A stretch of 64,000 nucleotides of DNA from Pseudomonadota bacterium. GTDB lineage: Bacteria > Pseudomonadota > Gammaproteobacteria > Burkholderiales > Ferrovaceae. The notes beneath the pieces were generated by a model, which saw only the letters and a program-made list of their open reading frames with translations, was not told the DNA's origin and searched no databases. The position numbers were made by a program, and so were the translations under genes. Positions 1-64,000 of this stretch are shown in pieces; the stretch's first letter is position 1; each line of letters opens with the position of its first letter. The stretch spans positions 1 through 64,000 of the forward strand of contig JAJZFH010000049.1 in the NCBI GenBank assembly GCA_021805445.1, given 5' to 3'.

Positions 1-797
1 GAGAACGGGCCATGGGTGGGGGACTTGTAGACCGCCAGTTCACCGTACCAGGTCTTGTTCTTGAAGAAATAGCCGCCCACCCCCACCGCTGCGTGCTGAG
101 AAGATTCTCCCATCAGGTAGGTGGTCGGGGCTAGGGCATTGCCTGCATTGAAGTAATTGATCCAGCCCGATTCCCAGGCGCCAAAGTTGTTCCAGACATC
201 GGACATCATGGCACGGTTGTTGATGTAGGCTCCCAGAATCAGGTCGCTGTTGGGAGTCACGGTGCGATCGGCATAGCGGAATTCCGTATTGTCAATCGCA
301 GCGGCCTGATAAGAGCCCGCTTGCGCCGGGCTCGGCGTCTGCATGCCGGGACCACCTGCTGAGGCACCGTTATATTTTGTCCCCGTCCATTGCATGAAGG
401 CCCCGAAGTTGTCGGTGATCTTGCCGCCGGCAAACAGGCTCACCACCTGCATATCCGCCGACGATGAAGGGGCATTACCATTGATGCTATGGCTCGTGTT
501 GTTGTAGTACTGCTTCGCGCCCTGCACCATGATGGCGACGGGTGGGTAGTCATTCTGAACTTCCAGGCCATCCAGGTTGGGGCGGTTACCCATGGTATAA
601 CCGGTCAACTTGAACATACGACCGAGTGAAGTGAGTTGCGGGAACATGCCCCCCACGTGACAGGCCACGCACTTAAAGCCGGTTTGCCGAGCAAAGACCG
701 GAATGGCATTGGCGTCCATGGATACCACCACGGATGCCGTGCCCAGCAGCAACAGGGCAGAACCCTTTGCCTTTCCAAGCAGGTTGGATACCTTCAT
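1..797 (-). CDS. Cyc2-like fused cytochrome c / outer-membrane porin, partial (runs off left edge)
   Basis: The visible N-terminal 265 residues start with a signal peptide (about residues 1-31, ending DANA). One haem-binding motif CVACH follows at residues 43-47, in the context FARQTGF...CH...LGRMFKLTGYT. After it comes a Gly/Asn/Tyr-rich stretch with alternating aromatic residues (YNGAS, WESGWINYFNAG), as expected of beta-barrel strands. This layout of a small haem domain followed by a porin is that of Cyc2-type outer-membrane cytochromes, which in iron oxidisers pass electrons from extracellular Fe(II) inward. An AGGGGG ribosome site precedes the ATG at 797. The function is inferred from motif order; a different porin-cytochrome of the same architecture is possible because most of the barrel lies outside the window. 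Confidence 0.75.
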   Translation of the reverse strand, partial: MKVSNLLGKAKGSALLLLGTASVVVSMDANAIPVFARQTGFKCVACHVGGMFPQLTSLGRMFKLTGYTMGNRPNLDGLEVQNDYPPVAIMVQGAKQYYNNTSHSINGNAPSSSADMQVVSLFAGGKITDNFGAFMQWTGTKYNGASAGGPGMQTPSPAQAGSYQAAAIDNTEFRYADRTVTPNSDLILGAYINNRAMMSDVWNNFGAWESGWINYFNAGNALAPTTYLMGESSQHAAVGVGGYFFKNKTWYGELAVYKSPTHGPF

Positions 798-977
798 TCT
801 GAAACCCCCTATGTTTTTCTGTAGGAACCGAGTTGGTGCAGCGCGCCCCAAGATGGAGCGATTTGCGCCAGGTCAAAAATTAACACTGGCCTAATGAGTC
901 TGTAAATAGTTTTGTAACAATTAGTAAGAAAAAATTCCAGGCGTTGTTTAATTACAACAACCGGTTCGAGATACCCC

Positions 978-1016
978 AAAAACAATGGCCTTCCCCTTGC
1001 GAGGGAAGGCCATTGT
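978..1016 (-). terminator. Rho-independent terminator of the Calvin operon
   Basis: A perfect 14-bp inverted repeat (982-995 with 1003-1016, 7-nt loop) is followed on the minus strand by a run of five T at 982-978. It lies 20 bases past the transketolase stop and closes the fbp-prk-gph-fba-tkt transcript before the divergently positioned promoter region of the porin-cytochrome. Confidence 0.9.
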
Positions 1017-1035
1017 CGAGTGCGGGGATTCCCGC

Positions 1036-3027
1036 TTAGAGGACGCTCTTGACCGTTTGTGCCACCTTGTCGGCGGTCAGCCCAAAGTGCTTGAACAGGG
1101 CACCGGCAGGGGCGGATTCCCCGAAGGTGTCGATGCCCACCACGGCGCTACAACCGTACTTCCACCACAGCGCCGTACAACCCGCTTCCACGGCCACCTT
1201 GGGCACATGTCTGGGCAAAACGGAGGCGCGGTACTCTGCATCCTGCCGGTCAAAGACCGAGGTGGAGGGCATGGACACCACACGCACGGCGATGCCTTCC
1301 GCTGCCAGAAGTTTTTGCGCTTCCACGGCCAACCCCACTTCCGAACCGGTGGCGATGAGAATGGCCTGCGCCGCCCCATCGGCTTCCTTCAGAACATAGC
1401 CCCCCTTGCTGATCTCGATGATCTGCTCGGGCATGCGGGTCTGGAACGGCAGGTTTTGACGACTGAAAATCAGGGAACTCGGTCCATCCTTGCGGCGGAT
1501 GGCCGCATCCCAGGAAACGGCCGTTTCCGTGGTATCACAGGGACGCCATACGTCCATGTGCGGAATCAGGCGCAAACTGGACACATGTTCGATGGACTGG
1601 TGCGTCGGACCGTCTTCCCCCAGGCCAATGGAATCGTGGGTGAACACGAAGATGCTGCGAATCCGCATCAGAGACGCCATGCGCAGGGCATTGCGACTGT
1701 AGTCCGAGAAGGTCAGAAAGGTTCCGCCATAGGGAATGAACCCGCCGTGCAGGGCCACCCCATTGAGGATGGCACTCATGCCGAATTCCCGCACCCCGTA
1801 ACTCAGGTAATTTCCGGGGGTAGTGGCATTCATCGGCTTGCTGCCACTCCAGTTGGTCAGGTTCGATCCCGTCAGGTCCGCCGATCCCCCAAAAAACTCG
1901 GGCAGAGCGGGACTCAGGGCTTCCAGGGTATTCTGACTGGCCTTGCGGGTGGCGATGCTTTCTGCCTTGTCCCGACACTTGGCCACGAATTCCAGGGCAG
2001 CCCGTTCAAAGTTGGCGGGCAAATCCCCCTTCATGCGGCGCAGAAACTCCGCCGCTTCGCCGGGGTAGACTGCCTGATAGGCCGCAAGGCGCTGGTTCCA
2101 CTCGTCCTCCTGGGCCTGCCCACGGGCCCGTGCATCCCAGGCCGTATAAACTTCTGCAGGAATTTCAAAGGGACCGTAATTCCAGCCGAGCAACTTTTTG
2201 GCGGCAGCGATTTCTTCATTGCCCAAAGCCGAACCATGCACGTCGTGGGTACCCTGCTTGTTGGGGCTCCCCTTTCCGATGACCGTCTTGCAGCAAATCA
2301 GGGTGGGTTTGGAACTGGTTTTGGCGGCCTCGATTGCCTTTGATACCGCCGCCACATCATGCCCGTCCACGGACCGAACCACATTCCAGCCATAGGCTTC
2401 GAATCGTCCAGGCACATCTTCAGAAAACCAGGGTTCCACATGACCATCGATGGAGATACCATTGTCATCCCAGAACGCAATGAGTTTCTTCAGACCCAGG
2501 GTACCCGCCAGGGAACAGGCTTCGTGACTGATCCCCTCCATCAGACAACCATCGCCCATGAACACATAGGTATGGTGGTCCACGAGCGTATGTCCGGGCT
2601 TGTTGAACTGTTCACCCAGCAGGCGTTCCGCCAGGGCAAAGCCCACCGCATTGGTGATCCCCTGCCCCAGGGGACCGGTGGTGGTTTCCACCCCCACGGT
2701 GAGGCCGTACTCCGGATGTCCGGGGGTCTTGCTGTGCAATTGGCGGAAAGCCTTGAGTTCATCCATGGGCAGATCGTAGCCCGTGAGGTGCAGCAAGGCG
2801 TAGAGCAGCATGGAAGCATGGCCATTGGACAGGACGAAGCGGTCTCGATCGGCCCAATGGGGGTTGGTGGGATTGTGTCTCAAATGCTGGCCCCACAGGG
2901 CCACGGACATTTCTGCCATGCCCATGGGCGCACCGGGGTGGCCAGAATTGGCTTTTTGCACCGCATCCATCGCCAATGCGCGAATAGCATCGGCCATCGT
3001 TGCCGTGGAGGTTGTACCTTGCGTCAT
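1036..3027 (-). CDS. tkt: Transketolase
   Basis: This 663-aa protein is full length for the family. The N-terminal [14 protein letters not shown] motif is at about residues 27-40, and the thiamine-diphosphate site GDGCLMEG starts at residue 158. The pyrimidine domain has the typical [15 protein letters not shown] stretch, and the C-terminal domain follows. The enzyme transfers two-carbon units among sugar phosphates and is needed to regenerate ribulose bisphosphate in the Calvin cycle. It is the last gene of the minus-strand Calvin operon, 57 bases after fba. The position in the operon supports a carbon-fixation role (cbbT), although no second transketolase is visible here, so it may also serve the pentose phosphate pathway. 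Confidence 0.97.
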
Positions 3028-3084
3028 GATGAAATCTCGTTGTCGGTAAGTTAGGATGGAAAGAGGTCTGTGCGCACTCGGGTC

Positions 3085-4149
3085 TCAACGCACTTGAGGC
3101 TTGAGTTCACCCTTGGCATAACGATCACTCATGGCTTCCAGAGAAACCGGTTTGATCTTGCTGGCCTGCCCGGCGCTGCCAAAGGCCTCGAAGCGGGCCT
3201 TGCAGATGCCCATGGCGGCCTTGCGGGCTTCCGCCAGGAACTTGCGCGGATCGAATTCTTCGGGCTTCTTGAACATGAGTTGGCGGATCGCTCCGGTCAT
3301 GGCCAAACGGATATCGGTATCGATATTCACTTTACGCACGCCATATTTGATGGCCTCGACGATTTCTTCCACGGGCACGCCATAGGTTTCCTTGATGGTA
3401 CCGCCATTGGCACGAATGATTTCGAGCCAGTCCTGGGGCACAGAGGAAGAACCATGCATGACCAGATGGGTGTTGGGAATCCGCGCATGGATTTCCTTGA
3501 CGCGCCAGATCGCCAGCGTATCGCCCGTGGGTGCCTTGGTGAACTTGTAGGCCCCATGACTGGTCCCGATGGCAATCGCCAAGGCATCCACTTCCGTTTG
3601 CCGGACAAAATCCGCGGCTTGTTCGGGATCGGTCAGCAACTGATCATGGCTCAACTTGTCATCGGAACCATGCCCGTCCTCTTCGCCCATCATCCCGGAT
3701 TCCAGGGAACCCAGACAACCCAGTTCACCTTCCACCGAGACGCCCACGGCATGAGCCATTTCCACCACCCGCCGCGTGGTATTGACGTTGTACTCGAAAC
3801 TGGAGGGGGTCTTCATGTCCTCCATCAAGGATCCATCCATCATCACGCTGGAGAAGCCGGAGCGGATGGAACGCTGGCATACGGCGGGGCTGGCCCCATG
3901 ATCCTGATGCATACACACGGGAATATCGGGATACATTTCCACGGCGCCCTCGATCAGTTTGCGCAGGAAAGGCTCACCGGCATATTTACGGGCACCGGCC
4001 GAACCTTGCATGATGACGGGACTGTTGGTGGCTGCTGCGGCTTCCATGATGGCCTGGATCTGTTCCAGGTTGTTCACGTTGAAGGCAGGCAAACCGTAAC
4101 CGTGTTCGGCGGCGTGATCGAGCAACTGACGCAGGGAAATGAGAGCCAT
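3085..4149 (-). CDS. fba: Fructose-1,6-bisphosphate aldolase, class II
   Basis: This 354-aa protein is of the class II, zinc-dependent, long CbbA type. It starts [20 protein letters not shown] and carries the substrate and metal motif [11 protein letters not shown] (H81, H84), the glycine-rich loop [10 protein letters not shown], and the conserved [11 protein letters not shown] region. It condenses dihydroxyacetone phosphate with glyceraldehyde 3-phosphate or erythrose 4-phosphate in the Calvin cycle. A GAGGA ribosome site lies 7 bases before the ATG. It sits between gph and tkt in the same orientation, with only 42 bases to gph, so all five genes probably share one transcript. Confidence 0.97.
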
Positions 4150-4191
4150 GATGTGTCCTCAGAGAAGAAATAGAGAGTTATAGACTTGGGG

Positions 4192-4905
4192 TCAGATGGA
4201 TTGTGAAGCCAGTGGAGGACATACCCCCAACTGTTGCAGCAGTTCCGGAAAACTGTCCAGAACACGGTCGGGGTTGGCCGTCGCAATGGGCTCTCCGTGA
4301 TTATACCCGTGGTTGAACGCCCAGACTGTTACACCGGCACGGCGTGCGGCCTGGACATCGTTGCTGGAGTCTCCCACAAAAAGCGCCTCCCGGGCGCTCA
4401 ACCCTGCATCAGCCAGCGCCTTTTGAAGCGGTTGTGGGCTGGGTTTGCCTTCCGGGGTATCCCCGCCACCCACCAGGATATCGATGGCCTGGGCCAACCC
4501 CTGGCTGTCCAGCAAACGTTGGGACAGGTCCCGATCCTTGTTGGTCACGACGGCCAGTTGGCAGCCTGCCGCGCGCAGGGCTTCCAATGCCTCGGGCGCC
4601 CCCGGATAGGACCGGCTGTGAATCCCGGTCAGATCATGATAGACCTGCAGAAAACGCGGATAATATTGGTCATACAGGTGTGACGCCCGTTCCTTGTCCT
4701 GCCCCGTCACCCGTTGCAACACGGTTGCAAACAGCCAGGCGGTGCCTTTACCGATCCACTCCCGAATCCACTCCGGGGGCAAAGGATCAAAGCCCGCCTC
4801 GTCCAGGGTTTGATTCACGGAGTGGGCGATCTCGATGGCGGTATCCACCAAGGTACCGTCCAGGTCGAACATGATCAGTCGGGGCAGGGGTGCAACCTGT
4901 CCCAT
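4192..4905 (-). CDS. gph: Phosphoglycolate phosphatase (HAD family)
   Basis: This 237-aa HAD-superfamily hydrolase has motif I MFDLDGTLVDT (nucleophile D14, acid/base D16), the motif II/III region VVTNKDRDLSQRLL, and motif IV LFVGDSSNDVQAARRAG. The length and the cap domain fit Gph/CbbZ. It removes 2-phosphoglycolate, the toxic product of RubisCO oxygenation, which explains its place inside a Calvin operon. Its ATG overlaps the prk stop by one base (TGATG), so translation is probably coupled to prk. Identity rests on family motifs plus context; HAD phosphatases are hard to separate by sequence alone. Confidence 0.9.
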   Translation of the reverse strand: MGQVAPLPRLIMFDLDGTLVDTAIEIAHSVNQTLDEAGFDPLPPEWIREWIGKGTAWLFATVLQRVTGQDKERASHLYDQYYPRFLQVYHDLTGIHSRSYPGAPEALEALRAAGCQLAVVTNKDRDLSQRLLDSQGLAQAIDILVGGGDTPEGKPSPQPLQKALADAGLSAREALFVGDSSNDVQAARRAGVTVWAFNHGYNHGEPIATANPDRVLDSFPELLQQLGVCPPLASQSI

Positions 4906-5783
4906 CAGCAGGCAACCTTACGCTTGCAATCCATCATCTTGAGAATCATGGGGGTGAAGATCAATTGCATGGCCAGGCCCATCTTGCCGCCGGGGACCAC
5001 CAGCGTATTGGGTCGGGTCATCATGGCGTCATGCAACATGGACAGCAGATAAGGAAAATCGATGCCCTTGGGATCAGAGAAACGGATCACCACCATGCTT
5101 TCATCCGGGCTGGGAATGTCATTGGCAATGAAAGGATTGGACGTATCCACGGTGGGCACACGCTGGAAATTGACATGAGTGCGCGAAAACTGGGGACAGA
5201 TGTGGTTGACGTAATCGGGCATTCGGCGCAGGATCACGTCCATGACGGCTTCCTGGGAATAGCCGCGCAATTTCTGGTCACGATGGAGTTTCTGGATCCA
5301 CTCCAGATTGATGATGGGAACCACCCCCACCAACAGGTCCACTTGGGCCGCCACATTGACCTTATCGTCGGCGTACCCCCCATGCAGCCCTTCGTAGAAC
5401 ATCAGATCGGTACCCGACGCGATGTCCTGCCAGGGAATGAATGTCCCCGGTTCCTGCTTGTAGGGAGCGGCCTCTCCGGCATCGTGCAGATATTTGCGCA
5501 CTTTGCCCGAGCCCGTGGCCCCGTAAGTCTTGAACAGGTTTTCCAGTTCCTCGAGGAGATTGGCCTCGGGACCGAAGTGGCTGAAGTTGCGATTGCCCTT
5601 GTCTTCCCGTTCTTTCATCTGCGCTTTCATTTCAGCGCGGTTGTAACGGTGAAAGGAATCTCCTTCCACCAGTTGGGCCGTGATCTTTTCACGGCGAAAA
5701 ATATGCTTGAAACTGTTCATCACGGTGGTGGTACCAGCACCGGAAGAACCCGTCACGGCAATGATAGGGTGTTTTCGGGACAT
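4905..5783 (-). CDS. prk: Phosphoribulokinase
   Basis: This 292-aa protein is the octameric proteobacterial type. The P-loop GSSGAGTTT is at residues 12-20, and VEGDSFHRYNR and YEGLHGGYADD follow. It phosphorylates ribulose 5-phosphate to ribulose 1,5-bisphosphate, the acceptor for CO2, and so marks the organism as carrying a Calvin cycle. RubisCO itself is not in the window. An AGAGGT ribosome site precedes the ATG. The stop overlaps the gph start by one base. Confidence 0.98.
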   Translation of the reverse strand: MSRKHPIIAVTGSSGAGTTTVMNSFKHIFRREKITAQLVEGDSFHRYNRAEMKAQMKEREDKGNRNFSHFGPEANLLEELENLFKTYGATGSGKVRKYLHDAGEAAPYKQEPGTFIPWQDIASGTDLMFYEGLHGGYADDKVNVAAQVDLLVGVVPIINLEWIQKLHRDQKLRGYSQEAVMDVILRRMPDYVNHICPQFSRTHVNFQRVPTVDTSNPFIANDIPSPDESMVVIRFSDPKGIDFPYLLSMLHDAMMTRPNTLVVPGGKMGLAMQLIFTPMILKMMDCKRKVAC

Positions 5784-5830
5784 GATCGATGACCTCTTGT
5801 ATGTTGTATGCGATTATTTTGTAAAGTTTT

Positions 5831-6898
5831 TCAAGCCCGGAACAGACCACGCTCGCTGAACAGCGGGGAAGAAAAGGGCTCTCCCTTTCCCTCATCGTGT
5901 TCCTGATGGTACTGGATCACCCGCGCCACCTCGTGACTCGACCCCAGAATGACCGCGATGCGCTGATGGATCTGGGTGGGCACCACCTCCATGATGCGTT
6001 CACGCCCGGTGCTGGAAAGCCCTCCCGCCTGTTCCACGATCATGCTCATGGGATTGGCCTCGTACATCAGACGCAGACGTCCTGGCTTGGAAGGATCCTT
6101 GGTATCGCGGGGATACAGAAAGATCCCTCCCCGAATCAGGATACGGTGCACTTCCGCCACCATGGAAGCAATCCAGCGCATGTTGAAATCACGCTCGCGG
6201 ACGCCCGTCTTGCCCGCCTTGCATTCGCTGATGTAACGGGTGACCGGGGGTTCCCAGAAACGTTCGTTGGAGGTATTGATGGCAAACTCATGGGTATCCG
6301 CCGGAATCCGGATGTCTGGATGGGTCAGAATGAAGTTGCCGATTTCCCGATCCAGCGTAAAACCATGGGTTCCCTTGCCCACCGTGATGACCAGCAAAGT
6401 CGCCGGACCATACAGTGCATACCCCGCCGCCACCTGTTCGGTTCCTGGCTTGAGGTAATCCTGCATCTCGGGTTCCCGACCTTCTGGGGCATGCAGAATC
6501 GAGAAAATGGAACCGACCGAGACATTGCCATCGATGTTGGACGATCCGTCCAGCGGATCAAAAATGGCCAGAAAAGGGCCACGCCGATGCGGTGCGCGCA
6601 CGGGGAAGGGATCATCCATCTCTTCCGAGGCGACCCCGGCCACCAACCCCCCCAATTCGAAGGTGTTCACGAAGGCCGTGTTGGACAGGACATCCAGTTT
6701 TTTCTGGGTCTCCCCCTGCACATTGGTGGTATCCATGCTTCCCGTGGCCCCCCCCAATGCGCCCTTGGAACTCAGGGCAGAAATGGCTTTCACCGCAGCG
6801 GCTACATCCACCAGCAAGGCGGCCAGATCGGCTCCATCCTTGCTTCCACTGACATTTTCAATCAAATACTTGGATAAGGTCTCGCGCCCCAGATGCAT
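5831..6898 (-). CDS. fbp: Fructose-1,6-bisphosphatase, class 1
   Basis: This 355-aa class 1 FBPase has the metal/phosphate motif FDPLDGSSNIDGN, the substrate loop FAINTSNERFW, and a C-terminal LRLMYEANPMS segment. It hydrolyses fructose 1,6-bisphosphate in the Calvin cycle and gluconeogenesis. It is the first gene of the minus-strand Calvin operon and is preceded by GGAGAGAACATACC before the ATG. The roughly 240 bases upstream of it, before the next terminator, carry the putative operon promoter. Confidence 0.97.
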   Translation of the reverse strand: MHLGRETLSKYLIENVSGSKDGADLAALLVDVAAAVKAISALSSKGALGGATGSMDTTNVQGETQKKLDVLSNTAFVNTFELGGLVAGVASEEMDDPFPVRAPHRRGPFLAIFDPLDGSSNIDGNVSVGSIFSILHAPEGREPEMQDYLKPGTEQVAAGYALYGPATLLVITVGKGTHGFTLDREIGNFILTHPDIRIPADTHEFAINTSNERFWEPPVTRYISECKAGKTGVRERDFNMRWIASMVAEVHRILIRGGIFLYPRDTKDPSKPGRLRLMYEANPMSMIVEQAGGLSSTGRERIMEVVPTQIHQRIAVILGSSHEVARVIQYHQEHDEGKGEPFSSPLFSERGLFRA

Positions 6899-7013
6899 GG
6901 TATGTTCTCTCCGTCAATCAAGCGTCGCCGCGTTATTTTATGCCCTCGAGAGCCTCCAAAACAGAGGATTTTCCCGAGGATTTATGGTTTTCTGTCGATG
7001 ATATCCCGAATCC

Positions 7014-7063
7014 AGTATAAGCAATCCTAAGAATTTTTTATCCGGACCATAAGAAAAAATTAT
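7014..7063 (-). promoter_or_regulatory. Putative promoter and LysR-type (CbbR-like) boxes of the Calvin operon
   Basis: Two T-N11-A elements occur in tandem, TAA...TTA at 7028-7040 and ATAA-N7-TTAT at 7049-7063, spaced 22 bases (two helical turns). Such elements are typical of LysR-type regulators such as CbbR. A TATACT -10-like hexamer (minus strand) lies at 7019-7014, 115 bases before the fbp ATG. The -10 lacks a good -35, which suits an activator-dependent promoter, but the first box would then sit unusually close (about -27). No cbbR gene is in the window, so regulator identity is inference. Confidence 0.4.
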
Positions 7064-7137
7064 CGACAGGGACTCGTCGTCTCATAATCGTAGTATGACG
7101 CAATTTTACCGCGTTGCACAACTCCGAATGTTTCCCC

Positions 7138-7167
7138 AAAAACAAAAGAGCCGGGAAATCCCGGCTC
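7138..7167 (-). terminator. Rho-independent terminator after the 28-aa membrane peptide gene
   Basis: The inverted repeat GAGCCGGG / CCCGGCTC (7148-7155 with 7160-7167, 4-nt loop) is followed on the minus strand by TTTTGTTTTT (7147-7138). It ends transcription about 45 bases after the stop of the micro-gene at 7213-7299 and separates that gene from the Calvin operon. Confidence 0.85.
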
Positions 7168-7212
7168 GATCGCTCCTCAGGTGCCCCCATCACAGGGGGT
7201 ACGGAAATAAAA

Positions 7213-7299
7213 TTATTTATGCCACACCGAATTGTCCAGCATGAAAATGAGAATCGCCGGTCCTACGATCCCAATGATTTCCATCCACGTAACGCTCAT
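7213..7299 (-). CDS. 28-aa single-span membrane peptide under an FNR-type promoter
   Basis: A 28-codon ORF starts at ATG 7299 and is preceded by a strong GAGGGGG ribosome site five bases upstream. The peptide begins MSVTWMEIIG; residues 7-21 are hydrophobic (IIGIVGPAILIFM), followed by a short polar tail ending WHK. It is too short for ordinary gene callers, but it has every sign of a gene: promoter with FNR box about 100 bases upstream, ribosome site, ORF, and its own terminator. I do not recognise the family. Oxygen-regulated single-helix peptides are known as small subunits of terminal oxidases (CydX of cytochrome bd, CcoQ/CcoM of cbb3), so a role in microaerobic respiration is a reasonable guess. 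Confidence 0.7.
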   Translation of the reverse strand: MSVTWMEIIGIVGPAILIFMLDNSVWHK

Positions 7300-7371
7300 C
7301 GCAACCCCCTCGTCTCGTTGTCTGCGCTCTGATGGCACTGCTCCCCTGAGCATGTCCGGCGCATGGTTTCG

Positions 7372-7413
7372 AAGATACGGGAGTCACATGGATTTGTTTT
7401 TGATTTAAATCAA
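7372..7413 (-). promoter_or_regulatory. FNR/ANR-type class II promoter for the 28-aa peptide gene
   Basis: TTGATTTAAATCAA at 7400-7413 is a perfect match to the FNR consensus TTGATNNNNATCAA. On the minus strand a TATCTT -10 hexamer lies at 7377-7372, which predicts a start near 7365. The centre of the FNR box (7406.5) is then at -41.5, the canonical class II activation position. The start codon of the 28-aa gene is 66 bases downstream. The only other gene close by, yihY, ends upstream at 7435, so the site most plausibly serves the micro-gene. Confidence 0.8.
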
Positions 7414-7434
7414 TTTTTATTCATTTTCCATATT

Positions 7435-8283
7435 TTATCCATTTTCCATAGTCTCTTCGGAGGATCCGGAACTCCAATGAGGCAGGCAAGCGGTCAGCAC
7501 GGCAGACAACAGGATCACGGTCCAGGACAGGTGAATCCACGCCAGAAAAATGGGTAAGGCAGCAAAGGTCCCGTAGATCAGGGTATAACTGGAAATGTGG
7601 GCCACAAACCAGGTAAAACCGTTTTTCATGATTTCAAACAACAGGGCCCCCAGGATGCCGCCAAACAAGGCATGGCGACGCCGTACCGGGTGATCGGGCA
7701 CCTTGTAGAACGCCAGGGCCAACCCTGCCGTCATGATCAGAAAGGACAGCCACTTGAGGACCAGATGGGTCAGGTATGCCCCCTTCCCCGCCCAACCGAT
7801 GGACATCTGCACCAGGAGCGTCATCCCCCACAATCCCAACCCGAAAAGCAGAGGCCCCAGGAGGATCAACACGCCATAGATCGCCAGGCGGGCGTGCAAG
7901 GGGCGACGGGGCGCCGTTCCCCAAATGGCATTGAAGGTATGATCCACCGTCAGGATCAGTGAAAACACCGTGCCCATCAACAGGCCCAGACCCAGGTACG
8001 TCAATTGGGCAGCATGCCTGGAGAACTGGGTCGCATAGGCGGCCACCAAACGGGCCGCCACATCGGGCAGGAGATTGGCCATCAGAAATCCCCGTACGGC
8101 CTTCCCGAAATGCCCGAATTCGGGGAAAAGCGCATAGATGTCGATACTGAAGGTGATCAGCGGTACCAGTGCGAAGAGCGTGGTGGTGGTGAGGCTGGAC
8201 GCCGACTGCATGCAGCGGTCCTGCTGAAACTTGCGCCCCACCATGAGCACGAACTGCCACAGGACCCGTCCCATGATCTTCAC
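7435..8283 (-). CDS. YihY/BrkB family inner-membrane protein
   Basis: This 282-aa protein has about six hydrophobic segments. It shows the family hallmarks of an N-terminal amphipathic part, [16 protein letters not shown] near residues 27-43, and the central [11 protein letters not shown] motif. Members (YihY, BrkB, once annotated as RNase BN) are membrane proteins of unsettled function, possibly transporters or envelope-related. The ATG overlaps the leuA stop by 4 bases (ATGA), so it is the second gene of the leuA transcript. The hydrophilic C-terminus is short. Confidence 0.85.
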
Positions 8284-9812
8284 ACTTGCGGATTGACCCG
8301 TTCCGTACGCACTTGCAATTTATTCAAGGCATTCAGATAGGCCCGTGCAGAGGCCACCACGATGTCCGTGTCCGCCCCCAACCCATTGACGATGTGCCCA
8401 TCCTGGGCCAGCCGTACGGTCACTTCACCCTGGGATTCGGTACCACTGGTGATGTTATTGACGGAATAGAGTTGCAACTCCGCGCCACTCTGTGCCACCC
8501 GCTCGATCGCCTTGAAGGAAGCATCCACCGGGCCGCTCCCTTCGGCCTCCGTGGTCTGTTCGAAGCGCCCCAGGGTCAGCACCAGACGGGCGCGGGGCGG
8601 TTCCCCCGTTTCACTGTGGGCCATCAGGGAAACCAGTCCATAGTGATCGTTCTGACCTTCTCCGGCTTCTTCTCCCACCAGAGCCTGAAGGTCTTCATCA
8701 AAGATTTCATGTTTCTTGTCAGCCAGTACCTTGAAACGCTGGAAGGCGGCATTGAGGGAAACTTCCGAGTCCAGCACGATGCCCAACTCCTGCAGGCGAG
8801 TACGAAACGCATTGCGCCCCGAATGTTTGCCCAGCACCAACTTGTTGGCTTTCCAACCCACCTCTTCGGCACTCATGATCTCGTAGGTTTCCCGATGCTT
8901 GAGGACTCCGTCCTGATGAATCCCGGATTCGTGCGCAAAGGCATTGGCCCCCACCACGGCCTTGTTGGGCTGCACCGGAAAACCCGTGATGGTGGACACC
9001 AGACGGCTGGCCGGAACGATCTGGGTCGTATCGATGCGCGTGGTCAAGCCGAATACATCCTGGCGCGTACGCAATGCCATGACGATCTCTTCCAGGGCGG
9101 CATTTCCGGCACGTTCCCCCAGCCCGTTGATCGTGCATTCCACCTGTCGGGCCCCCGCCAGCACGGCGGCCAATGAATTGGCGACCGCCAAACCGAGATC
9201 ATTGTGGCAATGCACCGAGAAAACCGCCTGGTCGGCATTGGGAATGCGGTTCATCAAGTCGGCGATGAGTGCCCCATACTGAAAGGGAATGGCATAGCCC
9301 ACGGTATCCGGGATGTTGATGGTGCGCGCCCCCGCCCGGATCGTCGCCTCGATCACCCGGCACAGGAAGTCCGGTTCGGAACGGACCGCATCCTCGCAGG
9401 AAAATTCCACATCGTCGGTGAACTGGCGGGCCAACGTCACGGCCGAAACCGCATGCCCAAGCACCTGCTCTGGAGTCATGCGCAACTTGCGCTCCATATG
9501 CAGGGGAGAAGTGGCAATAAAGGTATGAATGCGTTTTGACGGGGCGGGGGCCAAGGCTTCGGCCGCACCGCGGATATCCTTTTCCTGGGCACGGGCCAAC
9601 CCGCAGACGGTGCTTTCCCGAATTGCACTGGCCACAGCCTTGACGGCCTCGAAGTCGCCGGGACTGGCCGCAGGAAAACCCGCCTCGATCACGTCCACCC
9701 GCAAACGCTCCAACTGGCGGGCAATGCGAACCTTTTCTTCACGGTTCATGGAAGCGCCGGGGCTTTGTTCGCCATCGCGCAAGGTCGTATCAAAAATTTT
9801 TACAGTATTCAT
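8280..9812 (-). CDS. leuA: 2-isopropylmalate synthase
   Basis: This 510-aa protein catalyses the first committed step of leucine synthesis, condensing acetyl-CoA with 2-oxoisovalerate. The catalytic motif [15 protein letters not shown] starts at residue 4, the metal site SVHCHNDLG is central, and the C-terminal LeuA dimer domain (leucine-feedback region) is present ([11 protein letters not shown]...[16 protein letters not shown]). I chose ATG 9812 because AAGGACGAG precedes it and the TTLRDGE distance then fits relatives; in-frame ATGs at 9848 and 9884 are less likely. A Leu-rich leader ORF and a hairpin just before the ribosome site suggest attenuation by leucine. Confidence 0.97.
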
Positions 9813-9824
9813 GGTCTCGTCCTT

Positions 9825-9842
9825 GAAAGTCCAGGGACTTTC
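9825..9842 (-). promoter_or_regulatory. Hairpin directly upstream of the leuA ribosome-binding site
   Basis: GAAAGTCC / GGACTTTC form a perfect 8-bp stem (9842-9835 with 9832-9825) with a two-base gap; the real loop would be 4 nt with 7 pairs. It ends one base before the AAGGACGAG ribosome site of leuA. GUCC from the left arm could alternatively pair with GGAC of the ribosome site. There is no T run, so control, if real, would be at translation initiation rather than by termination. Confidence 0.45.
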
Positions 9843-9905
9843 ATTCATGGCGGAGAACCCCTCGGGGGAGGGGAAGCGATACATAACGATGGGGGAAGAA
9901 GGATT

Positions 9906-9980
9906 TTAGCGCGCAAGGCGCAGCAGCAGGAGAGATCCTGTGCGGAAAAGAAGGGCAGAAGTGAAATTTGAGTTCTTCAT
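9906..9980 (-). CDS. leuL: Leucine-rich leader peptide of leuA (attenuator)
   Basis: A 24-codon ORF begins ATG AAG AAC TCA and its C-terminal part reads GSLLLLRLAR, with four consecutive Leu codons (CTC CTG CTG CTG) and further Leu at positions 10, 11 and 22. It lies 94 bases before the leuA start and directly behind a strong sigma70 promoter. This is the layout of leu operon leader peptides that sense charged tRNA-Leu by ribosome stalling. The predicted transcription start coincides with the A of the ATG (9980), and no ribosome site is seen, so the leader would be translated from a leaderless mRNA. Confidence 0.75.
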   Translation of the reverse strand: MKNSNFTSALLFRTGSLLLLRLAR

Positions 9981-9986
9981 GGGATG

Positions 9987-10016
9987 ATTCTATGAAAAAG
10001 TCAGAACCTCTGTCAA
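9987..10016 (-). promoter_or_regulatory. Strong sigma70-type promoter of the leuL-leuA-yihY unit
   Basis: On the minus strand TTGACA (10016-10011, perfect -35) is followed after 18 bases by TAGAAT (9992-9987, 5 of 6 of the -10 consensus). The predicted start, seven bases past the -10, is 9980, the first base of the leader ORF. Confidence 0.8.
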
Positions 10017-10043
10017 GGACTATCGGTCCGAAACAAACCTCTC

Positions 10044-10910
10044 TCAAAACTGCTCCCCTCGGAGGGATCGAGGAGGAGCGTTCTCACCCGGCATCGAGGC
10101 AACCGAGGTTGCCTGGGCAGCCGGGATTTCCATTTCCACGGAGCGCGCCCTGCAGGACAGGGCACCCGCCGTCTGCAGGGGCAAGGACACCGGCTGAAAA
10201 TCCGGTCGCCGTGCCCGCATGACGAGGGATTCGGGATGTTCTCCGGCCTTTTGTAGCCACTGCCCCCAGGCCTGGGACGTGGTCCAGCCCACCATCCCGC
10301 CGTGCGAAAGGGATCGGGCAGACTCCGGAGGGTGCAGCGCAAGTTCCGGGAAACGTTGATGCCGTGCAAATTGTTCCGGCCCCGTCACCACCAGGACCAG
10401 GGCCGCCCCCCGGGCCAATGCATGATCGATCCGATCTTCCTCTTTCAGGTCCAGATATTGACCTGCTGAAGCCAGGGCCTGCCCCGAATCCACCAGGATA
10501 CCGTCGGGCAAGCGGGAATTTCCCGCCATCAGGACGACCGTTTTGCCCGTCAGGTCCTGCGGGCCGAAATCGTCGATGCCCAAGGCCGGGATCCATCGTC
10601 CATATCCCGCAAACAGCCAGGGCGAATCCACCAACGTATGTTCCCCCTGCGGTTGTCGACACGACACCACCACCTCGTCGTTCAATTTCACGGACAGCGT
10701 CTTATGGTGGACGATCCACGTCATCTGCCCGGTTCCACGCAATTGATCCACCGTCAGGTACAGGGTTTCCGGCATTTTATGCGCACAAGCGCGGAGCCAG
10801 CGAATCTCCTCACCACGACCGGACACCTCCGCCACGGGCGTCGGCGTTTCCGCACAGCCTGCCATGACAAGCATGAATGCCCCCTGTATCATCGCTGCCA
10901 GACGCATCAT
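10044..10910 (-). CDS. Lipoprotein with a PA-like domain, no peptidase domain
   Basis: This 288-aa protein starts [10 protein letters not shown] and has a lipobox-like LVMAGC ending at Cys19, so it is probably a lipid-anchored envelope protein. The central part ([25 protein letters not shown], about residues 108-132) resembles the protease-associated (PA) insert found before the zinc domain of M28 aminopeptidases. The metal-binding catalytic domain itself is absent and the protein ends with a Pro/Arg-rich tail. GGGAGGGCTGA precedes the ATG. It lies divergent to proS. I do not recognise a named family; a degenerate M28 relative or a substrate-binding lipoprotein are both possible. Confidence 0.6.
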
Positions 10911-11014
10911 TCAGCCCTCCCCCCCGTCGTGTCCCGGCCATTATGGCGCACGGATCGCCCCCCAACTGCGTTAGAATGAGCACCAATTTTTCCTATTTTC
11001 CGGAACATCCTGTC

Positions 11015-12748
11015 ATGCGCGCCAGCCAACTGTTCATCCCCACCCTCAAAGAAGCCCCTGCCGAAGCCGAACTGATCAGTCACCAACTGATGTTGCGGGC
11101 GGGTCTCATCCGTCGTCTGGGAAGTGGGCTCTACACCTGGATGCCCTTGGGGTTGCGCGTGTTGCGCCGGGTAGAAGCCGTGGTACGGGAAGAAATGAAC
11201 CGGAGCGGAGCCCAGGAAGTGTTGATGCCCGCCATCATCCCCGCCGAGTTATGGCAGGAGACGGGACGCTGGGACAAGTTTGGCCCCCAAATGCTGAAAA
11301 TGAAGGATCGGCACGAACGGGATTTCTGTTTCGGCCCCACCCACGAAGAAGTCATCAGTGACATTGCACGCCGGGAGATTCGCAGTTATCGCCAACTTCC
11401 CGTGAATTTCTACCAGATTCAGACCAAGTTTCGCGATGAGATTCGCCCCCGCTTCGGGGTCATGCGCGCCCGCGAGTTCATCATGAAGGATGCCTATTCC
11501 TTCCACCCCGACCGCGCCAGTCTGGAATCCACCTATGCCCTCATGGTTCAAACCTATCAACGGATCTTCACTCGTCTGGGGCTGGAATTTCGCGCGGTCT
11601 CTGCCGACACCGGGGCCATTGGGGGATATGCCTCCCAGGAGTTCCATGTCCTGGCGGATTCCGGTGAAGACGCCCTGGCCTTCTGCCCTCATTCCGATTA
11701 TGCGGCCAACGTGGAATTGGCCGAGGCGCTGGCACCCACGACTCCTCGCCCTGCTCCCTCCGCCCTCCTGACCTCGGTGTCCACCCCCGGCATCACGACC
11801 TGCGCGACCGTGGCGGAGGCCCTGAATCTGCCGCTCGACCGGATCGTGAAATCCCTGCTGGTCATGGATGAGGACCAACACCCGCACCTGTTGCTCCTGC
11901 GGGGGGACCATACCCTCAACGAAGTCAAAACCGAAAAACTCCTGGGCCCGTTCCGTTTCGCCTCAGATCCTGAAATCACCCAGTGGCTGGGTCCCGTCAA
12001 AGGTTTTGTCGGTCCCGTCGGTCTGCCCCCCGGCATCACCCTGTGGGCAGACCGGTCCGTGCACGTTCTGGCTGACTTTGCCTGCGGCGCCAACCAGCCC
12101 GACGCCCACCTCATCCAGGTCAATTTTGGCCGGGACCTGCCCGAACCGAAGCGGGTGGAAGACCTGCGTAACGTGGTGGCAGGAGACCCTTCCCCCGATG
12201 GCCAGGGTCTCCTGGAATTGGCACGCGGTATCGAGGTCGGGCACGTTTTTCAGTTGGGCGCCCGATACAGCGAAGCCATGGGCGTCAACTATCTGGACGA
12301 AGACGGTCGTTCCCGGGTGGTGGAAATGGGGTGCTATGGCATCGGGGTCAGCCGTATCGTGGCCGCAGCCATTGAACAACACCATGACGCCCGGGGGATT
12401 TGTTTCCCTCCGGCACTGGCTCCTTTCCAGATCAGCCTGATTGCCCTGAGCCCGAACAAGAGTCCTCTGGTGCGTGACATGGCAGAACACCTCTATGCCG
12501 ACTTGCTGGCGCAGGGGGTGGAGGTGCTCTTTGATGACCGCGATGAACGCCTGGGCGTGATGCTTGCCGACCAGGAATTGATGGGTATCCCCTGGCGCAT
12601 CGTGGTCGGCGAACGCAACCTGAAAAATGGCTGTGTGGAAATTCAGGGCCGGCTCGAAACCAGTGCCCGCCTGGTCTCTCCTGAAGCCGTCGTAGCGTGG
12701 GCGGCCTCAGCCTTTCAGGTGCCCGAAGGCAGGAAAGGATCCGCATGA
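11015..12748 (+). CDS. proS: Prolyl-tRNA synthetase (bacterial type)
   Basis: This 577-aa class II synthetase has the editing (INS) domain. It starts [20 protein letters not shown]. Motif 2 is [21 protein letters not shown] at about 140-160, the INS domain lies near 230-380, motif 3 is [10 protein letters not shown], and a C-terminal anticodon-binding domain follows. It charges tRNA-Pro. ATG 11015 matches family N-termini; upstream in-frame Met codons would add unrelated residues. A TAGAAT -10-like hexamer lies at 10972-10977. Its 3' end overlaps the convergent reductase gene by 34 bases. Confidence 0.97.
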
Positions 12749-13695
12749 ATCTCCGCCATCGAGGCCCCGCCCAAAAAAATCTTGAGGCGCGCATCCTTGA
12801 CCATCTCCGGGTGACCACACAGAAAGACACGATGGCGCGCAAACCCCGGGTGGTCACCCACGGCAACTTCGAGCACGCTCCCTACCCGGGCATTCAATGC
12901 CAAGGCTTCCGGGCTGGCACGATCCACGCAGGGGACATAATGGAAGTGGGGAAACCGGGCGGCCAGACGCTGCAAGGGGGCCTGATGATAGAGGCCTTCC
13001 GCCGTGAAACTGCCATGGTAGAGCCAGATCGGCCCGCGATGCCCCTGGTCCAGAGCATCGCGCACGATCCCGTAAAGGGGCGCCAGACCAGACCCCGTCC
13101 CGAGCAGTAACAAGGTCTGCTCTTCCTGTCCCGGGGTATAAAAACACTGTCCCAGCGAATCCCCGATTTCGACCTGCATCCCTACCTGGAGTTGATCGTG
13201 TACCCAGGCACTGACCCGTCCCTCCGGGATCCGTCGGATATGCAGTTCCAGCCAGTCATCCAGCGTGGGGACACTGGCCAGGGAATAACAGCGCGACAGA
13301 TCCGCCCGACGATACAAACGCACATATTGTCCGGCCCGATAGTCCAGAGGGCGTTCCGGTTTCAGGCGCAGGGCCACGATATCCTGATTCAAGGATTCCA
13401 CGGCCAGGACGTGCGCCTTCTGGCGCAAGCCCTCCGCGTCGGCCAGCGCCACCGTCAGGTCCGAAGAGGGACGGGCCCGACAAGCCAGAAAATACCCCTG
13501 TGCCACCAGCGCGGGTTTCAAACCCTCCTGAGATCCGACCGGTATCTCTCCCTCCAGACAACGCATCAGACAGGATTGACAAACGCCGGCCCGGCAGCCT
13601 GAGGGAATCTCGATACCCTGTTCGGCCAAACTTTCCAGCACCGTCCGGGGAGCCTCAGACGCAAAATCCCGCTCCTGAAACCGAATGACCGTCAT
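12715..13695 (-). CDS. [2Fe-2S] ferredoxin-FAD-NAD(P)H oxidoreductase
   Basis: This 326-aa three-domain electron-transfer protein has an N-terminal plant-type ferredoxin with C-x4-C-x2-C ([10 protein letters not shown]) and the fourth Cys in FLACRA. Next comes an FAD domain with the RCYSLAS signature, then a NAD(P) domain with [14 protein letters not shown] and the C-terminal CGHPEMV. This architecture is that of reductases of oxygenases (BenC/MmoC/AscD types); no oxygenase is adjacent. The gene lies just downstream of a truncated hemoglobin on the same strand, so it may re-reduce that globin, but a terminator-like hairpin lies between them. Start chosen at ATG 13695. Confidence 0.85.
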
Positions 13696-13708
13696 GCTCA
13701 CCTCGCAT

Positions 13709-13741
13709 AAAAAAGCCCCGCGGAAATGGCTCTCCACGGGG
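13709..13741 (-). terminator. Rho-independent terminator after the truncated hemoglobin gene
   Basis: On the minus strand a CCCCGTGGA / TTCCGCGGGG stem (about 13740 to 13716, with one G-U pair) is followed by CTTTTTT (13715-13709). It ends the globin transcript 14 bases before the reductase start, so any co-transcription of the reductase would need read-through. Confidence 0.75.
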
Positions 13742-13777
13742 ACAAGGAACCCACCGACCGGAATGAAAAGTGAAAAG

Positions 13778-14140
13778 TTACTTTCCCAGCACGTCGTTGC
13801 GCGTGGTTTCAGCCACCGCCGCCACTTGTGCGATCAAGGCGTCGGATACCCCCAATTCCTTGAGCGTGGCCCCCAAATCCTCCACCACGGCATCGAAGTG
13901 GCTGTCATTCAATCCCTGTGCCACCAGATGGGCGTGCCCCCGACGCATATCCGCCCCCGTGTAGTTGTTGGGGCCCCCAAACGCCATGGTCAGGAAAGCC
14001 TTTTGTTTGGCCGCCTGTTTTTCCATGTCCACCCCGCTGAAGAAACGGTTGATGCGTTCATCCTGCAGAACCTTGCGGTAAAAAATATCCACGGCAGCAT
14101 TGACAGCGGCCTCTCCACCCAGTTGCTGGTATAAACTCAT
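13778..14140 (-). CDS. Group I truncated hemoglobin (trHbN-like)
   Basis: This 120-aa protein has the group I truncated-globin pattern: short N-terminus MSLYQQLGGEAAVNAAVDIFY, the FFSGVDMEKQAAKQKAFLTMAFGGPNNYTG stretch (distal part), and the proximal haem His in RRGHAHLV. Family members bind O2 and NO, and several oxidise NO to nitrate with O2. It faces narX across a 229-base region that holds a NarL-type palindrome, which suggests induction by nitrate, nitrite or NO. A hairpin (GCCCTGCGAAGGGC) lies in the 5' leader. The electron donor is unknown; the adjacent ferredoxin reductase is a candidate. Confidence 0.92.
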   Translation of the reverse strand: MSLYQQLGGEAAVNAAVDIFYRKVLQDERINRFFSGVDMEKQAAKQKAFLTMAFGGPNNYTGADMRRGHAHLVAQGLNDSHFDAVVEDLGATLKELGVSDALIAQVAAVAETTRNDVLGK

Positions 14141-14273
14141 GATCGATCCTCACTTCTGACGTTCGTTGAAGAAAACCTCCGCCCTTCGCAGGGCAGAGCA
14201 TGACTGCGTGACCATGTTCGCAGAAATGGTGCCATGATGCACGACAATGATTGGGTAGTCGACAGAAACACCC

Positions 14274-14289
14274 TACTCCCTAAGAGGTA
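14274..14289. promoter_or_regulatory. NarL-type 7-2-7 binding site
   Basis: TACTCCC-TA-AGAGGTA at 14274-14289 fits the NarL/NarP palindrome TACYYMT-N2-AKRRGTA at 13 of 14 defined positions; the right half-site is perfect. A weaker heptamer (TTGGGTA, 14251-14257) lies 17 bases to the left. The site sits between the truncated hemoglobin gene (minus) and narX (plus), about 90 bases upstream of the predicted narX start, so the encoded NarXL pair could control both directions. Confidence 0.65.
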
Positions 14290-14335
14290 TTCCCTGTCTT
14301 GGAAATACACTGGAAAATGGCGGGGAATCATTTGG

Positions 14336-14364
14336 TTGGAATGACCTTTACGATACGTTAAAAT
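14336..14364 (+). promoter_or_regulatory. Putative narX promoter
   Basis: TTGGAA (14336-14341) and TAAAAT (14359-14364) are separated by 17 bases. The predicted transcription start (about 14371) falls on the annotated ATG (14370), so either the message is leaderless or the true start codon is further in; a TTG at about 14454, preceded by AGGA, is the best internal alternative. Confidence 0.5.
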
Positions 14365-14369
14365 TGCCC

Positions 14370-16271
14370 ATGAACCTGTTTTCTCGTTCCCTGTCCTTTC
14401 TACCCGCGCGCCCCTGGAGCCTTCCGGGCTTGCGCCGTCGGGCAGGACAGACTTTGGTCCTGAGATCGTTACGCCAGCGCTTGGCGCTTTCCCTGGCATT
14501 ACTCTTCTTTCTGGTCCTGCTCGGGGTCCTCAGCGCCTGGCGCATGACGATCCATAGCAGCGGGGAAGCCCGCCTCCTCAATCACACCGCCGCGATACGC
14601 ATGCAGGTCTGGCGCCTGGAGGTGACGCACCTCACGGGCGATCACAAGGCTCTGGCAGAAGAACTGAAGGAATGCGAGGTTCAACTCGCGTCCTTGCCTC
14701 TTCTGGTGAAAGAGGGGTTACTTCCAACCGACAGCCCGTGGCCCCCCTTGCTGCTCCAGGCATGGCCAGACCTGCGCGCCCACCTCGAAGCCGCCCCTGA
14801 CCCGGAAAACCGGCGCTGGTTGGCACAAGCGCTTCCCGCCTTCACCCACTTGCTCGACCAGGTGGTCCACGGACTGGAACAGGATCTGGAATCCAGCATC
14901 CAGACCCTGCGCTGGGTCCAGGGGGCCACCTTATTGGGCGCACTGCTGCTGACTCTATCCATCATCCTTCATCTCCAACAGGATTTCTTCACCCCCCTCA
15001 AAGTCCTTCTGCGTTCCGCCCAAGCCGTCCAGAACGGGCAGTTTTCGGCACGCATCTCGCCCCAGCCCAATAACGAACTGGGCGAAGTCGGCAATGCGTT
15101 CAACGCCATGGTCGAGAGGCTATCGGTATTGTATGAGGGACTCGAACAGCGGGTTGCAGAAAAAACCCGTGAACTGCAACACAGCAACCATCTCCTGCAA
15201 CTGCTCTATCGTACGGCAACCCGCCTGACCGAGGGGGACCTGACCCAGGAAATCCTCCTGGAAATGCTCGTCGATGTGGAGCGAGCCCTGGATCTGGGGC
15301 CGGGCATCGTCTGTGTGCGCCGCGAGGAGGACAGTCGCGCCTACCCCCTCGCCACCACCTTACCCGAAATCGAGCGGGCCGCACTGTGTGAATCCCTGGG
15401 CTGTTCCATCTGTTTTGGTTCCGGTCGCCCCCCCACGGCCATCAGCGAACACCACGTGGGCGCGGTACATTTGGTCAGCATCCCTCTGACAGGCGGAGGA
15501 CAATGGCAGGGAGTCATGCCGTTCCAGATCCTTGCAGGAAACACCCTGCAAGTCTGGCAGGCCCAGATTCTGCAGACCCTGGCCGGTCATGTCGCCACGG
15601 CCCTGGCCAATGCGCGACGCACCGAAGAACGCCATCGTTTGGCCGTGTACGAGGAACGGGCCGTCATCGCCCGTGAACTGCACGATTCCCTGGCCCAGTC
15701 ACTCTCCTACCTGAAAATTCAGGTTTCGCTCCTGCAAACCCGTCTGGAACCGAAGGCCGCGCCCGAACTGCAGGCTACCGTAGAAGAACTCAAGACGGGC
15801 CTCAACAGTGCCTACCGGGAATTACGCGAACTTCTGACCACTTTCCGCCTCACACCGGGCCAGACGCCCTTCACCGAAGAGTTGACCAGTGTCGTACAGG
15901 AAGCCAGACGGCGGTGTGGTTTCGATATCCTTCTGGAACAACGCATGAACAATCTGGAATTGGGCGCCAACGAGGAAATTCATCTGATGCGTCTGATCCG
16001 CGAAGCCCTCGTCAATATCGAACGGCATGCCAAAGCCACTTGGGCGCGGGTCACCCTGGAAGCCAACAGTTTACGCCAGGTGGAACTCTGTATCGAAGAC
16101 AATGGGCAGGGGTGGCCAGCGACGGCTTCTCCCGAGGGGCATTTCGGCCTGACGATCATGCGCGAACGCGCCGCTTTCCTGAAAGGCCTGTTGAACTTCG
16201 ATACTCGCCCCGCCGGTGGTGCACGCATTACTTTGACGTTCATTGCCCTAACCCCCTACGCCGCTCATTGA
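14370..16271 (+). CDS. narX: NarX-type nitrate/nitrite sensor histidine kinase
   Basis: This 633-aa membrane kinase has one transmembrane helix near residues 42-62. A periplasmic four-helix sensor follows with a P-box-like segment LLNHTAAIRMQVWRL, then a second helix near 185-205, HAMP (LLRSAQAVQNGQFSARI) and a GAF-like/cysteine segment (ESLGCSICFGSG). The HPK7 catalytic core has the phospho-acceptor His in VIARELHDSLAQ, N-box REALVNIERHA and G-box EDNGQGWP. The P-box and central Cys cluster are NarX features; the ligand is probably nitrate or nitrite. It is the first gene of a five-gene plus-strand unit with narL and an efflux system. The start codon is uncertain. Confidence 0.85.
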   Translation: MNLFSRSLSFLPARPWSLPGLRRRAGQTLVLRSLRQRLALSLALLFFLVLLGVLSAWRMTIHSSGEARLLNHTAAIRMQVWRLEVTHLTGDHKALAEELKECEVQLASLPLLVKEGLLPTDSPWPPLLLQAWPDLRAHLEAAPDPENRRWLAQALPAFTHLLDQVVHGLEQDLESSIQTLRWVQGATLLGALLLTLSIILHLQQDFFTPLKVLLRSAQAVQNGQFSARISPQPNNELGEVGNAFNAMVERLSVLYEGLEQRVAEKTRELQHSNHLLQLLYRTATRLTEGDLTQEILLEMLVDVERALDLGPGIVCVRREEDSRAYPLATTLPEIERAALCESLGCSICFGSGRPPTAISEHHVGAVHLVSIPLTGGGQWQGVMPFQILAGNTLQVWQAQILQTLAGHVATALANARRTEERHRLAVYEERAVIARELHDSLAQSLSYLKIQVSLLQTRLEPKAAPELQATVEELKTGLNSAYRELRELLTTFRLTPGQTPFTEELTSVVQEARRRCGFDILLEQRMNNLELGANEEIHLMRLIREALVNIERHAKATWARVTLEANSLRQVELCIEDNGQGWPATASPEGHFGLTIMRERAAFLKGLLNFDTRPAGGARITLTFIALTPYAAH

Positions 16272-16278
16272 GGTTCTC

Positions 16279-16941
16279 TTGCCCCCGCCCCTCCCCCCGC
16301 ACGATATTCGCGTTCTGGTCATCGATGATCACCCCCTGTTCCGCCGCGGGGTCCTCCAGTTACTGGCCAGCACCCCTCATTTCAAAACCGTGGGGGAAGC
16401 CGATACCGGTGATGAGGGCATTGCCTTGGCCCTGGAACTGAAACCGGATCTGATCTTGCTGGATCTCAACATGAAGAGGGGATTGGACGGTATCGCGACC
16501 CTCCAACACCTGCAAGGGACCGAACTGGATGTCAAAATCATCATTCTCACGGTATCTGACGACCCTCAGGACCTGGTGACCGCCATTCGGGCAGGGGCCG
16601 AGGGGTACCTGCTGAAGGATACGGACCCTGAGCAAATGATCGGACACCTGAATGAAGTCATGTTCGGCCGTACCGTCATCAGTGACACGTTGACTCATCA
16701 TCTGGCCATCGCCTTGCGCGATGATTCGATGAAAACATTACGCCAGCCCTCCGCCCTGACCGAACGGGAGGACAACATCGTCCGTTGTTTGGCACAAGGT
16801 CTGTCCAACAAGTTGATCGCCCGCGAGTTGGGCATCATGGAAAGTACGGTCAAAGTCCATATCCGCAACCTCCTCAAGAAGCTCAACTTCCATTCACGTC
16901 TGGAAGCCGCAGTCTGGGCGGTGACGCAAGGACAACGTTAG
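16279..16941 (+). CDS. narL: NarL/FixJ-family response regulator
   Basis: This 220-aa protein has a receiver domain with the acidic pair D16/D17, phospho-acceptor D62 (LILLDLN) and conserved Lys (LLKDTDP). A C-terminal LuxR-type helix-turn-helix follows (LTEREDNIVRCLAQGLSNK...GIMESTVKVHIRNLLKKL). It lies 7 bases after narX, so the two form a cognate pair. The start appears to be TTG at 16279 with AGGT upstream; no ATG is available before the receiver domain. A NarL-type site in front of narX suggests autoregulation. Confidence 0.88.
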   Translation: MPPPLPPHDIRVLVIDDHPLFRRGVLQLLASTPHFKTVGEADTGDEGIALALELKPDLILLDLNMKRGLDGIATLQHLQGTELDVKIIILTVSDDPQDLVTAIRAGAEGYLLKDTDPEQMIGHLNEVMFGRTVISDTLTHHLAIALRDDSMKTLRQPSALTEREDNIVRCLAQGLSNKLIARELGIMESTVKVHIRNLLKKLNFHSRLEAAVWAVTQGQR

Positions 16942-16951
16942 CACCTCCTTC

Positions 16952-18514
16952 ATGTTCAAAATTGCCGGTTGTTCACGTTTCCTCACCCCCACCCAGTTCA
17001 TCCTGTTCAACCTCACCCTGGGCATCGGGCATTTCCTGGTACTTCTCAATGCAGGGGCGTATCTACCCATGCTGCCCTATGTCACCGGCTCGATGGATGA
17101 GGGTCTGCCCTATGTGGTATGGGGACAGAGCGACTACTTTACCGCTCTGGGCAGCGCTTTCCTCATCGCGCGTCCCCTGATGAAACGGTTCGGCCCCAAG
17201 GTCATCGCCATCGCATCCTATCTCCTGTTTTCCTTTGCCAGCCTGGGCACCCTGTTCGTCGTCCATGACCTGATCCTGTTCACCGGTTTCCGGGTCATTC
17301 AGGGATTTGCCGCCGGGTTGAGTGTCATTCCCTCTTTTTTTCTGCTCCTGGAATATTACAAGACCGAACACCAGCACACCGCGACCTCCCTTTGGGGACT
17401 GGCCGTGTTCATTCCCTTTTCCGTCGGCCCTGCGCTGGGCGGATGGCTCGCCTATGTGCTGGGGGACTGGCGGTTATTGTTCTTCGCCTCCTTTCTGATT
17501 TCTCTCCTGATTGCCGGAATTCTCTGGGGGTTGCTGGCCGATTGGGAAGATGTGGTCGACCGGTCCTACCCTCTCTTCGACCAGAGTCTGACCTTCGGTT
17601 TGTTTTTCGCTTCCGCCCTGATGTTGCAGGAATTCTTTGATGTCGGTCTGCTGAGCGATCTTTCCAGCCGTTTTCGGGAATTATGGGGGATTCTATTCCT
17701 CACGCTGATCGGCTTTGCTTCGTTCCAGATTCGAAATGCCCGCAGCGAAACGCCCCTGCTCGACCTTGCTCTTTTTTCACACCGCAACTTTGGCGCAGGC
17801 ACCCTTCTGTTCTGTCTCTCCTTCATGCTCCTGCAGGGGGGCATCGTCCAGTACATCATCCGGTTCCAGTTGGTGGAGGGCTATACCCCCTGGCATGTGG
17901 GACTATTGTTTCTCCCTTTATTCATTTTTTCCAAACCCTTCAGCCTGCTGACCCAGAGACTCATCCAGAACGGCTGGGACCCAAGGATCCCGGCCAGCTT
18001 GTCCCTTCTGGCCATCGCCTTGGATTTTTGGTGGATTTCCAGTTATCTGCGCCCTGCGACCTGGGAATTACTGCTTCTCCCCCAACTTTTGCTGGGCGCC
18101 GCGATTGGCCCCTTCTTTTCGTCCATGACGACCCTCGCCTTGGGCCATGTGCCGAAAAACCAACAACTACACGCCCTCGATCTGCTCAATGGGGCAAGAA
18201 ACATGGGAGCCGGTTTGGCCATCACATTCTCGGATATCGGCTGGGATCGACTGCAAGCCCTTCAATGGAATCTTTTCACCACCCCCGACCCCTCCAATTC
18301 CTTGCGTTTTTTGTCGTTTTCACAGATCGAACCCCATCGTTTGCACACCGAACTGGAAAGGGTATCCGGCTATTTGACTCTCAATGACTTTTTTCAATTG
18401 CTGGCGTGGGGCGGCGTACTCTTTTCCGGTCTCGTCTGGTTCCTGACGCCGCCCCAAGCGCATCTCCCCGATCCTGACCTGATCATTCTCGAAAATCTTG
18501 GAGAAGAGCCATGA
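16952..18514 (+). CDS. emrB: DHA2-family multidrug efflux MFS permease (EmrB-like)
   Basis: This 520-aa protein with about 14 hydrophobic segments shows the DHA2 motif C region (IPFSVGPALGGWLAYVLGDWRLLF) and the FRVIQGFAAG motif. It exports drugs or anionic toxic compounds across the inner membrane, working with a periplasmic adaptor and a TolC-type channel encoded by the next two genes. Linkage to narXL suggests that expression responds to nitrogen oxides. No clear ribosome site precedes ATG 16952, and it follows narL by 10 bases. Confidence 0.88.
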   Translation: MFKIAGCSRFLTPTQFILFNLTLGIGHFLVLLNAGAYLPMLPYVTGSMDEGLPYVVWGQSDYFTALGSAFLIARPLMKRFGPKVIAIASYLLFSFASLGTLFVVHDLILFTGFRVIQGFAAGLSVIPSFFLLLEYYKTEHQHTATSLWGLAVFIPFSVGPALGGWLAYVLGDWRLLFFASFLISLLIAGILWGLLADWEDVVDRSYPLFDQSLTFGLFFASALMLQEFFDVGLLSDLSSRFRELWGILFLTLIGFASFQIRNARSETPLLDLALFSHRNFGAGTLLFCLSFMLLQGGIVQYIIRFQLVEGYTPWHVGLLFLPLFIFSKPFSLLTQRLIQNGWDPRIPASLSLLAIALDFWWISSYLRPATWELLLLPQLLLGAAIGPFFSSMTTLALGHVPKNQQLHALDLLNGARNMGAGLAITFSDIGWDRLQALQWNLFTTPDPSNSLRFLSFSQIEPHRLHTELERVSGYLTLNDFFQLLAWGGVLFSGLVWFLTPPQAHLPDPDLIILENLGEEP

Positions 18515-19920
18515 GACGCCTATCGTTTCTGCTTGCCTTTTCATTGGTCGGCTGCGTGCCTGCCGTCAGCCCAAGCGTCCCCGTTCTGGGCGGCGTGTCC
18601 GTCCCTACCGCGCTCACAAACGCCAATTCCGCCGTGCAACCCCGAGAAAACGCCGTGCTTCCGGACAAATGGTGGCAATCCTTCCACAACCCCACGCTCG
18701 ATCGACTGGTGGAGCAGGCGTTGGCGCATAACCCCGGATTGGATGAAGCGCGCAATCGCCTCCTCGAGGCCCAGGCCCAGGTATTCAAATCCAAGTCGTT
18801 GCTGTACCCACACGTCAATTCCGGGGGCGCCATCATCCATACCCGCATCTCACGTAACGGTCCCACCGAACCGTACAGCGGGGTCACGGCCAATCTCTCG
18901 ACCCTGTTTCCCCTCATGGTCAACTACGACCTGGATTTATGGGGCCGGGATGACGCCTTGATCCAGGCTTCCGAGGCGTCGGAAGAAATCACCCGGGCCA
19001 GGTACCGGGAAAGTGCCCTGATGCTGAGTTCCGCCGTCATCAAGACCTATTTCGCCTTACACAGCGCCAAAGAACTGGTCGAAGGACAAACCCGCATCGT
19101 CCGGCTGAACGAAGAAAGAATGAAACTTCTCGACACTTCGTTCCAGACAGGCATCGGACCCAAACCCCCCGTGCTGACCAGTCAGACCCAATGGCATGAA
19201 GCCCGGAATGAACTCGAAAAGTTGCAACGTCAACTTGCCTCCCTGAATTATGCCTTGTATGAACTGATCGGCAAAAGCCCGGAAGACACCTTGACGCCAA
19301 CCGACCCCTCGCTACCCGACCAATTTCCTCTTCCCGCCCGGGTGGATTTGAACCTCGTTTCCCAGCGCCCGGATGTGCAGGCTGCCTTATGGAATATCAA
19401 ACGTAACGAACATCTGGAAAAAGCGGCACGGGCCGCCTTTTACCCCAATATCAATTTGGTTGGCCTGATGGGGTTCAACAGCATCGGTATTTCCGATCTG
19501 GTGACCCCGGCCGGAGGAACCTATGCCTACGGTCCGGCCTTTGACCTGCCCATATTCGAAGGGGGGGCCCTGGAAGGACAATTGCACGCGACGGAAGCGG
19601 CCCGAAACAGCGCCATCGATGCCTACAACCATGCCCTGCTCGTGGCCGTGCGCGAAATTGCCGATGGTCTCTCGACCATGAAACATCGCCGTGAACGTCT
19701 TGAAGAGATTTCTGCTGCCGTCACCGCCAAGACCGCAGAAACAGCGATCGATCAGGAAAAATTCGGGACGGGAGTTTCGGGGAAACTCCCTTATCTTGAG
19801 GCTTTGATCCGTTTAGAGAGTGAACAAATGCAAAAAACTGAAGAGAGTCTGGATTGGCTGAACAGTATCACCGATACCGCCACGGCCCTTGGGGGAGGTT
19901 TCGGCGGGTGGGCATCATGA
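18511..19920 (+). CDS. Outer-membrane efflux lipoprotein (TolC/NodT family)
   Basis: This 469-aa NodT-type channel has a lipobox LVGC at residues 12-15. Two repeated outer-membrane-efflux domains with long coiled helices follow (WWQSFHNPTLDRLVEQAL start; duplicated ARAAFYPNINLVG and RSPLLYPHVN-like strands). It forms the outer-membrane exit of the tripartite pump with the neighbouring EmrB and EmrA homologues. Its ATG overlaps the emrB stop by 4 bases, and its stop overlaps the next ATG by 4 bases, which indicates translational coupling. Confidence 0.92.
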   Translation: MRRLSFLLAFSLVGCVPAVSPSVPVLGGVSVPTALTNANSAVQPRENAVLPDKWWQSFHNPTLDRLVEQALAHNPGLDEARNRLLEAQAQVFKSKSLLYPHVNSGGAIIHTRISRNGPTEPYSGVTANLSTLFPLMVNYDLDLWGRDDALIQASEASEEITRARYRESALMLSSAVIKTYFALHSAKELVEGQTRIVRLNEERMKLLDTSFQTGIGPKPPVLTSQTQWHEARNELEKLQRQLASLNYALYELIGKSPEDTLTPTDPSLPDQFPLPARVDLNLVSQRPDVQAALWNIKRNEHLEKAARAAFYPNINLVGLMGFNSIGISDLVTPAGGTYAYGPAFDLPIFEGGALEGQLHATEAARNSAIDAYNHALLVAVREIADGLSTMKHRRERLEEISAAVTAKTAETAIDQEKFGTGVSGKLPYLEALIRLESEQMQKTEESLDWLNSITDTATALGGGFGGWAS

Positions 19921-21068
19921 AAACCGGCCCCGTCAAACATGCCCGAATCCGCCATCACCGACTGCGCGGCATAGGGATACTCAGCGGCATCACCCTGCTT
20001 TCCCTGTTGTCTTACTGGTACCTGTTTTTGCGGCCCGTGGTGGAAAGCGAGGATGCCTATGTCACGGGCAACATCATTCCGGTGCAGGCCCTGACCTCCG
20101 GCATCGTTTCCGATGTCCTGGTGGAGGATACCCTGCCGGTTCGACGGGGGCAGTTGCTGGTCAAGGAAGAACACAATCTGTCTCAACTCCGTTTACTGAA
20201 GGCCGAGTCGGCCTTGGCACAAGCCGTTCGTTCCACCAGCGGTTTGTTTCATCAGGTCGAAATGGAGCGCGCCGAAATCGCCGCCTTGCAAGCCAAACAG
20301 GAACGCTTGACCCATGACCTTGCCCGCTACCGCAGCGCCGAACCCTCGGGGGCCGTTTCCGCCCAACTGGTTTCAGACACCCAGGATGAACTGGACGAAT
20401 TGAACAGGACCCTCGACAAGGCCGCGGCCCGGTTACTCAAGGCCCAAGCTCTGGTGACGGGCACCTCGCTGCAGAACAACCCTTTTGTGGCCAAAGCCAA
20501 AGCCGAGTTCATGGAGGCCCATATCGAAAATCAACGGGCCAATATTTATTCCCCGGTGGACGGTTACATCAGCAATCGACAGGTTCAGGCTGGTGAGCAG
20601 ATCAAAACCGGGCAGAAACTCATGGCCATCGTTCCGCTCGACGACCTGTGGATCACCGCCAATATCAAGGAAACCAGACTCGCCGACGTGAGAACCGGAG
20701 AAACGGTCGAGATCATCTCCCATACCTACGGCAGGGATCACGCCTATCACGGAAAAGTTCTTGGCTTGGACCCTTCGGGGGGCAGCACCTTCAGTCTCTT
20801 TCCCCCCAATAATGCAACGGGCAACTATATCCACATCGTCGAACGGATTCCCGTCCGGATCAGTCTGTCAAAGTCCGAATTGACCCATCATCCGTTGCGT
20901 CCCGGCATGTCCGTCAAGGTCAAAATCGACACGAGTCACCCTGGTGAATTTCAAACGCTGGACAGTGCGGTCGTCCTCACGGATCCCAGTTATGCCACCA
21001 CCCTTTATGGGAAAGAGGGGGAAATTGCCCAGGAAGCCGCCGATAAAATCATCCGAGGAAACCTGTAA
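19917..21068 (+). CDS. emrA: EmrA-type membrane fusion protein (HlyD family)
   Basis: This 383-aa protein has one N-terminal membrane anchor (residues 21-41), the barrel/lipoyl signature VESEDAYVTGNIIPV, a coiled-coil hairpin (about 90-180), and a second lipoyl half IYSPVDGYISNRQVQAGEQIKTGQ. It bridges EmrB and the outer-membrane channel. The start at 19917 (ATGA overlap with the previous gene) fits the anchor position better than the upstream in-frame Met. The gene ends 11 bases before the convergent NorD-like gene. Confidence 0.92.
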   Translation: MKTGPVKHARIRHHRLRGIGILSGITLLSLLSYWYLFLRPVVESEDAYVTGNIIPVQALTSGIVSDVLVEDTLPVRRGQLLVKEEHNLSQLRLLKAESALAQAVRSTSGLFHQVEMERAEIAALQAKQERLTHDLARYRSAEPSGAVSAQLVSDTQDELDELNRTLDKAAARLLKAQALVTGTSLQNNPFVAKAKAEFMEAHIENQRANIYSPVDGYISNRQVQAGEQIKTGQKLMAIVPLDDLWITANIKETRLADVRTGETVEIISHTYGRDHAYHGKVLGLDPSGGSTFSLFPPNNATGNYIHIVERIPVRISLSKSELTHHPLRPGMSVKVKIDTSHPGEFQTLDSAVVLTDPSYATTLYGKEGEIAQEAADKIIRGNL

Positions 21069-21078
21069 CCCCCCTCTT

Positions 21079-22914
21079 TCAGGATCGGGTCAGCCCGGCG
21101 TAGAGCAGGGGCAGTTTCTCCGGAAGGCGGGCCACATGGTCCACCACCAGGTAGTTGCGCGCCCCGAAAATCGTCGAAACATACTGATCGGCACGAGGGT
21201 CCAGAGTCAGGCAATAGACTTGTACGCCTTCCCGAACCGCATCTTCCACCGCCTTGCGGGCATCGTAACGCAAATATTTACGGTCCCGTACATCCACATC
21301 AGCGGGCTCTCCATCGGTCAGCAGCATCAGCAACTTGCGCCCTTTCTTTTGCCATTCCAGATGGGTCGTGGCATGCCGGATGGCGGCCCCCATGCGCGTC
21401 GACAATTGGCCCCGCATCCCGGCCAGGCGGGCCTTGGCCAACTGGTCATAGGGCTGGTCGAAGTTCTTGAAACAGTAGTAACTGACATTGTGCCGGCTGT
21501 CCGAGCAAAAACCATGGATGGCAAAGGGATCCCCCACCTTGCCGATGGCATCGGCCAGTAGCACACAGGCTTGTTGGGTCAAGTGCAAGATGCTGTGGCT
21601 CTGGCCGGGAACCTTTTCGTTGGTGGAACGGGACAGGTCGAGCAACACCAGCACGGCAATGTCCCGTTCCTGACGAAGGGTGCGCATCATGATGCGGGTA
21701 TCGGGGGGAATCCCCATGCGTATGTCGCAGTATGCCCGAATGGCCGCGTTGATATCCATCTCATCCCCCTCCTCCAACTTGCGCAAACGCTGGTTTTCCG
21801 CAGGTTGAAGCGCATCCAGCACGAAGCGCATGCGCGAAATCAGGGGCTTGTGCTCGGCAATGATATCTTCTACCCATTGGGAATCCCCGCTGTCGGGTAA
21901 CTTCTCCAGGATACGGACCCAGGAAGGGCGCTCGATTTGCCCTTTATAGTCCCATTCCGGGTAACGGTACACACCCAGGGCATCGGTATCCTTGTCCTCG
22001 ACAGAAACACCAATATCCAGTTTGAAATTGAACAGTGCCGCAAGCAGGGAAAACTGTTTGGCTGACGGGTTATCGGACTCATCCACCACCCTGAAATTGA
22101 GTCCGAAAAATTTGAACCGTCGATTCCTGACCACTTTTCTTGACACGGGCGCAGCAGTCTCGCCCACCCCGGAACGTGCAGCCCAACACTGGCGGTTATC
22201 GTCCCGATACGTCAGAAAAATCTGGCCGCCCCGGACCTTGATGGGGATTTTTTTGGCCCGAAAAGACTGCGCCAACGCGCGTCCTACCTGAACGGAAAAA
22301 TCTTCCTGATCCAGGGGCATCGAACCGAACAGAACCCTTCCTTGCCGAATCCACTCATCCCCGTCTTCATAGGTTGAATCCAGCAGGGCGCGCGCCAGAC
22401 GTTCCAGATAGTGACCGGCCGAATTCCCCGCGGCCGGGGTGATGGTATGCAATCCCTGCCACAGCCGCAACAACCCCGGCCAGGTGCGTAGAGCCAACGC
22501 TTCGACGCGGGCATCTTCCACCATTTCCACCACACGCCGGGTCCAGGCATCCAGCCCGCCCTGCACCAAAGGAATGCCGTATTTCAGGTGGCATAGGGCA
22601 TGGGCCAAGGCGGCACGGTAGACTTCACCGCCTGGCACCCCCCCCTGTGACTCGAAAGTTTCCGGCAGATAAAGAACTCCATCCTGCCAGTGGGGGCGTC
22701 GACCCTCCCGCTCACTCCAACCATGACCCGTGGAAGCCAAGCGCACCTCGGCATCCCAAAAGGAGCGCCCGTAAAAATAAAGACGGCGGCGCACCGTCCC
22801 AAAAGAGACCCCTTTGAGCGGTCGCAGGTGGTCCTGATCGAGTCGGCCCGAGCCAAAATAACGAATAAAAAAATCCGCCCAGGAAAATTTTGCGGGCACA
22901 GGAAAATCACTCAT
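21079..22914 (-). CDS. NorD-like von Willebrand factor A domain protein
   Basis: This 611-aa protein has a C-terminal VWA domain with a MIDAS motif DLSRST (VLVLLDLSRST) and TDGEPADVDVRD. The N-terminal part matches the NorD/CbbO type, including an HALCHLKYG-like segment near 115-125. NorD activates nitric-oxide reductase and CbbO activates RubisCO, each together with a MoxR ATPase (NorQ, CbbQ). No such ATPase, nor norCB or RubisCO gene, is nearby; instead the gene overlaps a polyferredoxin gene by 4 bases. The length is NorD-like rather than the longer CbbO. The substrate enzyme is unknown. Confidence 0.75.
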   Translation of the reverse strand: MSDFPVPAKFSWADFFIRYFGSGRLDQDHLRPLKGVSFGTVRRRLYFYGRSFWDAEVRLASTGHGWSEREGRRPHWQDGVLYLPETFESQGGVPGGEVYRAALAHALCHLKYGIPLVQGGLDAWTRRVVEMVEDARVEALALRTWPGLLRLWQGLHTITPAAGNSAGHYLERLARALLDSTYEDGDEWIRQGRVLFGSMPLDQEDFSVQVGRALAQSFRAKKIPIKVRGGQIFLTYRDDNRQCWAARSGVGETAAPVSRKVVRNRRFKFFGLNFRVVDESDNPSAKQFSLLAALFNFKLDIGVSVEDKDTDALGVYRYPEWDYKGQIERPSWVRILEKLPDSGDSQWVEDIIAEHKPLISRMRFVLDALQPAENQRLRKLEEGDEMDINAAIRAYCDIRMGIPPDTRIMMRTLRQERDIAVLVLLDLSRSTNEKVPGQSHSILHLTQQACVLLADAIGKVGDPFAIHGFCSDSRHNVSYYCFKNFDQPYDQLAKARLAGMRGQLSTRMGAAIRHATTHLEWQKKGRKLLMLLTDGEPADVDVRDRKYLRYDARKAVEDAVREGVQVYCLTLDPRADQYVSTIFGARNYLVVDHVARLPEKLPLLYAGLTRS

Positions 22915-24110
22915 CGTCTGACCTGAGGAAAAGAAGCCGTTTCCAGCGCCTGCAAGTGTTTCTGGTTCAGGCGCACACATTGTTGCCAGATGTCCCGCTG
23001 GGGATTGGTGGGGTCCTGCTCCAGAGAACAGGCACAGGTACACGCAGCCGCCTGGTAACAGGCCGCCAGATGGTCGCCGCGACATTGGACCTGCAGGGGC
23101 GCGCAGCGAGGCTGACAGTGATGGGCAATCACCCGTAACCGCTCCTGGTCTGCCTCCATTTTTTGGAAATCCACCGTCTTTTGGGTCCAGGCCCCCCACC
23201 CCATGAGCGCGCAGCCCCCCAGAAACAGAAAACCGGCGCCACCGCGCAGCAGCGTCAGACGCAATCCGGCCTGTTGCTGGCTCGTTTGGGGCACAGAGGA
23301 ACGGGTAGAAAAATTCAACAGCCCAACCGTCCCCTCCTTGAGGTGCAAACGGTCACAGGCATCGATGCATTCTCCGCAATCGATGCAAATATCATGTTTT
23401 TGAATGCGGTTGGGTTCGATCCGGGTCGGACATACGGTCGCGCAATAATGGCATTTCTCGCAGTCCGCCACCCGTGCCCCGTCATGCTCGACATGGAGGG
23501 CCGCCCGGGTCTGGAACAGGCGCTGTCCCATGCGATAGAAGCAGGCATAGTCGCAAAGAAAATAACGGACCACCGCGAGATCGATGAACACAAAAAAAAC
23601 GACGAATGCCAGCATGATGGCAAAATTGGCCTGGCGGGTCGTGGTCCCCCACAGAAATCCCCAGACATCCTGCGCCGGGTAATACAACTTGAGCACGACC
23701 AAACCGAGAAAGAAGGAGGCGGTCAGCAACGTGGCCCCCAATTTCAACCAGTTCAGCCAGCGATTTTTGTCCGGTGCCAGCACCAGACCCTGACCGTCCA
23801 CCCGCACGTCGGCGCGTTTCCCCAGCCATTTGAAGGTCAGTGCATCAGCCCATTCGGTCAGAAGATTCTGTGGACAGGCCCAGCCGCACCAGAGCGAACC
23901 GATGGTGACGTAGGTCAGCAGGGGCGCACTGAGAATCGCCAACGCCATTCCGCTCAGGAACCGGTAGTTGTCCCACCAGATCGGGCGCCCAAAAAACACG
24001 AAACTGGCCGAAGCCAGATCGATCCTGAACACACCCAGGACAGGAATCGCACACAGTAAAATCAGCACCGTCAGTTGCACGACCCTGCGTTTGACGTGGT
24101 AGGGCTTCAC
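22911..24110 (-). CDS. CcoG/NapH-type membrane polyferredoxin with a Cys-rich tail
   Basis: This 399-aa protein has about five membrane spans, a CGWACPQN motif in the membrane part, and two [4Fe-4S] binding motifs (CEKCHYCATVCP and CIDCGECIDACDR). The region matches CcoG (RdxA/FixG), which reduces copper for cbb3 assembly. Residues 330-399 are unusual: eight cysteines at 332, 336, 343, 351, 357, 359, 361 and 378 where CcoG normally ends in an Ig-like periplasmic domain. A bona fide ccoG lies at 44313-45608, so this copy probably has another job, tied to the NorD-like protein it overlaps by 4 bases. Confidence 0.8.
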   Translation of the reverse strand: MKPYHVKRRVVQLTVLILLCAIPVLGVFRIDLASASFVFFGRPIWWDNYRFLSGMALAILSAPLLTYVTIGSLWCGWACPQNLLTEWADALTFKWLGKRADVRVDGQGLVLAPDKNRWLNWLKLGATLLTASFFLGLVVLKLYYPAQDVWGFLWGTTTRQANFAIMLAFVVFFVFIDLAVVRYFLCDYACFYRMGQRLFQTRAALHVEHDGARVADCEKCHYCATVCPTRIEPNRIQKHDICIDCGECIDACDRLHLKEGTVGLLNFSTRSSVPQTSQQQAGLRLTLLRGGAGFLFLGGCALMGWGAWTQKTVDFQKMEADQERLRVIAHHCQPRCAPLQVQCRGDHLAACYQAAACTCACSLEQDPTNPQRDIWQQCVRLNQKHLQALETASFPQVRR

Positions 24111-24231
24111 TTCCGCCCCCCCCGGAATTCACTCCTCTCTGGCATTCTCCTCTCCGACCCTTCGTGACACTTGCATTACACCCGTGATTCGGTCATTCTA
24201 TAGTATTATGGCGACTAGACACGGAGCCCTC

Positions 24232-24420
24232 ATGTTCAGTTCCTTCAACGTTCTCTTTGCGGTCTTTGCCATCCTGGCGCTGAACCTGACGGTCTTCGCC
24301 CTTGCCGTGCAGATGGACTTATTGATCATCGATTCCAACATCGCCAAAGTGATTGCCTGGTCTTGTGCCGTCGGTATGTGGCATATGGCTTGGCGTTTCC
24401 GGCACCCCCCGCGCCACTGA
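24232..24420 (+). CDS. Small membrane protein, unknown (62 aa)
   Basis: A 62-aa protein with two hydrophobic stretches (about residues 6-27 and 36-50) begins MFSSFNVLFAVFAILALNLT. GGAG lies five bases before ATG 24232; an in-frame ATG at 24184 has no such site. A TATAGT hexamer at 24199-24204 may be a -10 element. It is divergent from the polyferredoxin gene and followed by a second small gene. I do not recognise the family. Confidence 0.55.
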   Translation: MFSSFNVLFAVFAILALNLTVFALAVQMDLLIIDSNIAKVIAWSCAVGMWHMAWRFRHPPRH

Positions 24421-24432
24421 GAGATATCCCCC

Positions 24433-24672
24433 ATGAATTCGCCACGTCACTACCCGGAACACGAACACCTCGATGCGGGGCTGACCCATATTCAGCAAGC
24501 CCTGGATCAGGGACACTTGGCCGGCGGAGCGGCCAAGGGACTGTTGTATGGTTTGACGGAAACCCTGGGGGTTCTGCTCGGCGATCCCGCTTTGCCTGAC
24601 CAGTTGCGCGATGGTTATCAGGGCCTGATGGACAATGCCAGAGCCTTGCAACAACGGCTGAATGAGCACTGA
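24433..24672 (+). CDS. Hypothetical protein (79 aa)
   Basis: A 79-aa, soluble, His- and Leu-rich protein is predicted to be almost all helical (HLDAGLTHIQQALDQGHLAGGAAKGLLYG). It lies 12 bases after the preceding small membrane protein gene, so the two likely share a transcript. GAGAG precedes the ATG at some distance. No family recognised; the stop abuts the end of the convergent nucleotidase gene. Confidence 0.5.
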   Translation: MNSPRHYPEHEHLDAGLTHIQQALDQGHLAGGAAKGLLYGLTETLGVLLGDPALPDQLRDGYQGLMDNARALQQRLNEH

Positions 24673-25572
24673 TCAGGTACGCTGAACCGAAGTGACGGGA
24701 ACATGTCCTGTGACCACATGCTGACGCGCCGAGTCGCAATGGGTCGTCTGGTCATCAAAAAATATGTCGGCGCCGAAGGCCTTGAGCACCGGGCCCTTTT
24801 CTACCCCCCCCAGAAACACGGCTTCGTCGATACGCACACCCCAGGCCCGTAAGGTATGAACCACGCGCTTATGGGTCGGTGCGTTGCGTGCCGTCACCAG
24901 AGCGGTACGAATGGGGCTATCCTGGGGATTACTGTCCCGTTGGATGCGATGCAGGGCCTCCAGAAAGGGACGGAAAGGACCGCTGGCCAAAGGCGTGTTG
25001 GCCTTGGATCGTTCATGCTCGATGAACGCTTCCAGTCCGCGTGTCTTGTAGATCAGTTCCGCCTCATCAGAAAACACCACGGCATCCCCGTCGAAAGCAA
25101 TCCGTAACTGTGGGGAGGGATTATCTCCCACCGTGGAGGGCAGAATGGTCGCAGCGGCGATCCCCGCCTCCAATGCCAGACGCACATCCCCCGCATCTGC
25201 CGACAAAAACAGGTGAACGCCCAGAGCCTCGGCATACTTCCAGGGAGTTTCCCCTCGCGAAAAAACCGCCCGGGTGATATTCAACCCATGGTGTTCAATG
25301 GCATTGAAGATGCGCAATCCCGTATCCGCACTGTTCCGGGACAGCAAAATGACCTCCACACTGGATTCTTCATGCTGATTCTTGAGAGCCAGCAATTTTT
25401 TCACCAGCCCGAACGCCACCCCTTCGCCCAGGGGTTCATTTTCATGGGCGATCTGATAGTTGCTGTATTCCTCTACCCCGCGCGTTTCAAACAGGGCATG
25501 ACTTTCTCCCAGTTCAAACAATGCCCGCGACGATATCCCCACCCTCAATTTTCCTGCCAGATCCACTGCCAT
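24673..25572 (-). CDS. Cytosolic 5'-nucleotidase family protein
   Basis: This 299-aa protein matches the 5'-nucleotidase family (PF06189 type) with its GISSRALFELGESHALFET start, LLSRNSADTG, IAFDGDAVVFSDEAE and FLGGVEKGPVLKAFGADIFFDDQ motifs, which carry the HAD-like aspartates. It probably dephosphorylates nucleoside monophosphates. ATG 25572 overlaps the upstream glycosyltransferase stop by one base (TGATG), which suggests coupling. No functional link to the GT39 gene is known. Confidence 0.85.
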   Translation of the reverse strand: MAVDLAGKLRVGISSRALFELGESHALFETRGVEEYSNYQIAHENEPLGEGVAFGLVKKLLALKNQHEESSVEVILLSRNSADTGLRIFNAIEHHGLNITRAVFSRGETPWKYAEALGVHLFLSADAGDVRLALEAGIAAATILPSTVGDNPSPQLRIAFDGDAVVFSDEAELIYKTRGLEAFIEHERSKANTPLASGPFRPFLEALHRIQRDSNPQDSPIRTALVTARNAPTHKRVVHTLRAWGVRIDEAVFLGGVEKGPVLKAFGADIFFDDQTTHCDSARQHVVTGHVPVTSVQRT

Positions 25573-26993
25573 CAGGGTCTCCCTGAATGAAAGAACGGGG
25601 CCGCACAAACTTTTCCCCGACAGATCAGAACCAGTTGCTCCGACTGCCCCTCGAGTTCCGCCCACCCTCCACCCGGCAGATCACGAGGGGATGAGGCAAT
25701 GACCAACCCATCTGTAAGACGGGAAGGAGGGCTGACAACGGCCGGTCGATCAAAATTCCGGCTGTCGATGAGCGCCACCACGGACAATCCCACCGAAGAC
25801 CAGTTCATAGTATAAATGGGATAGGGTCCCGCCAGTGCTTCGATCTGGCTTGCCATGCGTGCATAGTCGTCCCCGCGCACACGCTGTTGATAGACAGGGT
25901 ACCCCACCGCCGAGACGCCGAGTCCCAGCAGGGCCAGTCCCACCACCCAACGTTCCGGACGCAGGATTCCGTTCTGAAACAAGGCAGGTTCGTGGGTCAG
26001 GTAATACGTTGCCACCAACACCACCAGACCATACTCGGGCAAAACGTAGCGTGGGGCACTGTGTGGCGCAATCCAGTAGGGGAGAAAATTGAGCAGTGCC
26101 ATGCCGGCCAATGATTTGACCGGTAGGGGCCAGGGAATGCCCCGCCGATGCTGTAAAACCATCCCCCGGAGCGCCCACAGGGAAGAAGGCAGGAGTCCCG
26201 CCAGGATGGAAAGAGGGAATTCGCCCAACTTCAGGAGCCAGGCTCCCAATGCATCGGTGGACAACAGTTTATCTCTCACATCGGCCAATTGCCCGGTCAC
26301 CTGCAGGGTATCCTGGTGCCCCACGGTTCCCAGCCACAGCCCCATGGGCAACAAGCCCAGGATGTAAACGCCCATCGCCCGACGGGACCACAGGAACGCC
26401 CGATTGGAACGCTGACCGGACAGGACCAGCCAGACGCCGCCATAATAAGCATAGGCCGTCATCACCTTGGTCAGATAGGAAGCAAAGATCACCAATAATG
26501 ACAGGAAAAGACAGAGCAAACTGCGCCGCTGCACCGCGTTCCATAACAAAAAAGCCGACAACACCATGAAAAATGCAAAAAGGGGATCCGCATAGGCCAA
26601 CCAACCTCGGTAAAACAGGACATCGGCAGTCACCAGATAAAGCAACCCGGCCAATTTCCCCGCACCCACCCCCGGCCAAAGGGCGCGTGCCCACCTACTC
26701 AGGATCAGAGCGGTACCCAGGGTCGCCCCCAGGGTCACCAGGCGCGCTGCCAGCAATATCTGAGTCCAACCCACCCAGCGCGCCACGGGAATCATCACCC
26801 AGTTATACAAGGGGGGACGCCCGCCTACGCCTCCCAACGACACCACACTGCGAAAAATCTGGCGCTGCCACATTTCCATGGACATGATGGTGTAGTTGGC
26901 CTCTTCGCCCACATAGGCATGAAACAGGGACAGCCCGTAGGAAGCCAGCACCAGTCCCAGAATTCCCCAGTAATATCGGTGTAGAAACGACAT
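25572..26993 (-). CDS. GT39/ArnT-like membrane glycosyltransferase
   Basis: This 473-aa protein has about ten to twelve hydrophobic segments and the family pattern near the N-terminus: an acidic motif after the first helix (VGEEANYTIMSMEMW) and RPPLYNWVMIPVARW. Such enzymes move sugars from polyprenyl phosphate carriers to lipids or proteins on the periplasmic side. The exact acceptor (lipid A, glycoprotein, other) cannot be told. It follows livF by 0 bases on the same strand, so transcription may continue from the liv genes. Confidence 0.75.
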   Translation of the reverse strand: MSFLHRYYWGILGLVLASYGLSLFHAYVGEEANYTIMSMEMWQRQIFRSVVSLGGVGGRPPLYNWVMIPVARWVGWTQILLAARLVTLGATLGTALILSRWARALWPGVGAGKLAGLLYLVTADVLFYRGWLAYADPLFAFFMVLSAFLLWNAVQRRSLLCLFLSLLVIFASYLTKVMTAYAYYGGVWLVLSGQRSNRAFLWSRRAMGVYILGLLPMGLWLGTVGHQDTLQVTGQLADVRDKLLSTDALGAWLLKLGEFPLSILAGLLPSSLWALRGMVLQHRRGIPWPLPVKSLAGMALLNFLPYWIAPHSAPRYVLPEYGLVVLVATYYLTHEPALFQNGILRPERWVVGLALLGLGVSAVGYPVYQQRVRGDDYARMASQIEALAGPYPIYTMNWSSVGLSVVALIDSRNFDRPAVVSPPSRLTDGLVIASSPRDLPGGGWAELEGQSEQLVLICRGKVCAAPFFHSGRP

Positions 26994-27698
26994 TCATTCT
27001 CCCAGATAGGCTGCCCGCAATGCAGGGCTGGCCAGACATACCGCTGCGCGGTCAGAAAACACCACGCGCCCCGACTCCAGGATCAGAGCCCGATCACACA
27101 GTTCCAGGGCCCGCCGGGCATTCTGCTCCACCAGCAGCAAGGTCGTCCCGGCCTGCACCATTTCCGCGATGACCTCGAAAACCTCATCCACCCGTTGGGG
27201 TGCCAGTCCCATGCTGGGTTCGTCCAGCATCAGAAGACGGGGCCGGGCCAGCAGGGCGCGCCCCAGGGCCAGCAACTGCTGCTCCCCACCCGAGAGCGTG
27301 CCTGCAGCCTGGGTCCGTCGTTCATAGAGACGGGGGAAACGCGCGTAGACCTTCTCCAACGCCGCCGGATCGGAATGCCCCATCTGCCCCATCTGCAAGT
27401 TTTCCACGATGGACAAACGCGGGAAAACCCCCCGCCCTTCAGGAACCAGAATCAGGCCAGCGCGCGCCCGTTGCCAGGCCGGTCGGCGGGTCCAGTCCTG
27501 GCCGTCGAATCTCAGGCTCCCCTGCGCAAAAGGCACCACTCCGGCCAGAGCCTTCAGGGTACTGCTCTTGCCCGCGCCATTGGCTCCGATCAGAGCAACC
27601 TTTTCCCCCTCTTCGAGTTGCAGGGATAAATCACAGACGGCTTCGATACCCCCGTAATGCACCGCCAAATGGCGTACTTCCAGAAGAGGTTCAGCCAT
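26994..27698 (-). CDS. livF: Branched-chain amino acid ABC transporter, ATPase LivF
   Basis: This 234-aa ABC ATPase has Walker A GANGAGKSS, the signature TLSGGEQQLLALGRAL, Walker B LLMLDEPSMGLAP and a C-terminal LivF-type tail. It powers import through LivHM. ATG 27698 overlaps the livG stop by 8 bases. The family also includes urea and amide transporters (Urt), so the substrate is not certain. Confidence 0.93.
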   Translation of the reverse strand: MAEPLLEVRHLAVHYGGIEAVCDLSLQLEEGEKVALIGANGAGKSSTLKALAGVVPFAQGSLRFDGQDWTRRPAWQRARAGLILVPEGRGVFPRLSIVENLQMGQMGHSDPAALEKVYARFPRLYERRTQAAGTLSGGEQQLLALGRALLARPRLLMLDEPSMGLAPQRVDEVFEVIAEMVQAGTTLLLVEQNARRALELCDRALILESGRVVFSDRAAVCLASPALRAAYLGE

Positions 27699-28458
27699 GG
27701 GACCCATGCCCCAGGTAGGCTTCGATGACTTGTGGATTGTCCTGAATTTCGGCGGGCGTTCCCTCAGCCAAACGTTGCCCATGATCCAGAACGGTGATGC
27801 GTTCGCACAATTGCGCGATCCAGCGCACATCATGCTCGATGACCAGCAGGGCAATCCCCGCAGCACGGATGCGCAGGATCAACTCGGCCATGTGCCCCCG
27901 TTCCGCCCCATTCATACCGGCCACCGGTTCATCCAGTGCCAACAGACGGGGGCTCGTGGCCAGGGCACGGGCAATTTCCAGTCGGCGCTGCGCCCCATAG
28001 GACAGGGTACTGGCCACCCGGCGCGCCATTTCCTGCAACCCCACCCATTTCAACAGTTCCTGAGCCCCTTCCCGAATCTCCCGCTCTTCGCGCCGCACGG
28101 CCGGGCCGTTGAACCAGGCCCCCAGCAATCCGCTGCGCGTCCGCCCATGAAACCCCACCATGACGTTTTCCAGGACACTCATCTGGGGGAATACCCGAAT
28201 GTTCTGGAAAGTACGCACCAGGCCAGCTCGGGCGACCCGATGAGGCTGACCTGCGGGCAACGGTTGGCCGGCAAAGGTCAGCGTCCCCCCGTCGGGCACG
28301 TAGACCCCGGTCAATACGTTGAAAAAGGTGGTCTTTCCGGCGCCATTCGGACCGATCAAGCCCACGATACTGGCTGGTTCGACCGTCAGGTAAACGTTTT
28401 GCAAAGCCTGGACTCCCCCAAAATGTTTGCTGATACCCCTTGCTTCCAGCAAACTCAT
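27691..28458 (-). CDS. livG: Branched-chain amino acid ABC transporter, ATPase LivG
   Basis: This 255-aa ABC ATPase has Walker A GPNGAGKTTFF, the signature LSYGAQRRLEIARAL and Walker B LLALDEPVAGMNGAE. The long Q-loop to signature insert is typical of LivG. ATG 28458 is preferred to 28470 because it overlaps the livM stop as ATGA. It pairs with LivF. Confidence 0.93.
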   Translation of the reverse strand: MSLLEARGISKHFGGVQALQNVYLTVEPASIVGLIGPNGAGKTTFFNVLTGVYVPDGGTLTFAGQPLPAGQPHRVARAGLVRTFQNIRVFPQMSVLENVMVGFHGRTRSGLLGAWFNGPAVRREEREIREGAQELLKWVGLQEMARRVASTLSYGAQRRLEIARALATSPRLLALDEPVAGMNGAERGHMAELILRIRAAGIALLVIEHDVRWIAQLCERITVLDHGQRLAEGTPAEIQDNPQVIEAYLGHGSHG

Positions 28459-29501
28459 GACGTATGCCATTCCCGTGCCCGCGCCCGGGACGGCAATAAT
28501 CCCTCAGGGCGCCAGCGCATCAGGACGACCAGAGTGACCCCGAAGAGGAGCAGGCGCAGGGTGGAGGGATCGATCAGGACGCGATGAAACCAGTGCTGTT
28601 GCCATCCCCCCAGGGGCCGCAGCACCTCGGGCAGAAAAGCGAGCAGAAGAGCCCCCGCCACAACGCCGCGCAGGTTACCCATCCCCCCCAGTACCACCAT
28701 GCACAGGATCATGACGGATTCCTGCAAGGTAAAACTCTCCGGGCTGACAAAACCTTGAAACCCTGCAAACAGCCCCCCCGCCACGCCCCCAAAGACGGCA
28801 CCCAGCGCATAGGCCAGCAATTTGAGGCGGCGCGTATCCAACCCCATGCTGGCCGCCGCAATCTCGTCTTCGCGAATAGCCATCCAGGCCCGTCCAATCC
28901 TGGAATATTCCAACCGTCGGGAAAGAAAGAGCGCCAGCAGGACGAACAGGAGAAACAGGTAATAGGTCCCCACCAGGGCAGGCAACGGGAGGCCCAGCAC
29001 CCGATGGGGGCGGGCAAAGGACCAGGTCCCCAGATGGAGGGCATCGATCATCGTAATCCCCTGCGGACCATTGGTGATATTGACCGGCGCGGTCAGATTA
29101 TTGAGAAAAACCCGGATGATCTCGCCAAAACCCATGGTCACGATGGCCAGATAATCCCCGCGCAGACCCAGGGTCGGCCAACCCAGCGCCACACCAAAAC
29201 TGGCCGCCACCAGAACACCCGTGGGCAGGATGGCCCAAAGGGGCCAATGCAGCCCGAATTGGGGCGATGCCAACAGGGCATAGGCATAAGCCCCCACTCC
29301 GAAGAAGGCGATGAACCCCAGGTCCAGAAGACCGGCATAGCCCACCACGATGTTCAGACCAACGGCCAGCAAGACGGACAGCAGGGCAAAATCCAGGATA
29401 CGTACCCAGCCCCGCCCCAGCAGTCCTTCAATCACCCAGGGCAAGAGCAGGATGCCCAGAAAAATCCACAGGGGTTTGAAACGAGGGAGGGGGACAATCA
29501 T
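28455..29501 (-). CDS. livM: Branched-chain amino acid ABC transporter permease LivM
   Basis: This 348-aa permease has about ten membrane segments and the LivM signature region (VVGYAGLLDLGFIAFFGVGAYAYALL and LRGDYLAIVTMGFGEIIRV). It forms the translocation channel with LivH. The start at 29501 overlaps the livH stop by 4 bases; a much longer in-frame extension upstream lies antisense-free inside livH and is not used. Confidence 0.93.
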   Translation of the reverse strand: MIVPLPRFKPLWIFLGILLLPWVIEGLLGRGWVRILDFALLSVLLAVGLNIVVGYAGLLDLGFIAFFGVGAYAYALLASPQFGLHWPLWAILPTGVLVAASFGVALGWPTLGLRGDYLAIVTMGFGEIIRVFLNNLTAPVNITNGPQGITMIDALHLGTWSFARPHRVLGLPLPALVGTYYLFLLFVLLALFLSRRLEYSRIGRAWMAIREDEIAAASMGLDTRRLKLLAYALGAVFGGVAGGLFAGFQGFVSPESFTLQESVMILCMVVLGGMGNLRGVVAGALLLAFLPEVLRPLGGWQQHWFHRVLIDPSTLRLLLFGVTLVVLMRWRPEGLLPSRARAREWHTS

Positions 29502-30421
29502 ACCTTTTCCGGGGCATGGCGCCCCAATAAACCGGAGGGGTGAAACAGCAGAACCAGAATCAGGGTGGCAAAGGAAAAAACATCCTTGTAGTTGCTGCCA
29601 AACAGGTTTCCCGTCCAATCCCCCAGATAGCCGGCACCCAAGGCTTCCAGCAAGCCCAGCAGAATCCCGCCCAGCACCGCGCCGGACAAGTTGCCGATCC
29701 CGCCCAGCACGGCCGCTGTAAACGCCTTGAGTCCCAGCATGAAGCCCATGGTGTAGTGGGCCACCTGATAGTAGGCCCCCACCATCAACCCGGCAACGGC
29801 AGCAAGCGCAGCGCCAATCACAAAGGCCAGGGTAATCATCCGTTCCGTGTCTATCCCCTGCAACTGGGCGGCCACGGGGTTTTGCGCCGTCGCACGCATG
29901 GCACGCCCAAGCGCCGAACGCTGGATGAGCCAAAGCAGGCTGCCCAACAGCCCGAGACTTCCCAGCACGATCACTCCCTGAAGAGGACTGATGAGCACGC
30001 CGCCCAACGTCAGGGAATGGGTCAGCCCCAAATCCGGAAAGGAACGATAGCCTCGCCCCCAGAGCAGGGCCGAACTCTGCTCCAGCACCATCGACATTCC
30101 GATGGCCGTGATCAGGGGCGCCAGTTTGGGCGCATGACGCAGGGGACGATAAGCCAACCGTTCCAGCGCTATCCCCAGCAACACGCAGGCCCCCATGGCC
30201 CCCACGAGCCCTCCCGCCAGAGCCACAGGGAGAGGTGCGCCCCATCCCAGCAAGATACGCACCAGAGAAAGGGAAACCAGGGCGCCGATCATGACCAGAT
30301 CCCCATGGGCAAAGTTGATCAGTTCAAGTATCCCGTACACCAGGGTGTATCCCAAGGCAACCAGGGCATAGATGCACCCCAGGGTCAGGCCATTGAGCAC
30401 CTGTTGCAGGAACGTTACCAT
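29498..30421 (-). CDS. livH: Branched-chain amino acid ABC transporter permease LivH
   Basis: This 307-aa permease has about eight membrane segments and the signatures GCIYALVALGYTLVYGILELINFAHGD and MRATAQNPVAAQLQGID. It is the first gene of livHMGF. ATG 30421 (AGGACG upstream) is preferred to a TTG three codons earlier. No periplasmic binding protein gene (livJ/K) is present on either side; upstream is hemF, 22 bases away. Confidence 0.93.
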   Translation of the reverse strand: MVTFLQQVLNGLTLGCIYALVALGYTLVYGILELINFAHGDLVMIGALVSLSLVRILLGWGAPLPVALAGGLVGAMGACVLLGIALERLAYRPLRHAPKLAPLITAIGMSMVLEQSSALLWGRGYRSFPDLGLTHSLTLGGVLISPLQGVIVLGSLGLLGSLLWLIQRSALGRAMRATAQNPVAAQLQGIDTERMITLAFVIGAALAAVAGLMVGAYYQVAHYTMGFMLGLKAFTAAVLGGIGNLSGAVLGGILLGLLEALGAGYLGDWTGNLFGSNYKDVFSFATLILVLLFHPSGLLGRHAPEKV

Positions 30422-30443
30422 GGGCGGCAAAAACGTCCTGACC

Positions 30444-31370
30444 TCACAACCACTCCCGCCCGTTGAGGAATCGTTCGAGTAATGCGGCTTCAGGCGACCC
30501 TGCCTCGGGATGCCAGTCGTAACGCCAGCGCACGATCGGAGGCAAGGACATCAGGATCGACTCGGTACGCCCCCCGGACTGAAGGCCAAATAGCGTCCCC
30601 CGATCATAGACCAGATTGAATTCCACATAACGCCCCCGCCGATAGGCTTGAAAATCTCTTTCCCGATCGCCATAGGGCAGGGAACGGCGACGTTCGACGA
30701 GAGGCAGATAGGCCGCCAGAAAATGATCGCCCACACTGCGCCAGAGGGCCTCGGCCTGGGGCAGGGGCAACTCGTTGAAGTCATCGAAGAAAATACCCCC
30801 CACGCCACGCGGCTCCTGCCGATGTTTGAGAAAGAAATACTCGTCACACCAATGTTTGAATCGGGGATAGTAATCGGCCCCGAAGGGAGCCAGGGCGGCA
30901 TGACAGATTTGATGAAAATGTCGGGCATCTTCCTCGAAACCGTAATAAGGCGTGAGATCCATGCCCCCCCCGAACCACCAGACCGGCGCAGCATCCTCGG
31001 CAAAGGCGGCAAAGAAGCGGATGTTCATGTGGACGGTGGGGACATAAGGGTTGCGGGGGTGCAGCACCAGAGAGACCCCCATGGCCTCGAAGCGACGTCC
31101 GGCCAACTCGGGGCGATGAGCGCTGGCCGAGGGCGGCAGACCGGAGCCCATGACATGGGAGAAGTTCACCCCCCCCCGCTCGAAAAGAGCCCCCTCTTCC
31201 ACGAGCGCACTGAGTCCTCCCCCACCTTCCGGCCGAGTCCAGGCATCCCGTCGGAACGTATGGCCATCGGCTCTTTCCAGGGCCGTGACGATGCGCTCCT
31301 GCAGATCCATCAGGTAAGCTTTCAAACGCTCGGGATCGAAAGAAGAATGGGATAGGGTCTGTTCTGCCAT
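30444..31370 (-). CDS. hemF: Oxygen-dependent coproporphyrinogen III oxidase
   Basis: This 308-aa HemF has the family blocks [66 protein letters not shown] and [12 protein letters not shown]. It decarboxylates coproporphyrinogen III with O2 in haem synthesis, a pathway heavily used by the many cytochromes of this window. The start codons of hemF (31370) and polA (31381) face each other about ten bases apart, so promoters must lie inside the opposite coding region. Confidence 0.96.
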
Positions 31371-31380
31371 AATGTCATCC

Positions 31381-34089
31381 ATGAGTGAAGAAAAACGCCC
31401 CCATCTGGTGCTGGTGGACGGGTCATCGTACCTTTACCGCGCCTTTCATGCCCTGCCCGACCTACGCAACCGCCATGGAGAACCCACCGGTGCATTGTAC
31501 GGCGTACTGAACATGCTGGCCCGACTGAAGGAGGATTATAAGCCGGATCATGTGGCCTGCGTGTTCGATGCCCCCGGCCCCACCTTCCGCCATCAGGCCT
31601 TTCCGGACTACAAGGCACAGCGCCCCGCCATGCCAGCCGACCTGGTCGGTCAGATCGCCCCCCTGCATCAGGCCATCCGCGCTCTGGGCTGGCCCCTCCT
31701 CCAGGAATCCGGGGTAGAGGCGGACGATGTCATTGCCACCCTTACCCACCAGGCCCGAATGTTAGGCTGGAAGGTCACCATCTCCAGCGGCGACAAAGAT
31801 CTGGTCCAGTTACTGGCGGAGGGGGTCACCCTGATCAACACCCTCTCCAACGAGCGCCTGGATGGGGTCCGAGCCACCGAAAAGTATGGCGTGACGCCCA
31901 CCCAATTCGTGGATTACCTGACCCTCGTGGGCGATACGGCGGACAATGTTCCCGGCGTTCCCAAAGTCGGCCCCAAAACCGCAGCCAAATGGATCCAGCA
32001 GTTCGGCACACTGGACGACCTGATGGCCCGTTCCGACGAAATCGGCGGCGTCGTCGGCAATCATCTGCGGCACAGTCTCGACTGGTTGCCTCAAGCCCGT
32101 TTTCTGATCACCCTCAAATCCACCGTTCAACTCTCCGAATCTCCGGAAACCCTGGTGTGGCATACGCCCGATGACGCTGCATTGGCCATCCTGGCAGAGC
32201 GCTATGACCTCAAACGCTGGAAAAATTCGGCACAGGCCAGCCCCGCACCCCTTGCCCCGCTTCCCACCCCTTCCCCCCCCCCGGAAGTGCAGTACGAAAC
32301 CCTGTTGACTTCCGCGCAACTGGAGTACTGGCTGACCCAACTGGAACAGGCGGAACTGACCGCTCTCGATACGGAAACCACGGGGCTCGACCCACTGCAG
32401 GACACCTTGGTGGGACTTTCCTTCTGCTGCGATGGCCTTCACGCCGCCTATCTGCCCCTGGCCCACCAGACCTTGGGCGCATCTCCCCAACTTCCTTTCG
32501 AAGAAACCCTCCAGCGTCTGCGCCCCTGGCTTGAAAACCCGGCAGCGGCCAAGGTGGGACAACACCTCAAGTATGACACCCACATTCTGGCCAATCACGG
32601 CATCGCCCTGCGCGGCATCCGCCACGATACCCTGCTTCAGTCCTACCTGCTCGAGGCGCACCAACCCCATGGCCTGGAAAGTCTGGCACGCCGCCATCTG
32701 GGGCGGGAGACCCTGTCCTATGAAACGGTGACCGGCAAGGGGGCCAATGCCATCGGCTTCGCACAGGTCGCGCTGGATCAGGCCACGATCTATGCTGCCG
32801 AAGATGCGGAAGTCACACTGGCGGTACACAAGGTCCTGTACCCCCAACTCTGTGCCGAACCCCGCCTCCTCGAATTGTATGAAACACTGGAACTGCCGAT
32901 CCAGCAGGTCCTGTGGCGTATGGAGCGGTACGGGGTACTGCTGGACGCGGCCGTTTTGACCCGACAGAGTGCCGAGTTATCCGGTCAACTCAGCGCGCTC
33001 GAAAGTCAGGCCCATATCCTGGCAGGACAACCCTTCAATCTCAATTCTCCCAAACAGGTTCAAACCCTGTTGTTCGAAACTCTTGGACTGCCGGTTCTCA
33101 GAAAGACTCCCGGAGGGCAGCCCTCCACCGATGAAAGTGTGCTGGAACAACTGGCGCTCGATTTTCCCCTCCCCAAGTTGCTTCTGGACTATCGAACCCT
33201 GGCCAAACTCAAGTCCACCTACACCGATGCACTGCCCAAACGGATCAATCCCGGAACGGGGCGAGTGCATACCCATTTTGCCCAGGCGGTGGCGGTCACC
33301 GGACGCCTCTCCAGCAGCGATCCCAATTTACAAAACATCCCCATTCGTACAGCCGCCGGACGACGCGTCCGGGCCGCCTTCATCGCCCCGCCCGGTCATG
33401 TACTCATGGCGGCGGATTATTCCCAGATCGAATTGCGCCTCATGGCCCATCTGTCCGAGGATCCCGGACTGCTGAACGCCTTTGCCCAGGGTCTGGACGT
33501 GCATCGATCCACCGCCGCCGAACTCTTTGCCGTGGCGGTGGATCAGGTCACCGCAGATCAGCGCCGCGCCGCCAAAGCCATCAACTTCGGACTGATCTAC
33601 GGGATGTCGGCTTTCGGTCTGGCCCGGCAACTCAATCTCACCCGTTCCGCCGCCCAACATTACATGGAGCGCTATTTTCAACGCTACCCCGGGGTGGCCC
33701 TGTATATGGAGAAAACTCGCCAGCAGGCGCGGGAAAAAGGGTATGTGGAAACTCTTTTCGGACGCCGCCTGTTCCTTCCCGAACTCAAAAACTCAGGGGC
33801 CGGCCGGCGTCAGGCGGCGGAACGGGCCGCCATCAATGCCCCTCTCCAGGGCACGGCTGCCGACCTGATCAAGCGCGCCATGCTGGCGGTACAGGGCTGG
33901 CTGGATGAAACCCGGAGCCAGAGCCGTCTGATCCTGCAAGTTCACGATGAATTGATCCTGGAAGTCCCCGAGGATGAAGTTTCCCGGTTGCGTCCCCACC
34001 TCATCCGCCTCATGGAAGGGGTCGCCTCCCTGCAGGTACCCTTGAGCGTGGAGGTGGGGACAGGAAAGAACTGGGATGAAGCCCACTAA
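31381..34089 (+). CDS. polA: DNA polymerase I
   Basis: This 902-aa protein has all three domains: 5'-3' exonuclease ([18 protein letters not shown] at the start, [18 protein letters not shown] near 190), 3'-5' exonuclease with the intact LDTETTG motif (about residue 335), and polymerase with motif A ([19 protein letters not shown]), the O-helix ([16 protein letters not shown]) and motif C ([12 protein letters not shown]). It acts in Okazaki fragment maturation and repair. An ATG three codons upstream (31372) is an alternative start. Confidence 0.98.
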
Positions 34090-34103
34090 AACCATGGCAG
34101 GGG

Positions 34104-34109
34104 TATAAT
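34104..34109 (+). promoter_or_regulatory. Putative -10 element of the dusB-fis-purH-purD operon
   Basis: A perfect TATAAT hexamer lies at 34104-34109, 33 bases before the dusB ATG and just after the polA stop. No convincing -35 is seen at 16-18 bases upstream, so strength or activator need is unclear. Confidence 0.45.
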
Positions 34110-34142
34110 GGCGGCTTTTCCACCCCCCATCGAACCCGCGTG

Positions 34143-35165
34143 ATGCAGATCGGACCTTACCGGCTCAAAAATGCCCTCGTGGTCGCCCCCATGGCAGGCG
34201 TGACCGACCGTCCGTTCCGCCAATTGTGCAAACGGATGGGCGCTGGTCTGGCCGTGTCGGAGATGGTTTCTTCCAACTCTCTGCTCTGGGGTTCTGAAAA
34301 AACCCGCCGCCGGGCCAACCATGAGGGAGAAGTGGAGCCCCGCACCGTACAGATTGCCGGGGCCGACCCGCGCATGATGGCAGAGGCCGCTCGCTACAAT
34401 GTCGATCAGGGGGCTCAGATCATCGACATCAACATGGGGTGCCCCGCCAAAAAGGTGTGCAATGTCATGGCGGGTTCTGCTCTGCTACAGGATGAACCTC
34501 TGGTGGCGCGCATTCTCGAAGCGGTGGTCTCCGCCGTGTCGGTCCCCGTCACCCTCAAGATCCGGACGGGGTGGGACCGCGAACATCGCAATGCCCTGAG
34601 TGTGGCGCGACTGGCTCAGGATTTCGGGATTCAGTCCCTGGCCATTCATGGCCGGACACGGGCCTGCGGCTACTCCGGTGACGCCGAATACGACACCATC
34701 ACCGCCGTGAAAGCCGCCGTAACGATTCCCGTCATCGCCAATGGCGACATCACCAGCCCCCAAAAAGCCCGGGCCGTGCTCCACCAGACCGGCGCCGATG
34801 GAATCATGATCGGACGAGCGGCTCAGGGACGTCCCTGGATCTTCCGGGAAATTCAGCATTACCTCGACACCGGGACCCTGTTGCCCTCTCCCGTCGTCCT
34901 CGAGATTCACCAGGTCCTGCTGATGCATCTGGAAGATCTCTATCACTTCTACGGAACCGAGTTAGGCGTGCGCGTGGCGCGCAAGCATATCAGTTGGTAT
35001 ACCCGAGGACTGGAGAATTCCGCCAATTTCCGGCACACCATGAACCGACTCCAGGACATCGGAGAGCAGCGCCATGCAGTCACCGAGTTTTTTGAAAGAC
35101 ACGCCGTTCACAGCCCCACCCTGTGTTATGAAGAACCTGCGGTTTCCGAGGAACTCGCGGCATGA
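34143..35165 (+). CDS. dusB: tRNA-dihydrouridine synthase B
   Basis: This 340-aa flavoenzyme has MQIGPYRLKNALVVAPMAGVTDRPFR at the start, the catalytic-Cys motif DINMGCPAKKVCN, AIHGRTR and the FMN phosphate loop DGIMIGRAAQGRPWIF. It reduces uridines of tRNA. As in enterobacteria it precedes fis, with a 4-base overlap. ATG 34143 is preferred to a GTG immediately before it. Confidence 0.95.
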   Translation: MQIGPYRLKNALVVAPMAGVTDRPFRQLCKRMGAGLAVSEMVSSNSLLWGSEKTRRRANHEGEVEPRTVQIAGADPRMMAEAARYNVDQGAQIIDINMGCPAKKVCNVMAGSALLQDEPLVARILEAVVSAVSVPVTLKIRTGWDREHRNALSVARLAQDFGIQSLAIHGRTRACGYSGDAEYDTITAVKAAVTIPVIANGDITSPQKARAVLHQTGADGIMIGRAAQGRPWIFREIQHYLDTGTLLPSPVVLEIHQVLLMHLEDLYHFYGTELGVRVARKHISWYTRGLENSANFRHTMNRLQDIGEQRHAVTEFFERHAVHSPTLCYEEPAVSEELAA

Positions 35166-35401
35166 AACCCGTTGAAACCGAGTTGTCCGCCTGTATCCGG
35201 CGCATGGTGGAAACATACTTCCAGCATCTGGAAGGAGAACGGTGCTCTGCACTCCATGACCTGGTCGTTCACAGTGTCGAAAAACCCCTGCTCGAAGTCG
35301 TTCTGGCGCACTGTGCCCAGAACCAGACGCGCGCTGCCGAGTTACTCGGCCTCAACCGCACGACCCTCCGCAAAAAAATGCAACGATATCAACTCCTATG
35401 A
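35162..35401 (+). CDS. fis: Nucleoid protein Fis
   Basis: This 79-aa protein is of the Fis family. The C-terminal helix-turn-helix [24 protein letters not shown] is strongly conserved, and the N-terminal activation arm is shorter than in E. coli (98 aa), as usual in betaproteobacteria. It bends DNA and modulates transcription of growth-related genes. It overlaps dusB and purH by 4 bases on each side (ATGA), so all are translated from one message. Confidence 0.93.
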
Positions 35402-36957
35402 CCCTTCAGCGCGCCCTCCTCAGTGTTTCCGACAAAACCGGTCTGATCGAACTGGCCCAGGCTTTGCACCACCTCGACATCGAGTTGCTTTCCACGGGCG
35501 GAACGGCGCAAGCGCTACGCGACGCCAAAATTCCCGTACGGGAAGTTTCCGACTTTACCGGCTTTCCGGAAATGCTCGATGGGCGGGTCAAAACCCTGCA
35601 CCCCAAGGTTCATGGAGGTTTGCTGGGTAATCGGGATATCCCCAGTCATCAGGAAGCCATGACCCGGCACGGGATCGACCCCATCGACCTGGTGGTGGTC
35701 AATTTATACCCGTTTCGGGAAACCATCGCCCAACCCGGCGTCACATTGGAAGAAGCCATCGAGAACATCGACATCGGGGGGCCCGCCATGGTCCGCTCCG
35801 CAGCCAAAAACCATATCCATGTCGCCGTGGTCACGGACCCCGCCGATTATCCGCGCCTGCTCGACGAACTGAAAAAGAACCGCGGGGCGCTCAGCGCCGC
35901 CACCCGTTTCGAACTGGCCGTCAAGGCTTTCTCCCATACCGCAGAATACGATGGGGCCATCGCCACTTACCTGTCCGGCTTGAATGCCGCGTCCCAGGCC
36001 GATGGGTACCCAGAACGGCTGCACCTGTCCTTTGTCAAACATCAGTCGCTGCGTTACGGCGAGAACCCGCACCAGGGGGCAGCATTCTACCGAGATCCCG
36101 CCGCCCCTTCCGGCGTACTGGCCCATTACCGCCAACTGCAGGGCAAACCCCTGTCCTACAACAATATCGCGGATGCAGATACGGCTTGGGATTGTGTGCG
36201 TTTTCTCGACGCTCCCGCCTGCGTCATCGTAAAGCATGCCAACCCCTGTGGCGTGGCCCTGGGCAACCAGGCGCTGGATGCCTACCAGCGCGCCTACGCC
36301 ACCGACCCCACCTCGGCCTACGGGGGCATCATCGCCTTCAACCGAACAGTGGACGAAGCAACGGTGGAAGCCCTGCAACGTCAGTTCGTGGAAGTGCTGA
36401 TTGCCCCCGGGTTTACTCCTTCTGCCTTGCAACGCCTCACCCAAAAGGCCAATGTGCGCGTCCTGCAACTGCCCGATGACAAAGGACTGAACCGATGGGA
36501 CATGAAACGCGTCGGGGGAGGACTGCTGGTTCAAACCTCCGACCCCGGTGGGTTGAATGAAGACACGCTCAAGGTGGTCACGCAGATCGCCCCCACCGAA
36601 GAACAATGGACCGATCTGCGTCTGGCCTTCCACGTCGCCCATTACGTCAAATCCAATGCCGTGGTGTTCTGTGGCCAAGGTCGGACTCTGGGCATTGGTG
36701 CCGGACAGATGAGCCGTGTGGACAGCACCCGCATTGCCCAACGCAAAGCCGAGGATGCGGAACTCTCCCTGCAGGGAAGCGTCGCCGCCTCCGATGCTTT
36801 CTTTCCTTTTCGGGATGGCCTCGATGTCCTGGCTCGCGCTGGCGCTCGTGCCGTCATCCAGCCTGGCGGCAGCCTGCGCGATGACGAAGTCATCGCCGCT
36901 GCGGACGAGCAGGGGGTCGCCATGGTACTGACCGGCATTCGTCATTTTCGTCATTGA
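35398..36957 (+). CDS. purH: Bifunctional AICAR transformylase / IMP cyclohydrolase
   Basis: This 519-aa protein carries out the last two steps of purine synthesis. The N-terminal MGS-fold cyclohydrolase has [18 protein letters not shown] and [15 protein letters not shown]; the C-terminal transformylase has [24 protein letters not shown] and [11 protein letters not shown]. It is translated from a start that overlaps the fis stop and is followed 12 bases later by purD. Confidence 0.97.
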
Positions 36958-36969
36958 GCACACTGAATC

Positions 36970-38247
36970 ATGAAGATTTTGGTCATCGGGAGCGGGGGAC
37001 GGGAGCATGCGCTGGCGTGGCGTCTGGCTCAGTCTCCCCGGGTTTCCCATGTGTTTCTGTCCCCCGGAAATGACGGCGCGGCGCACGAAGAAGGCGTCCA
37101 CTGCGTCCCCGTGCAAGGGGTCGACGCCTGGTTGGACCTGGCTCGCCGGGAGCAGGTGGCGTTTACCGTGGTGGGTCCCGAAGCCCCTGTGGCAGCGGGG
37201 ATCGTGAACCGGTTCCGGGATGCGGGACAAGCCATTTTTGGCCCCACCCTGGAAGCCGCTCAACTGGAAATATCCAAGGACCATGCCAAACGCTTCATGC
37301 ACCGGCACGGCATTCCCACCGCACATTTCTCCACCTTCGAAGACCCGGCGCTGGCCCATGCCTATCTCGAGCAGGTGGGGGCGCCCATCGTCGTCAAAGC
37401 CGATGGACTGGCTGCGGGCAAGGGAGTCGTGGTCGCCCAGACTTTGGAAGAAGCCCATCATGCCGTCGATGCCATGCTGGACGGAGGTTTGGGGGAGGCG
37501 GGACGGCGGGTGGTGATCGAAGAATTCTTGACGGGGGAAGAAGCCAGTTTCATCGTCATGGCGGACGGCGAACAGGTGTTGCCCCTGGCCACCAGTCAGG
37601 ACCACAAGCGCCTGCGGGACAATGATGAAGGCCCCAATACCGGAGGCATGGGCGCCTATTCCCCGGCCCCCCTCATCACCCCCACCCTGCATGGACGCAT
37701 CATGCGCGAGATCATTCAACCGACGTTGCAAGGCATGATCCAGGAAGGACATCCCTACACGGGGTTTTTATATGCCGGCCTGATGATCGCGCCCAATGGA
37801 ACGATCAAGGTACTGGAATACAACTGTCGCCTGGGAGACCCGGAAACCCAGCCGCTTCTCATGCGTCTGAAAACCGACCTGGTGGATCTGATCGAAACCG
37901 CTCTGGAAGGTCACCTGCGGGATGCCGTGGCTGATTGGGACCGTCGTCCCGCACTTGGCGTGGTATTGGCTGCCCCAGGTTACCCCGAGCATCCTGAGGT
38001 GGGTTTTCCCATCACGGGTCTGGATGCATCCTTGCCGGATACGCACCTCTTTCATGCCGGAACGCGCCAGGAGGGGAAACAGTGGGTGACTCAGGGGGGA
38101 CGGGTCGTGTGTGTCACGGCCCTGGGCGACACCCTGAAAGCCGCCCGCCATCAAGCCTATGAACGAATCCGGCTCCTGCACTTCGACGGCATGCAATACC
38201 GGCAGGACATTGGCTGGCGCGCGCTGAAACCCCACGGCACTCCCTAA
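36970..38247 (+). CDS. purD: Phosphoribosylamine-glycine ligase
   Basis: This 425-aa ATP-grasp enzyme has MKILVIGSGGREHALAW, VGPEAPVAAGIV, the ATP-grasp stretch APIVVKADGLAAGKGVVVA and the metal-binding LEYNCRLGDPETQPLL. It makes GAR early in purine synthesis. It is the last gene of dusB-fis-purH-purD, and its stop overlaps that of the convergent tsaC-like gene by 4 bases. Confidence 0.97.
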   Translation: MKILVIGSGGREHALAWRLAQSPRVSHVFLSPGNDGAAHEEGVHCVPVQGVDAWLDLARREQVAFTVVGPEAPVAAGIVNRFRDAGQAIFGPTLEAAQLEISKDHAKRFMHRHGIPTAHFSTFEDPALAHAYLEQVGAPIVVKADGLAAGKGVVVAQTLEEAHHAVDAMLDGGLGEAGRRVVIEEFLTGEEASFIVMADGEQVLPLATSQDHKRLRDNDEGPNTGGMGAYSPAPLITPTLHGRIMREIIQPTLQGMIQEGHPYTGFLYAGLMIAPNGTIKVLEYNCRLGDPETQPLLMRLKTDLVDLIETALEGHLRDAVADWDRRPALGVVLAAPGYPEHPEVGFPITGLDASLPDTHLFHAGTRQEGKQWVTQGGRVVCVTALGDTLKAARHQAYERIRLLHFDGMQYRQDIGWRALKPHGTP

Positions 38248-38816
38248 ACTCGAATAACCCGGCCAGTGATCAAATCAGCGACCGTGGAGGGACGGGCATT
38301 GGCCTGACAGCGCCCCTCGATGACTCGTACCCGGGAACCAAAAGCCTGACGGCACGCCCGTGCCGTTTTCAAGGGTTTCCGCCCACTGCGATTGGCACTG
38401 GTGGAGACGAGCGCCATGTTGAGGCGTCGACACAACCGGGCCAGAGGCGCATAGTCATCCTGACGCAAGGCAATGCGCGGTCGCAAATCCCCCTCAAAGC
38501 CCCGCTTTCGTCCCCGCAACCAGGTGGTCATGGGCTGACGGGCGGGAACCAGCCAGGTGTGCCCCCCGGGCCACCGCGCCTGCAGGCGCGCCTCTTCTTC
38601 CTTACTCAAGGAAACATGGAAGCGACGCAGAAGATCCCGGCGGTCCGCAACCACGATCAAACCCTTATGGATCGGACGGGACTTGAGACGCAACAGGGCG
38701 CGCAAGGCAAGGTGATTGCCGGGATCGCACCCCAGGCCATAGACGGCCCGGGTGGGGTAAGCCACGAGCCCCCCTTTGTCAAGAAAAGTGCGCAATCCGC
38801 GCATGCGTTCATCCAT
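38244..38816 (-). CDS. tsaC: Threonylcarbamoyl-AMP synthase (TsaC/YrdC family)
   Basis: This 190-aa single-domain YrdC protein has the substrate groove LVAYPTRAVYGLGCDP, LKSRPIHKGLIVVADRRD, WPGGHTWLVPA and LVSTSANRSGRKPLKT, and lacks the C-terminal Sua5 extension. It makes threonylcarbamoyl-AMP for the t6A37 tRNA modification. ATG 38816 gives the normal N-terminus (GLRTFLDKGGLVAYPT); the longer frame upstream would overlap the promoter region of the next gene. Confidence 0.88.
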   Translation of the reverse strand: MDERMRGLRTFLDKGGLVAYPTRAVYGLGCDPGNHLALRALLRLKSRPIHKGLIVVADRRDLLRRFHVSLSKEEEARLQARWPGGHTWLVPARQPMTTWLRGRKRGFEGDLRPRIALRQDDYAPLARLCRRLNMALVSTSANRSGRKPLKTARACRQAFGSRVRVIEGRCQANARPSTVADLITGRVIRV

Positions 38817-38892
38817 GCCGACCCATCGAGTTCCCTCCCATTGAATAGAGGTCAGGATATACCAAGTGCCCAACACCTGTTAGAATTCACCC

Positions 38893-39348
38893 ATGACTTC
38901 CTTCTTTCGCATGCTATTTTTGATTGGGCTCGTGGTTCTGGGTGTGCAGGGTTCCTTTGCCGAAGAACCTCTGCCCCCATTGGGAGCGGATACCCCTTTG
39001 CCCCCCACCCTGGACGATTCTCACCCCGATGTGCCGGACGCCCCCTCCAAAGAGCGTCCGCCCGGCCCCGTTCAGGCTGCTCCTTCAACGCCTCAGACCA
39101 AAGAAGCCCAACCCCGGAATGGTGCAGCCGATGCCGATGATCTCGGTGCGCAAGTCACGATCGTGGAACGAGACAGCGCACGCTTCGAGGAATACCGGAT
39201 TCGTGGACGTCTGTACAAAATAAAAGTCACCCCCAAAGTCGGCCCTCCCTATTACCTGATCGATGAAGATGGCAGTGGAATCTGGCACCAGCGCGATGTG
39301 ATTGAAGACTATGTTCAGCCCCCTCAGTGGGTCATTTTCGAATTCTAA
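38893..39348 (+). CDS. DUF2782-type exported protein
   Basis: A 151-aa protein has a signal peptide (about residues 1-23, ending SFAEE), a Pro/Asp-rich low-complexity spacer to about residue 85, and a conserved C-terminal domain (QVTIVERDSARFEEYRIRGR ... KVGPPYYLIDEDGSG). This matches the DUF2782 family found next to thrB in beta- and gammaproteobacteria. The function is unknown; it is probably periplasmic. Confidence 0.8.
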   Translation: MTSFFRMLFLIGLVVLGVQGSFAEEPLPPLGADTPLPPTLDDSHPDVPDAPSKERPPGPVQAAPSTPQTKEAQPRNGAADADDLGAQVTIVERDSARFEEYRIRGRLYKIKVTPKVGPPYYLIDEDGSGIWHQRDVIEDYVQPPQWVIFEF

Positions 39349-39365
39349 GCACGGATCACCGCTTC

Positions 39366-40304
39366 ATGGCTGTCTTTACCACGGTTTCTCCAGAGGAACT
39401 CTCACTTTGGCTCGAACACTATCCGGTGGGGATACTACAGGATCTTGTTCCCATTGCTGCGGGCATTGAAAACACCAATTATTTCGTCCACACCAGCACG
39501 GGACGTTATGTCCTGACGCTGTTCGAAAAACTCCAGCCGCAGGAGTTGCCCTACTATCTGGGCCTGATGAATCATCTGGCGACCCAGGGTCTGCCTTGCC
39601 CCGCCCCCCTTCTCAACCAGCAACGTCAGTTCCATGCACTGCTCAAAGGCAAACCCACCAGTTTGGTGACCCGTTTGGGGGGACAATCCCAGACCCACCC
39701 CACCGTCGACCACTGCATCGCCCTGGGTCACATGGTTGCCCGCTTGCATCAGTCCGCCCTCACTTTTGAAGGGGTACAGGACAATCCCAGGGGACAGGGC
39801 TGGCGCATCCGGACTGCGCGGGAGATCCGCCCTTTTCTGACGTCCTTCCAGCAGGCCCTGCTGGACCATGCCCTGGCACAAGCCGCGCCTTTCGACTCCA
39901 CACTCCCGCAGGGTCCCGTTCACGCCGACCTGTTCCGGGACAATGTCCTGTTCGAAGGAGCGCGTATCAGCGGTCTCATCGATTTCTACTTTGCCGGGAC
40001 CGATAACTGGGTCTACGATCTGGCCATCGTCGCCAATGACTGGTGCATGACCCCTCAAGCGCGCCTCGACCCCCTCCGGCTCTCCGCCCTGCTGGGCGCG
40101 TATCATGAAAAGCGTCCCCTCTCCGCGGAGGAAATCAAACACTGGCCCCGAATGCTGGTGACGGCCGCTTTGCGTTTTTGGCTTTCACGCCTGCACGATC
40201 AACATCAGCCTCGTATCGGTTCGCTCCTCAACCCCCATGACCCCGCCTGGTTTGAACGCATCCTCAGCCATCACCTCGAGCAGCCCTGCCCATGCCCCCT
40301 CTGA
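39366..40304 (+). CDS. thrB: Homoserine kinase (ThrB, APH-fold type)
   Basis: This 312-aa protein is of the choline/aminoglycoside kinase-fold homoserine kinase type common in proteobacteria. It starts MAVFTTVSPEELSLWLEHY, with GIENTNYFVHTSTGRYVLTLFE (nucleotide lobe), GPVHADLFRDNVLF (catalytic loop) and ISGLIDFYFAG (metal loop). It phosphorylates homoserine in threonine synthesis. Start at 39366, 17 bases after the DUF2782 stop. Confidence 0.93.
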   Translation: MAVFTTVSPEELSLWLEHYPVGILQDLVPIAAGIENTNYFVHTSTGRYVLTLFEKLQPQELPYYLGLMNHLATQGLPCPAPLLNQQRQFHALLKGKPTSLVTRLGGQSQTHPTVDHCIALGHMVARLHQSALTFEGVQDNPRGQGWRIRTAREIRPFLTSFQQALLDHALAQAAPFDSTLPQGPVHADLFRDNVLFEGARISGLIDFYFAGTDNWVYDLAIVANDWCMTPQARLDPLRLSALLGAYHEKRPLSAEEIKHWPRMLVTAALRFWLSRLHDQHQPRIGSLLNPHDPAWFERILSHHLEQPCPCPL

Positions 40305-41059
40305 CCCCTCGTCAGGTACCGCCATGGCACGGTGCGTTATGGATTCGTCAGGGGGCCTACGCAGTCCTGCAAAGTCCCATTGGCTGGATGACCAGTCTGG
40401 CGCTGTGGTTTGCCTTCATCCTGGTATGCAGTCTGTTCCCGATGCTGGGTCCTGTCTTTTTTTCCCTGTCACTTCCCGCTCTGTTTGCTGGCATGATGGC
40501 CGGCTGTTCCGCCATCGAACAAGGACGCTCACTCAGGGTTCCGCATCTGCTCAGTGGGTTCAAAAGCAGTTCCAGACGATTATTCCAGTTGGGGATGGTC
40601 AATATTGCCGGTGAAACCCTGCTGACTCTGGTATTGGTCCTGTGGGGGGGGCAACAAATGATCGACCTGCAGAATTTGTCCCTGGACGGCGCAGAGAATC
40701 TGGAACAATTACGTGCGGCCTTATTTTCCCTGACGCCCCTGTTCATCACCCTTGTGTTTCTTCAGGTGGCCCTGCTCATGATGGGCTGGTTTGCCCCGGC
40801 TCTTCTGCGTTTTACCGATTTGTCCACGCTGGAAGCCCTGACCCTCAGTACCCGGGGCTGTCTTGTCAATCTCCCCGCCTTTCTTCTGTTCACCCTGATC
40901 ATGGGAATCCTGCTGACCATCGCCACTTTCCTCAGTTTCGCCCTCCCCTGGATCAGTGGTTTGATCGGGTTTTTCATCGTAGCGCTCATCATCGCCAGCG
41001 TCTATGCTTCCTATCGCGATGTCTTTCATGAAGCACCGCTTCCCCCCGTCACCCCATGA
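40292..41059 (+). CDS. BPSS1780-type inner-membrane protein
   Basis: This 255-aa protein has about six hydrophobic segments: residues 33-70, 100-120, 145-170, 190-235. It resembles the BPSS1780 family of predicted membrane proteins that sits between polA and thrB in many betaproteobacteria. The function is unknown. It overlaps the end of thrB by 13 bases, so it is translated from the same message. Confidence 0.7.
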   Translation: MPPLTPRQVPPWHGALWIRQGAYAVLQSPIGWMTSLALWFAFILVCSLFPMLGPVFFSLSLPALFAGMMAGCSAIEQGRSLRVPHLLSGFKSSSRRLFQLGMVNIAGETLLTLVLVLWGGQQMIDLQNLSLDGAENLEQLRAALFSLTPLFITLVFLQVALLMMGWFAPALLRFTDLSTLEALTLSTRGCLVNLPAFLLFTLIMGILLTIATFLSFALPWISGLIGFFIVALIIASVYASYRDVFHEAPLPPVTP

Positions 41060-41176
41060 TTTGCGACCAGTTGCTCTTTAACATTGCCTTCCCCTTTTCA
41101 TCCATACGGGAGTGGGATAAACTAAAACCTTCCACAGAACAGATTCATGCGTGGGGTTCTTTTTTGGAGAGGTCCT

Positions 41177-41950
41177 ATGGTCAGTCTGAGTTCCAAAGCA
41201 TTGGGCGGACTAATGCTCGTCTTTGCCCTCGCCAGCGCAGCCTCACCTTCTGGCCCCAGAGTTCGGGATTGTCCTGACTGCCCGGAAATGACCCCGATTC
41301 CGGCGGGGAGTTTCATCCTCAGCGGGGGGGGGAAGGTGACCTTTTCCAAACCCTTCATGATGAGCACCACCCTGGTCACCCAGGGACAATGGCGCGCACT
41401 CATGCGGCGCAATCCCAGTGCCTTCCCTCGATGTGGCGACAACTGTCCGGTAGACCGTGTCAGTTGGGAAGATGCCCAGGTCTATATCCTGCGCATCAAC
41501 GCCAAGACCGGCCGGCATTATCGTTTGCCCTCCGAAAGCGAATGGGGATATGCCTGCCGAGCCGGCCTCACCAGCCCCTACTGCGGGGGCGACGCGCTCG
41601 ATCCCATCGCATGGTACGGGGAGAACAGCGCCAATCACCCTCATCCCGTGGCCACCAAGGCCCCCAATGCCTGGGGACTGTATGACATGAGCGGCAATCT
41701 TTGGGAGTGGACGGAAGATTGCTATCAGAACACCCGTCGGATCAATCAGGATGATCGGCGCAGTGTTCCGGATAATGGGGCGGCCTGGGAAGGCGATGCG
41801 GCTGAACAGGACGGGGAATGCCTGTCGCGGGTCGTGCGGGGGGGGTCATGGAACAATAATGCCCACGATCTCGCCTTGAGCAGGCGCACCGCCGATGACC
41901 CCACCGTACGCGTCAATACCATCGGATTCCGTCTGGTTCGAGATCAATGA
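41177..41950 (+). CDS. Exported FGE-fold (SUMF1-like) protein without catalytic cysteines
   Basis: This 257-aa protein has a signal peptide (about 1-21) and a formylglycine-generating-enzyme-like domain: EMTPIPAGSF, TTLVTQGQWRALM, HYRLPSESEWGYACRAG, GLYDMSGNLWEWTEDCY, RVVRGGSWNNNAHD and IGFRLV. True FGE has a Cys pair after the RGGSW motif; here that place reads NNNAHDLALSRR, so it is not a formylglycine maker. NirV, tied to copper nitrite reductase, is a comparable relative. The gene overlaps the SCO1 gene by 4 bases, pointing to oxidase or copper-protein biogenesis. GAGAGGT precedes the ATG. Confidence 0.8.
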   Translation: MVSLSSKALGGLMLVFALASAASPSGPRVRDCPDCPEMTPIPAGSFILSGGGKVTFSKPFMMSTTLVTQGQWRALMRRNPSAFPRCGDNCPVDRVSWEDAQVYILRINAKTGRHYRLPSESEWGYACRAGLTSPYCGGDALDPIAWYGENSANHPHPVATKAPNAWGLYDMSGNLWEWTEDCYQNTRRINQDDRRSVPDNGAAWEGDAAEQDGECLSRVVRGGSWNNNAHDLALSRRTADDPTVRVNTIGFRLVRDQ

Positions 41951-42582
41951 GGCCGGTGACCCGATCCTCCCCGTCCGTCGTTTTTCTGCTCTGCACGGCT
42001 CTCCTCATTCTGGGAGGCCTGGGGCTTTTCTTCTGGTACCAACCCGCGCCTCCTCGAGGGCTTGGGGATCGAACGCAGTGGCTGGCTCGAGGCCCTTCCC
42101 TACCGCCCTTCTCCTTGCCTTCCACCCAGGGCACCTTGACCCGGGAGTCCTTATCAGGGCACTGGACCTTTCTGCTCTTTGGCTATACCCACTGTCCCGA
42201 TGTCTGCCCCACCGACCTTGCCCTATTGGCCTCGGTATCCCGATCCTTCAAAAGAGGGGGCCACCCCGCCCCTCAGGTCATATTCGTTTCCGTGGACCCT
42301 GGGCGCGATTCCCTGCCCGTTCTGGGACGCTACCTCCCTGCCTTCGACCCCTCTTTCCTCGGGGCTCAGGCCACGACCACCCAACTCACCCCTTTCACCC
42401 AGAGTTTGGGGGTCTATGCCGTCCTTCATGACAATGAAAAGGATGGACGGGGAAACTATCCGGTGGATCACAGCAGCGCGATCTTCCTGTTCAACCCTTC
42501 GGGTCGCCTGCAGGCATCCTTTCAGATGCCTCAGGTTCCCGACCAGTTGTTCCATGATGCCCAGGCCATCCTGGCCAATTAA
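41947..42582 (+). CDS. SCO1/SenC-type copper chaperone
   Basis: This 211-aa protein has one N-terminal membrane anchor (residues 11-31) and a thioredoxin-like domain with the copper-binding pair C83/C87 (THCPDVCPTD) and the distal His in YPVDHSSAIF. SCO proteins deliver copper to the CuA or CuB site of oxidases. It is translationally coupled to the FGE-fold gene before it and lies across from the CcoG-containing operon. Confidence 0.93.
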   Translation: MRPVTRSSPSVVFLLCTALLILGGLGLFFWYQPAPPRGLGDRTQWLARGPSLPPFSLPSTQGTLTRESLSGHWTFLLFGYTHCPDVCPTDLALLASVSRSFKRGGHPAPQVIFVSVDPGRDSLPVLGRYLPAFDPSFLGAQATTTQLTPFTQSLGVYAVLHDNEKDGRGNYPVDHSSAIFLFNPSGRLQASFQMPQVPDQLFHDAQAILAN

Positions 42583-42641
42583 AAATGTTTGCCAAGAACC
42601 CAGGTCTTTTGTTACCATCCCAGTGTCATGTCTGATGGATC

Positions 42642-42670
42642 TTGACGTCGTCCACTTCAAATTTTATAAA
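42642..42670 (+). promoter_or_regulatory. Strong sigma70-type promoter of the 42-aa membrane peptide gene
   Basis: TTGACG (42642-42647) and TATAAA (42665-42670), each 5 of 6 of consensus, are spaced 17 bases. The predicted start (about 42677) lies inside the GGGGAGAG ribosome site and only 7 bases before ATG 42684, so either the start is a few bases earlier or the message is nearly leaderless. Confidence 0.7.
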
Positions 42671-42683
42671 AGGGGAGAGAAAT

Positions 42684-42812
42684 ATGGAAATTATGGATAA
42701 AGGGTACATGATCATTCCCGTGATCCTGTTCGTTGGCGGTATTCTGGTGTCCCTGTCCCTCGGTGGCTTGGGCGTCGACATTCTGGCCAATGATCAAAAG
42801 AAAGGCAAATAA
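42684..42812 (+). CDS. 42-aa single-span membrane peptide
   Basis: A 42-codon ORF (begins MEIMDKGYMI) has a hydrophobic span at residues 9-29 (MIIPVILFVGGILVSLSLGG) and a Lys-rich tail (NDQKKGK). AGGGGAGAG lies just upstream, a strong promoter precedes it, and a terminator-like hairpin follows, so it is a real transcription unit. It lies between SCO1 and a heme-copper-oxidase-like gene; a small oxidase or assembly subunit is the likely role. Family not recognised. Confidence 0.75.
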   Translation: MEIMDKGYMIIPVILFVGGILVSLSLGGLGVDILANDQKKGK

Positions 42813-42860
42813 CCCGGATTTATCCCTGGGTCCCTGCTGACCAGAGGGAAATTCTTCAAA

Positions 42861-42894
42861 CACCCGGTGTCTGCTCACCGGGTGCTTTGTTTTA
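42861..42894 (+). terminator. Rho-independent terminator after the 42-aa peptide gene
   Basis: CACCCGGTG / CACCGGGTG (42861-42869 with 42876-42884, 6-nt loop) is followed by CTTTGTTTTA. It should end most transcripts of the peptide gene before the heme-copper-oxidase-like gene at 42935. Confidence 0.85.
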
Positions 42895-42934
42895 GGCCTC
42901 CCTTTTTACGGACTCTATTTATACAGGTTGGCGC

Positions 42935-43459
42935 ATGCATTCGCTCTCAGACCTTCGCCGTTTAGTCAAATTTTTTATCGTTTCCGCCACCTCCCTCTTC
43001 ATCGGAGCCATGCACGGAATGTTGCAGGTGTTCCCCCCCATTCGAGCCTGGCTCGATTCCATTGGAAGCCCCTACGGGGGGCCAGGACACATGATCGACC
43101 CCTTGGCTCATGCCCACATGAACCTGGTGGGCGGTGTGGTCACCCTGGCCATGGGCACCACCTATTACCTGCTCCCGCGTTTGAGTGGCAAACGCATCTA
43201 CTCCCAGCGTCTGGTTCAGCATTCTTTCTGGTGGCTGTTCATTGGGGTCTACGGGTTTTATACCACCCAAATGGTCTTTGGCATCTGGGAGGGCTACCTG
43301 ATGCTCCATGACCGATCGGCCATGACTCATGCCCACCATTTCTACGGACCCATCGTGGCCGTGGCCGGCACCTGCATGGCCGTGGGGTTCATGGTCTACT
43401 TCTCGAATATCGTCCTGACCTTGATGGGTCCGGTGGAAAGTACCCGCGCCGAAGATTAA
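42935..43459 (+). CDS. Four-helix heme-copper oxidase subunit I-like protein (174 aa)
   Basis: This 174-aa protein has four hydrophobic segments (about 10-30, 62-82, 96-116, 137-160). The second carries AHAHMNLVGGVVTLAMGTTYYLLPR-type sequence (H59, H61), the pattern around the low-spin haem ligand in NorB/CcoN proteins. Other His residues are H27, H52, H96, H125, H132, H134 and H135. A full subunit I has at least twelve helices, so this is a stand-alone third, not an oxidase. It may bind one haem and serve as a quinol or electron-transfer module or an assembly factor. No frameshift remnant of the rest follows; the convergent lipoprotein gene starts 20 bases later. Confidence 0.65.
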   Translation: MHSLSDLRRLVKFFIVSATSLFIGAMHGMLQVFPPIRAWLDSIGSPYGGPGHMIDPLAHAHMNLVGGVVTLAMGTTYYLLPRLSGKRIYSQRLVQHSFWWLFIGVYGFYTTQMVFGIWEGYLMLHDRSAMTHAHHFYGPIVAVAGTCMAVGFMVYFSNIVLTLMGPVESTRAED

Positions 43460-43478
43460 AGTTCGGTCTCAACAACCC

Positions 43479-43889
43479 CTAGTCGGAAACATGCAGCGGG
43501 AAAAACAAAATGCTGTCCCGCTGCGCCTCGTCCGCGCAGTTCAGGCGAACCTGCACCGTACGCCGTTCTCCTGGCTCGACCAGAGCAGCCCGCCGGTACA
43601 CCCCCACCCGTCCATCCTGAATAGCCTGTTTCCAGGGATCGCTCTGGGCCGTCCGAATATCCACCAGGCAGCGGGAACCGGGACGGTCATGGGCTCCGGT
43701 GACCATGACCAGAAATTCATTCATACCATCCCGAGGGGGGCTGGGGCGGGATTCCACGCGCACGGTCCAGTCATTCCAGGTTTGGGATGTCGTATCGGGC
43801 AGGGTCGATTCTGTTTTGCTGCAGGCCGCCAGGAAGAACAGCGGACCCCATCCGAGGAGGCTCCAAAAGAACTTATCAACGAACTTCAT
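43479..43889 (-). CDS. Lipoprotein, unknown (136 aa)
   Basis: This 136-aa protein has an N-terminal hydrophobic segment ending in the lipobox FLAAC (Cys near residue 21). A single beta-rich domain follows (DWTVRVESRPSPPRDGMNEFLVMVTGA ... VEPGERRTVQVRLNC), which looks Ig-like, comparable in size to FixH/YtkA folds. It overlaps the previous gene by 14 bases and is the last of the ten-gene operon. Family not recognised; a periplasmic assembly factor is plausible. Confidence 0.6.
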   Translation of the reverse strand: MKFVDKFFWSLLGWGPLFFLAACSKTESTLPDTTSQTWNDWTVRVESRPSPPRDGMNEFLVMVTGAHDRPGSRCLVDIRTAQSDPWKQAIQDGRVGVYRRAALVEPGERRTVQVRLNCADEAQRDSILFFPLHVSD

Positions 43890-44316
43890 CGGGAGTTTTA
43901 TGTGGTTGAGGATCGGTAGAATCCAGGGCATGTTGAGAATCCTCCTCCGGCCCCCCCGGATGAGCAATCCCATACATCCGGACCATGTAGTACACAAAGG
44001 TTCCAGCGCCCGCGAGGTACACCAGCGCCAACAAAAACCCCCAGTCCAGCCAGTGCTTCTGGTGTCCGGGACGAACACCCCAAAAGGGAAAGGCGAGCCC
44101 GATCGCGACCAGCAGGACCACCACGATCACGGCAAAAAACCAGTAAGGGACGGGTTTCTGGGATAAAGGAACGTTCTCTACCAATTCCCAGTCCTCCAGT
44201 CCCCGTTTGTCCTTGCGCTCTTCATCCGATGCATAGCCAAAGTGCTCTTTGTCTTTTTTCCCCCATTCCGGCTGGATCTCGCTCAGGGGTGGCTCGGGTT
44301 CACGGGTTTGATTCAT
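43876..44316 (-). CDS. Two-span membrane protein with a CcoP-N-like segment (146 aa)
   Basis: This 146-aa protein has a charged cytoplasmic N-terminus (1-55), spans at about 57-78 and 90-112, and a polar tail. The first span reads VPYWFFAVIVVVLLVAIGLAFPFWGVRP. Its end, FPFWGVRP, closely resembles FPLWGQRP in the CcoP-like protein at 51856-52476, so the two are probably related. It contains no haem motif. It starts 4 bases inside the ccoG stop. Function unknown. Confidence 0.6.
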   Translation of the reverse strand: MNQTREPEPPLSEIQPEWGKKDKEHFGYASDEERKDKRGLEDWELVENVPLSQKPVPYWFFAVIVVVLLVAIGLAFPFWGVRPGHQKHWLDWGFLLALVYLAGAGTFVYYMVRMYGIAHPGGPEEDSQHALDSTDPQPHKTPDEVR

Positions 44317-45608
44317 GGGTTTCCTCCCTTGGGGGCTTCTGAGAAATGCTGGATGGCAAACTGATCCTTCCAGTCCTCCTGAACGGCATGGGCCAGAATT
44401 CTGAAGGAATGGACGCCATGAGGCAGGGCCGGCGAGATGGACAGGATCGCGGACAGTCGTCCTGCCGCAGGAATCGTCAGTTGGGTCCGGGACAAATGAT
44501 ACTCTCCCGGCTTCAATCCCTGCACCGACAATTCCACCCTTTCAGGACGGTAACGTTTATTGGCGATTTCGATACGGTAATCCAGATCGTTCGCGGCATC
44601 TTGCACCTCGGCCCGGTAGGCTGCCAGATGTAGAGGTTCCCAGGTCCACAGTCCCCAGGAAAAAAAACTCAGTCCCAGGATCATGACGACCGTCATCCAC
44701 CCGGTGCGCGAGTTCAGGCCGATGGCATTGTTGCGAAAGTGAATACGCGCTTCCCGTTTGGTTTTACGTTCGCCAAATTCAAAACTCAGCAACCCCGGAT
44801 TCCCTTTCTTTGCCTGAAGACGGTTACAGGCATCGATACACTCGCCGCAATTGATGCAACTGTCATAGATATCCGTCTTGCGTGGATCGATGTCGATGAA
44901 GCAGGAGGTCACACAATAGTTACACTTTTCGCAGGCACTGGCACGGCTCGCGTCGTAACGCACATGAAGGGTTTCACGGGTCCGAAAACTGTGCTGCCAC
45001 ACCCGATAGACGCAGGCAAAACGGCACCAGAAGTGGCGAATCACGGCAATGTCCACCAGAATGATCAAAACAAAAACCGCATAAATCCAATGCAGGGAAC
45101 TGGCCAATGCAGGGTCCGAACGCCAGAGAAGAAAAGCCAGGATCGTCGAAGGGTCATAAAAATAGAACAGGGGAATCACCCCCAGGAACATGGAAGCCAA
45201 CAGGAAGGAAAGGCCCAGCAACACCCAGTTCCACACACGATTTTTGGCTGGAGCGATGACCGGTGCCTGACCATCCAGACTGACTTCGGCCCGTTTTCCC
45301 AATAGCAGATGGGTCATGTAATTGGCCCATTCGGAAAAGATGTTCTGCGGACAAACCCACCCGCAAAATACGGTGCCCGCCACGGAATAGAGCATCACCA
45401 GAAGGCTGAGCAGGGTGATCCACAGTCCGGCGATCAGAAAGAAATCGGCGAACCAGATCTGACGATCCAGCACGACCAATGCACCGGCGCGGGGATCGAT
45501 ACGAAACAGTCCCAAGGCTGGCACCAGAATGACCAACATCAGGGTGACTCCCTGCACCACGCGACGGTGCAGATGAAAGCGCGAGACCTGTATCAATGCC
45601 CCATTCAT
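44313..45608 (-). CDS. ccoG: Cytochrome oxidase assembly polyferredoxin CcoG
   Basis: This 431-aa protein has about five spans, FCGWVCPQN in the membrane part, [4Fe-4S] motifs CEKCNYCVTSCFIDIDP and CINCGECIDACNRLQ, and a C-terminal periplasmic Ig-like domain (IANKRYRPERVELSVQGLKPGEYHL), the full CcoG/RdxA architecture. CcoG reduces Cu(II) for cbb3 oxidase assembly. It is the eighth gene of the ten-gene minus operon, 22 bases after the polyamine-synthase-like gene. Confidence 0.92.
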   Translation of the reverse strand: MNGALIQVSRFHLHRRVVQGVTLMLVILVPALGLFRIDPRAGALVVLDRQIWFADFFLIAGLWITLLSLLVMLYSVAGTVFCGWVCPQNIFSEWANYMTHLLLGKRAEVSLDGQAPVIAPAKNRVWNWVLLGLSFLLASMFLGVIPLFYFYDPSTILAFLLWRSDPALASSLHWIYAVFVLIILVDIAVIRHFWCRFACVYRVWQHSFRTRETLHVRYDASRASACEKCNYCVTSCFIDIDPRKTDIYDSCINCGECIDACNRLQAKKGNPGLLSFEFGERKTKREARIHFRNNAIGLNSRTGWMTVVMILGLSFFSWGLWTWEPLHLAAYRAEVQDAANDLDYRIEIANKRYRPERVELSVQGLKPGEYHLSRTQLTIPAAGRLSAILSISPALPHGVHSFRILAHAVQEDWKDQFAIQHFSEAPKGGNP

Positions 45609-45630
45609 TTAGCCCTGCGCTCCCTGAAGT

Positions 45631-48252
45631 TTACTGAAAACTTTCATTCTTCGCCATTCCAGCTTCGCGGTCAAGAGGGGCTTCGCGCAGCAGGTTCAGA
45701 CGGGTTTTTTCTGCTTCGGAAAATTCATGGCGCTCTCTTTGTATTTTCCAGAGTGCCCTTTGTACCTCTACATGCCAAGGGAAACGAAGCGCCAGCTTGT
45801 CCAGCACGGCTTCCTTTTGGGCGTTGGGCAGCGGCGCACGCATCAACTGGGCCAATACCTCATCGGCCAGCGCATAACCCACCCAGCGATCCCGCGGATT
45901 GGCCTCGAACGCAAGACGAACCAGACGTTCGGCTTCGCCGTCACGCCCGGTCATACGATCCTGCCAACTTTGCACCAGATACTGGGTGGCATGCCAGGCA
46001 GCGGCAAATTCCGTGCTCCGGGATTCGGGCAGATTCAGATCCTGCGCTGCCTGCTCCAGGGAAGGCCTTTGATGCCACAGAGCCGCCAGCGTAACCTCCA
46101 GGGCGCCACCGGTATATTTCAGTCGGGGCAGGGAAAAATCGATGACCGGGGCCCATTCCTTCTGAACAGGTCCCGGCATATCAGGGATTCTGCCCCAGTA
46201 GCGTCCCAGCCAGGTCATCACCCCCTCCCCGCCCGTGGCTTCAAATCGTTGATCCGAACTGAGACGCTCCTGGCCCGCTTCCACCGTGGACCAGCCTGCC
46301 CAGGGTTGGCGAAACCCCACCAGAGCCAGATGCATGCCGTCCAGAAACAGATACGCATCGGGGAAAACCCGCCGGAAGGTTCTCAACTCCACCTGGAGAG
46401 CGGCAGGATCAAATTGGTTCAGGGCCAACCATTGGACGAATACCCCATGGGCCGACAAATGATCCCGCACCCGCCCAAACTGTTCCAGGGAAAGTAAAGC
46501 CCCCACCCCAGCCAGGTCAGGATGGTAGAGATCGCCCACGATGACGTCATAATGATTTTCCGTGGAACTCATGAAATGCCGCGCATCGTCCTGAATCAGT
46601 TCGGTTTCACTCAGGATCGGACCATCCACGGGCGTAAAGTAACGACGTGCCGCTTCAATGGACCCCTGCGACAATTCCACGGCTTCCCGTCGTACCTTGG
46701 GATACGCCGAACTCCCGGCCAGCGACAGTCCGGTGCCCAGTCCCAGGAACAATACCCGTTGGGGATGACCCTGCAGCAACAGGGCCAGACGACCCTGGTT
46801 CCGCTGCACGAAAGCCGCCGTCGGATCCGAGGAGGCATCGTGACGTTGCAGGTCGGTGAGCAGGATTCTCTGCCCATCGGGCTGCTCTACCACCTGAGTC
46901 ATGGCCACCGCATCTTCATAGCGATAAATATCATGACTTCCGGCCAGCGTTTCCGGCAGCAATTTCTGTGCCGGCGGGAAGGTCCAGAGTCCGGCCCCCA
47001 ACCCCACAAACCCTACCATCAGCCCCCCTTGTACCAACGTCCAGGGACGGGTCCAGGTCAAACTGGCCCCCAGGATCAGAAGAGCGCTCCAGACCAGGGT
47101 TCCGGTGGTCCCCAGCCAGGGTAACCAGACAAAGCCCGTCATCAGAGCACCCAAAGCGCCCCCCAGAGAATTGACACCGTACAGTTTCACCCCGGTACGG
47201 AGACTGCCCTGCGCTTCACTCAGAAGAGGGAGCCACAGTCCCAGGACAAAAGTCACCGGAAAAGTCAGTACGGTCAGGATCAGTCCTTGCAGCAGAAGCG
47301 CCTGGGTCAGCGTTTGACCCAGCGGGTGCTCGACCCAGGCTGCCACGACGGGCAACAGGGCCAGTCCTGCCAGAACGCCGCCGGCAGCCACCCATGGAAA
47401 CGCGCTGCGGAATCGGCGCAGCGTGGACTGCCAACGCGTCGCCACCAGACTGCCCAACCCGATTCCCACCAGAAAGGACGCCAGAATCAAAGCCAGGACA
47501 TACTCGGTACGCAGAAACAATAGTCCGAAGAGACGAGTCCAGGCCACTTCAAGAGAAAGGCTGGCCATCCCCAGAATCCCATAAAAGAGCAGGAGCATCG
47601 AATCGGTTTTTTCTGCTTTTTCAGTGGGCGCGGTCGATACCTCGTCCTGAACCAGAGAACGGGTTCCCTCGCAACGCTCCAGCATCCACCAGCCGACTCC
47701 CAGCGCTGCGCCCAGCAGTGCGATCCCACGCAGGGCGTGGACCCAACCGAACATCGGCAGCAGAATCAGAGGAAGCAAAGCGCCCAACACGGCACCCAAC
47801 GTATTGACCCCGTACAGCAGTCCCAACCGTCCGGATACCTGTTGGCCGAGCGACAGAACCAGAGGGAACCCGGCACCCAGGGCCACGGCGGGCAGGGTCA
47901 GCAGGAGGAAAGACACCAAGGCCAATCCCAAATGCCAGTTCGAAGCCCCTTGATGAGAAAATCCCGCCCAGAGCGCATGTTCCTCGAGGGGGGCCAGAAA
48001 AGGCAACAGAGCCGAGAAGAGGGCCACACTCACTTCCAGAAGGGCAAGCAGGCGGAGAGGTCGACGAAAATTGCAGCCGGACAGTGCCAGTGCCCCCAAC
48101 CCCAGTCCCGCCATGAAGGCGGCCACCGTAATAACCACTCCAAAGACACTCAGACCAAACTGGAGGGTCACCATGCGGACCCACAGTACCTCGTAGGCCA
48201 GCCCCACCAGGCCCGACAAACCATACAGGGCCGGAATCAGGAAGGGGTTCAA
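45631..48252 (-). CDS. MFS-like membrane protein fused to a spermidine-synthase-like domain
   Basis: This 873-aa protein has about fourteen hydrophobic segments in the first 440 residues (SGLVGLAYEVLWVRM start, typical of this fusion family), then a Rossmann methyltransferase-like domain at about 480-680. That domain has the motifs VLFLGLGTGLSLAG, VELSQGSIEAARRYF and YDVIVGDLYHPDLAGVGALLS, and a helical C-terminal tail follows. Fused proteins of this type are annotated as spermidine synthases, but activity is mostly untested. Its place in a tight oxidase-biogenesis-like operon (4-base overlap with the previous gene) suggests another role, perhaps transport or modification in cytochrome maturation. 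Confidence 0.8.
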   Translation of the reverse strand: MNPFLIPALYGLSGLVGLAYEVLWVRMVTLQFGLSVFGVVITVAAFMAGLGLGALALSGCNFRRPLRLLALLEVSVALFSALLPFLAPLEEHALWAGFSHQGASNWHLGLALVSFLLLTLPAVALGAGFPLVLSLGQQVSGRLGLLYGVNTLGAVLGALLPLILLPMFGWVHALRGIALLGAALGVGWWMLERCEGTRSLVQDEVSTAPTEKAEKTDSMLLLFYGILGMASLSLEVAWTRLFGLLFLRTEYVLALILASFLVGIGLGSLVATRWQSTLRRFRSAFPWVAAGGVLAGLALLPVVAAWVEHPLGQTLTQALLLQGLILTVLTFPVTFVLGLWLPLLSEAQGSLRTGVKLYGVNSLGGALGALMTGFVWLPWLGTTGTLVWSALLILGASLTWTRPWTLVQGGLMVGFVGLGAGLWTFPPAQKLLPETLAGSHDIYRYEDAVAMTQVVEQPDGQRILLTDLQRHDASSDPTAAFVQRNQGRLALLLQGHPQRVLFLGLGTGLSLAGSSAYPKVRREAVELSQGSIEAARRYFTPVDGPILSETELIQDDARHFMSSTENHYDVIVGDLYHPDLAGVGALLSLEQFGRVRDHLSAHGVFVQWLALNQFDPAALQVELRTFRRVFPDAYLFLDGMHLALVGFRQPWAGWSTVEAGQERLSSDQRFEATGGEGVMTWLGRYWGRIPDMPGPVQKEWAPVIDFSLPRLKYTGGALEVTLAALWHQRPSLEQAAQDLNLPESRSTEFAAAWHATQYLVQSWQDRMTGRDGEAERLVRLAFEANPRDRWVGYALADEVLAQLMRAPLPNAQKEAVLDKLALRFPWHVEVQRALWKIQRERHEFSEAEKTRLNLLREAPLDREAGMAKNESFQ

Positions 48253-48641
48253 AAGGGGAAGAACCAGGCCACCCCCACAATGGCATGGACCAGGGCCAGG
48301 GTCATGGTCAATCCCGCCATGATCATGTGAGGGACGAACCAGGGCTTACCATAGATGCCCATGCCGATGCCCAGGCCTCCCGTCACCAGAACCATCAGGA
48401 TGAGCGGGACCCCCATGACAAACATGATGATTTTTTTCTTGTGGTCGTCAACGGGCGTCACCCCATCGTCCTTGTCTCCCTGCTGCTTCTGGAATGCCTC
48501 CATCATCTGAACGGCATTGGGGTTTTGCGGGGCAGCCGGGGCGGCGAATGCCGGCCGAAAGAGCGCCAGTCCCAGGATGAAGACCATACCGGTCAAAAGA
48601 TGCCATCCCCCACGGGATCCCGGAAAACCAAAGGATTTCAT
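48249..48641 (-). CDS. Exported/membrane protein, unknown (130 aa)
   Basis: This 130-aa protein has a signal-like N-terminal hydrophobic segment (about 14-33, ending AFAAP), a short polar linker with KQQGDKDDGVTPVDDHKKK, and two membrane spans (about 70-90 and 103-127, ending VGVAWFFPF). The start overlaps the preceding gene stop by 4 bases. Family not recognised. His residues in the last helices (PHMIMAG, LVHAIVG) could be ligands. Confidence 0.6.
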   Translation of the reverse strand: MKSFGFPGSRGGWHLLTGMVFILGLALFRPAFAAPAAPQNPNAVQMMEAFQKQQGDKDDGVTPVDDHKKKIIMFVMGVPLILMVLVTGGLGIGMGIYGKPWFVPHMIMAGLTMTLALVHAIVGVAWFFPF

Positions 48642-48880
48642 GGATGATCCTCTGGAGAAGACGGGGGATTGGGCGGTGCTGGTTTCTTTTTGAAGGAAAA
48701 ATACCACGCCAGCACGCCCATCAGGATGAAAGGGGCAAATATGCCAATCAGCAAAAAGAGGAAAATATTCCACGGCGTATCTACGGTCACATGCAAATAG
48801 CGATAACTATCCACGGCATGGGCGTCAGAAATCCATAGACACTGCGCCAGCACGGCTGGGATACGAAGTTGACGCAACAT
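48638..48880 (-). CDS. Small membrane protein, unknown (80 aa)
   Basis: This 80-aa protein has a weak signal-like N-terminus (LRIPAVLAQCLWISDAHAVD), then a strongly hydrophobic span at about 35-58 (NIFLFLLIGIFAPFILMGVLAWYF) and a Lys/Pro-rich tail. Start at ATG 48880, 10 bases after the FGE-fold gene; the in-frame Met at 48919 would overlap that gene. Unknown function. Confidence 0.55.
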   Translation of the reverse strand: MLRQLRIPAVLAQCLWISDAHAVDSYRYLHVTVDTPWNIFLFLLIGIFAPFILMGVLAWYFSFKKKPAPPNPPSSPEDHP

Positions 48881-48890
48881 GGGTCGATAC

Positions 48891-49949
48891 TCAATGAGAG
48901 GGAGGAAGGGAACTGGCACAGCGAAACCCGTAAAAGTCGGAAGTCATGTTGGCAAAGGCATTGTCGCGGTGAAAAAGGGAGGTGGAAAAGGGATCACTTT
49001 TCCAGGATCCGCCCCGCAGCACCTTGTAACTCCGTTTGATCAGTTTTTGATCGGAAATCCCCAGATTGCGATCCTGGGAGGATTCCTGAACCGCCACCTT
49101 GCCTTGAAACACGATGGTGGGGGCTATGGACCCGGGGTAGGGCGCAAAATCACTGTCGGTCCACTCGTCCACGTTACCCGATAAATCAAAAACACCGTAG
49201 GAACTGGCCCCTTGGGGATAATCGGTCACAGGGGAAGACGAATTCCGGTTGTAATACGTATTCAATCTGGTCGGGTCCATGATGTTTCCCCAGGGCCAGC
49301 GGCGTCCATCCGTGCCCCGCCCGGCTTTTTCAAACTCGGCTTCCGTGGGCAAGCGCTTATGTGCCCATTGGGCATAAGCCTTGGCGTCATACCACGTGAC
49401 CAGGGTAACCGGGAGCAACAGAGCCCCCTGCGGAATCCTTCCCTCTTTCCAATTGAGCGGAGGGCGGTGTCCGGTAGCCGCCACGAAGCGGGCATACTGT
49501 GCGTTGGTGACGGGATATTTATCGATGGCGTAAGCCGGAAGATCCACTTTATGTTCCGGCTTGTCGGGAGGATCGGCACGATCGAGATTGGTTCCCATCT
49601 GAAACGGGCCTGCGGGAATGGTCACCATCGTGTTCAGGTTTTCCCATTGTTCGCGAGACAACAAGCGATCAGCCTCCTCCACCGTGTAGCCGCCTTTGAC
49701 TTCTCCGGCCTCGTGCTGTTCATGGATTTGAATATCCTCACCCGCCGCGCGAATATGGCTGTCCGACTCCTTGATGTTATAGGACACCAGATTGCGCATA
49801 TCCTCCATGCGCCCTTGTCCCAGTTTGATGACATGGAGCGAACTGCCAATCATGACGATGCCGATACACGTCACCAGTGTGGCTGACAGGATCTTTTTGC
49901 GTTTGAGCCGCTCTTCCGGGGTAGACGGCAGTTTGGGGGAAAGTGCCAC
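48891..49949 (-). CDS. Membrane-anchored FGE-fold protein without catalytic cysteines
   Basis: This 352-aa protein has one N-terminal membrane span (about 20-40), a linker, and an FGE/SUMF1 domain from about residue 108: MVTIPAGPFQMGTNLD, IDKYPVTNAQYARFVAATGHRPP, KRLPTEAEFEKAGRGTDGRRWPWG, FDLSGNVDEWTDSD, YKVLRGGSWKSDP and FYGFRCA. The Cys pair of true formylglycine-generating enzymes after RGGSW is absent (KSDPFSTSLFHRD). It is a paralogue of the plus-strand protein at 41177-41950. It probably acts as a periplasmic partner or structural factor for a respiratory metalloprotein. Confidence 0.8.
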   Translation of the reverse strand: MALSPKLPSTPEERLKRKKILSATLVTCIGIVMIGSSLHVIKLGQGRMEDMRNLVSYNIKESDSHIRAAGEDIQIHEQHEAGEVKGGYTVEEADRLLSREQWENLNTMVTIPAGPFQMGTNLDRADPPDKPEHKVDLPAYAIDKYPVTNAQYARFVAATGHRPPLNWKEGRIPQGALLLPVTLVTWYDAKAYAQWAHKRLPTEAEFEKAGRGTDGRRWPWGNIMDPTRLNTYYNRNSSSPVTDYPQGASSYGVFDLSGNVDEWTDSDFAPYPGSIAPTIVFQGKVAVQESSQDRNLGISDQKLIKRSYKVLRGGSWKSDPFSTSLFHRDNAFANMTSDFYGFRCASSLPPSH

Positions 49950-49952
49950 CGT

Positions 49953-50462
49953 TTACTCCCTGTTTTTTCGCGCGCGTTGACGTTGGCGTTGACGTTCTTC
50001 CCGTGCCAAACGCTCCTGATAGATCATTTCGATGGTCTTGCGCCCATAGTGACGCTTGATCACGGTTTCTCCAAGCACGGCCCCCACCATACCCGTTTCC
50101 ATGGCCAGAATGATAAAAAAACCCCACCACCCCAGGGGAATCAGATGACCATACTCCGGCACCCCGGAGATTTCTGCCACGTTGAAATAACTGATGCCCC
50201 GGACGATCAGGGGGGTGGCATAGCACAGCCATTTACTCCCCTTGCCAAAAATCAGGGCCAGAAAAAAGTTCGCAACCAAGGGAACGAGAAAAACATCCAG
50301 CATCCAGCGAAAAGAAAAATAATCCAACGCATTGGTAAAGACTTCAATGGTGACGCCCAGCAGGCGATCCCCAAAGTGATTGATGGCGGTAGCGACGCCC
50401 AATCCAATCAGCGCTCTCCCCCACTTACCCGTATCTTTTTCCTGTGGGACTACTTCCTTCAT
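49953..50462 (-). CDS. Multi-span membrane protein, unknown (169 aa)
   Basis: This 169-aa protein has about four hydrophobic segments (20-40, 52-72, 80-95, 108-130) and a highly basic, Arg/Gln-rich C-terminus (QRQRQRARKNRE). It overlaps the cytochrome c stop by 4 bases. Family not recognised; it is specific to this operon context. Confidence 0.55.
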   Translation of the reverse strand: MKEVVPQEKDTGKWGRALIGLGVATAINHFGDRLLGVTIEVFTNALDYFSFRWMLDVFLVPLVANFFLALIFGKGSKWLCYATPLIVRGISYFNVAEISGVPEYGHLIPLGWWGFFIILAMETGMVGAVLGETVIKRHYGRKTIEMIYQERLAREERQRQRQRARKNRE

Positions 50463-50953
50463 TTTTTGTAGTCATCCTTCCCCGTGAGTTTTTCATATTC
50501 GCTCTTTTTGGTTTCATCCAGATACCAATCCTTGACATGCAGACTGGCCAGATAATGGGCCAGCGTTCTTCTTTCCTGCTCGGGAAGCGTGGCAAAAGAA
50601 GGCATCCGGTATTCGGGCTTGAGGCGACTGGGTAACATGGCCTGAGGATGGGGAGACGATAGATACTGGTAAAGCCATGCCTCGCTCCGTAAATCCCCCA
50701 TTCCATCCAGTGAAGGGGAAGGAACCGACTGCATGATATTACGCACTGACCAAAGCGAATGGCACTGACGACAGTCGTTCTGGCGGATCAGATCGGACCC
50801 TTCCCGCGCCAATTCGGGGGTGGCCGTCGTATAAAAAGGCAAACCACGATCACCGTTCTGATCACCCTTTTCGTGATGGATGATATTTTGTGCGACACCC
50901 GCCACCGCCAGCGCCCCAATGAGGCCCAGCACGACCCATTCACCCCGTTTCAT
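50459..50953 (-). CDS. Membrane-anchored monohaem cytochrome c
   Basis: This 164-aa protein has an N-terminal anchor (6-22), then a cytochrome c domain with the haem motif CRQCH at residues 61-65 and a Met ligand in YRMPSFATLPE. The domain, LIRQNDCRQCHSLWSVRNIMQSVPSPSLDGMGDLR...LYQYLSSP, resembles the FixO/FixP single-haem type. It overlaps the CcoS-like gene by 4 bases. It may provide the cytochrome c domain that the CcoP-like protein of the oxidase block lacks. Confidence 0.85.
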   Translation of the reverse strand: MKRGEWVVLGLIGALAVAGVAQNIIHHEKGDQNGDRGLPFYTTATPELAREGSDLIRQNDCRQCHSLWSVRNIMQSVPSPSLDGMGDLRSEAWLYQYLSSPHPQAMLPSRLKPEYRMPSFATLPEQERRTLAHYLASLHVKDWYLDETKKSEYEKLTGKDDYKK

Positions 50954-51231
50954 GTCGTCTTGGTTGTCCTGACCGCCGCTTGTTCTGCCAGAACTTCCGC
51001 TCGTCGGGCTTCCTGTTTTGCCAGGACTTCGCGACTTTTGGCATATTCTTCCGGACTCATCTTGTCCTTGTCGCTTTCTTTGAATACCAGATACTTGATA
51101 TCTTCATCGAACTGCTCGTTTTTGGAACCCCAGCGTATCCCATAGATACTCACGGCAATGATGAGTCCCCCAGCAATGAGCCACAGGTAGATGGTCCACC
51201 CATCGGGTAAAGTATCGAGGTAATTGCCCAT
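50950..51231 (-). CDS. CcoS/FixS-like small membrane protein with extended tail
   Basis: This 93-aa protein has one span at 13-30 and the motif WGSKNEQFDED at 34-44, closely like the WA-xx-GQFDDL motif that ends the span in CcoS (FixS), an assembly factor of cbb3 oxidases. Unlike normal CcoS (about 50-60 aa) it carries about 50 extra, highly charged residues (SPEEYAKSREVLAKQEARRAEVLAEQ). ATG 51231 is preceded by CAGGAGTC and a TAGAAT hexamer (51265-51260, minus), so it probably starts the ten-gene operon. Confidence 0.65.
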   Translation of the reverse strand: MGNYLDTLPDGWTIYLWLIAGGLIIAVSIYGIRWGSKNEQFDEDIKYLVFKESDKDKMSPEEYAKSREVLAKQEARRAEVLAEQAAVRTTKTT

Positions 51232-51336
51232 GCCAGACTCCTGTATGAAGGTTGCCGTTATTCTAACACTCTCTTGCACGAATTGGAGTTGTCATTCCTG
51301 CAAAGGTTCAAAATACCCAATCGCGCCAAAATACCG

Positions 51337-51564
51337 TCAAAACAGATAACCGGTCAATAGTTGGGTAGCGCCAAACCCCGTGGCCACCACCACGCCCAGG
51401 ATGATGGCGATGAACATCAAGCGCTCCCCGATACGCATCTTGGTGGGGGCATATTGCCCTTTGAGCAGGGAATAGATGATTCCAGAAAAAACCGCTATGC
51501 CGATCATCAGAAATACAAAAATATAGACGCTGAAACGTTGACTCCTCATTCCTTCGATACTCAT
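51337..51564 (-). CDS. Small membrane protein, unknown (75 aa)
   Basis: This 75-aa protein has two spans (about 11-31 and 50-71); the N-terminus is MSIEGMRSQRFSVYIFVFLM. No ribosome site is clear, and an in-frame ATG at 51618 is an alternative. It lies immediately downstream of the terminator that closes the oxidase block, so it is expressed by read-through or from an unseen promoter. Family not recognised. Confidence 0.45.
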   Translation of the reverse strand: MSIEGMRSQRFSVYIFVFLMIGIAVFSGIIYSLLKGQYAPTKMRIGERLMFIAIILGVVVATGFGATQLLTGYLF

Positions 51565-51640
51565 ATCGATTTTTCCAGAAGTCGTTGCGGCCACGAGATG
51601 CGAGATTTCAGTGATCATGAGATAAAGTTCGAATGGGGTC

Positions 51641-51673
51641 AAAAAAAAGTGCCATACCGTCAGGTATGGCACT
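51641..51673 (-). terminator. Strong rho-independent terminator of the ACIII-oxidase gene block
   Basis: AGTGCCATACC / GGTATGGCACT form a perfect 11-bp stem (51648-51658 with 51663-51673, 4-nt loop), followed on the minus strand by eight T (51648-51641). It lies 46 bases after the 36-aa peptide stop. Confidence 0.95.
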
Positions 51674-51718
51674 GGGAGTCATTTCAATGGTTAGGGTTTC
51701 ATCTGCCACCAAAACGCA

Positions 51719-51829
51719 TTATTTCTTCTTGTCGAAATTATCCACAAAGAAACTATAGAGAAACGGGCAGACAAAGGCAATACTGATGGGCAATGCAAGG
51801 GCCAAAGGGCCGTAATCCAGATCGATCAT
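51719..51829 (-). CDS. 36-aa single-span membrane peptide, last gene of the oxidase block
   Basis: A 36-codon ORF with GGAGATGA just before ATG 51829 encodes a peptide beginning MIDLDYGPLA, with a hydrophobic span at 8-28 (LALALPISIAFVCPFLYSFF) and tail DNFDKKK. It follows the CcoP-like gene by 26 bases and precedes the operon terminator. Small single-helix subunits (CcoQ, CcoM) accompany cbb3 oxidases; this may be the equivalent here. Sequence identity with those families is not evident. Confidence 0.7.
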   Translation of the reverse strand: MIDLDYGPLALALPISIAFVCPFLYSFFVDNFDKKK

Positions 51830-51855
51830 GATCTCATCTCCTTGATGTAGGGTGC

Positions 51856-52476
51856 TCAGTGATCATGCTTGGGTTGCCACGTGGTGGGGGGCAGCCGCTT
51901 GATCATGGTAAATACGGATAAAAAGAAGTAACTCAGATAAAAAACATCGATGGTATATCCCTTGTCCCACCAGGGTTGCTGACGGATACGGGAGCCGTCC
52001 GGACGATAATTCCCTTCAAAGTTGGCCGTGACCACCTGATCTCCCACCACTTCAAAATCATGCATGTGCGCGCCCTTGGCTTCCAGCGCCTTGATTTGCG
52101 GAGCGATCATGCGCAGATCATCCATGGTCAAAGGATGCCGTTCCAACAAGGCATCATTCGGCGTCCCCTTGTTCATGTCCACGATTTTGGCCATGGCTTC
52201 CTTGTCATCCTTGGCTGCCAAAACTTCAGGCTTGTCCATGGAATTGACGTAGGGTTCATACAAGGCCGCTGTCGGACGTTGGCCCCAGAGCGGGAAGGTA
52301 ATGGCAAACGCCGTAATCACCGTCAAACCAACCAGCCACACCACCGGTGCAGGAACCGGATTGTTGTCTTCGTGTACCCCACCCAGATTGTCGTCTTCCC
52401 ACAATTTTTCATCTTTACGGACCTTTTCTTCATCAGAAAGGGTGCGCAGGGGCGAATCAAAGGACCAATTACTCAT
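51856..52476 (-). CDS. CcoP N-terminal-like membrane protein without haem domains (206 aa)
   Basis: This 206-aa protein has residues LWEDDNLGGVHEDNNPVPAP (25-44) followed by a span at 42-62. These match the start of CcoP/FixP, whose N-terminus has the same acidic GIxExDNPLP motif before its single helix. Normal CcoP continues with two CxxCH cytochrome c domains; here there is none. A soluble linker (70-170) and a second span at 174-193 replace them. GGAGGT precedes ATG 52476. It takes the CcoP position right after ccoO and probably anchors a separate cytochrome. Confidence 0.65.
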   Translation of the reverse strand: MSNWSFDSPLRTLSDEEKVRKDEKLWEDDNLGGVHEDNNPVPAPVVWLVGLTVITAFAITFPLWGQRPTAALYEPYVNSMDKPEVLAAKDDKEAMAKIVDMNKGTPNDALLERHPLTMDDLRMIAPQIKALEAKGAHMHDFEVVGDQVVTANFEGNYRPDGSRIRQQPWWDKGYTIDVFYLSYFFLSVFTMIKRLPPTTWQPKHDH

Positions 52477-52546
52477 AGAGACCTCCACTTATTATCGACT
52501 GTCCCATCCCTCTGAAAGGAAAGGAACAGTCAGTTTGGTATCAGAT

Positions 52547-53503
52547 TTACTTGAGCGACAGAACGAAGTCGATCAACGCACGGGCATCAGAATTGCTGGC
52601 ATACATGGGAACTTCAGGCGGTGTGACCCGCTTTCCATCCACATACTCGTTATACTCTGCACGCCACTTGTCAAAATCGATCTTCTGGCCCTTGTCGTCG
52701 ATCGGACCCCAAAGATAGTCAAAACGGGGCATGATGGAATGTGGCTGGACCAGACGCGGATTGAAGAAGTGCAACATCATCCATTCACGCGACGAATTGC
52801 GTGATCCCACATGAAGAATATCCGGTGCCTTGCGGTCAGAACCAAAGGCAGTGGGGGATTCCCCGTTGAAGTCACCCAGCATGGGGGGCGCACCAAACAC
52901 TTGCCAATCCTGGGTTTCTTCTGGCAAGAGGGTGTGACACCACCAGCAGCCTTCACGCACGAAAATGGCTTTCCCATAAGAAGCATGGTAGGTATTTTCA
53001 TCCCCAGCGGCTTTCATGACCTCTTCAGGATTCCAGCCCTTGGTGGCCGAGGCATTTTCAATATAAAACTGCTTGGAGCCATCGCCTTGAGGCTCGGAAC
53101 TGAGCAGGAATACTGCCCCCTGAGACTTGCTGGCTTCACCGATCCGACCTTTGTCCCGACTCAACTGCTCCACGATATTCCCGAGGTTATCGGGGTGGTC
53201 CACGCCATTGGGAAGGGGTGTCCCCGCTGGATAAACATAGGCGACCGTGGATGCCATGGGTTGACCCGTTTTCGGATCTGTTTTCAGGGTCACCCGCACC
53301 GGCCGATGCTCTCCCGTCAGGAAGGGATCGGCCAGACTGAACCCCGACTCATGACCGGCCCAAAGTTGCTTGTCCAGGGCCACCTCTGTGGCATTGACAT
53401 TGCGCAAGTCGAAACTGGGCATAAACAAGGTGATCGTCATCGAACCACCCAGGGCAAGACCGAAAAACCGCGCTCCGATCTTGTACTCTCTAAAATTGAC
53501 CAT
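52547..53503 (-). CDS. ccoO: cbb3-like oxidase monohaem subunit CcoO, with a large insertion
   Basis: This 318-aa protein has an N-terminal span (about 10-28), a haem c motif CWWCH at 186-190 in the FixO context YGKAIFVREGCWWCHT, then GSRNSSREWMMLHFFNPRLVQPHSIMPRFDYLW, the CcoO Met-ligand region. In ordinary CcoO the haem motif comes about 40 residues after the helix; here it comes about 155 after, so there is an extra domain of more than 100 residues (about 40-175). It overlaps no gene; ccoN ends 36 bases upstream. GGAGGAG precedes the ATG. Confidence 0.88.
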   Translation of the reverse strand: MVNFREYKIGARFFGLALGGSMTITLFMPSFDLRNVNATEVALDKQLWAGHESGFSLADPFLTGEHRPVRVTLKTDPKTGQPMASTVAYVYPAGTPLPNGVDHPDNLGNIVEQLSRDKGRIGEASKSQGAVFLLSSEPQGDGSKQFYIENASATKGWNPEEVMKAAGDENTYHASYGKAIFVREGCWWCHTLLPEETQDWQVFGAPPMLGDFNGESPTAFGSDRKAPDILHVGSRNSSREWMMLHFFNPRLVQPHSIMPRFDYLWGPIDDKGQKIDFDKWRAEYNEYVDGKRVTPPEVPMYASNSDARALIDFVLSLK

Positions 53504-53539
53504 TTGATATTCTCCTCCAATTCTGCGATCAGTGGCCGA

Positions 53540-54946
53540 TTAACGTTCGTAGGCCAGTTCGTGGGCCATGCGTCCCTCTGGAATCACTGTCCCAGCGCGT
53601 GCGGTCATCCACATGTTATAGAGCCAGAAGCAGTTTCCTGTAAACACCAGAGAACCACCGATCCAGCGGGCAATCATGTAGGGATGCTCTGCCATCACCA
53701 CGTCGATGTACGGGACTTCGTAGATCTTTCCGGCCCCCTGAATCAGCCCGGCAATGGTCATGGACACCCAGTAGGTCGTAAACCCGATCAACAGAAACCA
53801 GAAATGCAGATTGCCCAGGGTCAGAGAGTACAACTTGCGCTTCATCAGAGTTTGCAAACCCAGATAGACAGCGGCGGCTTCCAGGAAGGTCGAAAAGCCC
53901 AGGAGAGCCAAGTGTGCGTGCGCCACGATCCAGCCCGTCCCATGAATGTACCAGTTGATGGCGCGGGTTTGCTGGAAGCCCCCTTGCATGTTCAGCGGAA
54001 TGGCCATCAGACAGCCCGTCACCGTGAAGCGGATCTCCAGGTTTTCCACGAACATGTTCCATTTTCCTTGCATGGTCAACAGGATGTTGGACACGAAGGC
54101 AACGGCCGGCACCAGAATCAGAACCCCTTCCACCGAGGCGAAGGATTTGAGCCATTCAGGCAAAGGTGCGGACATCAGGTGATGGGCAGCAGGAGTGGAG
54201 TAGAACACTACGACAGACCAGAAGTGCAGGTGACCAATCCGGTGCGAATAGAGCGGATTGCCAGTGACCTTGGGAATGGTGTAGTAGGCAATGGCCGCAG
54301 CTACCGGGGTGATCCACAGACCCAGCACATTGTGCGCAAACCACCAGGTCAGGTAGGCTTCGGTCAATCCGGTCAGATGGAACCACTCGGGCAGGTTACC
54401 CACGATGAACACGATGCTGACCATGAACACAGCGGAAGCGAAGAACCAGTTGGTGGTGTAGATCCCCTGCGTCTTGCGGTGGATGACGGTCATCCAGACA
54501 TTGATCCCCAAGGGAATGGTCATGAAGGTGGCAATGTACAGATCGATGAACCAGGGGAAGTCAGAATACTCCCGCCCCGAGGTCATCCCGGACCACAACA
54601 AGGTCAATCCCAGGGACAGTCCGACATTCCAGAGAAACGCATTCCAGATGCCCAACTTTTCCGACCACAACTTGGTGTTACCCAAGGCCGGGGTCATGTA
54701 CATCATGGCCATGGCAAACGCCATGGAGATCCAGCCAAAAATCACGGCGTGGACGTGCACTTGACGCATGTGACCAAAGGAAACGAACTCCAGACCCGTG
54801 ACAAAATCAGGAAATGCCAACTTGGATGCGTTGAAGGCACCCAACCCGGTTCCAATCACAAACCAGACAATCGCGGAGAAACCGAAATAAACCGCAGCCG
54901 ATCCCTCCGGAATATCTTCGCTACGCGCAAATAGGTACTTGAACAT
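53540..54946 (-). CDS. ccoN: cbb3-like heme-copper oxidase catalytic subunit CcoN
   Basis: This 468-aa protein has about twelve spans and the six key His of heme-copper oxidases: low-spin haem b H64/H66 (VHVHAVIF) and H345, high-spin haem H343 (VAHAHLALLG), CuB ligands H205 (WFAHNVLG), H255 and H256 (STPAAHH), with Y249 close to the CuB pair. The pattern with no Glu on helix VI fits the cbb3 (C) family. It reduces O2 to water and pumps protons. AGGGGGGG precedes the ATG. Confidence 0.92.
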   Translation of the reverse strand: MFKYLFARSEDIPEGSAAVYFGFSAIVWFVIGTGLGAFNASKLAFPDFVTGLEFVSFGHMRQVHVHAVIFGWISMAFAMAMMYMTPALGNTKLWSEKLGIWNAFLWNVGLSLGLTLLWSGMTSGREYSDFPWFIDLYIATFMTIPLGINVWMTVIHRKTQGIYTTNWFFASAVFMVSIVFIVGNLPEWFHLTGLTEAYLTWWFAHNVLGLWITPVAAAIAYYTIPKVTGNPLYSHRIGHLHFWSVVVFYSTPAAHHLMSAPLPEWLKSFASVEGVLILVPAVAFVSNILLTMQGKWNMFVENLEIRFTVTGCLMAIPLNMQGGFQQTRAINWYIHGTGWIVAHAHLALLGFSTFLEAAAVYLGLQTLMKRKLYSLTLGNLHFWFLLIGFTTYWVSMTIAGLIQGAGKIYEVPYIDVVMAEHPYMIARWIGGSLVFTGNCFWLYNMWMTARAGTVIPEGRMAHELAYER

Positions 54947-55015
54947 CTTGAACCCCCCCCTGTTGATTTCTATATCAGATTACGTGAGTAAATGAATATG
55001 TGTTATTGGAATGAA

Positions 55016-55120
55016 TTAATGGTGGCCTTGACGTTTACGAGGCATCAGGACATACCAGGAAAGAAGCATGCTGGAAAAGGCAAGGGAAATCCCCAGAACT
55101 GCAGCGATAGTACCGATCAT
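55016..55120 (-). CDS. 34-aa single-span membrane peptide upstream of ccoN
   Basis: A 34-codon ORF with AAGGAGA before ATG 55120 encodes a peptide beginning MIGTIAAVLG, hydrophobic to about residue 24, and ending in the basic tail PRKRQGHH. It is the second gene of the oxidase block, 70 bases before ccoN. It has the size and topology of CcoQ/CcoM-type small subunits; the family is not recognised by sequence. Confidence 0.7.
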   Translation of the reverse strand: MIGTIAAVLGISLAFSSMLLSWYVLMPRKRQGHH

Positions 55121-55167
55121 TTCAATGTCTCCTTGACGCGAATGGCGCGCAAATGGTTGGATGAGGA

Positions 55168-55443
55168 TCAAGCGGCGTTTTCAATGGCATCATGCCGCTG
55201 AAAGGCGATGGCAAGAATACCGATGTAAGCGAAACCGAAAACGAGCATACACCAGTCGATGAACCCCGTGAAGGTATGAGGATCATACGCCTGACCGTTC
55301 CACCCGCCCCAGTTGTTGAAGTCACCGCGCCCCAGGAAACACATCAAGGCTGCACCGAACACGCTGCCATTGCCCATACCCGTCAGCATTCCGCCGACGA
55401 TCATGCACCAAAAGCCGCGCGACATGATGGATTTTTTTTGCAT
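55168..55443 (-). CDS. Two-span membrane protein, unknown (91 aa), first gene of the oxidase block
   Basis: This 91-aa protein has two spans (about 8-30 and 60-80). The loop between them is polar and Trp/Asn-rich (GDFNNWGGWNGQAYDPHTFTG). A strong GGGGGGAGGA ribosome site precedes ATG 55443. It follows a promoter with a 125-base structured leader. Family not recognised; a small oxidase or ACIII-associated subunit is likely. Confidence 0.6.
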   Translation of the reverse strand: MQKKSIMSRGFWCMIVGGMLTGMGNGSVFGAALMCFLGRGDFNNWGGWNGQAYDPHTFTGFIDWCMLVFGFAYIGILAIAFQRHDAIENAA

Positions 55444-55480
55444 TCCTCCCCCCTCTCTTTCGTTTTCACTGAAATTAATG

Positions 55481-55520
55481 ATATTCAGCAACTTACAAAA
55501 CTTTTTATTTTGCTGATTAT
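55481..55520. repeat. Inverted repeat in the leader of the oxidase block
   Basis: ATATTCAGCAA (55481-55491) and TTGCTGATTAT (55510-55520) pair at 10 of 11 positions around an 18-base AT-rich spacer. In the minus-strand transcript it would form a hairpin about 40 bases before the 91-aa gene. No T run follows, so it is a leader structure or protein site rather than a terminator. Confidence 0.5.
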
Positions 55521-55574
55521 CTCTCTTGTCCCACTTGTGGGTCGTTTCCTTGCGGTTTCAACCTCTCATGCCAC

Positions 55575-55617
55575 TTTATACCAGCATCCAGTGCGGTTTT
55601 CAACCCATCCGCACTGG
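55575..55617 (-). promoter_or_regulatory. Strong internal promoter of the oxidase block, overlapped by a 9-bp palindrome
   Basis: On the minus strand TTGAAA (55603-55598) and TATAAA (55580-55575) are spaced exactly 17 bases, with an extended TGG just before the -10. The predicted start is near 55568. CCAGTGCGG (55588-55596) and CCGCACTGG (55609-55617) form a perfect inverted repeat that spans the -35 and spacer, a good operator geometry. The palindrome could also form an RNA hairpin at the 3' end of the ACIII transcript. Confidence 0.75.
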
Positions 55618-55630
55618 AAATTCTTCTTTC

Positions 55631-56635
55631 TTACTTGATCACCTGCGTACTTTTCAACCGATTGCGTACGATCAGGAAAGCCGTGACCATCACCACCACC
55701 GTCACCCCGATGTCAAAACTGCCGGTCATCGGAAAATGCGGGGTGGGATAAGTGCCGGAAATCCAGGTATAACGTTCCACCCAGCTGCCTAAAACGATGT
55801 CACAGGCAATGAAAAAAATCACTCGGGGATTATGCCGACTGAAGGGAAAAACCAGGGTCACGAAGGGGATGATGAACTTCATCACGAAGAACATCCAGAA
55901 CAACGGGCTGTAGTCACCATACTGCATCTGGTAGATCCGTCCCGTTTCTTCCGAAATGTTGCCGTACCATATGATCAGGTACTGCCCAAAGAAGGTATAG
56001 ATCCATAAAATGGTGAAGCCCAGCATCATCTGCGCCAGATAATTGAAAATCTGCAGGCGAATCTTCTGCCGGATCACCCCGGTGTTCTGGAGGATGGTGA
56101 GCAGAATCACGAAGGAAGCCAGGAACATGCCCGAGACGCTGACGATGTAATTCACGGAAAACATGGAACTTTCCCAATGGGGCAAGAGAGTCATCTCGAA
56201 ATCCCACGCCACCATGGTGCAATACAGGACATGAATGAAGGGAATGGCGGCAGCGAGCGCCTTGAAGCGGGACAGATTCTCCGGAGAATCTTCAGAGGTG
56301 CGCTGCAGTCGGACAAACGCTCCATAAGCCAGTCCCACGATGATGATTCCGGCAATCTCACGCACCCGCAAAAACTTCAGGTTGTTCCACTTGGGCAGTT
56401 GCTCGAAGGTGCCCGCCCAGGGAAAAGTCATCTCCCCCCCAAACAGCAGAATGAGCAGAAGTATCACGGCGAGCGGATACAGGGCAAAGAAAGCAACAGA
56501 AATGTGGCGAACTTCATAGCGCCACTTGGCATTGACCAGATGCAGCAGGCAAGGCAGGGCAACCCCTGCCAGACACAGGTGCAACACGATCAGAAAATCC
56601 ACGGTCAGTACTGACCAACTTGCAAATGGAATCAC
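55631..56635 (-). CDS. actF: Alternative complex III subunit ActF
   Basis: This 334-aa ten-span NrfD-like protein belongs to ActF (MIPFASWSVLTVDFLIVLHL; conserved RVREIAGIIIVGLAYGAFVRL, WERFTWISG-type end WVERYTWISGTYPTPHFP). It is one of two membrane quinol-module subunits of ACIII. The start is GTG 56635 with AAGGAG upstream. It is the last act gene; 187 bases separate it from the oxidase block. Confidence 0.92.
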   Translation of the reverse strand: MIPFASWSVLTVDFLIVLHLCLAGVALPCLLHLVNAKWRYEVRHISVAFFALYPLAVILLLILLFGGEMTFPWAGTFEQLPKWNNLKFLRVREIAGIIIVGLAYGAFVRLQRTSEDSPENLSRFKALAAAIPFIHVLYCTMVAWDFEMTLLPHWESSMFSVNYIVSVSGMFLASFVILLTILQNTGVIRQKIRLQIFNYLAQMMLGFTILWIYTFFGQYLIIWYGNISEETGRIYQMQYGDYSPLFWMFFVMKFIIPFVTLVFPFSRHNPRVIFFIACDIVLGSWVERYTWISGTYPTPHFPMTGSFDIGVTVVVMVTAFLIVRNRLKSTQVIK

Positions 56636-56651
56636 GGCGCGGCTCCTTGGG

Positions 56652-57200
56652 TTATTTATTATCGGTGGTCGTCATGTCGCGTTTTTTGGCGGTAGGGTCA
56701 GTCAACAGACCATGTCGCACATAATTCACCACATCCCAGCGCTCGGAGGGAGACATGTCGTTCCCGTAGGAGGGCATGAGTGCCCCACCAAAAGTGATAT
56801 GCCCCCAGATATACCCTTCGGGAACTTCTTTCTGAACTCGAGGGGCGGTCAGATCAAAGGGGCGTACGATCAGTTTCTCCCCCACCAGGCCATCTCCCGT
56901 GCCCGAATCTCCATGACAGGGGACACAGTAGATCTTGAACATCTCCCGTCCGTAGGCCACCGACTTTGCCGTGGGCGGATTGGGGTTGGGCAGATTCATG
57001 GCCGTTTCCGCATCATGCACATAAGGGGTCGTCGGGGTTCCCGTCATCGGCACGGAATTTACCGGAAAAGGTCGCACGGCATCCGGACCTTCCTGGGGTT
57101 TGACGCTGATCTGATTGGCCATGTCCATGCTCCATGGCCACGCCATGGCAAGAGAGGGAACCAGTGCCAGAAGGGGTATCCAGCGAGTAAGCGATTTCAT
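56652..57200 (-). CDS. actE: Alternative complex III monohaem cytochrome c, ActE
   Basis: This 182-aa protein has a signal peptide (1-20, ending AMAW) and a class I cytochrome c domain with CVPCH and a distal Met in GALMPSYGNDMSP. It passes electrons from ActA to the oxidase. It overlaps actD by 4 bases. Confidence 0.93.
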   Translation of the reverse strand: MKSLTRWIPLLALVPSLAMAWPWSMDMANQISVKPQEGPDAVRPFPVNSVPMTGTPTTPYVHDAETAMNLPNPNPPTAKSVAYGREMFKIYCVPCHGDSGTGDGLVGEKLIVRPFDLTAPRVQKEVPEGYIWGHITFGGALMPSYGNDMSPSERWDVVNYVRHGLLTDPTAKKRDMTTTDNK

Positions 57201-57727
57201 CGTGCTTGGTCTCCCATGATTTCGAGAGGCTTGTGACGCCCCAAAATTTCGTTGATTTGTGGAATACTTTGCGGTTCGGCCTTCACCAGAATACCAATCT
57301 TGTCTTCGGACACGCTGGCATTGTAGAGCGGACTCCGGTTCCCCGGCAGTTTCATGGCCACGAAGGTCGCCAGAACCGTCATGAGCACCCCGGACAAGAT
57401 GAACAGTTCATAGGTCAGCACCATATCCGGCGGAAGGGGGACCACAGGTCGTCCACCCCGTACCTGATAAATGAAACTGGCCTGGGCCGAGGCAATCAAC
57501 ACCAACCCCGTGGTGGGCCCCAGCAAGACCCCCAGCAGGGTGAACCACTGGATATAGACGGGGCGTGGTCCCAGCAACTCACTCAATTCCGGATGATCGA
57601 TGGGGGACTTGACCACCACATCCTCCATTCTGAAGCCCGACACGCCGGAGGATTTGAGTTCCTTGAGCGCATTGGCTGCTTCGTCCATGTCAGCATACAG
57701 CGCCAGAGTATGAGATTTTTTCATCAC
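57197..57727 (-). CDS. actD: Alternative complex III subunit ActD (DUF3341)
   Basis: This 176-aa protein with two spans (about 62-85 and 108-130) is of the DUF3341 family. Its soluble N-terminus (ALYADMDEAANALKELKSSGVSGFRMEDVVVKSP) is a ferredoxin-like regulatory fold. Overlaps with actC and actE are 4 bases each. Confidence 0.92.
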   Translation of the reverse strand: MMKKSHTLALYADMDEAANALKELKSSGVSGFRMEDVVVKSPIDHPELSELLGPRPVYIQWFTLLGVLLGPTTGLVLIASAQASFIYQVRGGRPVVPLPPDMVLTYELFILSGVLMTVLATFVAMKLPGNRSPLYNASVSEDKIGILVKAEPQSIPQINEILGRHKPLEIMGDQAR

Positions 57728-59187
57728 GCCTGTCCTCCTTCCATTTCCGGCAACAGACCTGGTTCATGAACCTCTGTCTGTGTCGCATGAGCCTTTTCTT
57801 CCATGTTTTGTTCGTGCACCATTTCCTTGACTTCGTACATGGATACACTGGGGAAGATCTTGCAGTACAACATGAAGAGCATGGTGAACCAGCCAAAACT
57901 CCCGGCCACGATGCCCCACTGCACCCAACTGGGGAACCAACCTGCGGTCCATAGCCATGGATAGTGCGATTTGGCAAAGGTGGGCGTGATGATCTGGAAA
58001 CGTTCCAGCCACATGCCGACATTGAGAATCAGTGAAATGATCAGCAGGGTCGTGTAATTGGTACGCACGAAACGAATCAACAAAGTGAAGGGCATCACCA
58101 TGGCGCAGAAGATCATTCCCCAGAACTGCAGGGCATAGTCCCCTGTGGCACGGTAAACCAGGTCAGCCTTGGCCACTTCATCGCTGCCGTACCAGGTGGT
58201 GGCATACTCGATCAGATCCAGATAGGTCCAGACCATGGCAATGGCGAAGGTCATCTTGATCAACTTGTTGAGAATCGGCTGGGTCATGTAGGCTTCAAAA
58301 CGGAACACATAACGCAGGACGATAAACAGGGTGATGATGCCCGAACATCCTGAATACAGCGCCCCCAGCACGAAGTAAGGAGGGAAGGACGTCACATGCC
58401 AGCCTGGGTTTTGGGATACGGCAAAGTCGGTGGACACGATGGAATGAACAGAAACCGCCAGTGGCATCAGGAAGCAAGCCATGGTCATATAAGCCACCTT
58501 GAAATTGGCCCATTGGCGATCGGTCCCTTGCCAACCCATGGAGAGAAAGCGGTAAAGTGCCCGCCGAGCCCCCCTGGCATTGTCACGACAGATCGCCAGA
58601 TCGGGAATCATCCCCATGTAGAGGAACAGCAGCGATGAAGTCAGATAGGTTCCGATGGCCGTCGCATCCCATACCAGGGGAGAAGTGAAATTAGGCCAGG
58701 TCCAGCGTTCGTTGGGATAGGCCACCACATAGTAGAACTGCCAGAGCCTTCCCATGTGCACCAGCACGAACAGGGCTGCCGTGAGCAAGGTGAAGGTGGT
58801 CATGGCTTCCGAATAACGATAGATCGGTTTTCGCCAGTCCGCATGAATGATATGAAGCAGGGCAGACAGCAAAGTCCCGGAGTGCCCCATCCCGATCCAG
58901 AAAATGAAGGTGGCGATGTACAGACCCCAGACCTGCGGGTTGTTCAAATCCGACACCCCCATTCCGTTTTGATACTGATAGACCTCACAGTAAACACCAA
59001 AGGAGAACAGGGCCAGGGCAGAAAAGAAGATCACCCAGAAAACGGGGCGCGGCTTTTCCAGACTTTTCAGCACATCCTTGTTGATCTTGGCCCAGGTAAC
59101 GTCTGCCCCCAGATCTTTCTGCTTGGGGACGAACTTTCTTTCAACTTGCACATCCATTTGCGGACGGCTAGGAACACTATGACTCAT
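57724..59187 (-). CDS. actC: Alternative complex III quinol-oxidising membrane subunit ActC (NrfD family)
   Basis: This 487-aa ten-span NrfD/PsrC-type protein has the family block GHSGTLLSALLHIIHADWRKPIYRYSEAMT and NVGMWLERFQII. It holds the quinol site of ACIII. It follows actB2 by 44 bases and overlaps actD by 4. Confidence 0.94.
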   Translation of the reverse strand: MSHSVPSRPQMDVQVERKFVPKQKDLGADVTWAKINKDVLKSLEKPRPVFWVIFFSALALFSFGVYCEVYQYQNGMGVSDLNNPQVWGLYIATFIFWIGMGHSGTLLSALLHIIHADWRKPIYRYSEAMTTFTLLTAALFVLVHMGRLWQFYYVVAYPNERWTWPNFTSPLVWDATAIGTYLTSSLLFLYMGMIPDLAICRDNARGARRALYRFLSMGWQGTDRQWANFKVAYMTMACFLMPLAVSVHSIVSTDFAVSQNPGWHVTSFPPYFVLGALYSGCSGIITLFIVLRYVFRFEAYMTQPILNKLIKMTFAIAMVWTYLDLIEYATTWYGSDEVAKADLVYRATGDYALQFWGMIFCAMVMPFTLLIRFVRTNYTTLLIISLILNVGMWLERFQIITPTFAKSHYPWLWTAGWFPSWVQWGIVAGSFGWFTMLFMLYCKIFPSVSMYEVKEMVHEQNMEEKAHATQTEVHEPGLLPEMEGGQA

Positions 59188-59231
59188 GGTTTTTTCCCTG
59201 AATGGTGGTAATCATGAAAGCGCGGTTCAAC

Positions 59232-60080
59232 TCAAGCCTCAAGATTACGTAAGCGTTCGAGATACACGACGGACGGATAGGTATTCAAATCCTCCAGAAT
59301 CCGGTAGCCGCGAATCCCCTCCTCTGACTTTTCCTGGCTGTTCTTGGCCAGATCTACCTGCTGGTTCTTCCACATTCTGGCCACCTTGGATTTTTTATCT
59401 GCCCAATTGCCAAAAGTAATCGCCGAGGTAGGACAGGCCTGTGCACAGGCAGTGAGTACTTCGCCATCGGCCAGAATGCGTCCTTCGGTCTTGGCCTTGT
59501 CCATCCCGGCACGCAAACGTTGCATGCAGAACGTGCACTTCTCCATCACCCCTTTGCTCCGCACCGTCACATCCGGATTCAATTGCAGTTCCAGAGGGTT
59601 GGGCCAGGCCCGATCAGGATAATTCCACCAATTGAAGTAGCGGACCTTGTAGGGACAGTTGGCAGAACAGTAACGCGACCCCACACACCGGTTATACACC
59701 TGGGTATTCAGACCATCCGGCGAGTGGTGGGTCGCGCCCACGGGGCAGACAGGCTCGCAGGGCGCCGCTTCACATTGCTGACAGAGCATGGGCAGGTATT
59801 CCGCCCCCCGTTCAGGAAATTCCGTCGCTTTGGCTTCGTCTGCGCCCCAGTATCGTTCGATGCGAATCCAGTGCATGGCCTGCCCCTTGCCAAAACGCTC
59901 CTTACCGACGACTGGCAGGTTATTCTCGGCATAACAGGCAACGGTACAGGCATTACATCCAATGCAGGAATCCAGATCGATGACCATGGCCCACTTATAG
60001 GGCGCATCCTCATACTGACCTTCATAGGGACGACGGGTCCGGAAAGAGTTCCAGTTCTGAATCAGATTGCTCAGTGACAT
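59232..60080 (-). CDS. actB2: Alternative complex III iron-sulfur subunit, ActB2 (separate from ActB1)
   Basis: This 282-aa ferredoxin-like protein has four [Fe-S] motifs, including CIGCNACTVACYAENNLP, CQQCEAAPCEPVCPVGATHH, RYCSANCPYKVRYFNWW and CTFCMQRLRAG...CAQACPTSAI. In many ACIII complexes this domain is fused to the C-terminus of ActB; here it is a separate gene whose ribosome site AAGGAG lies inside the end of actB1. Start chosen at ATG 60080. Confidence 0.93.
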   Translation of the reverse strand: MSLSNLIQNWNSFRTRRPYEGQYEDAPYKWAMVIDLDSCIGCNACTVACYAENNLPVVGKERFGKGQAMHWIRIERYWGADEAKATEFPERGAEYLPMLCQQCEAAPCEPVCPVGATHHSPDGLNTQVYNRCVGSRYCSANCPYKVRYFNWWNYPDRAWPNPLELQLNPDVTVRSKGVMEKCTFCMQRLRAGMDKAKTEGRILADGEVLTACAQACPTSAITFGNWADKKSKVARMWKNQQVDLAKNSQEKSEEGIRGYRILEDLNTYPSVVYLERLRNLEA

Positions 60081-60081
60081 G

Positions 60082-62289
60082 CTAGATCTCCTTGGACAAT
60101 TTGGCTTGATCGGCCGGCAGGGTGGCGACAAGTTTCTGCCCACCTTGGAAGGTGGTCGGTCCCTCGTCCTTCACGATCTTTTGATATTCGCCCGTCTTTC
60201 TCACTGCCACGCGCGTGGCATGCATGGCCAATTCTCCCGTATGGGCATCAAAAATCGGATCGAGGATCTTGTAGGGATTGACCCCGACCCCCGTGGCAAA
60301 CCGACCGAGTTGGGTATGCCCCTGCCCCAGGGGCATGGATACGGTATCGGGTTGGATGCCGGGAAACAGATAGGCCTTGGCACGCACAGACCCCGTCGCA
60401 GACTGGATCTGCAGAATATCTCCTTCCTTGATCTGCATCGCCTCCGCCATCTTGGGGTGCATTTCCACCCAACTGTCCCAGACCACGGTGGTCATGGTTT
60501 CCGGAGACTCTTGAAGCCAGGGCAAGTAGGCATGACGCCCATCGCGCATGTCCGGCCGGATGGAAGGAACGAAGTAGAAGGGGTAATCCGTTGCCAATTC
60601 TGCAGGCTTCGGCATGGTCAGGGCCGGTAATCTGGACTCCAGGGAGGTGGGTTTTCCATCCCACTTGACGAGACCATTCCGCAGGGCGTCTTCCCAGAAA
60701 TGATCATCACTGTCACTCACCTTGAAGACCGGCTTGGCCTTGACCATGGCGGTTTTGAGATAACTGTAATAGTCGGGGAACCCCGCATAAGCCTCGGGTT
60801 TGCGTTTTTTCAACACCGACAGGAGGATATCGCCATACCCTTTGGACTCGGGATAGAGTTTTTCCATCAAGGGTTGCTGAAGCATCACTTCCACACCCTC
60901 CGGTTGATATTCGGCCACATGGCTGCCAAAGTCCTCCAATGCGGACAGCAAGGGGAGGATCAGATCGCAGTGTCCCGCCGTTTCATCCATGTGCGTCACG
61001 AAAGCCACCTTGAAAGGGACTTTGCTCATGGATTCCGCGAAGGGCAGATGGGATGGTGCCGTAAATACCGGGTTGGTACCATAAATCAGCAAGGCCTGGG
61101 TTTGTCCCGAGGCCATTTTTTGATTCAAGTCGACCAATGCCTGATAATTTCCCAGGACGGGAGTCAGTTGGGGGAAGGGATGCTCGGACTGCCCCTCCAT
61201 CGTTGTGCCCCGATTGCCCAGAATCACGTTGAGCAGTTGCACGGCAGCCGCATTGCTGAATCCGTAGGAATGTCCCTCCACCGAAGGGCCGGCAATCACC
61301 AGTGAGGGAGAATTGTTCCACAGTTGAGCCGCAATCAGGCGCACCGCATCGGAACCGATTCCCGTGATATCGCTCACGGCATCCCGATCGTAATTTTTGA
61401 CCAAATCCAGAACTTCCTGTGGGACTCCTTTGGAAAACTCTTCGTGTTGCAACAGGTCATGGGCGATTCCCAAGGCCAGGATCCCTTCGGTCCCTGGCTT
61501 GATGGGATACCAACGATCTGCATTCCCCCCCGTCAACGTCATACGCGGCTCGATCTGAATCAAGGTACCGCGCGGTGCCTTGCGGAACAGTGCGTACTGA
61601 CGCGCCATGTAGACCGGCGAGACACCGTTGCCCAGAAAATCATTGCCAAAGGAAACGATCAAACGCGCCTTGTGGATATTCCAGAGGGGCTGTTCTGCGC
61701 CCAGAATGGCCTTGCTGGCGGCCCTCCCCGTGGCGGTGGAGAGCGCATCGTAGGCCACATGATGGGTAGAATCAAAAGTTTCCAGGAAATTTTCCAGTAG
61801 CACCCGTTGGTGACCGCTGACCCCACCGGTCAAGAAAGCGATCTGTTCGCCTTTCAGCGGACTGTTCGGTCCCAGACGTTGTTCCAGGATCTGATGAGCC
61901 CTCTCCCAGGAAACGGGAGTCAACCCCCCTTCGCCCTGGTACATGGGGGTACGCAGCCGATCCGGGTTGTAGTGGGCTTGCACACCCGCCTGTCCCAGCC
62001 CACAGATCTTTCCGCCGCTGATTCCTGACTCGGGGTTTCCTTCCAACTTGAGAACCCGTCCTTCGCGGACCTTGCCCATGATCCCGCACCCGGAACCACA
62101 CTGCGCACAGGTCGAAGCATAAAAAACTCCGATACCCGGTACCACAAAGTCCTGGGGATTGACATAAGACATGACTTCTTCCACCCCCGACTCGATGGAA
62201 GTATGACCACATCCCGCCAGCGTGGCAGCCGCCCCACTGATCCCCAATACCTTGAGGAAATCTCGGCGATCCAAATTACTCATTGTCAT
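60082..62289 (-). CDS. actB1: Alternative complex III molybdopterin-fold subunit ActB1
   Basis: This 735-aa protein starts with a twin-arginine signal (DRRDFLKVLGISG), a lipobox-like LAGC, and one [4Fe-4S] motif CAQCGSGCGIMG. It continues as a molybdopterin-oxidoreductase fold (AYDALSTATGRAAS, PLLSALEDFGSHVAEY). ActB proteins have lost the Mo cofactor and act as structural Fe-S subunit. GGAG precedes ATG 62289. Confidence 0.93.
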   Translation of the reverse strand: MTMSNLDRRDFLKVLGISGAAATLAGCGHTSIESGVEEVMSYVNPQDFVVPGIGVFYASTCAQCGSGCGIMGKVREGRVLKLEGNPESGISGGKICGLGQAGVQAHYNPDRLRTPMYQGEGGLTPVSWERAHQILEQRLGPNSPLKGEQIAFLTGGVSGHQRVLLENFLETFDSTHHVAYDALSTATGRAASKAILGAEQPLWNIHKARLIVSFGNDFLGNGVSPVYMARQYALFRKAPRGTLIQIEPRMTLTGGNADRWYPIKPGTEGILALGIAHDLLQHEEFSKGVPQEVLDLVKNYDRDAVSDITGIGSDAVRLIAAQLWNNSPSLVIAGPSVEGHSYGFSNAAAVQLLNVILGNRGTTMEGQSEHPFPQLTPVLGNYQALVDLNQKMASGQTQALLIYGTNPVFTAPSHLPFAESMSKVPFKVAFVTHMDETAGHCDLILPLLSALEDFGSHVAEYQPEGVEVMLQQPLMEKLYPESKGYGDILLSVLKKRKPEAYAGFPDYYSYLKTAMVKAKPVFKVSDSDDHFWEDALRNGLVKWDGKPTSLESRLPALTMPKPAELATDYPFYFVPSIRPDMRDGRHAYLPWLQESPETMTTVVWDSWVEMHPKMAEAMQIKEGDILQIQSATGSVRAKAYLFPGIQPDTVSMPLGQGHTQLGRFATGVGVNPYKILDPIFDAHTGELAMHATRVAVRKTGEYQKIVKDEGPTTFQGGQKLVATLPADQAKLSKEI

Positions 62290-62316
62290 TTCATCGTCTC
62301 CTGTTTGGTCGCCGTT

Positions 62317-62931
62317 TTATTTATGACAGAGCCAGCAATCGTTGGGACCATGACTGGTCACCGTGCTCCCCGCCTTTTCCAAATGATCTTTTTGGTGACA
62401 ACTGACACACCAGCCCATGGACAACGCCTTGACCCGGCGCGCGGTCGTCATGGAAGCGATATCCCCATGACAGTACCCACAGGTTTCGCGAATGGGTCGT
62501 TTTTCCTGGAAGTAAAAACGTTGAATATGGCGCTCATGGTTGAAACGAACGAAATCCGGCAAGTCATGCACTTTTTTCCAGGGAATGGGCTGTTTGTTTT
62601 CCCAATATTCAAACAATTTCTTGATCCGCGGACGATCCTTGACGCCTTCGATCAAATTGTGGCACCCCATGCATTTGTCGAGACGGGGAATCCCGGACAC
62701 GTTGCTGCGGCGCGCATAGGTATGGCAGTACATGCAGTTGATCTGCATGCGACCGGCATGGGTATTATGCGGAAACTCGATGGGTTGCTCCACCACCGGG
62801 CCCAGCGCATCGTACCCATCACTGGTTTGCGAACCGATGGGCCCCCCCTGAACGAAAGGCTCCGCAAAGACCTGCGCACTCCCGATCCAGAACAGCATGA
62901 TCCAGAGAAAAATTCTTTTTCCGTAATTCAT
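62317..62931 (-). CDS. actA: Alternative complex III pentahaem cytochrome c, ActA
   Basis: This 204-aa exported cytochrome has a signal peptide (1-23, ending VFAEP) and five haem motifs: CMYCH, CMGCH, CGYCH, CVSCH and CWLCH, the normal ActA count. It starts the ACIII operon, the quinol:cytochrome c (or electron acceptor) oxidoreductase that replaces bc1. GGCAGGATT lies near the start. Confidence 0.94.
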   Translation of the reverse strand: MNYGKRIFLWIMLFWIGSAQVFAEPFVQGGPIGSQTSDGYDALGPVVEQPIEFPHNTHAGRMQINCMYCHTYARRSNVSGIPRLDKCMGCHNLIEGVKDRPRIKKLFEYWENKQPIPWKKVHDLPDFVRFNHERHIQRFYFQEKRPIRETCGYCHGDIASMTTARRVKALSMGWCVSCHQKDHLEKAGSTVTSHGPNDCWLCHK

Positions 62932-63174
62932 TCAATAATCCTGCCCAGAAAAAACTCACCCGCGACATCGCCCCAACTGACGAAGGTCTTGACGGTCGAT
63001 CCCTTATTGACATCCACGCACCCACCTGAAACCCAGAAACGACACCCTCCACCGTCACGGCATGCAGAGGAATGCGGAAATGGGCAAGAGTCGGTACGCA
63101 CACGCATCCCGAACCAGAATCAAAGGGTCAAGAAAATACGCTCTTCCCCCAAAAATTCGGATCGAAAACAGAAA
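62932..63174 (-). promoter_or_regulatory. Upstream region of the ACIII operon, no clear promoter seen
   Basis: The bases between actA and the HiPIP terminator must hold the ACIII promoter. I see a TTGACC at 63138-63133 (minus) without a matching -10, and a TTATTGA stretch close to the ATG. No FNR, NarL or LysR box was recognised. Confidence 0.3.
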
Positions 63175-63201
63175 CGAAAAGGTGCCTTTGGCACCTTTTC
63201 G
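63175..63201 (-). terminator. Rho-independent terminator of the HiPIP gene
   Basis: CGAAAAGGTGCC / GGCACCTTTTCG form a perfect 12-bp stem (63175-63186 with 63190-63201, 3-nt loop), followed on the minus strand by TTTCTGTTTTCG. It lies 23 bases after the HiPIP stop and separates it from the ACIII operon. Confidence 0.8.
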
Positions 63202-63223
63202 AATACGACTTGGAACTATTGAG

Positions 63224-63529
63224 TTATTTGGGTTTTGCGACGAAGCCGTTGCAATAACAGGTCGGGCAAATTTCATCGTCCCCGGGGTAGAGTTTACACC
63301 CGTGCACGGCACCTGGATCGGTTGGCTTGTCTTTGTTGGGGATGAAGTTCATGCAGCGGTTACACTCCTTTTCCCCGTTGGGATGGTCCTGGAAATGCAA
63401 GGCTGTCCGCACAGCGGTGTTCTTCTTTGCGAAGGCCGAAGTGGTAAAGCCAGCCATCGGCGCTGCCACGATAGCGATGGTGCCCATCTTGAGCAACTGA
63501 CGACGTGAGTGTTTGATACCATTTTCCAT
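63224..63529 (-). CDS. High-potential iron-sulfur protein with two extra cysteines
   Basis: This 101-aa protein has a twin-arginine signal (SRRQLLKMG) to about residue 35, then a small HiPIP domain: CNRCMNF (C56, C59), HGCKLYPGDDEICPTCYCNGF (C78, C88, C91, C93). HiPIPs use four cysteines in a C-x2-C-x(16-18)-C-x(12-13)-C pattern; here C91 or C93 is the fourth ligand and two cysteines are additional. HiPIPs carry electrons in the periplasm, often in iron oxidisers. Adjacent to ACIII, it may be its acceptor. Confidence 0.85.
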   Translation of the reverse strand: MENGIKHSRRQLLKMGTIAIVAAPMAGFTTSAFAKKNTAVRTALHFQDHPNGEKECNRCMNFIPNKDKPTDPGAVHGCKLYPGDDEICPTCYCNGFVAKPK

Positions 63530-63964
63530 GTTGTAACCCCTCCAGATCGATTGAATAGTTTTAGGTTATTAGGACCAACGTTAAAGCATATTTTATTTAT
63601 GTGTGTGAAACGACAGAACTCATGGCCGAAAGAAAATCCGCTTCTTCGACTGACCATATGCGTAGCGTAGCGCCCCTGAAACCGACTGTCAAGTGGGTCT
63701 ATTCTTTCACCTTTTTCGGTCCTGCCCACGGCTTCGACGAGGATGCCTAAAAAATCAGTTGCGAAGCCGGTTTTGCCCATGATATAGTCCGCTACGATGC
63801 CACATGGAAAGGCTAGCCAGCGCGAAATTTTGCGGTGAAACCAGCGAACCATGCGGCGTTTGGGAATCTTTGTAGCCCGTTCAATTAAAAAAGCAGTACG
63901 GGTTCATGGAACAGTGGGTCCTGTCTACTGTCCTGTCATTCAATGTCATTCTGGAGGGGGGTAA
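63530..63964. other. Intergenic region between HiPIP and right-edge gene, partly unexplained
   Basis: These 435 bases must contain the HiPIP promoter (minus) and the promoter of the gene at 63965 (plus). An AT-rich stretch at 63580-63600 is the best promoter candidate for HiPIP. A minus-strand frame open across 63640-63852 begins MVRWFHRKISRWLAFPCGI. It runs on into the HiPIP gene in another frame, so if it is coding it is a remnant or a wrong frame. No repeat, tRNA or riboswitch was recognised. Confidence 0.3.
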
Positions 63965-64000
63965 ATGCGTAAGTCATTCACTAAGATCACATCCGGGCTG
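63965..64000 (+). CDS. Start of an exported-protein gene, truncated by the right edge
   Basis: ATG 63965 follows a very strong ribosome site (GGAGGGGGG, 4 bases away), and the frame stays open to the end of the window (MRKSFTKITSGL). The basic N-terminus turning hydrophobic looks like the start of a signal peptide. The product cannot be told from 12 residues. Confidence 0.5.
   Translation, partial: MRKSFTKITSGL

Follow-up and report, generated by a model that had tools for sequence, protein, structure and literature searches.

Biogenesis of canonical cbb3-type oxidases is encoded by the ccoGHIS operon, which adjoins ccoNO and holds CcoG together with a FixS-like protein. A conserved redox gene cluster in Zetaproteobacteria was reportedly described by Field et al. 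in 2015. The name 'distal' cbb3 oxidase goes back to a subtree of Ducluzeau et al. 2008 and is used in PMC8788666, PMC7029218 and PMC10734462; the relevant passages of these papers report this CcoNO type from Sideroxydans, other Gallionellaceae and Zetaproteobacteria, where it is present alongside the ordinary 'proximal' type. According to the passages of PMC8788666 concerned, the two types have different sets of subunits, and Sideroxydans ES-1 upregulates its distal oxidase on thiosulfate and expresses distal ccoNO highly. The same passages of the three papers leave an accessory block undefined.

Related observations come from other systems. A region of shared synteny between Mariprofundus PV-1 and Candidatus Tenderia electrophaga (PMC5371394, Fig. 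S2) holds cyc1 (diheme c4), a polyferredoxin and hypothetical proteins. Its conservation was noticed, but the description covers these two organisms and concerns extracellular electron transfer rather than a set of genes particular to an oxidase. The ccoXYZ genes of Campylobacter jejuni are likewise cbb3-locus genes of unknown function, needed for full oxidase activity, but their place is between ccoP and ccoH in a canonical oxidase locus, and the likeness to our locus is one of context; loss of CcoG, CcoS or Sco homologues lowers or abolishes cbb3 activity in the same organism (PMC8267372). CcoA and other MFS proteins are needed for haem-copper oxidases (PMC10588857), which ties MFS-like membrane proteins to oxidase maturation.

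Here we analyse a ten-gene block in a window of 64,000 nucleotides from a Ferrovum-type iron-oxidising bacterium (Ferrovaceae). Publications already cover the oxidase and some of the synteny; our literature search found no paper that treats the accessory block as a distinct unit dedicated to the enzyme. Like ccoGHIS, the block adjoins ccoNO; it holds a CcoG-like and a FixS-like protein, and its CcoG-like gene followed by those of two small anchored proteins mimics the ccoG-ccoH order. It differs in that no FixH family protein was detected and no CcoI lies adjacent, in that its CcoG scores far under the equivalog cut-off, and in the addition of an FGE-fold protein, a fused MFS/spermidine-synthase-like protein, a cytochrome and four to five unnamed membrane proteins. 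The ten genes are part of a larger, deeply conserved module around a divergent ccoNO.

Organization of the locus

The ten reading frames are all open and co-directional on the minus strand between 43479 and 51231:

50950-51231, minus strand: S93, CcoS/FixS-like one-TM protein (FixS match across the family)
50459-50953, minus strand: Cyt164, membrane-anchored monohaem cytochrome c (one CXXCH, one TM; Pfam Cytochrom_C 3.1e-7)
49953-50462, minus strand: M169, helical membrane protein without a named family (AF2 pLDDT 92.3)
48891-49949, minus strand: FGE, one-TM anchored FGE-sulfatase-fold protein (Pfam PF03781 8.8e-54)
48638-48880, minus strand: M80, small one-TM protein (conserved DSYR..HV motif)
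48249-48641, minus strand: M130, small membrane protein (invariant H105 and H119 in the last TM helix)
45631-48252, minus strand: SpdMFS, fused membrane and spermidine-synthase-like domains (TTG start)
44313-45608, minus strand: CcoG-like polyferredoxin (TIGR02745 2.1e-39; Fer4 motifs)
43876-44316, minus strand: P146, two-TM protein, distant P210 relative, FixP_N-like (hhalign to P210)
43479-43889, minus strand: Lip136, predicted lipoprotein with a beta-sandwich domain (Cys23 invariant; AF2 pLDDT 79.6)

The intergenic spacings are -4 bp for S93-Cyt164, Cyt164-M169, M80-M130, M130-SpdMFS and CcoG-P146, +3 for M169-FGE, +10 for FGE-M80, +22 for SpdMFS-CcoG and -14 for P146-Lip136, confirming the tight set with spacings of -14 to +22 that the initial annotation had described. 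Its ten genes hold as a unit, but the first gene is probably M111, one gene earlier, which follows a strong terminator hairpin:

51648-51673, minus strand: terminator-like hairpin at the junction of oxidase and accessory genes (11-bp stem and T run)
51337-51618, minus strand: M111, small membrane protein (present in 59/59 long loci)

The M111 frame is open from 51672, and the hairpin overlaps its upstream GTG start; the ATG at 51618 is the preferred start. A terminator-like hairpin occupies the Q36-M111 junction in 45 of 74 loci, and 12 other junctions have none.

Beyond the 3' end of the block lie genes of the opposite strand:

42935-43459, plus strand: CcoN-like mini protein (174 aa), convergent neighbour (COX1 5e-11, profile 344-409)
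41947-42582, plus strand: SCO1/SenC copper chaperone (PF02630 3.9e-31)
41147-41950, plus strand: second FGE-fold protein (PF03781 6.9e-38)

The CcoN-like mini protein also adjoins Lip136 in loci L156, L170, L174 and L183. A HiPIP label for 63224-63529 found no support in Pfam.

The oxidase core

Upstream of the block we located the following genes:

55168-55491, minus strand: X107, small membrane protein before ccoN (58/59 long loci; TGMGNGSVFGA motif)
53540-54946, minus strand: CcoN, divergent, probably 'distal' type (COX1 1.7e-75)
52547-53503, minus strand: CcoO, divergent, one haem c (FixO 1.6e-16)
51856-52488, minus strand: P210, haem-less CcoP N-terminus-like subunit candidate (FixP_N-like; no CXXCH)
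51719-51829, minus strand: Q36, 36-aa one-TM protein in a CcoQ-like position (conserved in 59/59 long loci)

Alignment of CcoN to 3mk7 indicates that all haem and CuB histidines and Tyr251 are retained and that Glu323 is replaced by Gln321. CcoN scores 224.3 bits against TIGR00780 (cut-off 583.15), below the level of canonical cbb3 (ccoNOQP), and CcoO 62.8 bits against TIGR00781 (cut-off 200.65). We infer that this CcoN is the 'distal' type of the literature, since the taxa and the missing CcoP agree with the corresponding passages of PMC8788666 and PMC7029218. In the P210 family 21 of 23 members match FixP_N (best 1.1e-4), and comparison of the P210 profile with solved structures gave no relevant match. 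Searches of the genome itself returned no FixP_N match that would mark a canonical CcoP and no match to FixH (PF05751), the CcoH family; Caulobacter served as positive control for both. The copper P-type ATPase CcoI is absent from the operon, and three E1-E2 P-type ATPases are encoded elsewhere in the genome.

Accessory proteins

FixS was matched by 23/23 members of the S93 family (best 1.7e-4), the window copy itself giving 0.02 and 15.1 bits (cut-off 23.1). The CXXCH motif is invariant across the Cyt164 family, whose profile had no relevant match among solved structures. For M169, neither Pfam nor NCBIfam gave a significant match, and the fold search found no PDB match at E<=0.001. M80 has a sub-threshold match to DUF3149 and nothing else, and thus no named family.

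The FGE protein scores well above the cut-off for the fold (PF03781, 183 bits; cut-off 23.3). In formylglycine-generating enzyme the catalytic cysteine pair sits after the GGS motif; none of the 69 aligned sequences has a cysteine between RGGS and HR, so this pair is missing and we rejected an identity as formylglycine-generating enzyme. M130 matches cytochrome b561 (PF01292) at 1.5e-4 and 22.0 bits, below the cut-off of 30.1, with 3 of 25 members matching. Fourteen residues separate H105 from H119 within one helix, which is also the spacing that serves two haems b in cytochrome b.

SpdMFS exceeds the cut-off of NF037959 (fused MFS/spermidine synthase; 75.5 bits, cut-off 40). The usual spermidine synthase motif is D-x-x-D-P; its place is taken by D-x-Y/F-H-P-D in 58/58 sequences (the DxYHPD-type motif), and a G.GTG motif is present in 57/58. 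The protein differs from CcoA and the other MFS proteins in its fusion with a Rossmann-type domain, and we liken it to them as MFS-like, not as a CalT member. A literature search for papers linking spermidine synthase, cbb3 and formylglycine found none.

CcoG reaches 135.7 bits against TIGR02745 (cut-off 316.7) and retains the Fer4 and FCGW.CPQ motifs. P146 matched no named family, and the earlier description of this 146-aa protein as 'CcoP-N-like' rests on the similarity of the P146 and P210 profiles (hhalign E 2.2e-6, probability 89), P210 in turn being FixP_N-like. Lip136 also matched no named family; FixH was considered and rejected, with no Pfam support in 10 members. The best PDB match of the Lip136 model is the copper protein CrdA of H. 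pylori (E 2.6e-4, rmsd 5.1). This likeness is moderate at such an rmsd, and Ig-like folds are common; the family has no conserved histidine, and its sole invariant Met or His residue is Met56.

Conservation and co-occurrence

The order S93-Cyt164-M169-FGE-M80-M130-SpdMFS follows divergent ccoNO in 56 of the 59 'long' loci, that is, public loci with enough flanking DNA. CcoG and P146 are also present in most of them, and Lip136 in 21/59, a count that is low partly because loci end there. This order recurs in Ferrovum, Gallionellaceae, Nitrotoga, Chromatiales and other Gammaproteobacteria; outside the class it extends to three more families. It is kept with CcoN 81-100% identical while several accessory proteins fall to 27-45% identity; to judge from these sequences, such conservation of order is more than chance.

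The initial annotation had proposed co-occurrence with the divergent ccoNO across genera as a test, which the locus survey and two genome samples passed strongly. Among 369 genomes of the class, M169 and divergent CcoN occur together in 27, M169 alone in 3, CcoN alone in 4 and neither in 335; among 399 genomes of the phylum, the corresponding numbers are 39, 4, 3 and 353 (Fisher p 2e-33 and 7e-46, respectively, for genomes that are not independent). Genomes of the same families without divergent CcoN also lack the M169 marker. Among 61 relatives, FGE orthologues (about 440 bits or more) go with divergent CcoN, and the best score elsewhere is 145 bits. M169 and the FGE orthologues are thus not found mostly away from oxidases, as would have spoken against a dedicated system; only M169 has separate paralogues, in several genomes and with no module genes around them (L158, L159, L160, L169).

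In the three exceptional loci of the 59, S93 and Cyt164 stay beside ccoNO and the last eight genes, from M169 to Lip136, lie elsewhere in the genome; they form an intact block in the two longer records, and contig ends interrupt it in the third. All three M169-only genomes of the class sample are contig ends; of its four CcoN-only genomes, three belong to a single family and have the complete cluster except for M169, which is dispensable there, and the other has a split CcoN. In the phylum sample, the four M169-only genomes (G539, G617, G671, G677) are 57-90% complete drafts, and two of the three CcoN-only cases stop at contig ends. Nearly all exceptions come down to contig ends, relocation or loss of M169 alone.

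Genome G601 (locus L192) has 1.5 kb after Q36 without M111 and falls outside contig ends, relocation and M169 loss as explanations; so do the four incomplete M169-only drafts.

Function of the block

Linkage of the block to the divergent oxidase is strong. It keeps near-exceptionless company with the same oxidase in iron-oxidising, nitrite-oxidising and other lithotrophs, and for this reason very probably serves specifically to build or complete that enzyme. On balance we favour an operon, made up mainly of the ten genes, that is dedicated to assembling a CcoP-less 'distal' cbb3 oxidase and to supplying it with accessory subunits. The dedicated assembly or maturation system proposed in the initial annotation is well supported as regards dedication, the M169 marker and FGE orthologues following CcoN; the assembly role, which we infer, draws support only from CcoG, the FixS-like protein, SCO1 nearby and the resemblance of the Lip136 fold to CrdA. 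The cytochrome subunit that the block was also suggested to supply is plausible, as the genome search turned up no FixP_N-bearing CcoP and Cyt164 stays beside ccoNO even where the last eight genes have moved.

For eight of the ten proteins a role as additional subunits is just as possible, and deep synteny would suit it equally well. Most of the block would then encode supernumerary subunits that stay for good in the oxidase or in an oxidase/cytochrome-donor supercomplex, with Cyt164, M80, M130, M169, P146, the anchored FGE domain and Lip136 remaining in the mature complex; this is the less probable reading, at perhaps one chance in a few. Several members are small conserved TM proteins, the histidine spacing of M130 would suit haem binding as in cytochrome b, and FGE-fold proteins such as GldK/PorK are structural; CcoH, once called an assembly factor, remains in the complex (PMC8267372, PMC7876108). 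However, CcoG and FixS-like proteins are assembly factors in other bacteria, the block can leave ccoNO as a unit, and in most loci a terminator separates the two, which suggests lower expression of the block.

It is unlikely that the block works in a different periplasmic or envelope process, such as electron transfer from extracellular donors, and shares only its regulation with the oxidase in lithotrophs. Its carriers do include iron and nitrite oxidisers, and expression of the Tenderia polyferredoxin and three hypothetical proteins of the Mariprofundus-syntenous region shifts with electrode potential (PMC5371394), but the association tracks CcoN type and not energy metabolism, and same-family genomes without divergent CcoN also lack the marker. 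A link to iron oxidation is not general, since Nitrotoga nitrite oxidisers carry the whole set. Chance, or an ancestral operon without functional coherence, is very improbable: descent alone can keep operons, but in at least two classes the order survives the divergence of the accessory proteins, and after relocation the last eight genes are still together.

Under the favoured assembly and accessory-subunit reading, CcoN, CcoO, P210 and Q36 would form the catalytic core, P210 keeping the membrane part of CcoP without haem. Cyt164 would replace the CcoP haem domains and pass electrons to CcoO, which builds on what was proposed for Ferrovum JA12 (PMC4725956). S93, CcoG (a cupric reductase in other bacteria), SCO1 (at 41.9 kb) and the CrdA-fold Lip136 may deliver haem or copper to the haem b3-CuB site, and the anchored FGE-fold protein, SpdMFS, M169, M80, M130 and P146 may help to assemble or stabilise this type of oxidase in particular. 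The position of the accessory genes behind a terminator would serve to keep their products at lower amounts than the structural subunits. More speculatively, and with little expectation that it holds in full, M169 through Lip136 might constitute a new haem-copper oxidase maturation machine, in which the anchored FGE-fold protein and the Rossmann-type domain of SpdMFS perform a covalent modification or insert a cofactor, a step required by CcoP-less cbb3 oxidases alone, with M130 adding a haem b site outside CcoN.

Distal cbb3 oxidases are found in iron- and nitrite-oxidising bacteria. On the question of how they work without CcoP and are assembled, the fixed partner genes put names to the missing parts: one candidate for the third subunit and a small number of candidate assembly factors. 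Moved alone into a laboratory host, ccoNO would probably fail, and the gene set is a better marker for the distal-type oxidase than ccoN similarity alone.

Organization of the locus

The genome holding the window measures 1.97 Mb, and its divergent CcoN matches Ferrovum records, including that of F. myxofaciens P3G, at 99–100% identity. On the minus strand, from 62.9 kb downward, an alternative complex III (ACIII) cluster is followed by the oxidase-side genes X107, CcoN, CcoO, P210 and Q36, then M111, and the ten genes S93, Cyt164 (a monohaem cytochrome c), M169, FGE, M80, M130, SpdMFS, CcoG, P146 and Lip136. For these ten, the open reading frames and spacings claimed in the initial annotation were both confirmed on the window sequence. 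The features around the module are:

55631–62931, minus strand: ACIII cluster covering ActA to ActF (ActB in two parts), immediately upstream of the divergent ccoNO
42935–43459, plus strand: small CcoN-like protein of 174 aa, last third of COX1 only, convergent with the block
about 65.3–65.9 kb of the contig (L166:5289-5888): second small CcoN-like protein, 200 aa, last third of COX1 only

The ACIII cluster encodes a pentahaem cytochrome, molybdopterin-type, ferredoxin-type and NrfD-type proteins, ActD (match 1.6e-26), a monohaem cytochrome and an ActF-like protein. Among the loci examined, ACIII next to the divergent ccoNO is confined to genomes of the Ferrovum type and their close relatives. 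Where the DNA reaches far enough, almost every non-Ferrovum locus has a trio upstream: a diheme cytochrome that is probably Cyc1, a monohaem cytochrome, and the 200-aa CcoN-like protein. In Ferrovum this trio is found beyond the ACIII genes, at about 64.0–65.9 kb on the plus strand, and is followed by a thioredoxin-like protein (L166:5892-6410). A cysteine-rich small Tat-type protein encoded at 63224–63529, with ACIII on one side and the divergent cytochrome genes on the other, is possibly HiPIP-like; it gave no Pfam HiPIP match. On the other side of the block, at 41.1–43.5 kb, convergent genes encode an SCO1 chaperone, another FGE-fold protein and the 174-aa CcoN-like protein; the last of these, or SCO, turns up close to Lip136 or P146 at several further loci. 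The module lies between the two small CcoN-like proteins, which are also present at other loci.

The oxidase core

Judged by its alignment, the divergent CcoN (53540–54946) is a true cbb3-type subunit I. Residues 20–452 align with the P. stutzeri structure 3mk7 (213 bits), with Tyr251 and every haem and CuB histidine retained. Glu323 of 3mk7, conserved in canonical CcoN, is replaced by Gln321, as in the other divergent sequences aligned, and the score falls far under the curated canonical-CcoN cut-off. A profile search with a positive control found no FixP_N protein in the genome, which therefore has no recognisable CcoP. P210 matches the CcoP N-terminus profile in 21 of 23 family members and carries no CXXCH; P146 is distantly related to it. 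According to the Ferrovum JA12 genome paper, subunit III is missing and a co-localised cytochrome c may take its place (PMC4725956); Cyt164 is a candidate for this role.

Conservation and co-occurrence of the accessory block

A public-genome scan with CcoN yielded 80 loci (CcoN 81–100% identical) from Ferrovum, Gallionella, Sideroxydans, Candidatus Nitrotoga, Chromatiales and other Gammaproteobacteria MAGs. Profiles of each module gene were searched across all of them, and counts were restricted to the 59 loci that extend 9.9 kb or more downstream. CcoO, P210, Q36 and M111 were present in 59/59; S93, M169, FGE, M80, M130 and SpdMFS in 56; CcoG in 54; P146 in 53; and Lip136 in at least 21, a lower bound, as many loci end there. 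Gene order was identical wherever the block was carried, and median identity to the window protein was 36–61% for most module proteins. The predicted co-occurrence with the divergent ccoNO across genera held for S93 to SpdMFS in 56 of 59 long loci. A further locus (L162, G095:C157), with a CcoN only 58% identical, carries a shorter rearranged set of S93, two Cyt164-like genes and an M80-like gene, possibly an intermediate form.

The three long loci without the block beside ccoNO (L030, L032 and L034) support this rule rather than break it. In these genomes M169-FGE-M80-M130-SpdMFS-CcoG-P146-Lip136 lies elsewhere in unchanged order, one copy being cut by a contig end, whereas S93 and Cyt164 stay beside ccoNO. 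The eight genes therefore move together, with S93 and Cyt164 tied more closely to the oxidase.

Co-occurrence was scored with the M169 profile (A1), chosen because M169 poses no paralogue problem in most genomes, and tallies were counted by hand from the result tables. Several genomes hold M169 paralogues away from the module (L158, L159, L160, L169), with no other module gene nearby.

Co-occurrence of M169 and divergent CcoN
Class sample (369 genomes): both 27, M169 only 3, CcoN only 4, neither 335
Phylum sample (399 genomes): both 39, M169 only 4, CcoN only 3, neither 353

Fisher p values were 2e-33 (class) and 7e-46 (phylum), computed over related genomes that are not independent. In the class sample, contig ends cut the cluster in the three M169-only genomes (L163-L165); of the four CcoN-only genomes, one has a split CcoN, and the other three, which share a family, lack just M169 from an otherwise full cluster (L156, L157, L174). 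M169 was absent from about 200 class-sample genomes with only ordinary ccoN (~28–34% identical). In the phylum sample the M169-only genomes are drafts (57–90% complete), and two of the three CcoN-only cases stop at contig ends (L190, L191), the third being G601. Carriers outside the class comprise three families, probably Zetaproteobacteria, for which distal cbb3 is reported (PMC7029218); in L170 and L173 gene order is continuous as far as Lip136. Among 61 relatives, FGE orthologues (~440 bits or more) accompany divergent CcoN with one exception (G007, a 73% complete draft), and the best FGE-fold match away from it reaches 145 bits. Collectively, these data make it very probable that the block is dedicated to the divergent oxidase.

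Predicted functions of the accessory proteins

S93 is FixS-like, and CcoG scores 135.7 bits to TIGR02745 with its cysteine motifs retained. FGE combines a single TM helix with an FGE-sulfatase fold, whose relatives include EgtB, PvdO and GldK/PorK; the catalytic cysteine pair is absent from 69/69 aligned sequences. SpdMFS scores above the cut-off of the fused MFS/spermidine synthase family, with an altered active-site motif. In M130, H105 and H119 are invariant and fourteen residues apart within one helix, suggestive of a putative haem b site. The confident predicted model of M169 is helical and has no PDB match. Lip136 is a lipoprotein with a predicted beta-sandwich, closest to the H. pylori copper protein CrdA (E 2.6e-4).

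The closest precedent is the C. jejuni cbb3 locus, where activity is abolished without CcoS or CcoI and lowered without CcoG or Sco, and where the unknown neighbour genes ccoX, Y and Z are necessary or important for it (PMC8267372). On balance we favour a role in assembly for most of the block.

A terminator-like hairpin (11-bp stem and T run) lies at 51673–51648, and such a site occurs between Q36 and M111 in 45 of 74 loci; none was found at twelve other junctions, although gene overlaps there leave little space for one. The GTG annotated as the M111 start sits within the hairpin, so ATG 51618 is the likelier start. The accessory unit probably begins at M111.

Relation to known systems

This oxidase type has already been named distal cbb3 (PMC8788666, PMC7029218), and Mariprofundus and Tenderia have been described as sharing synteny around cyc1 and a polyferredoxin (PMC5371394). 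The literature consulted contains no definition of the accessory block, and no account of its near-obligate link with divergent CcoN, of its moving as a unit or of a haem-less relative of CcoP. The gene set is not restricted to iron oxidisers: Nitrotoga has it, and the distal oxidase of Sideroxydans ES-1 is up on thiosulfate (PMC8788666).
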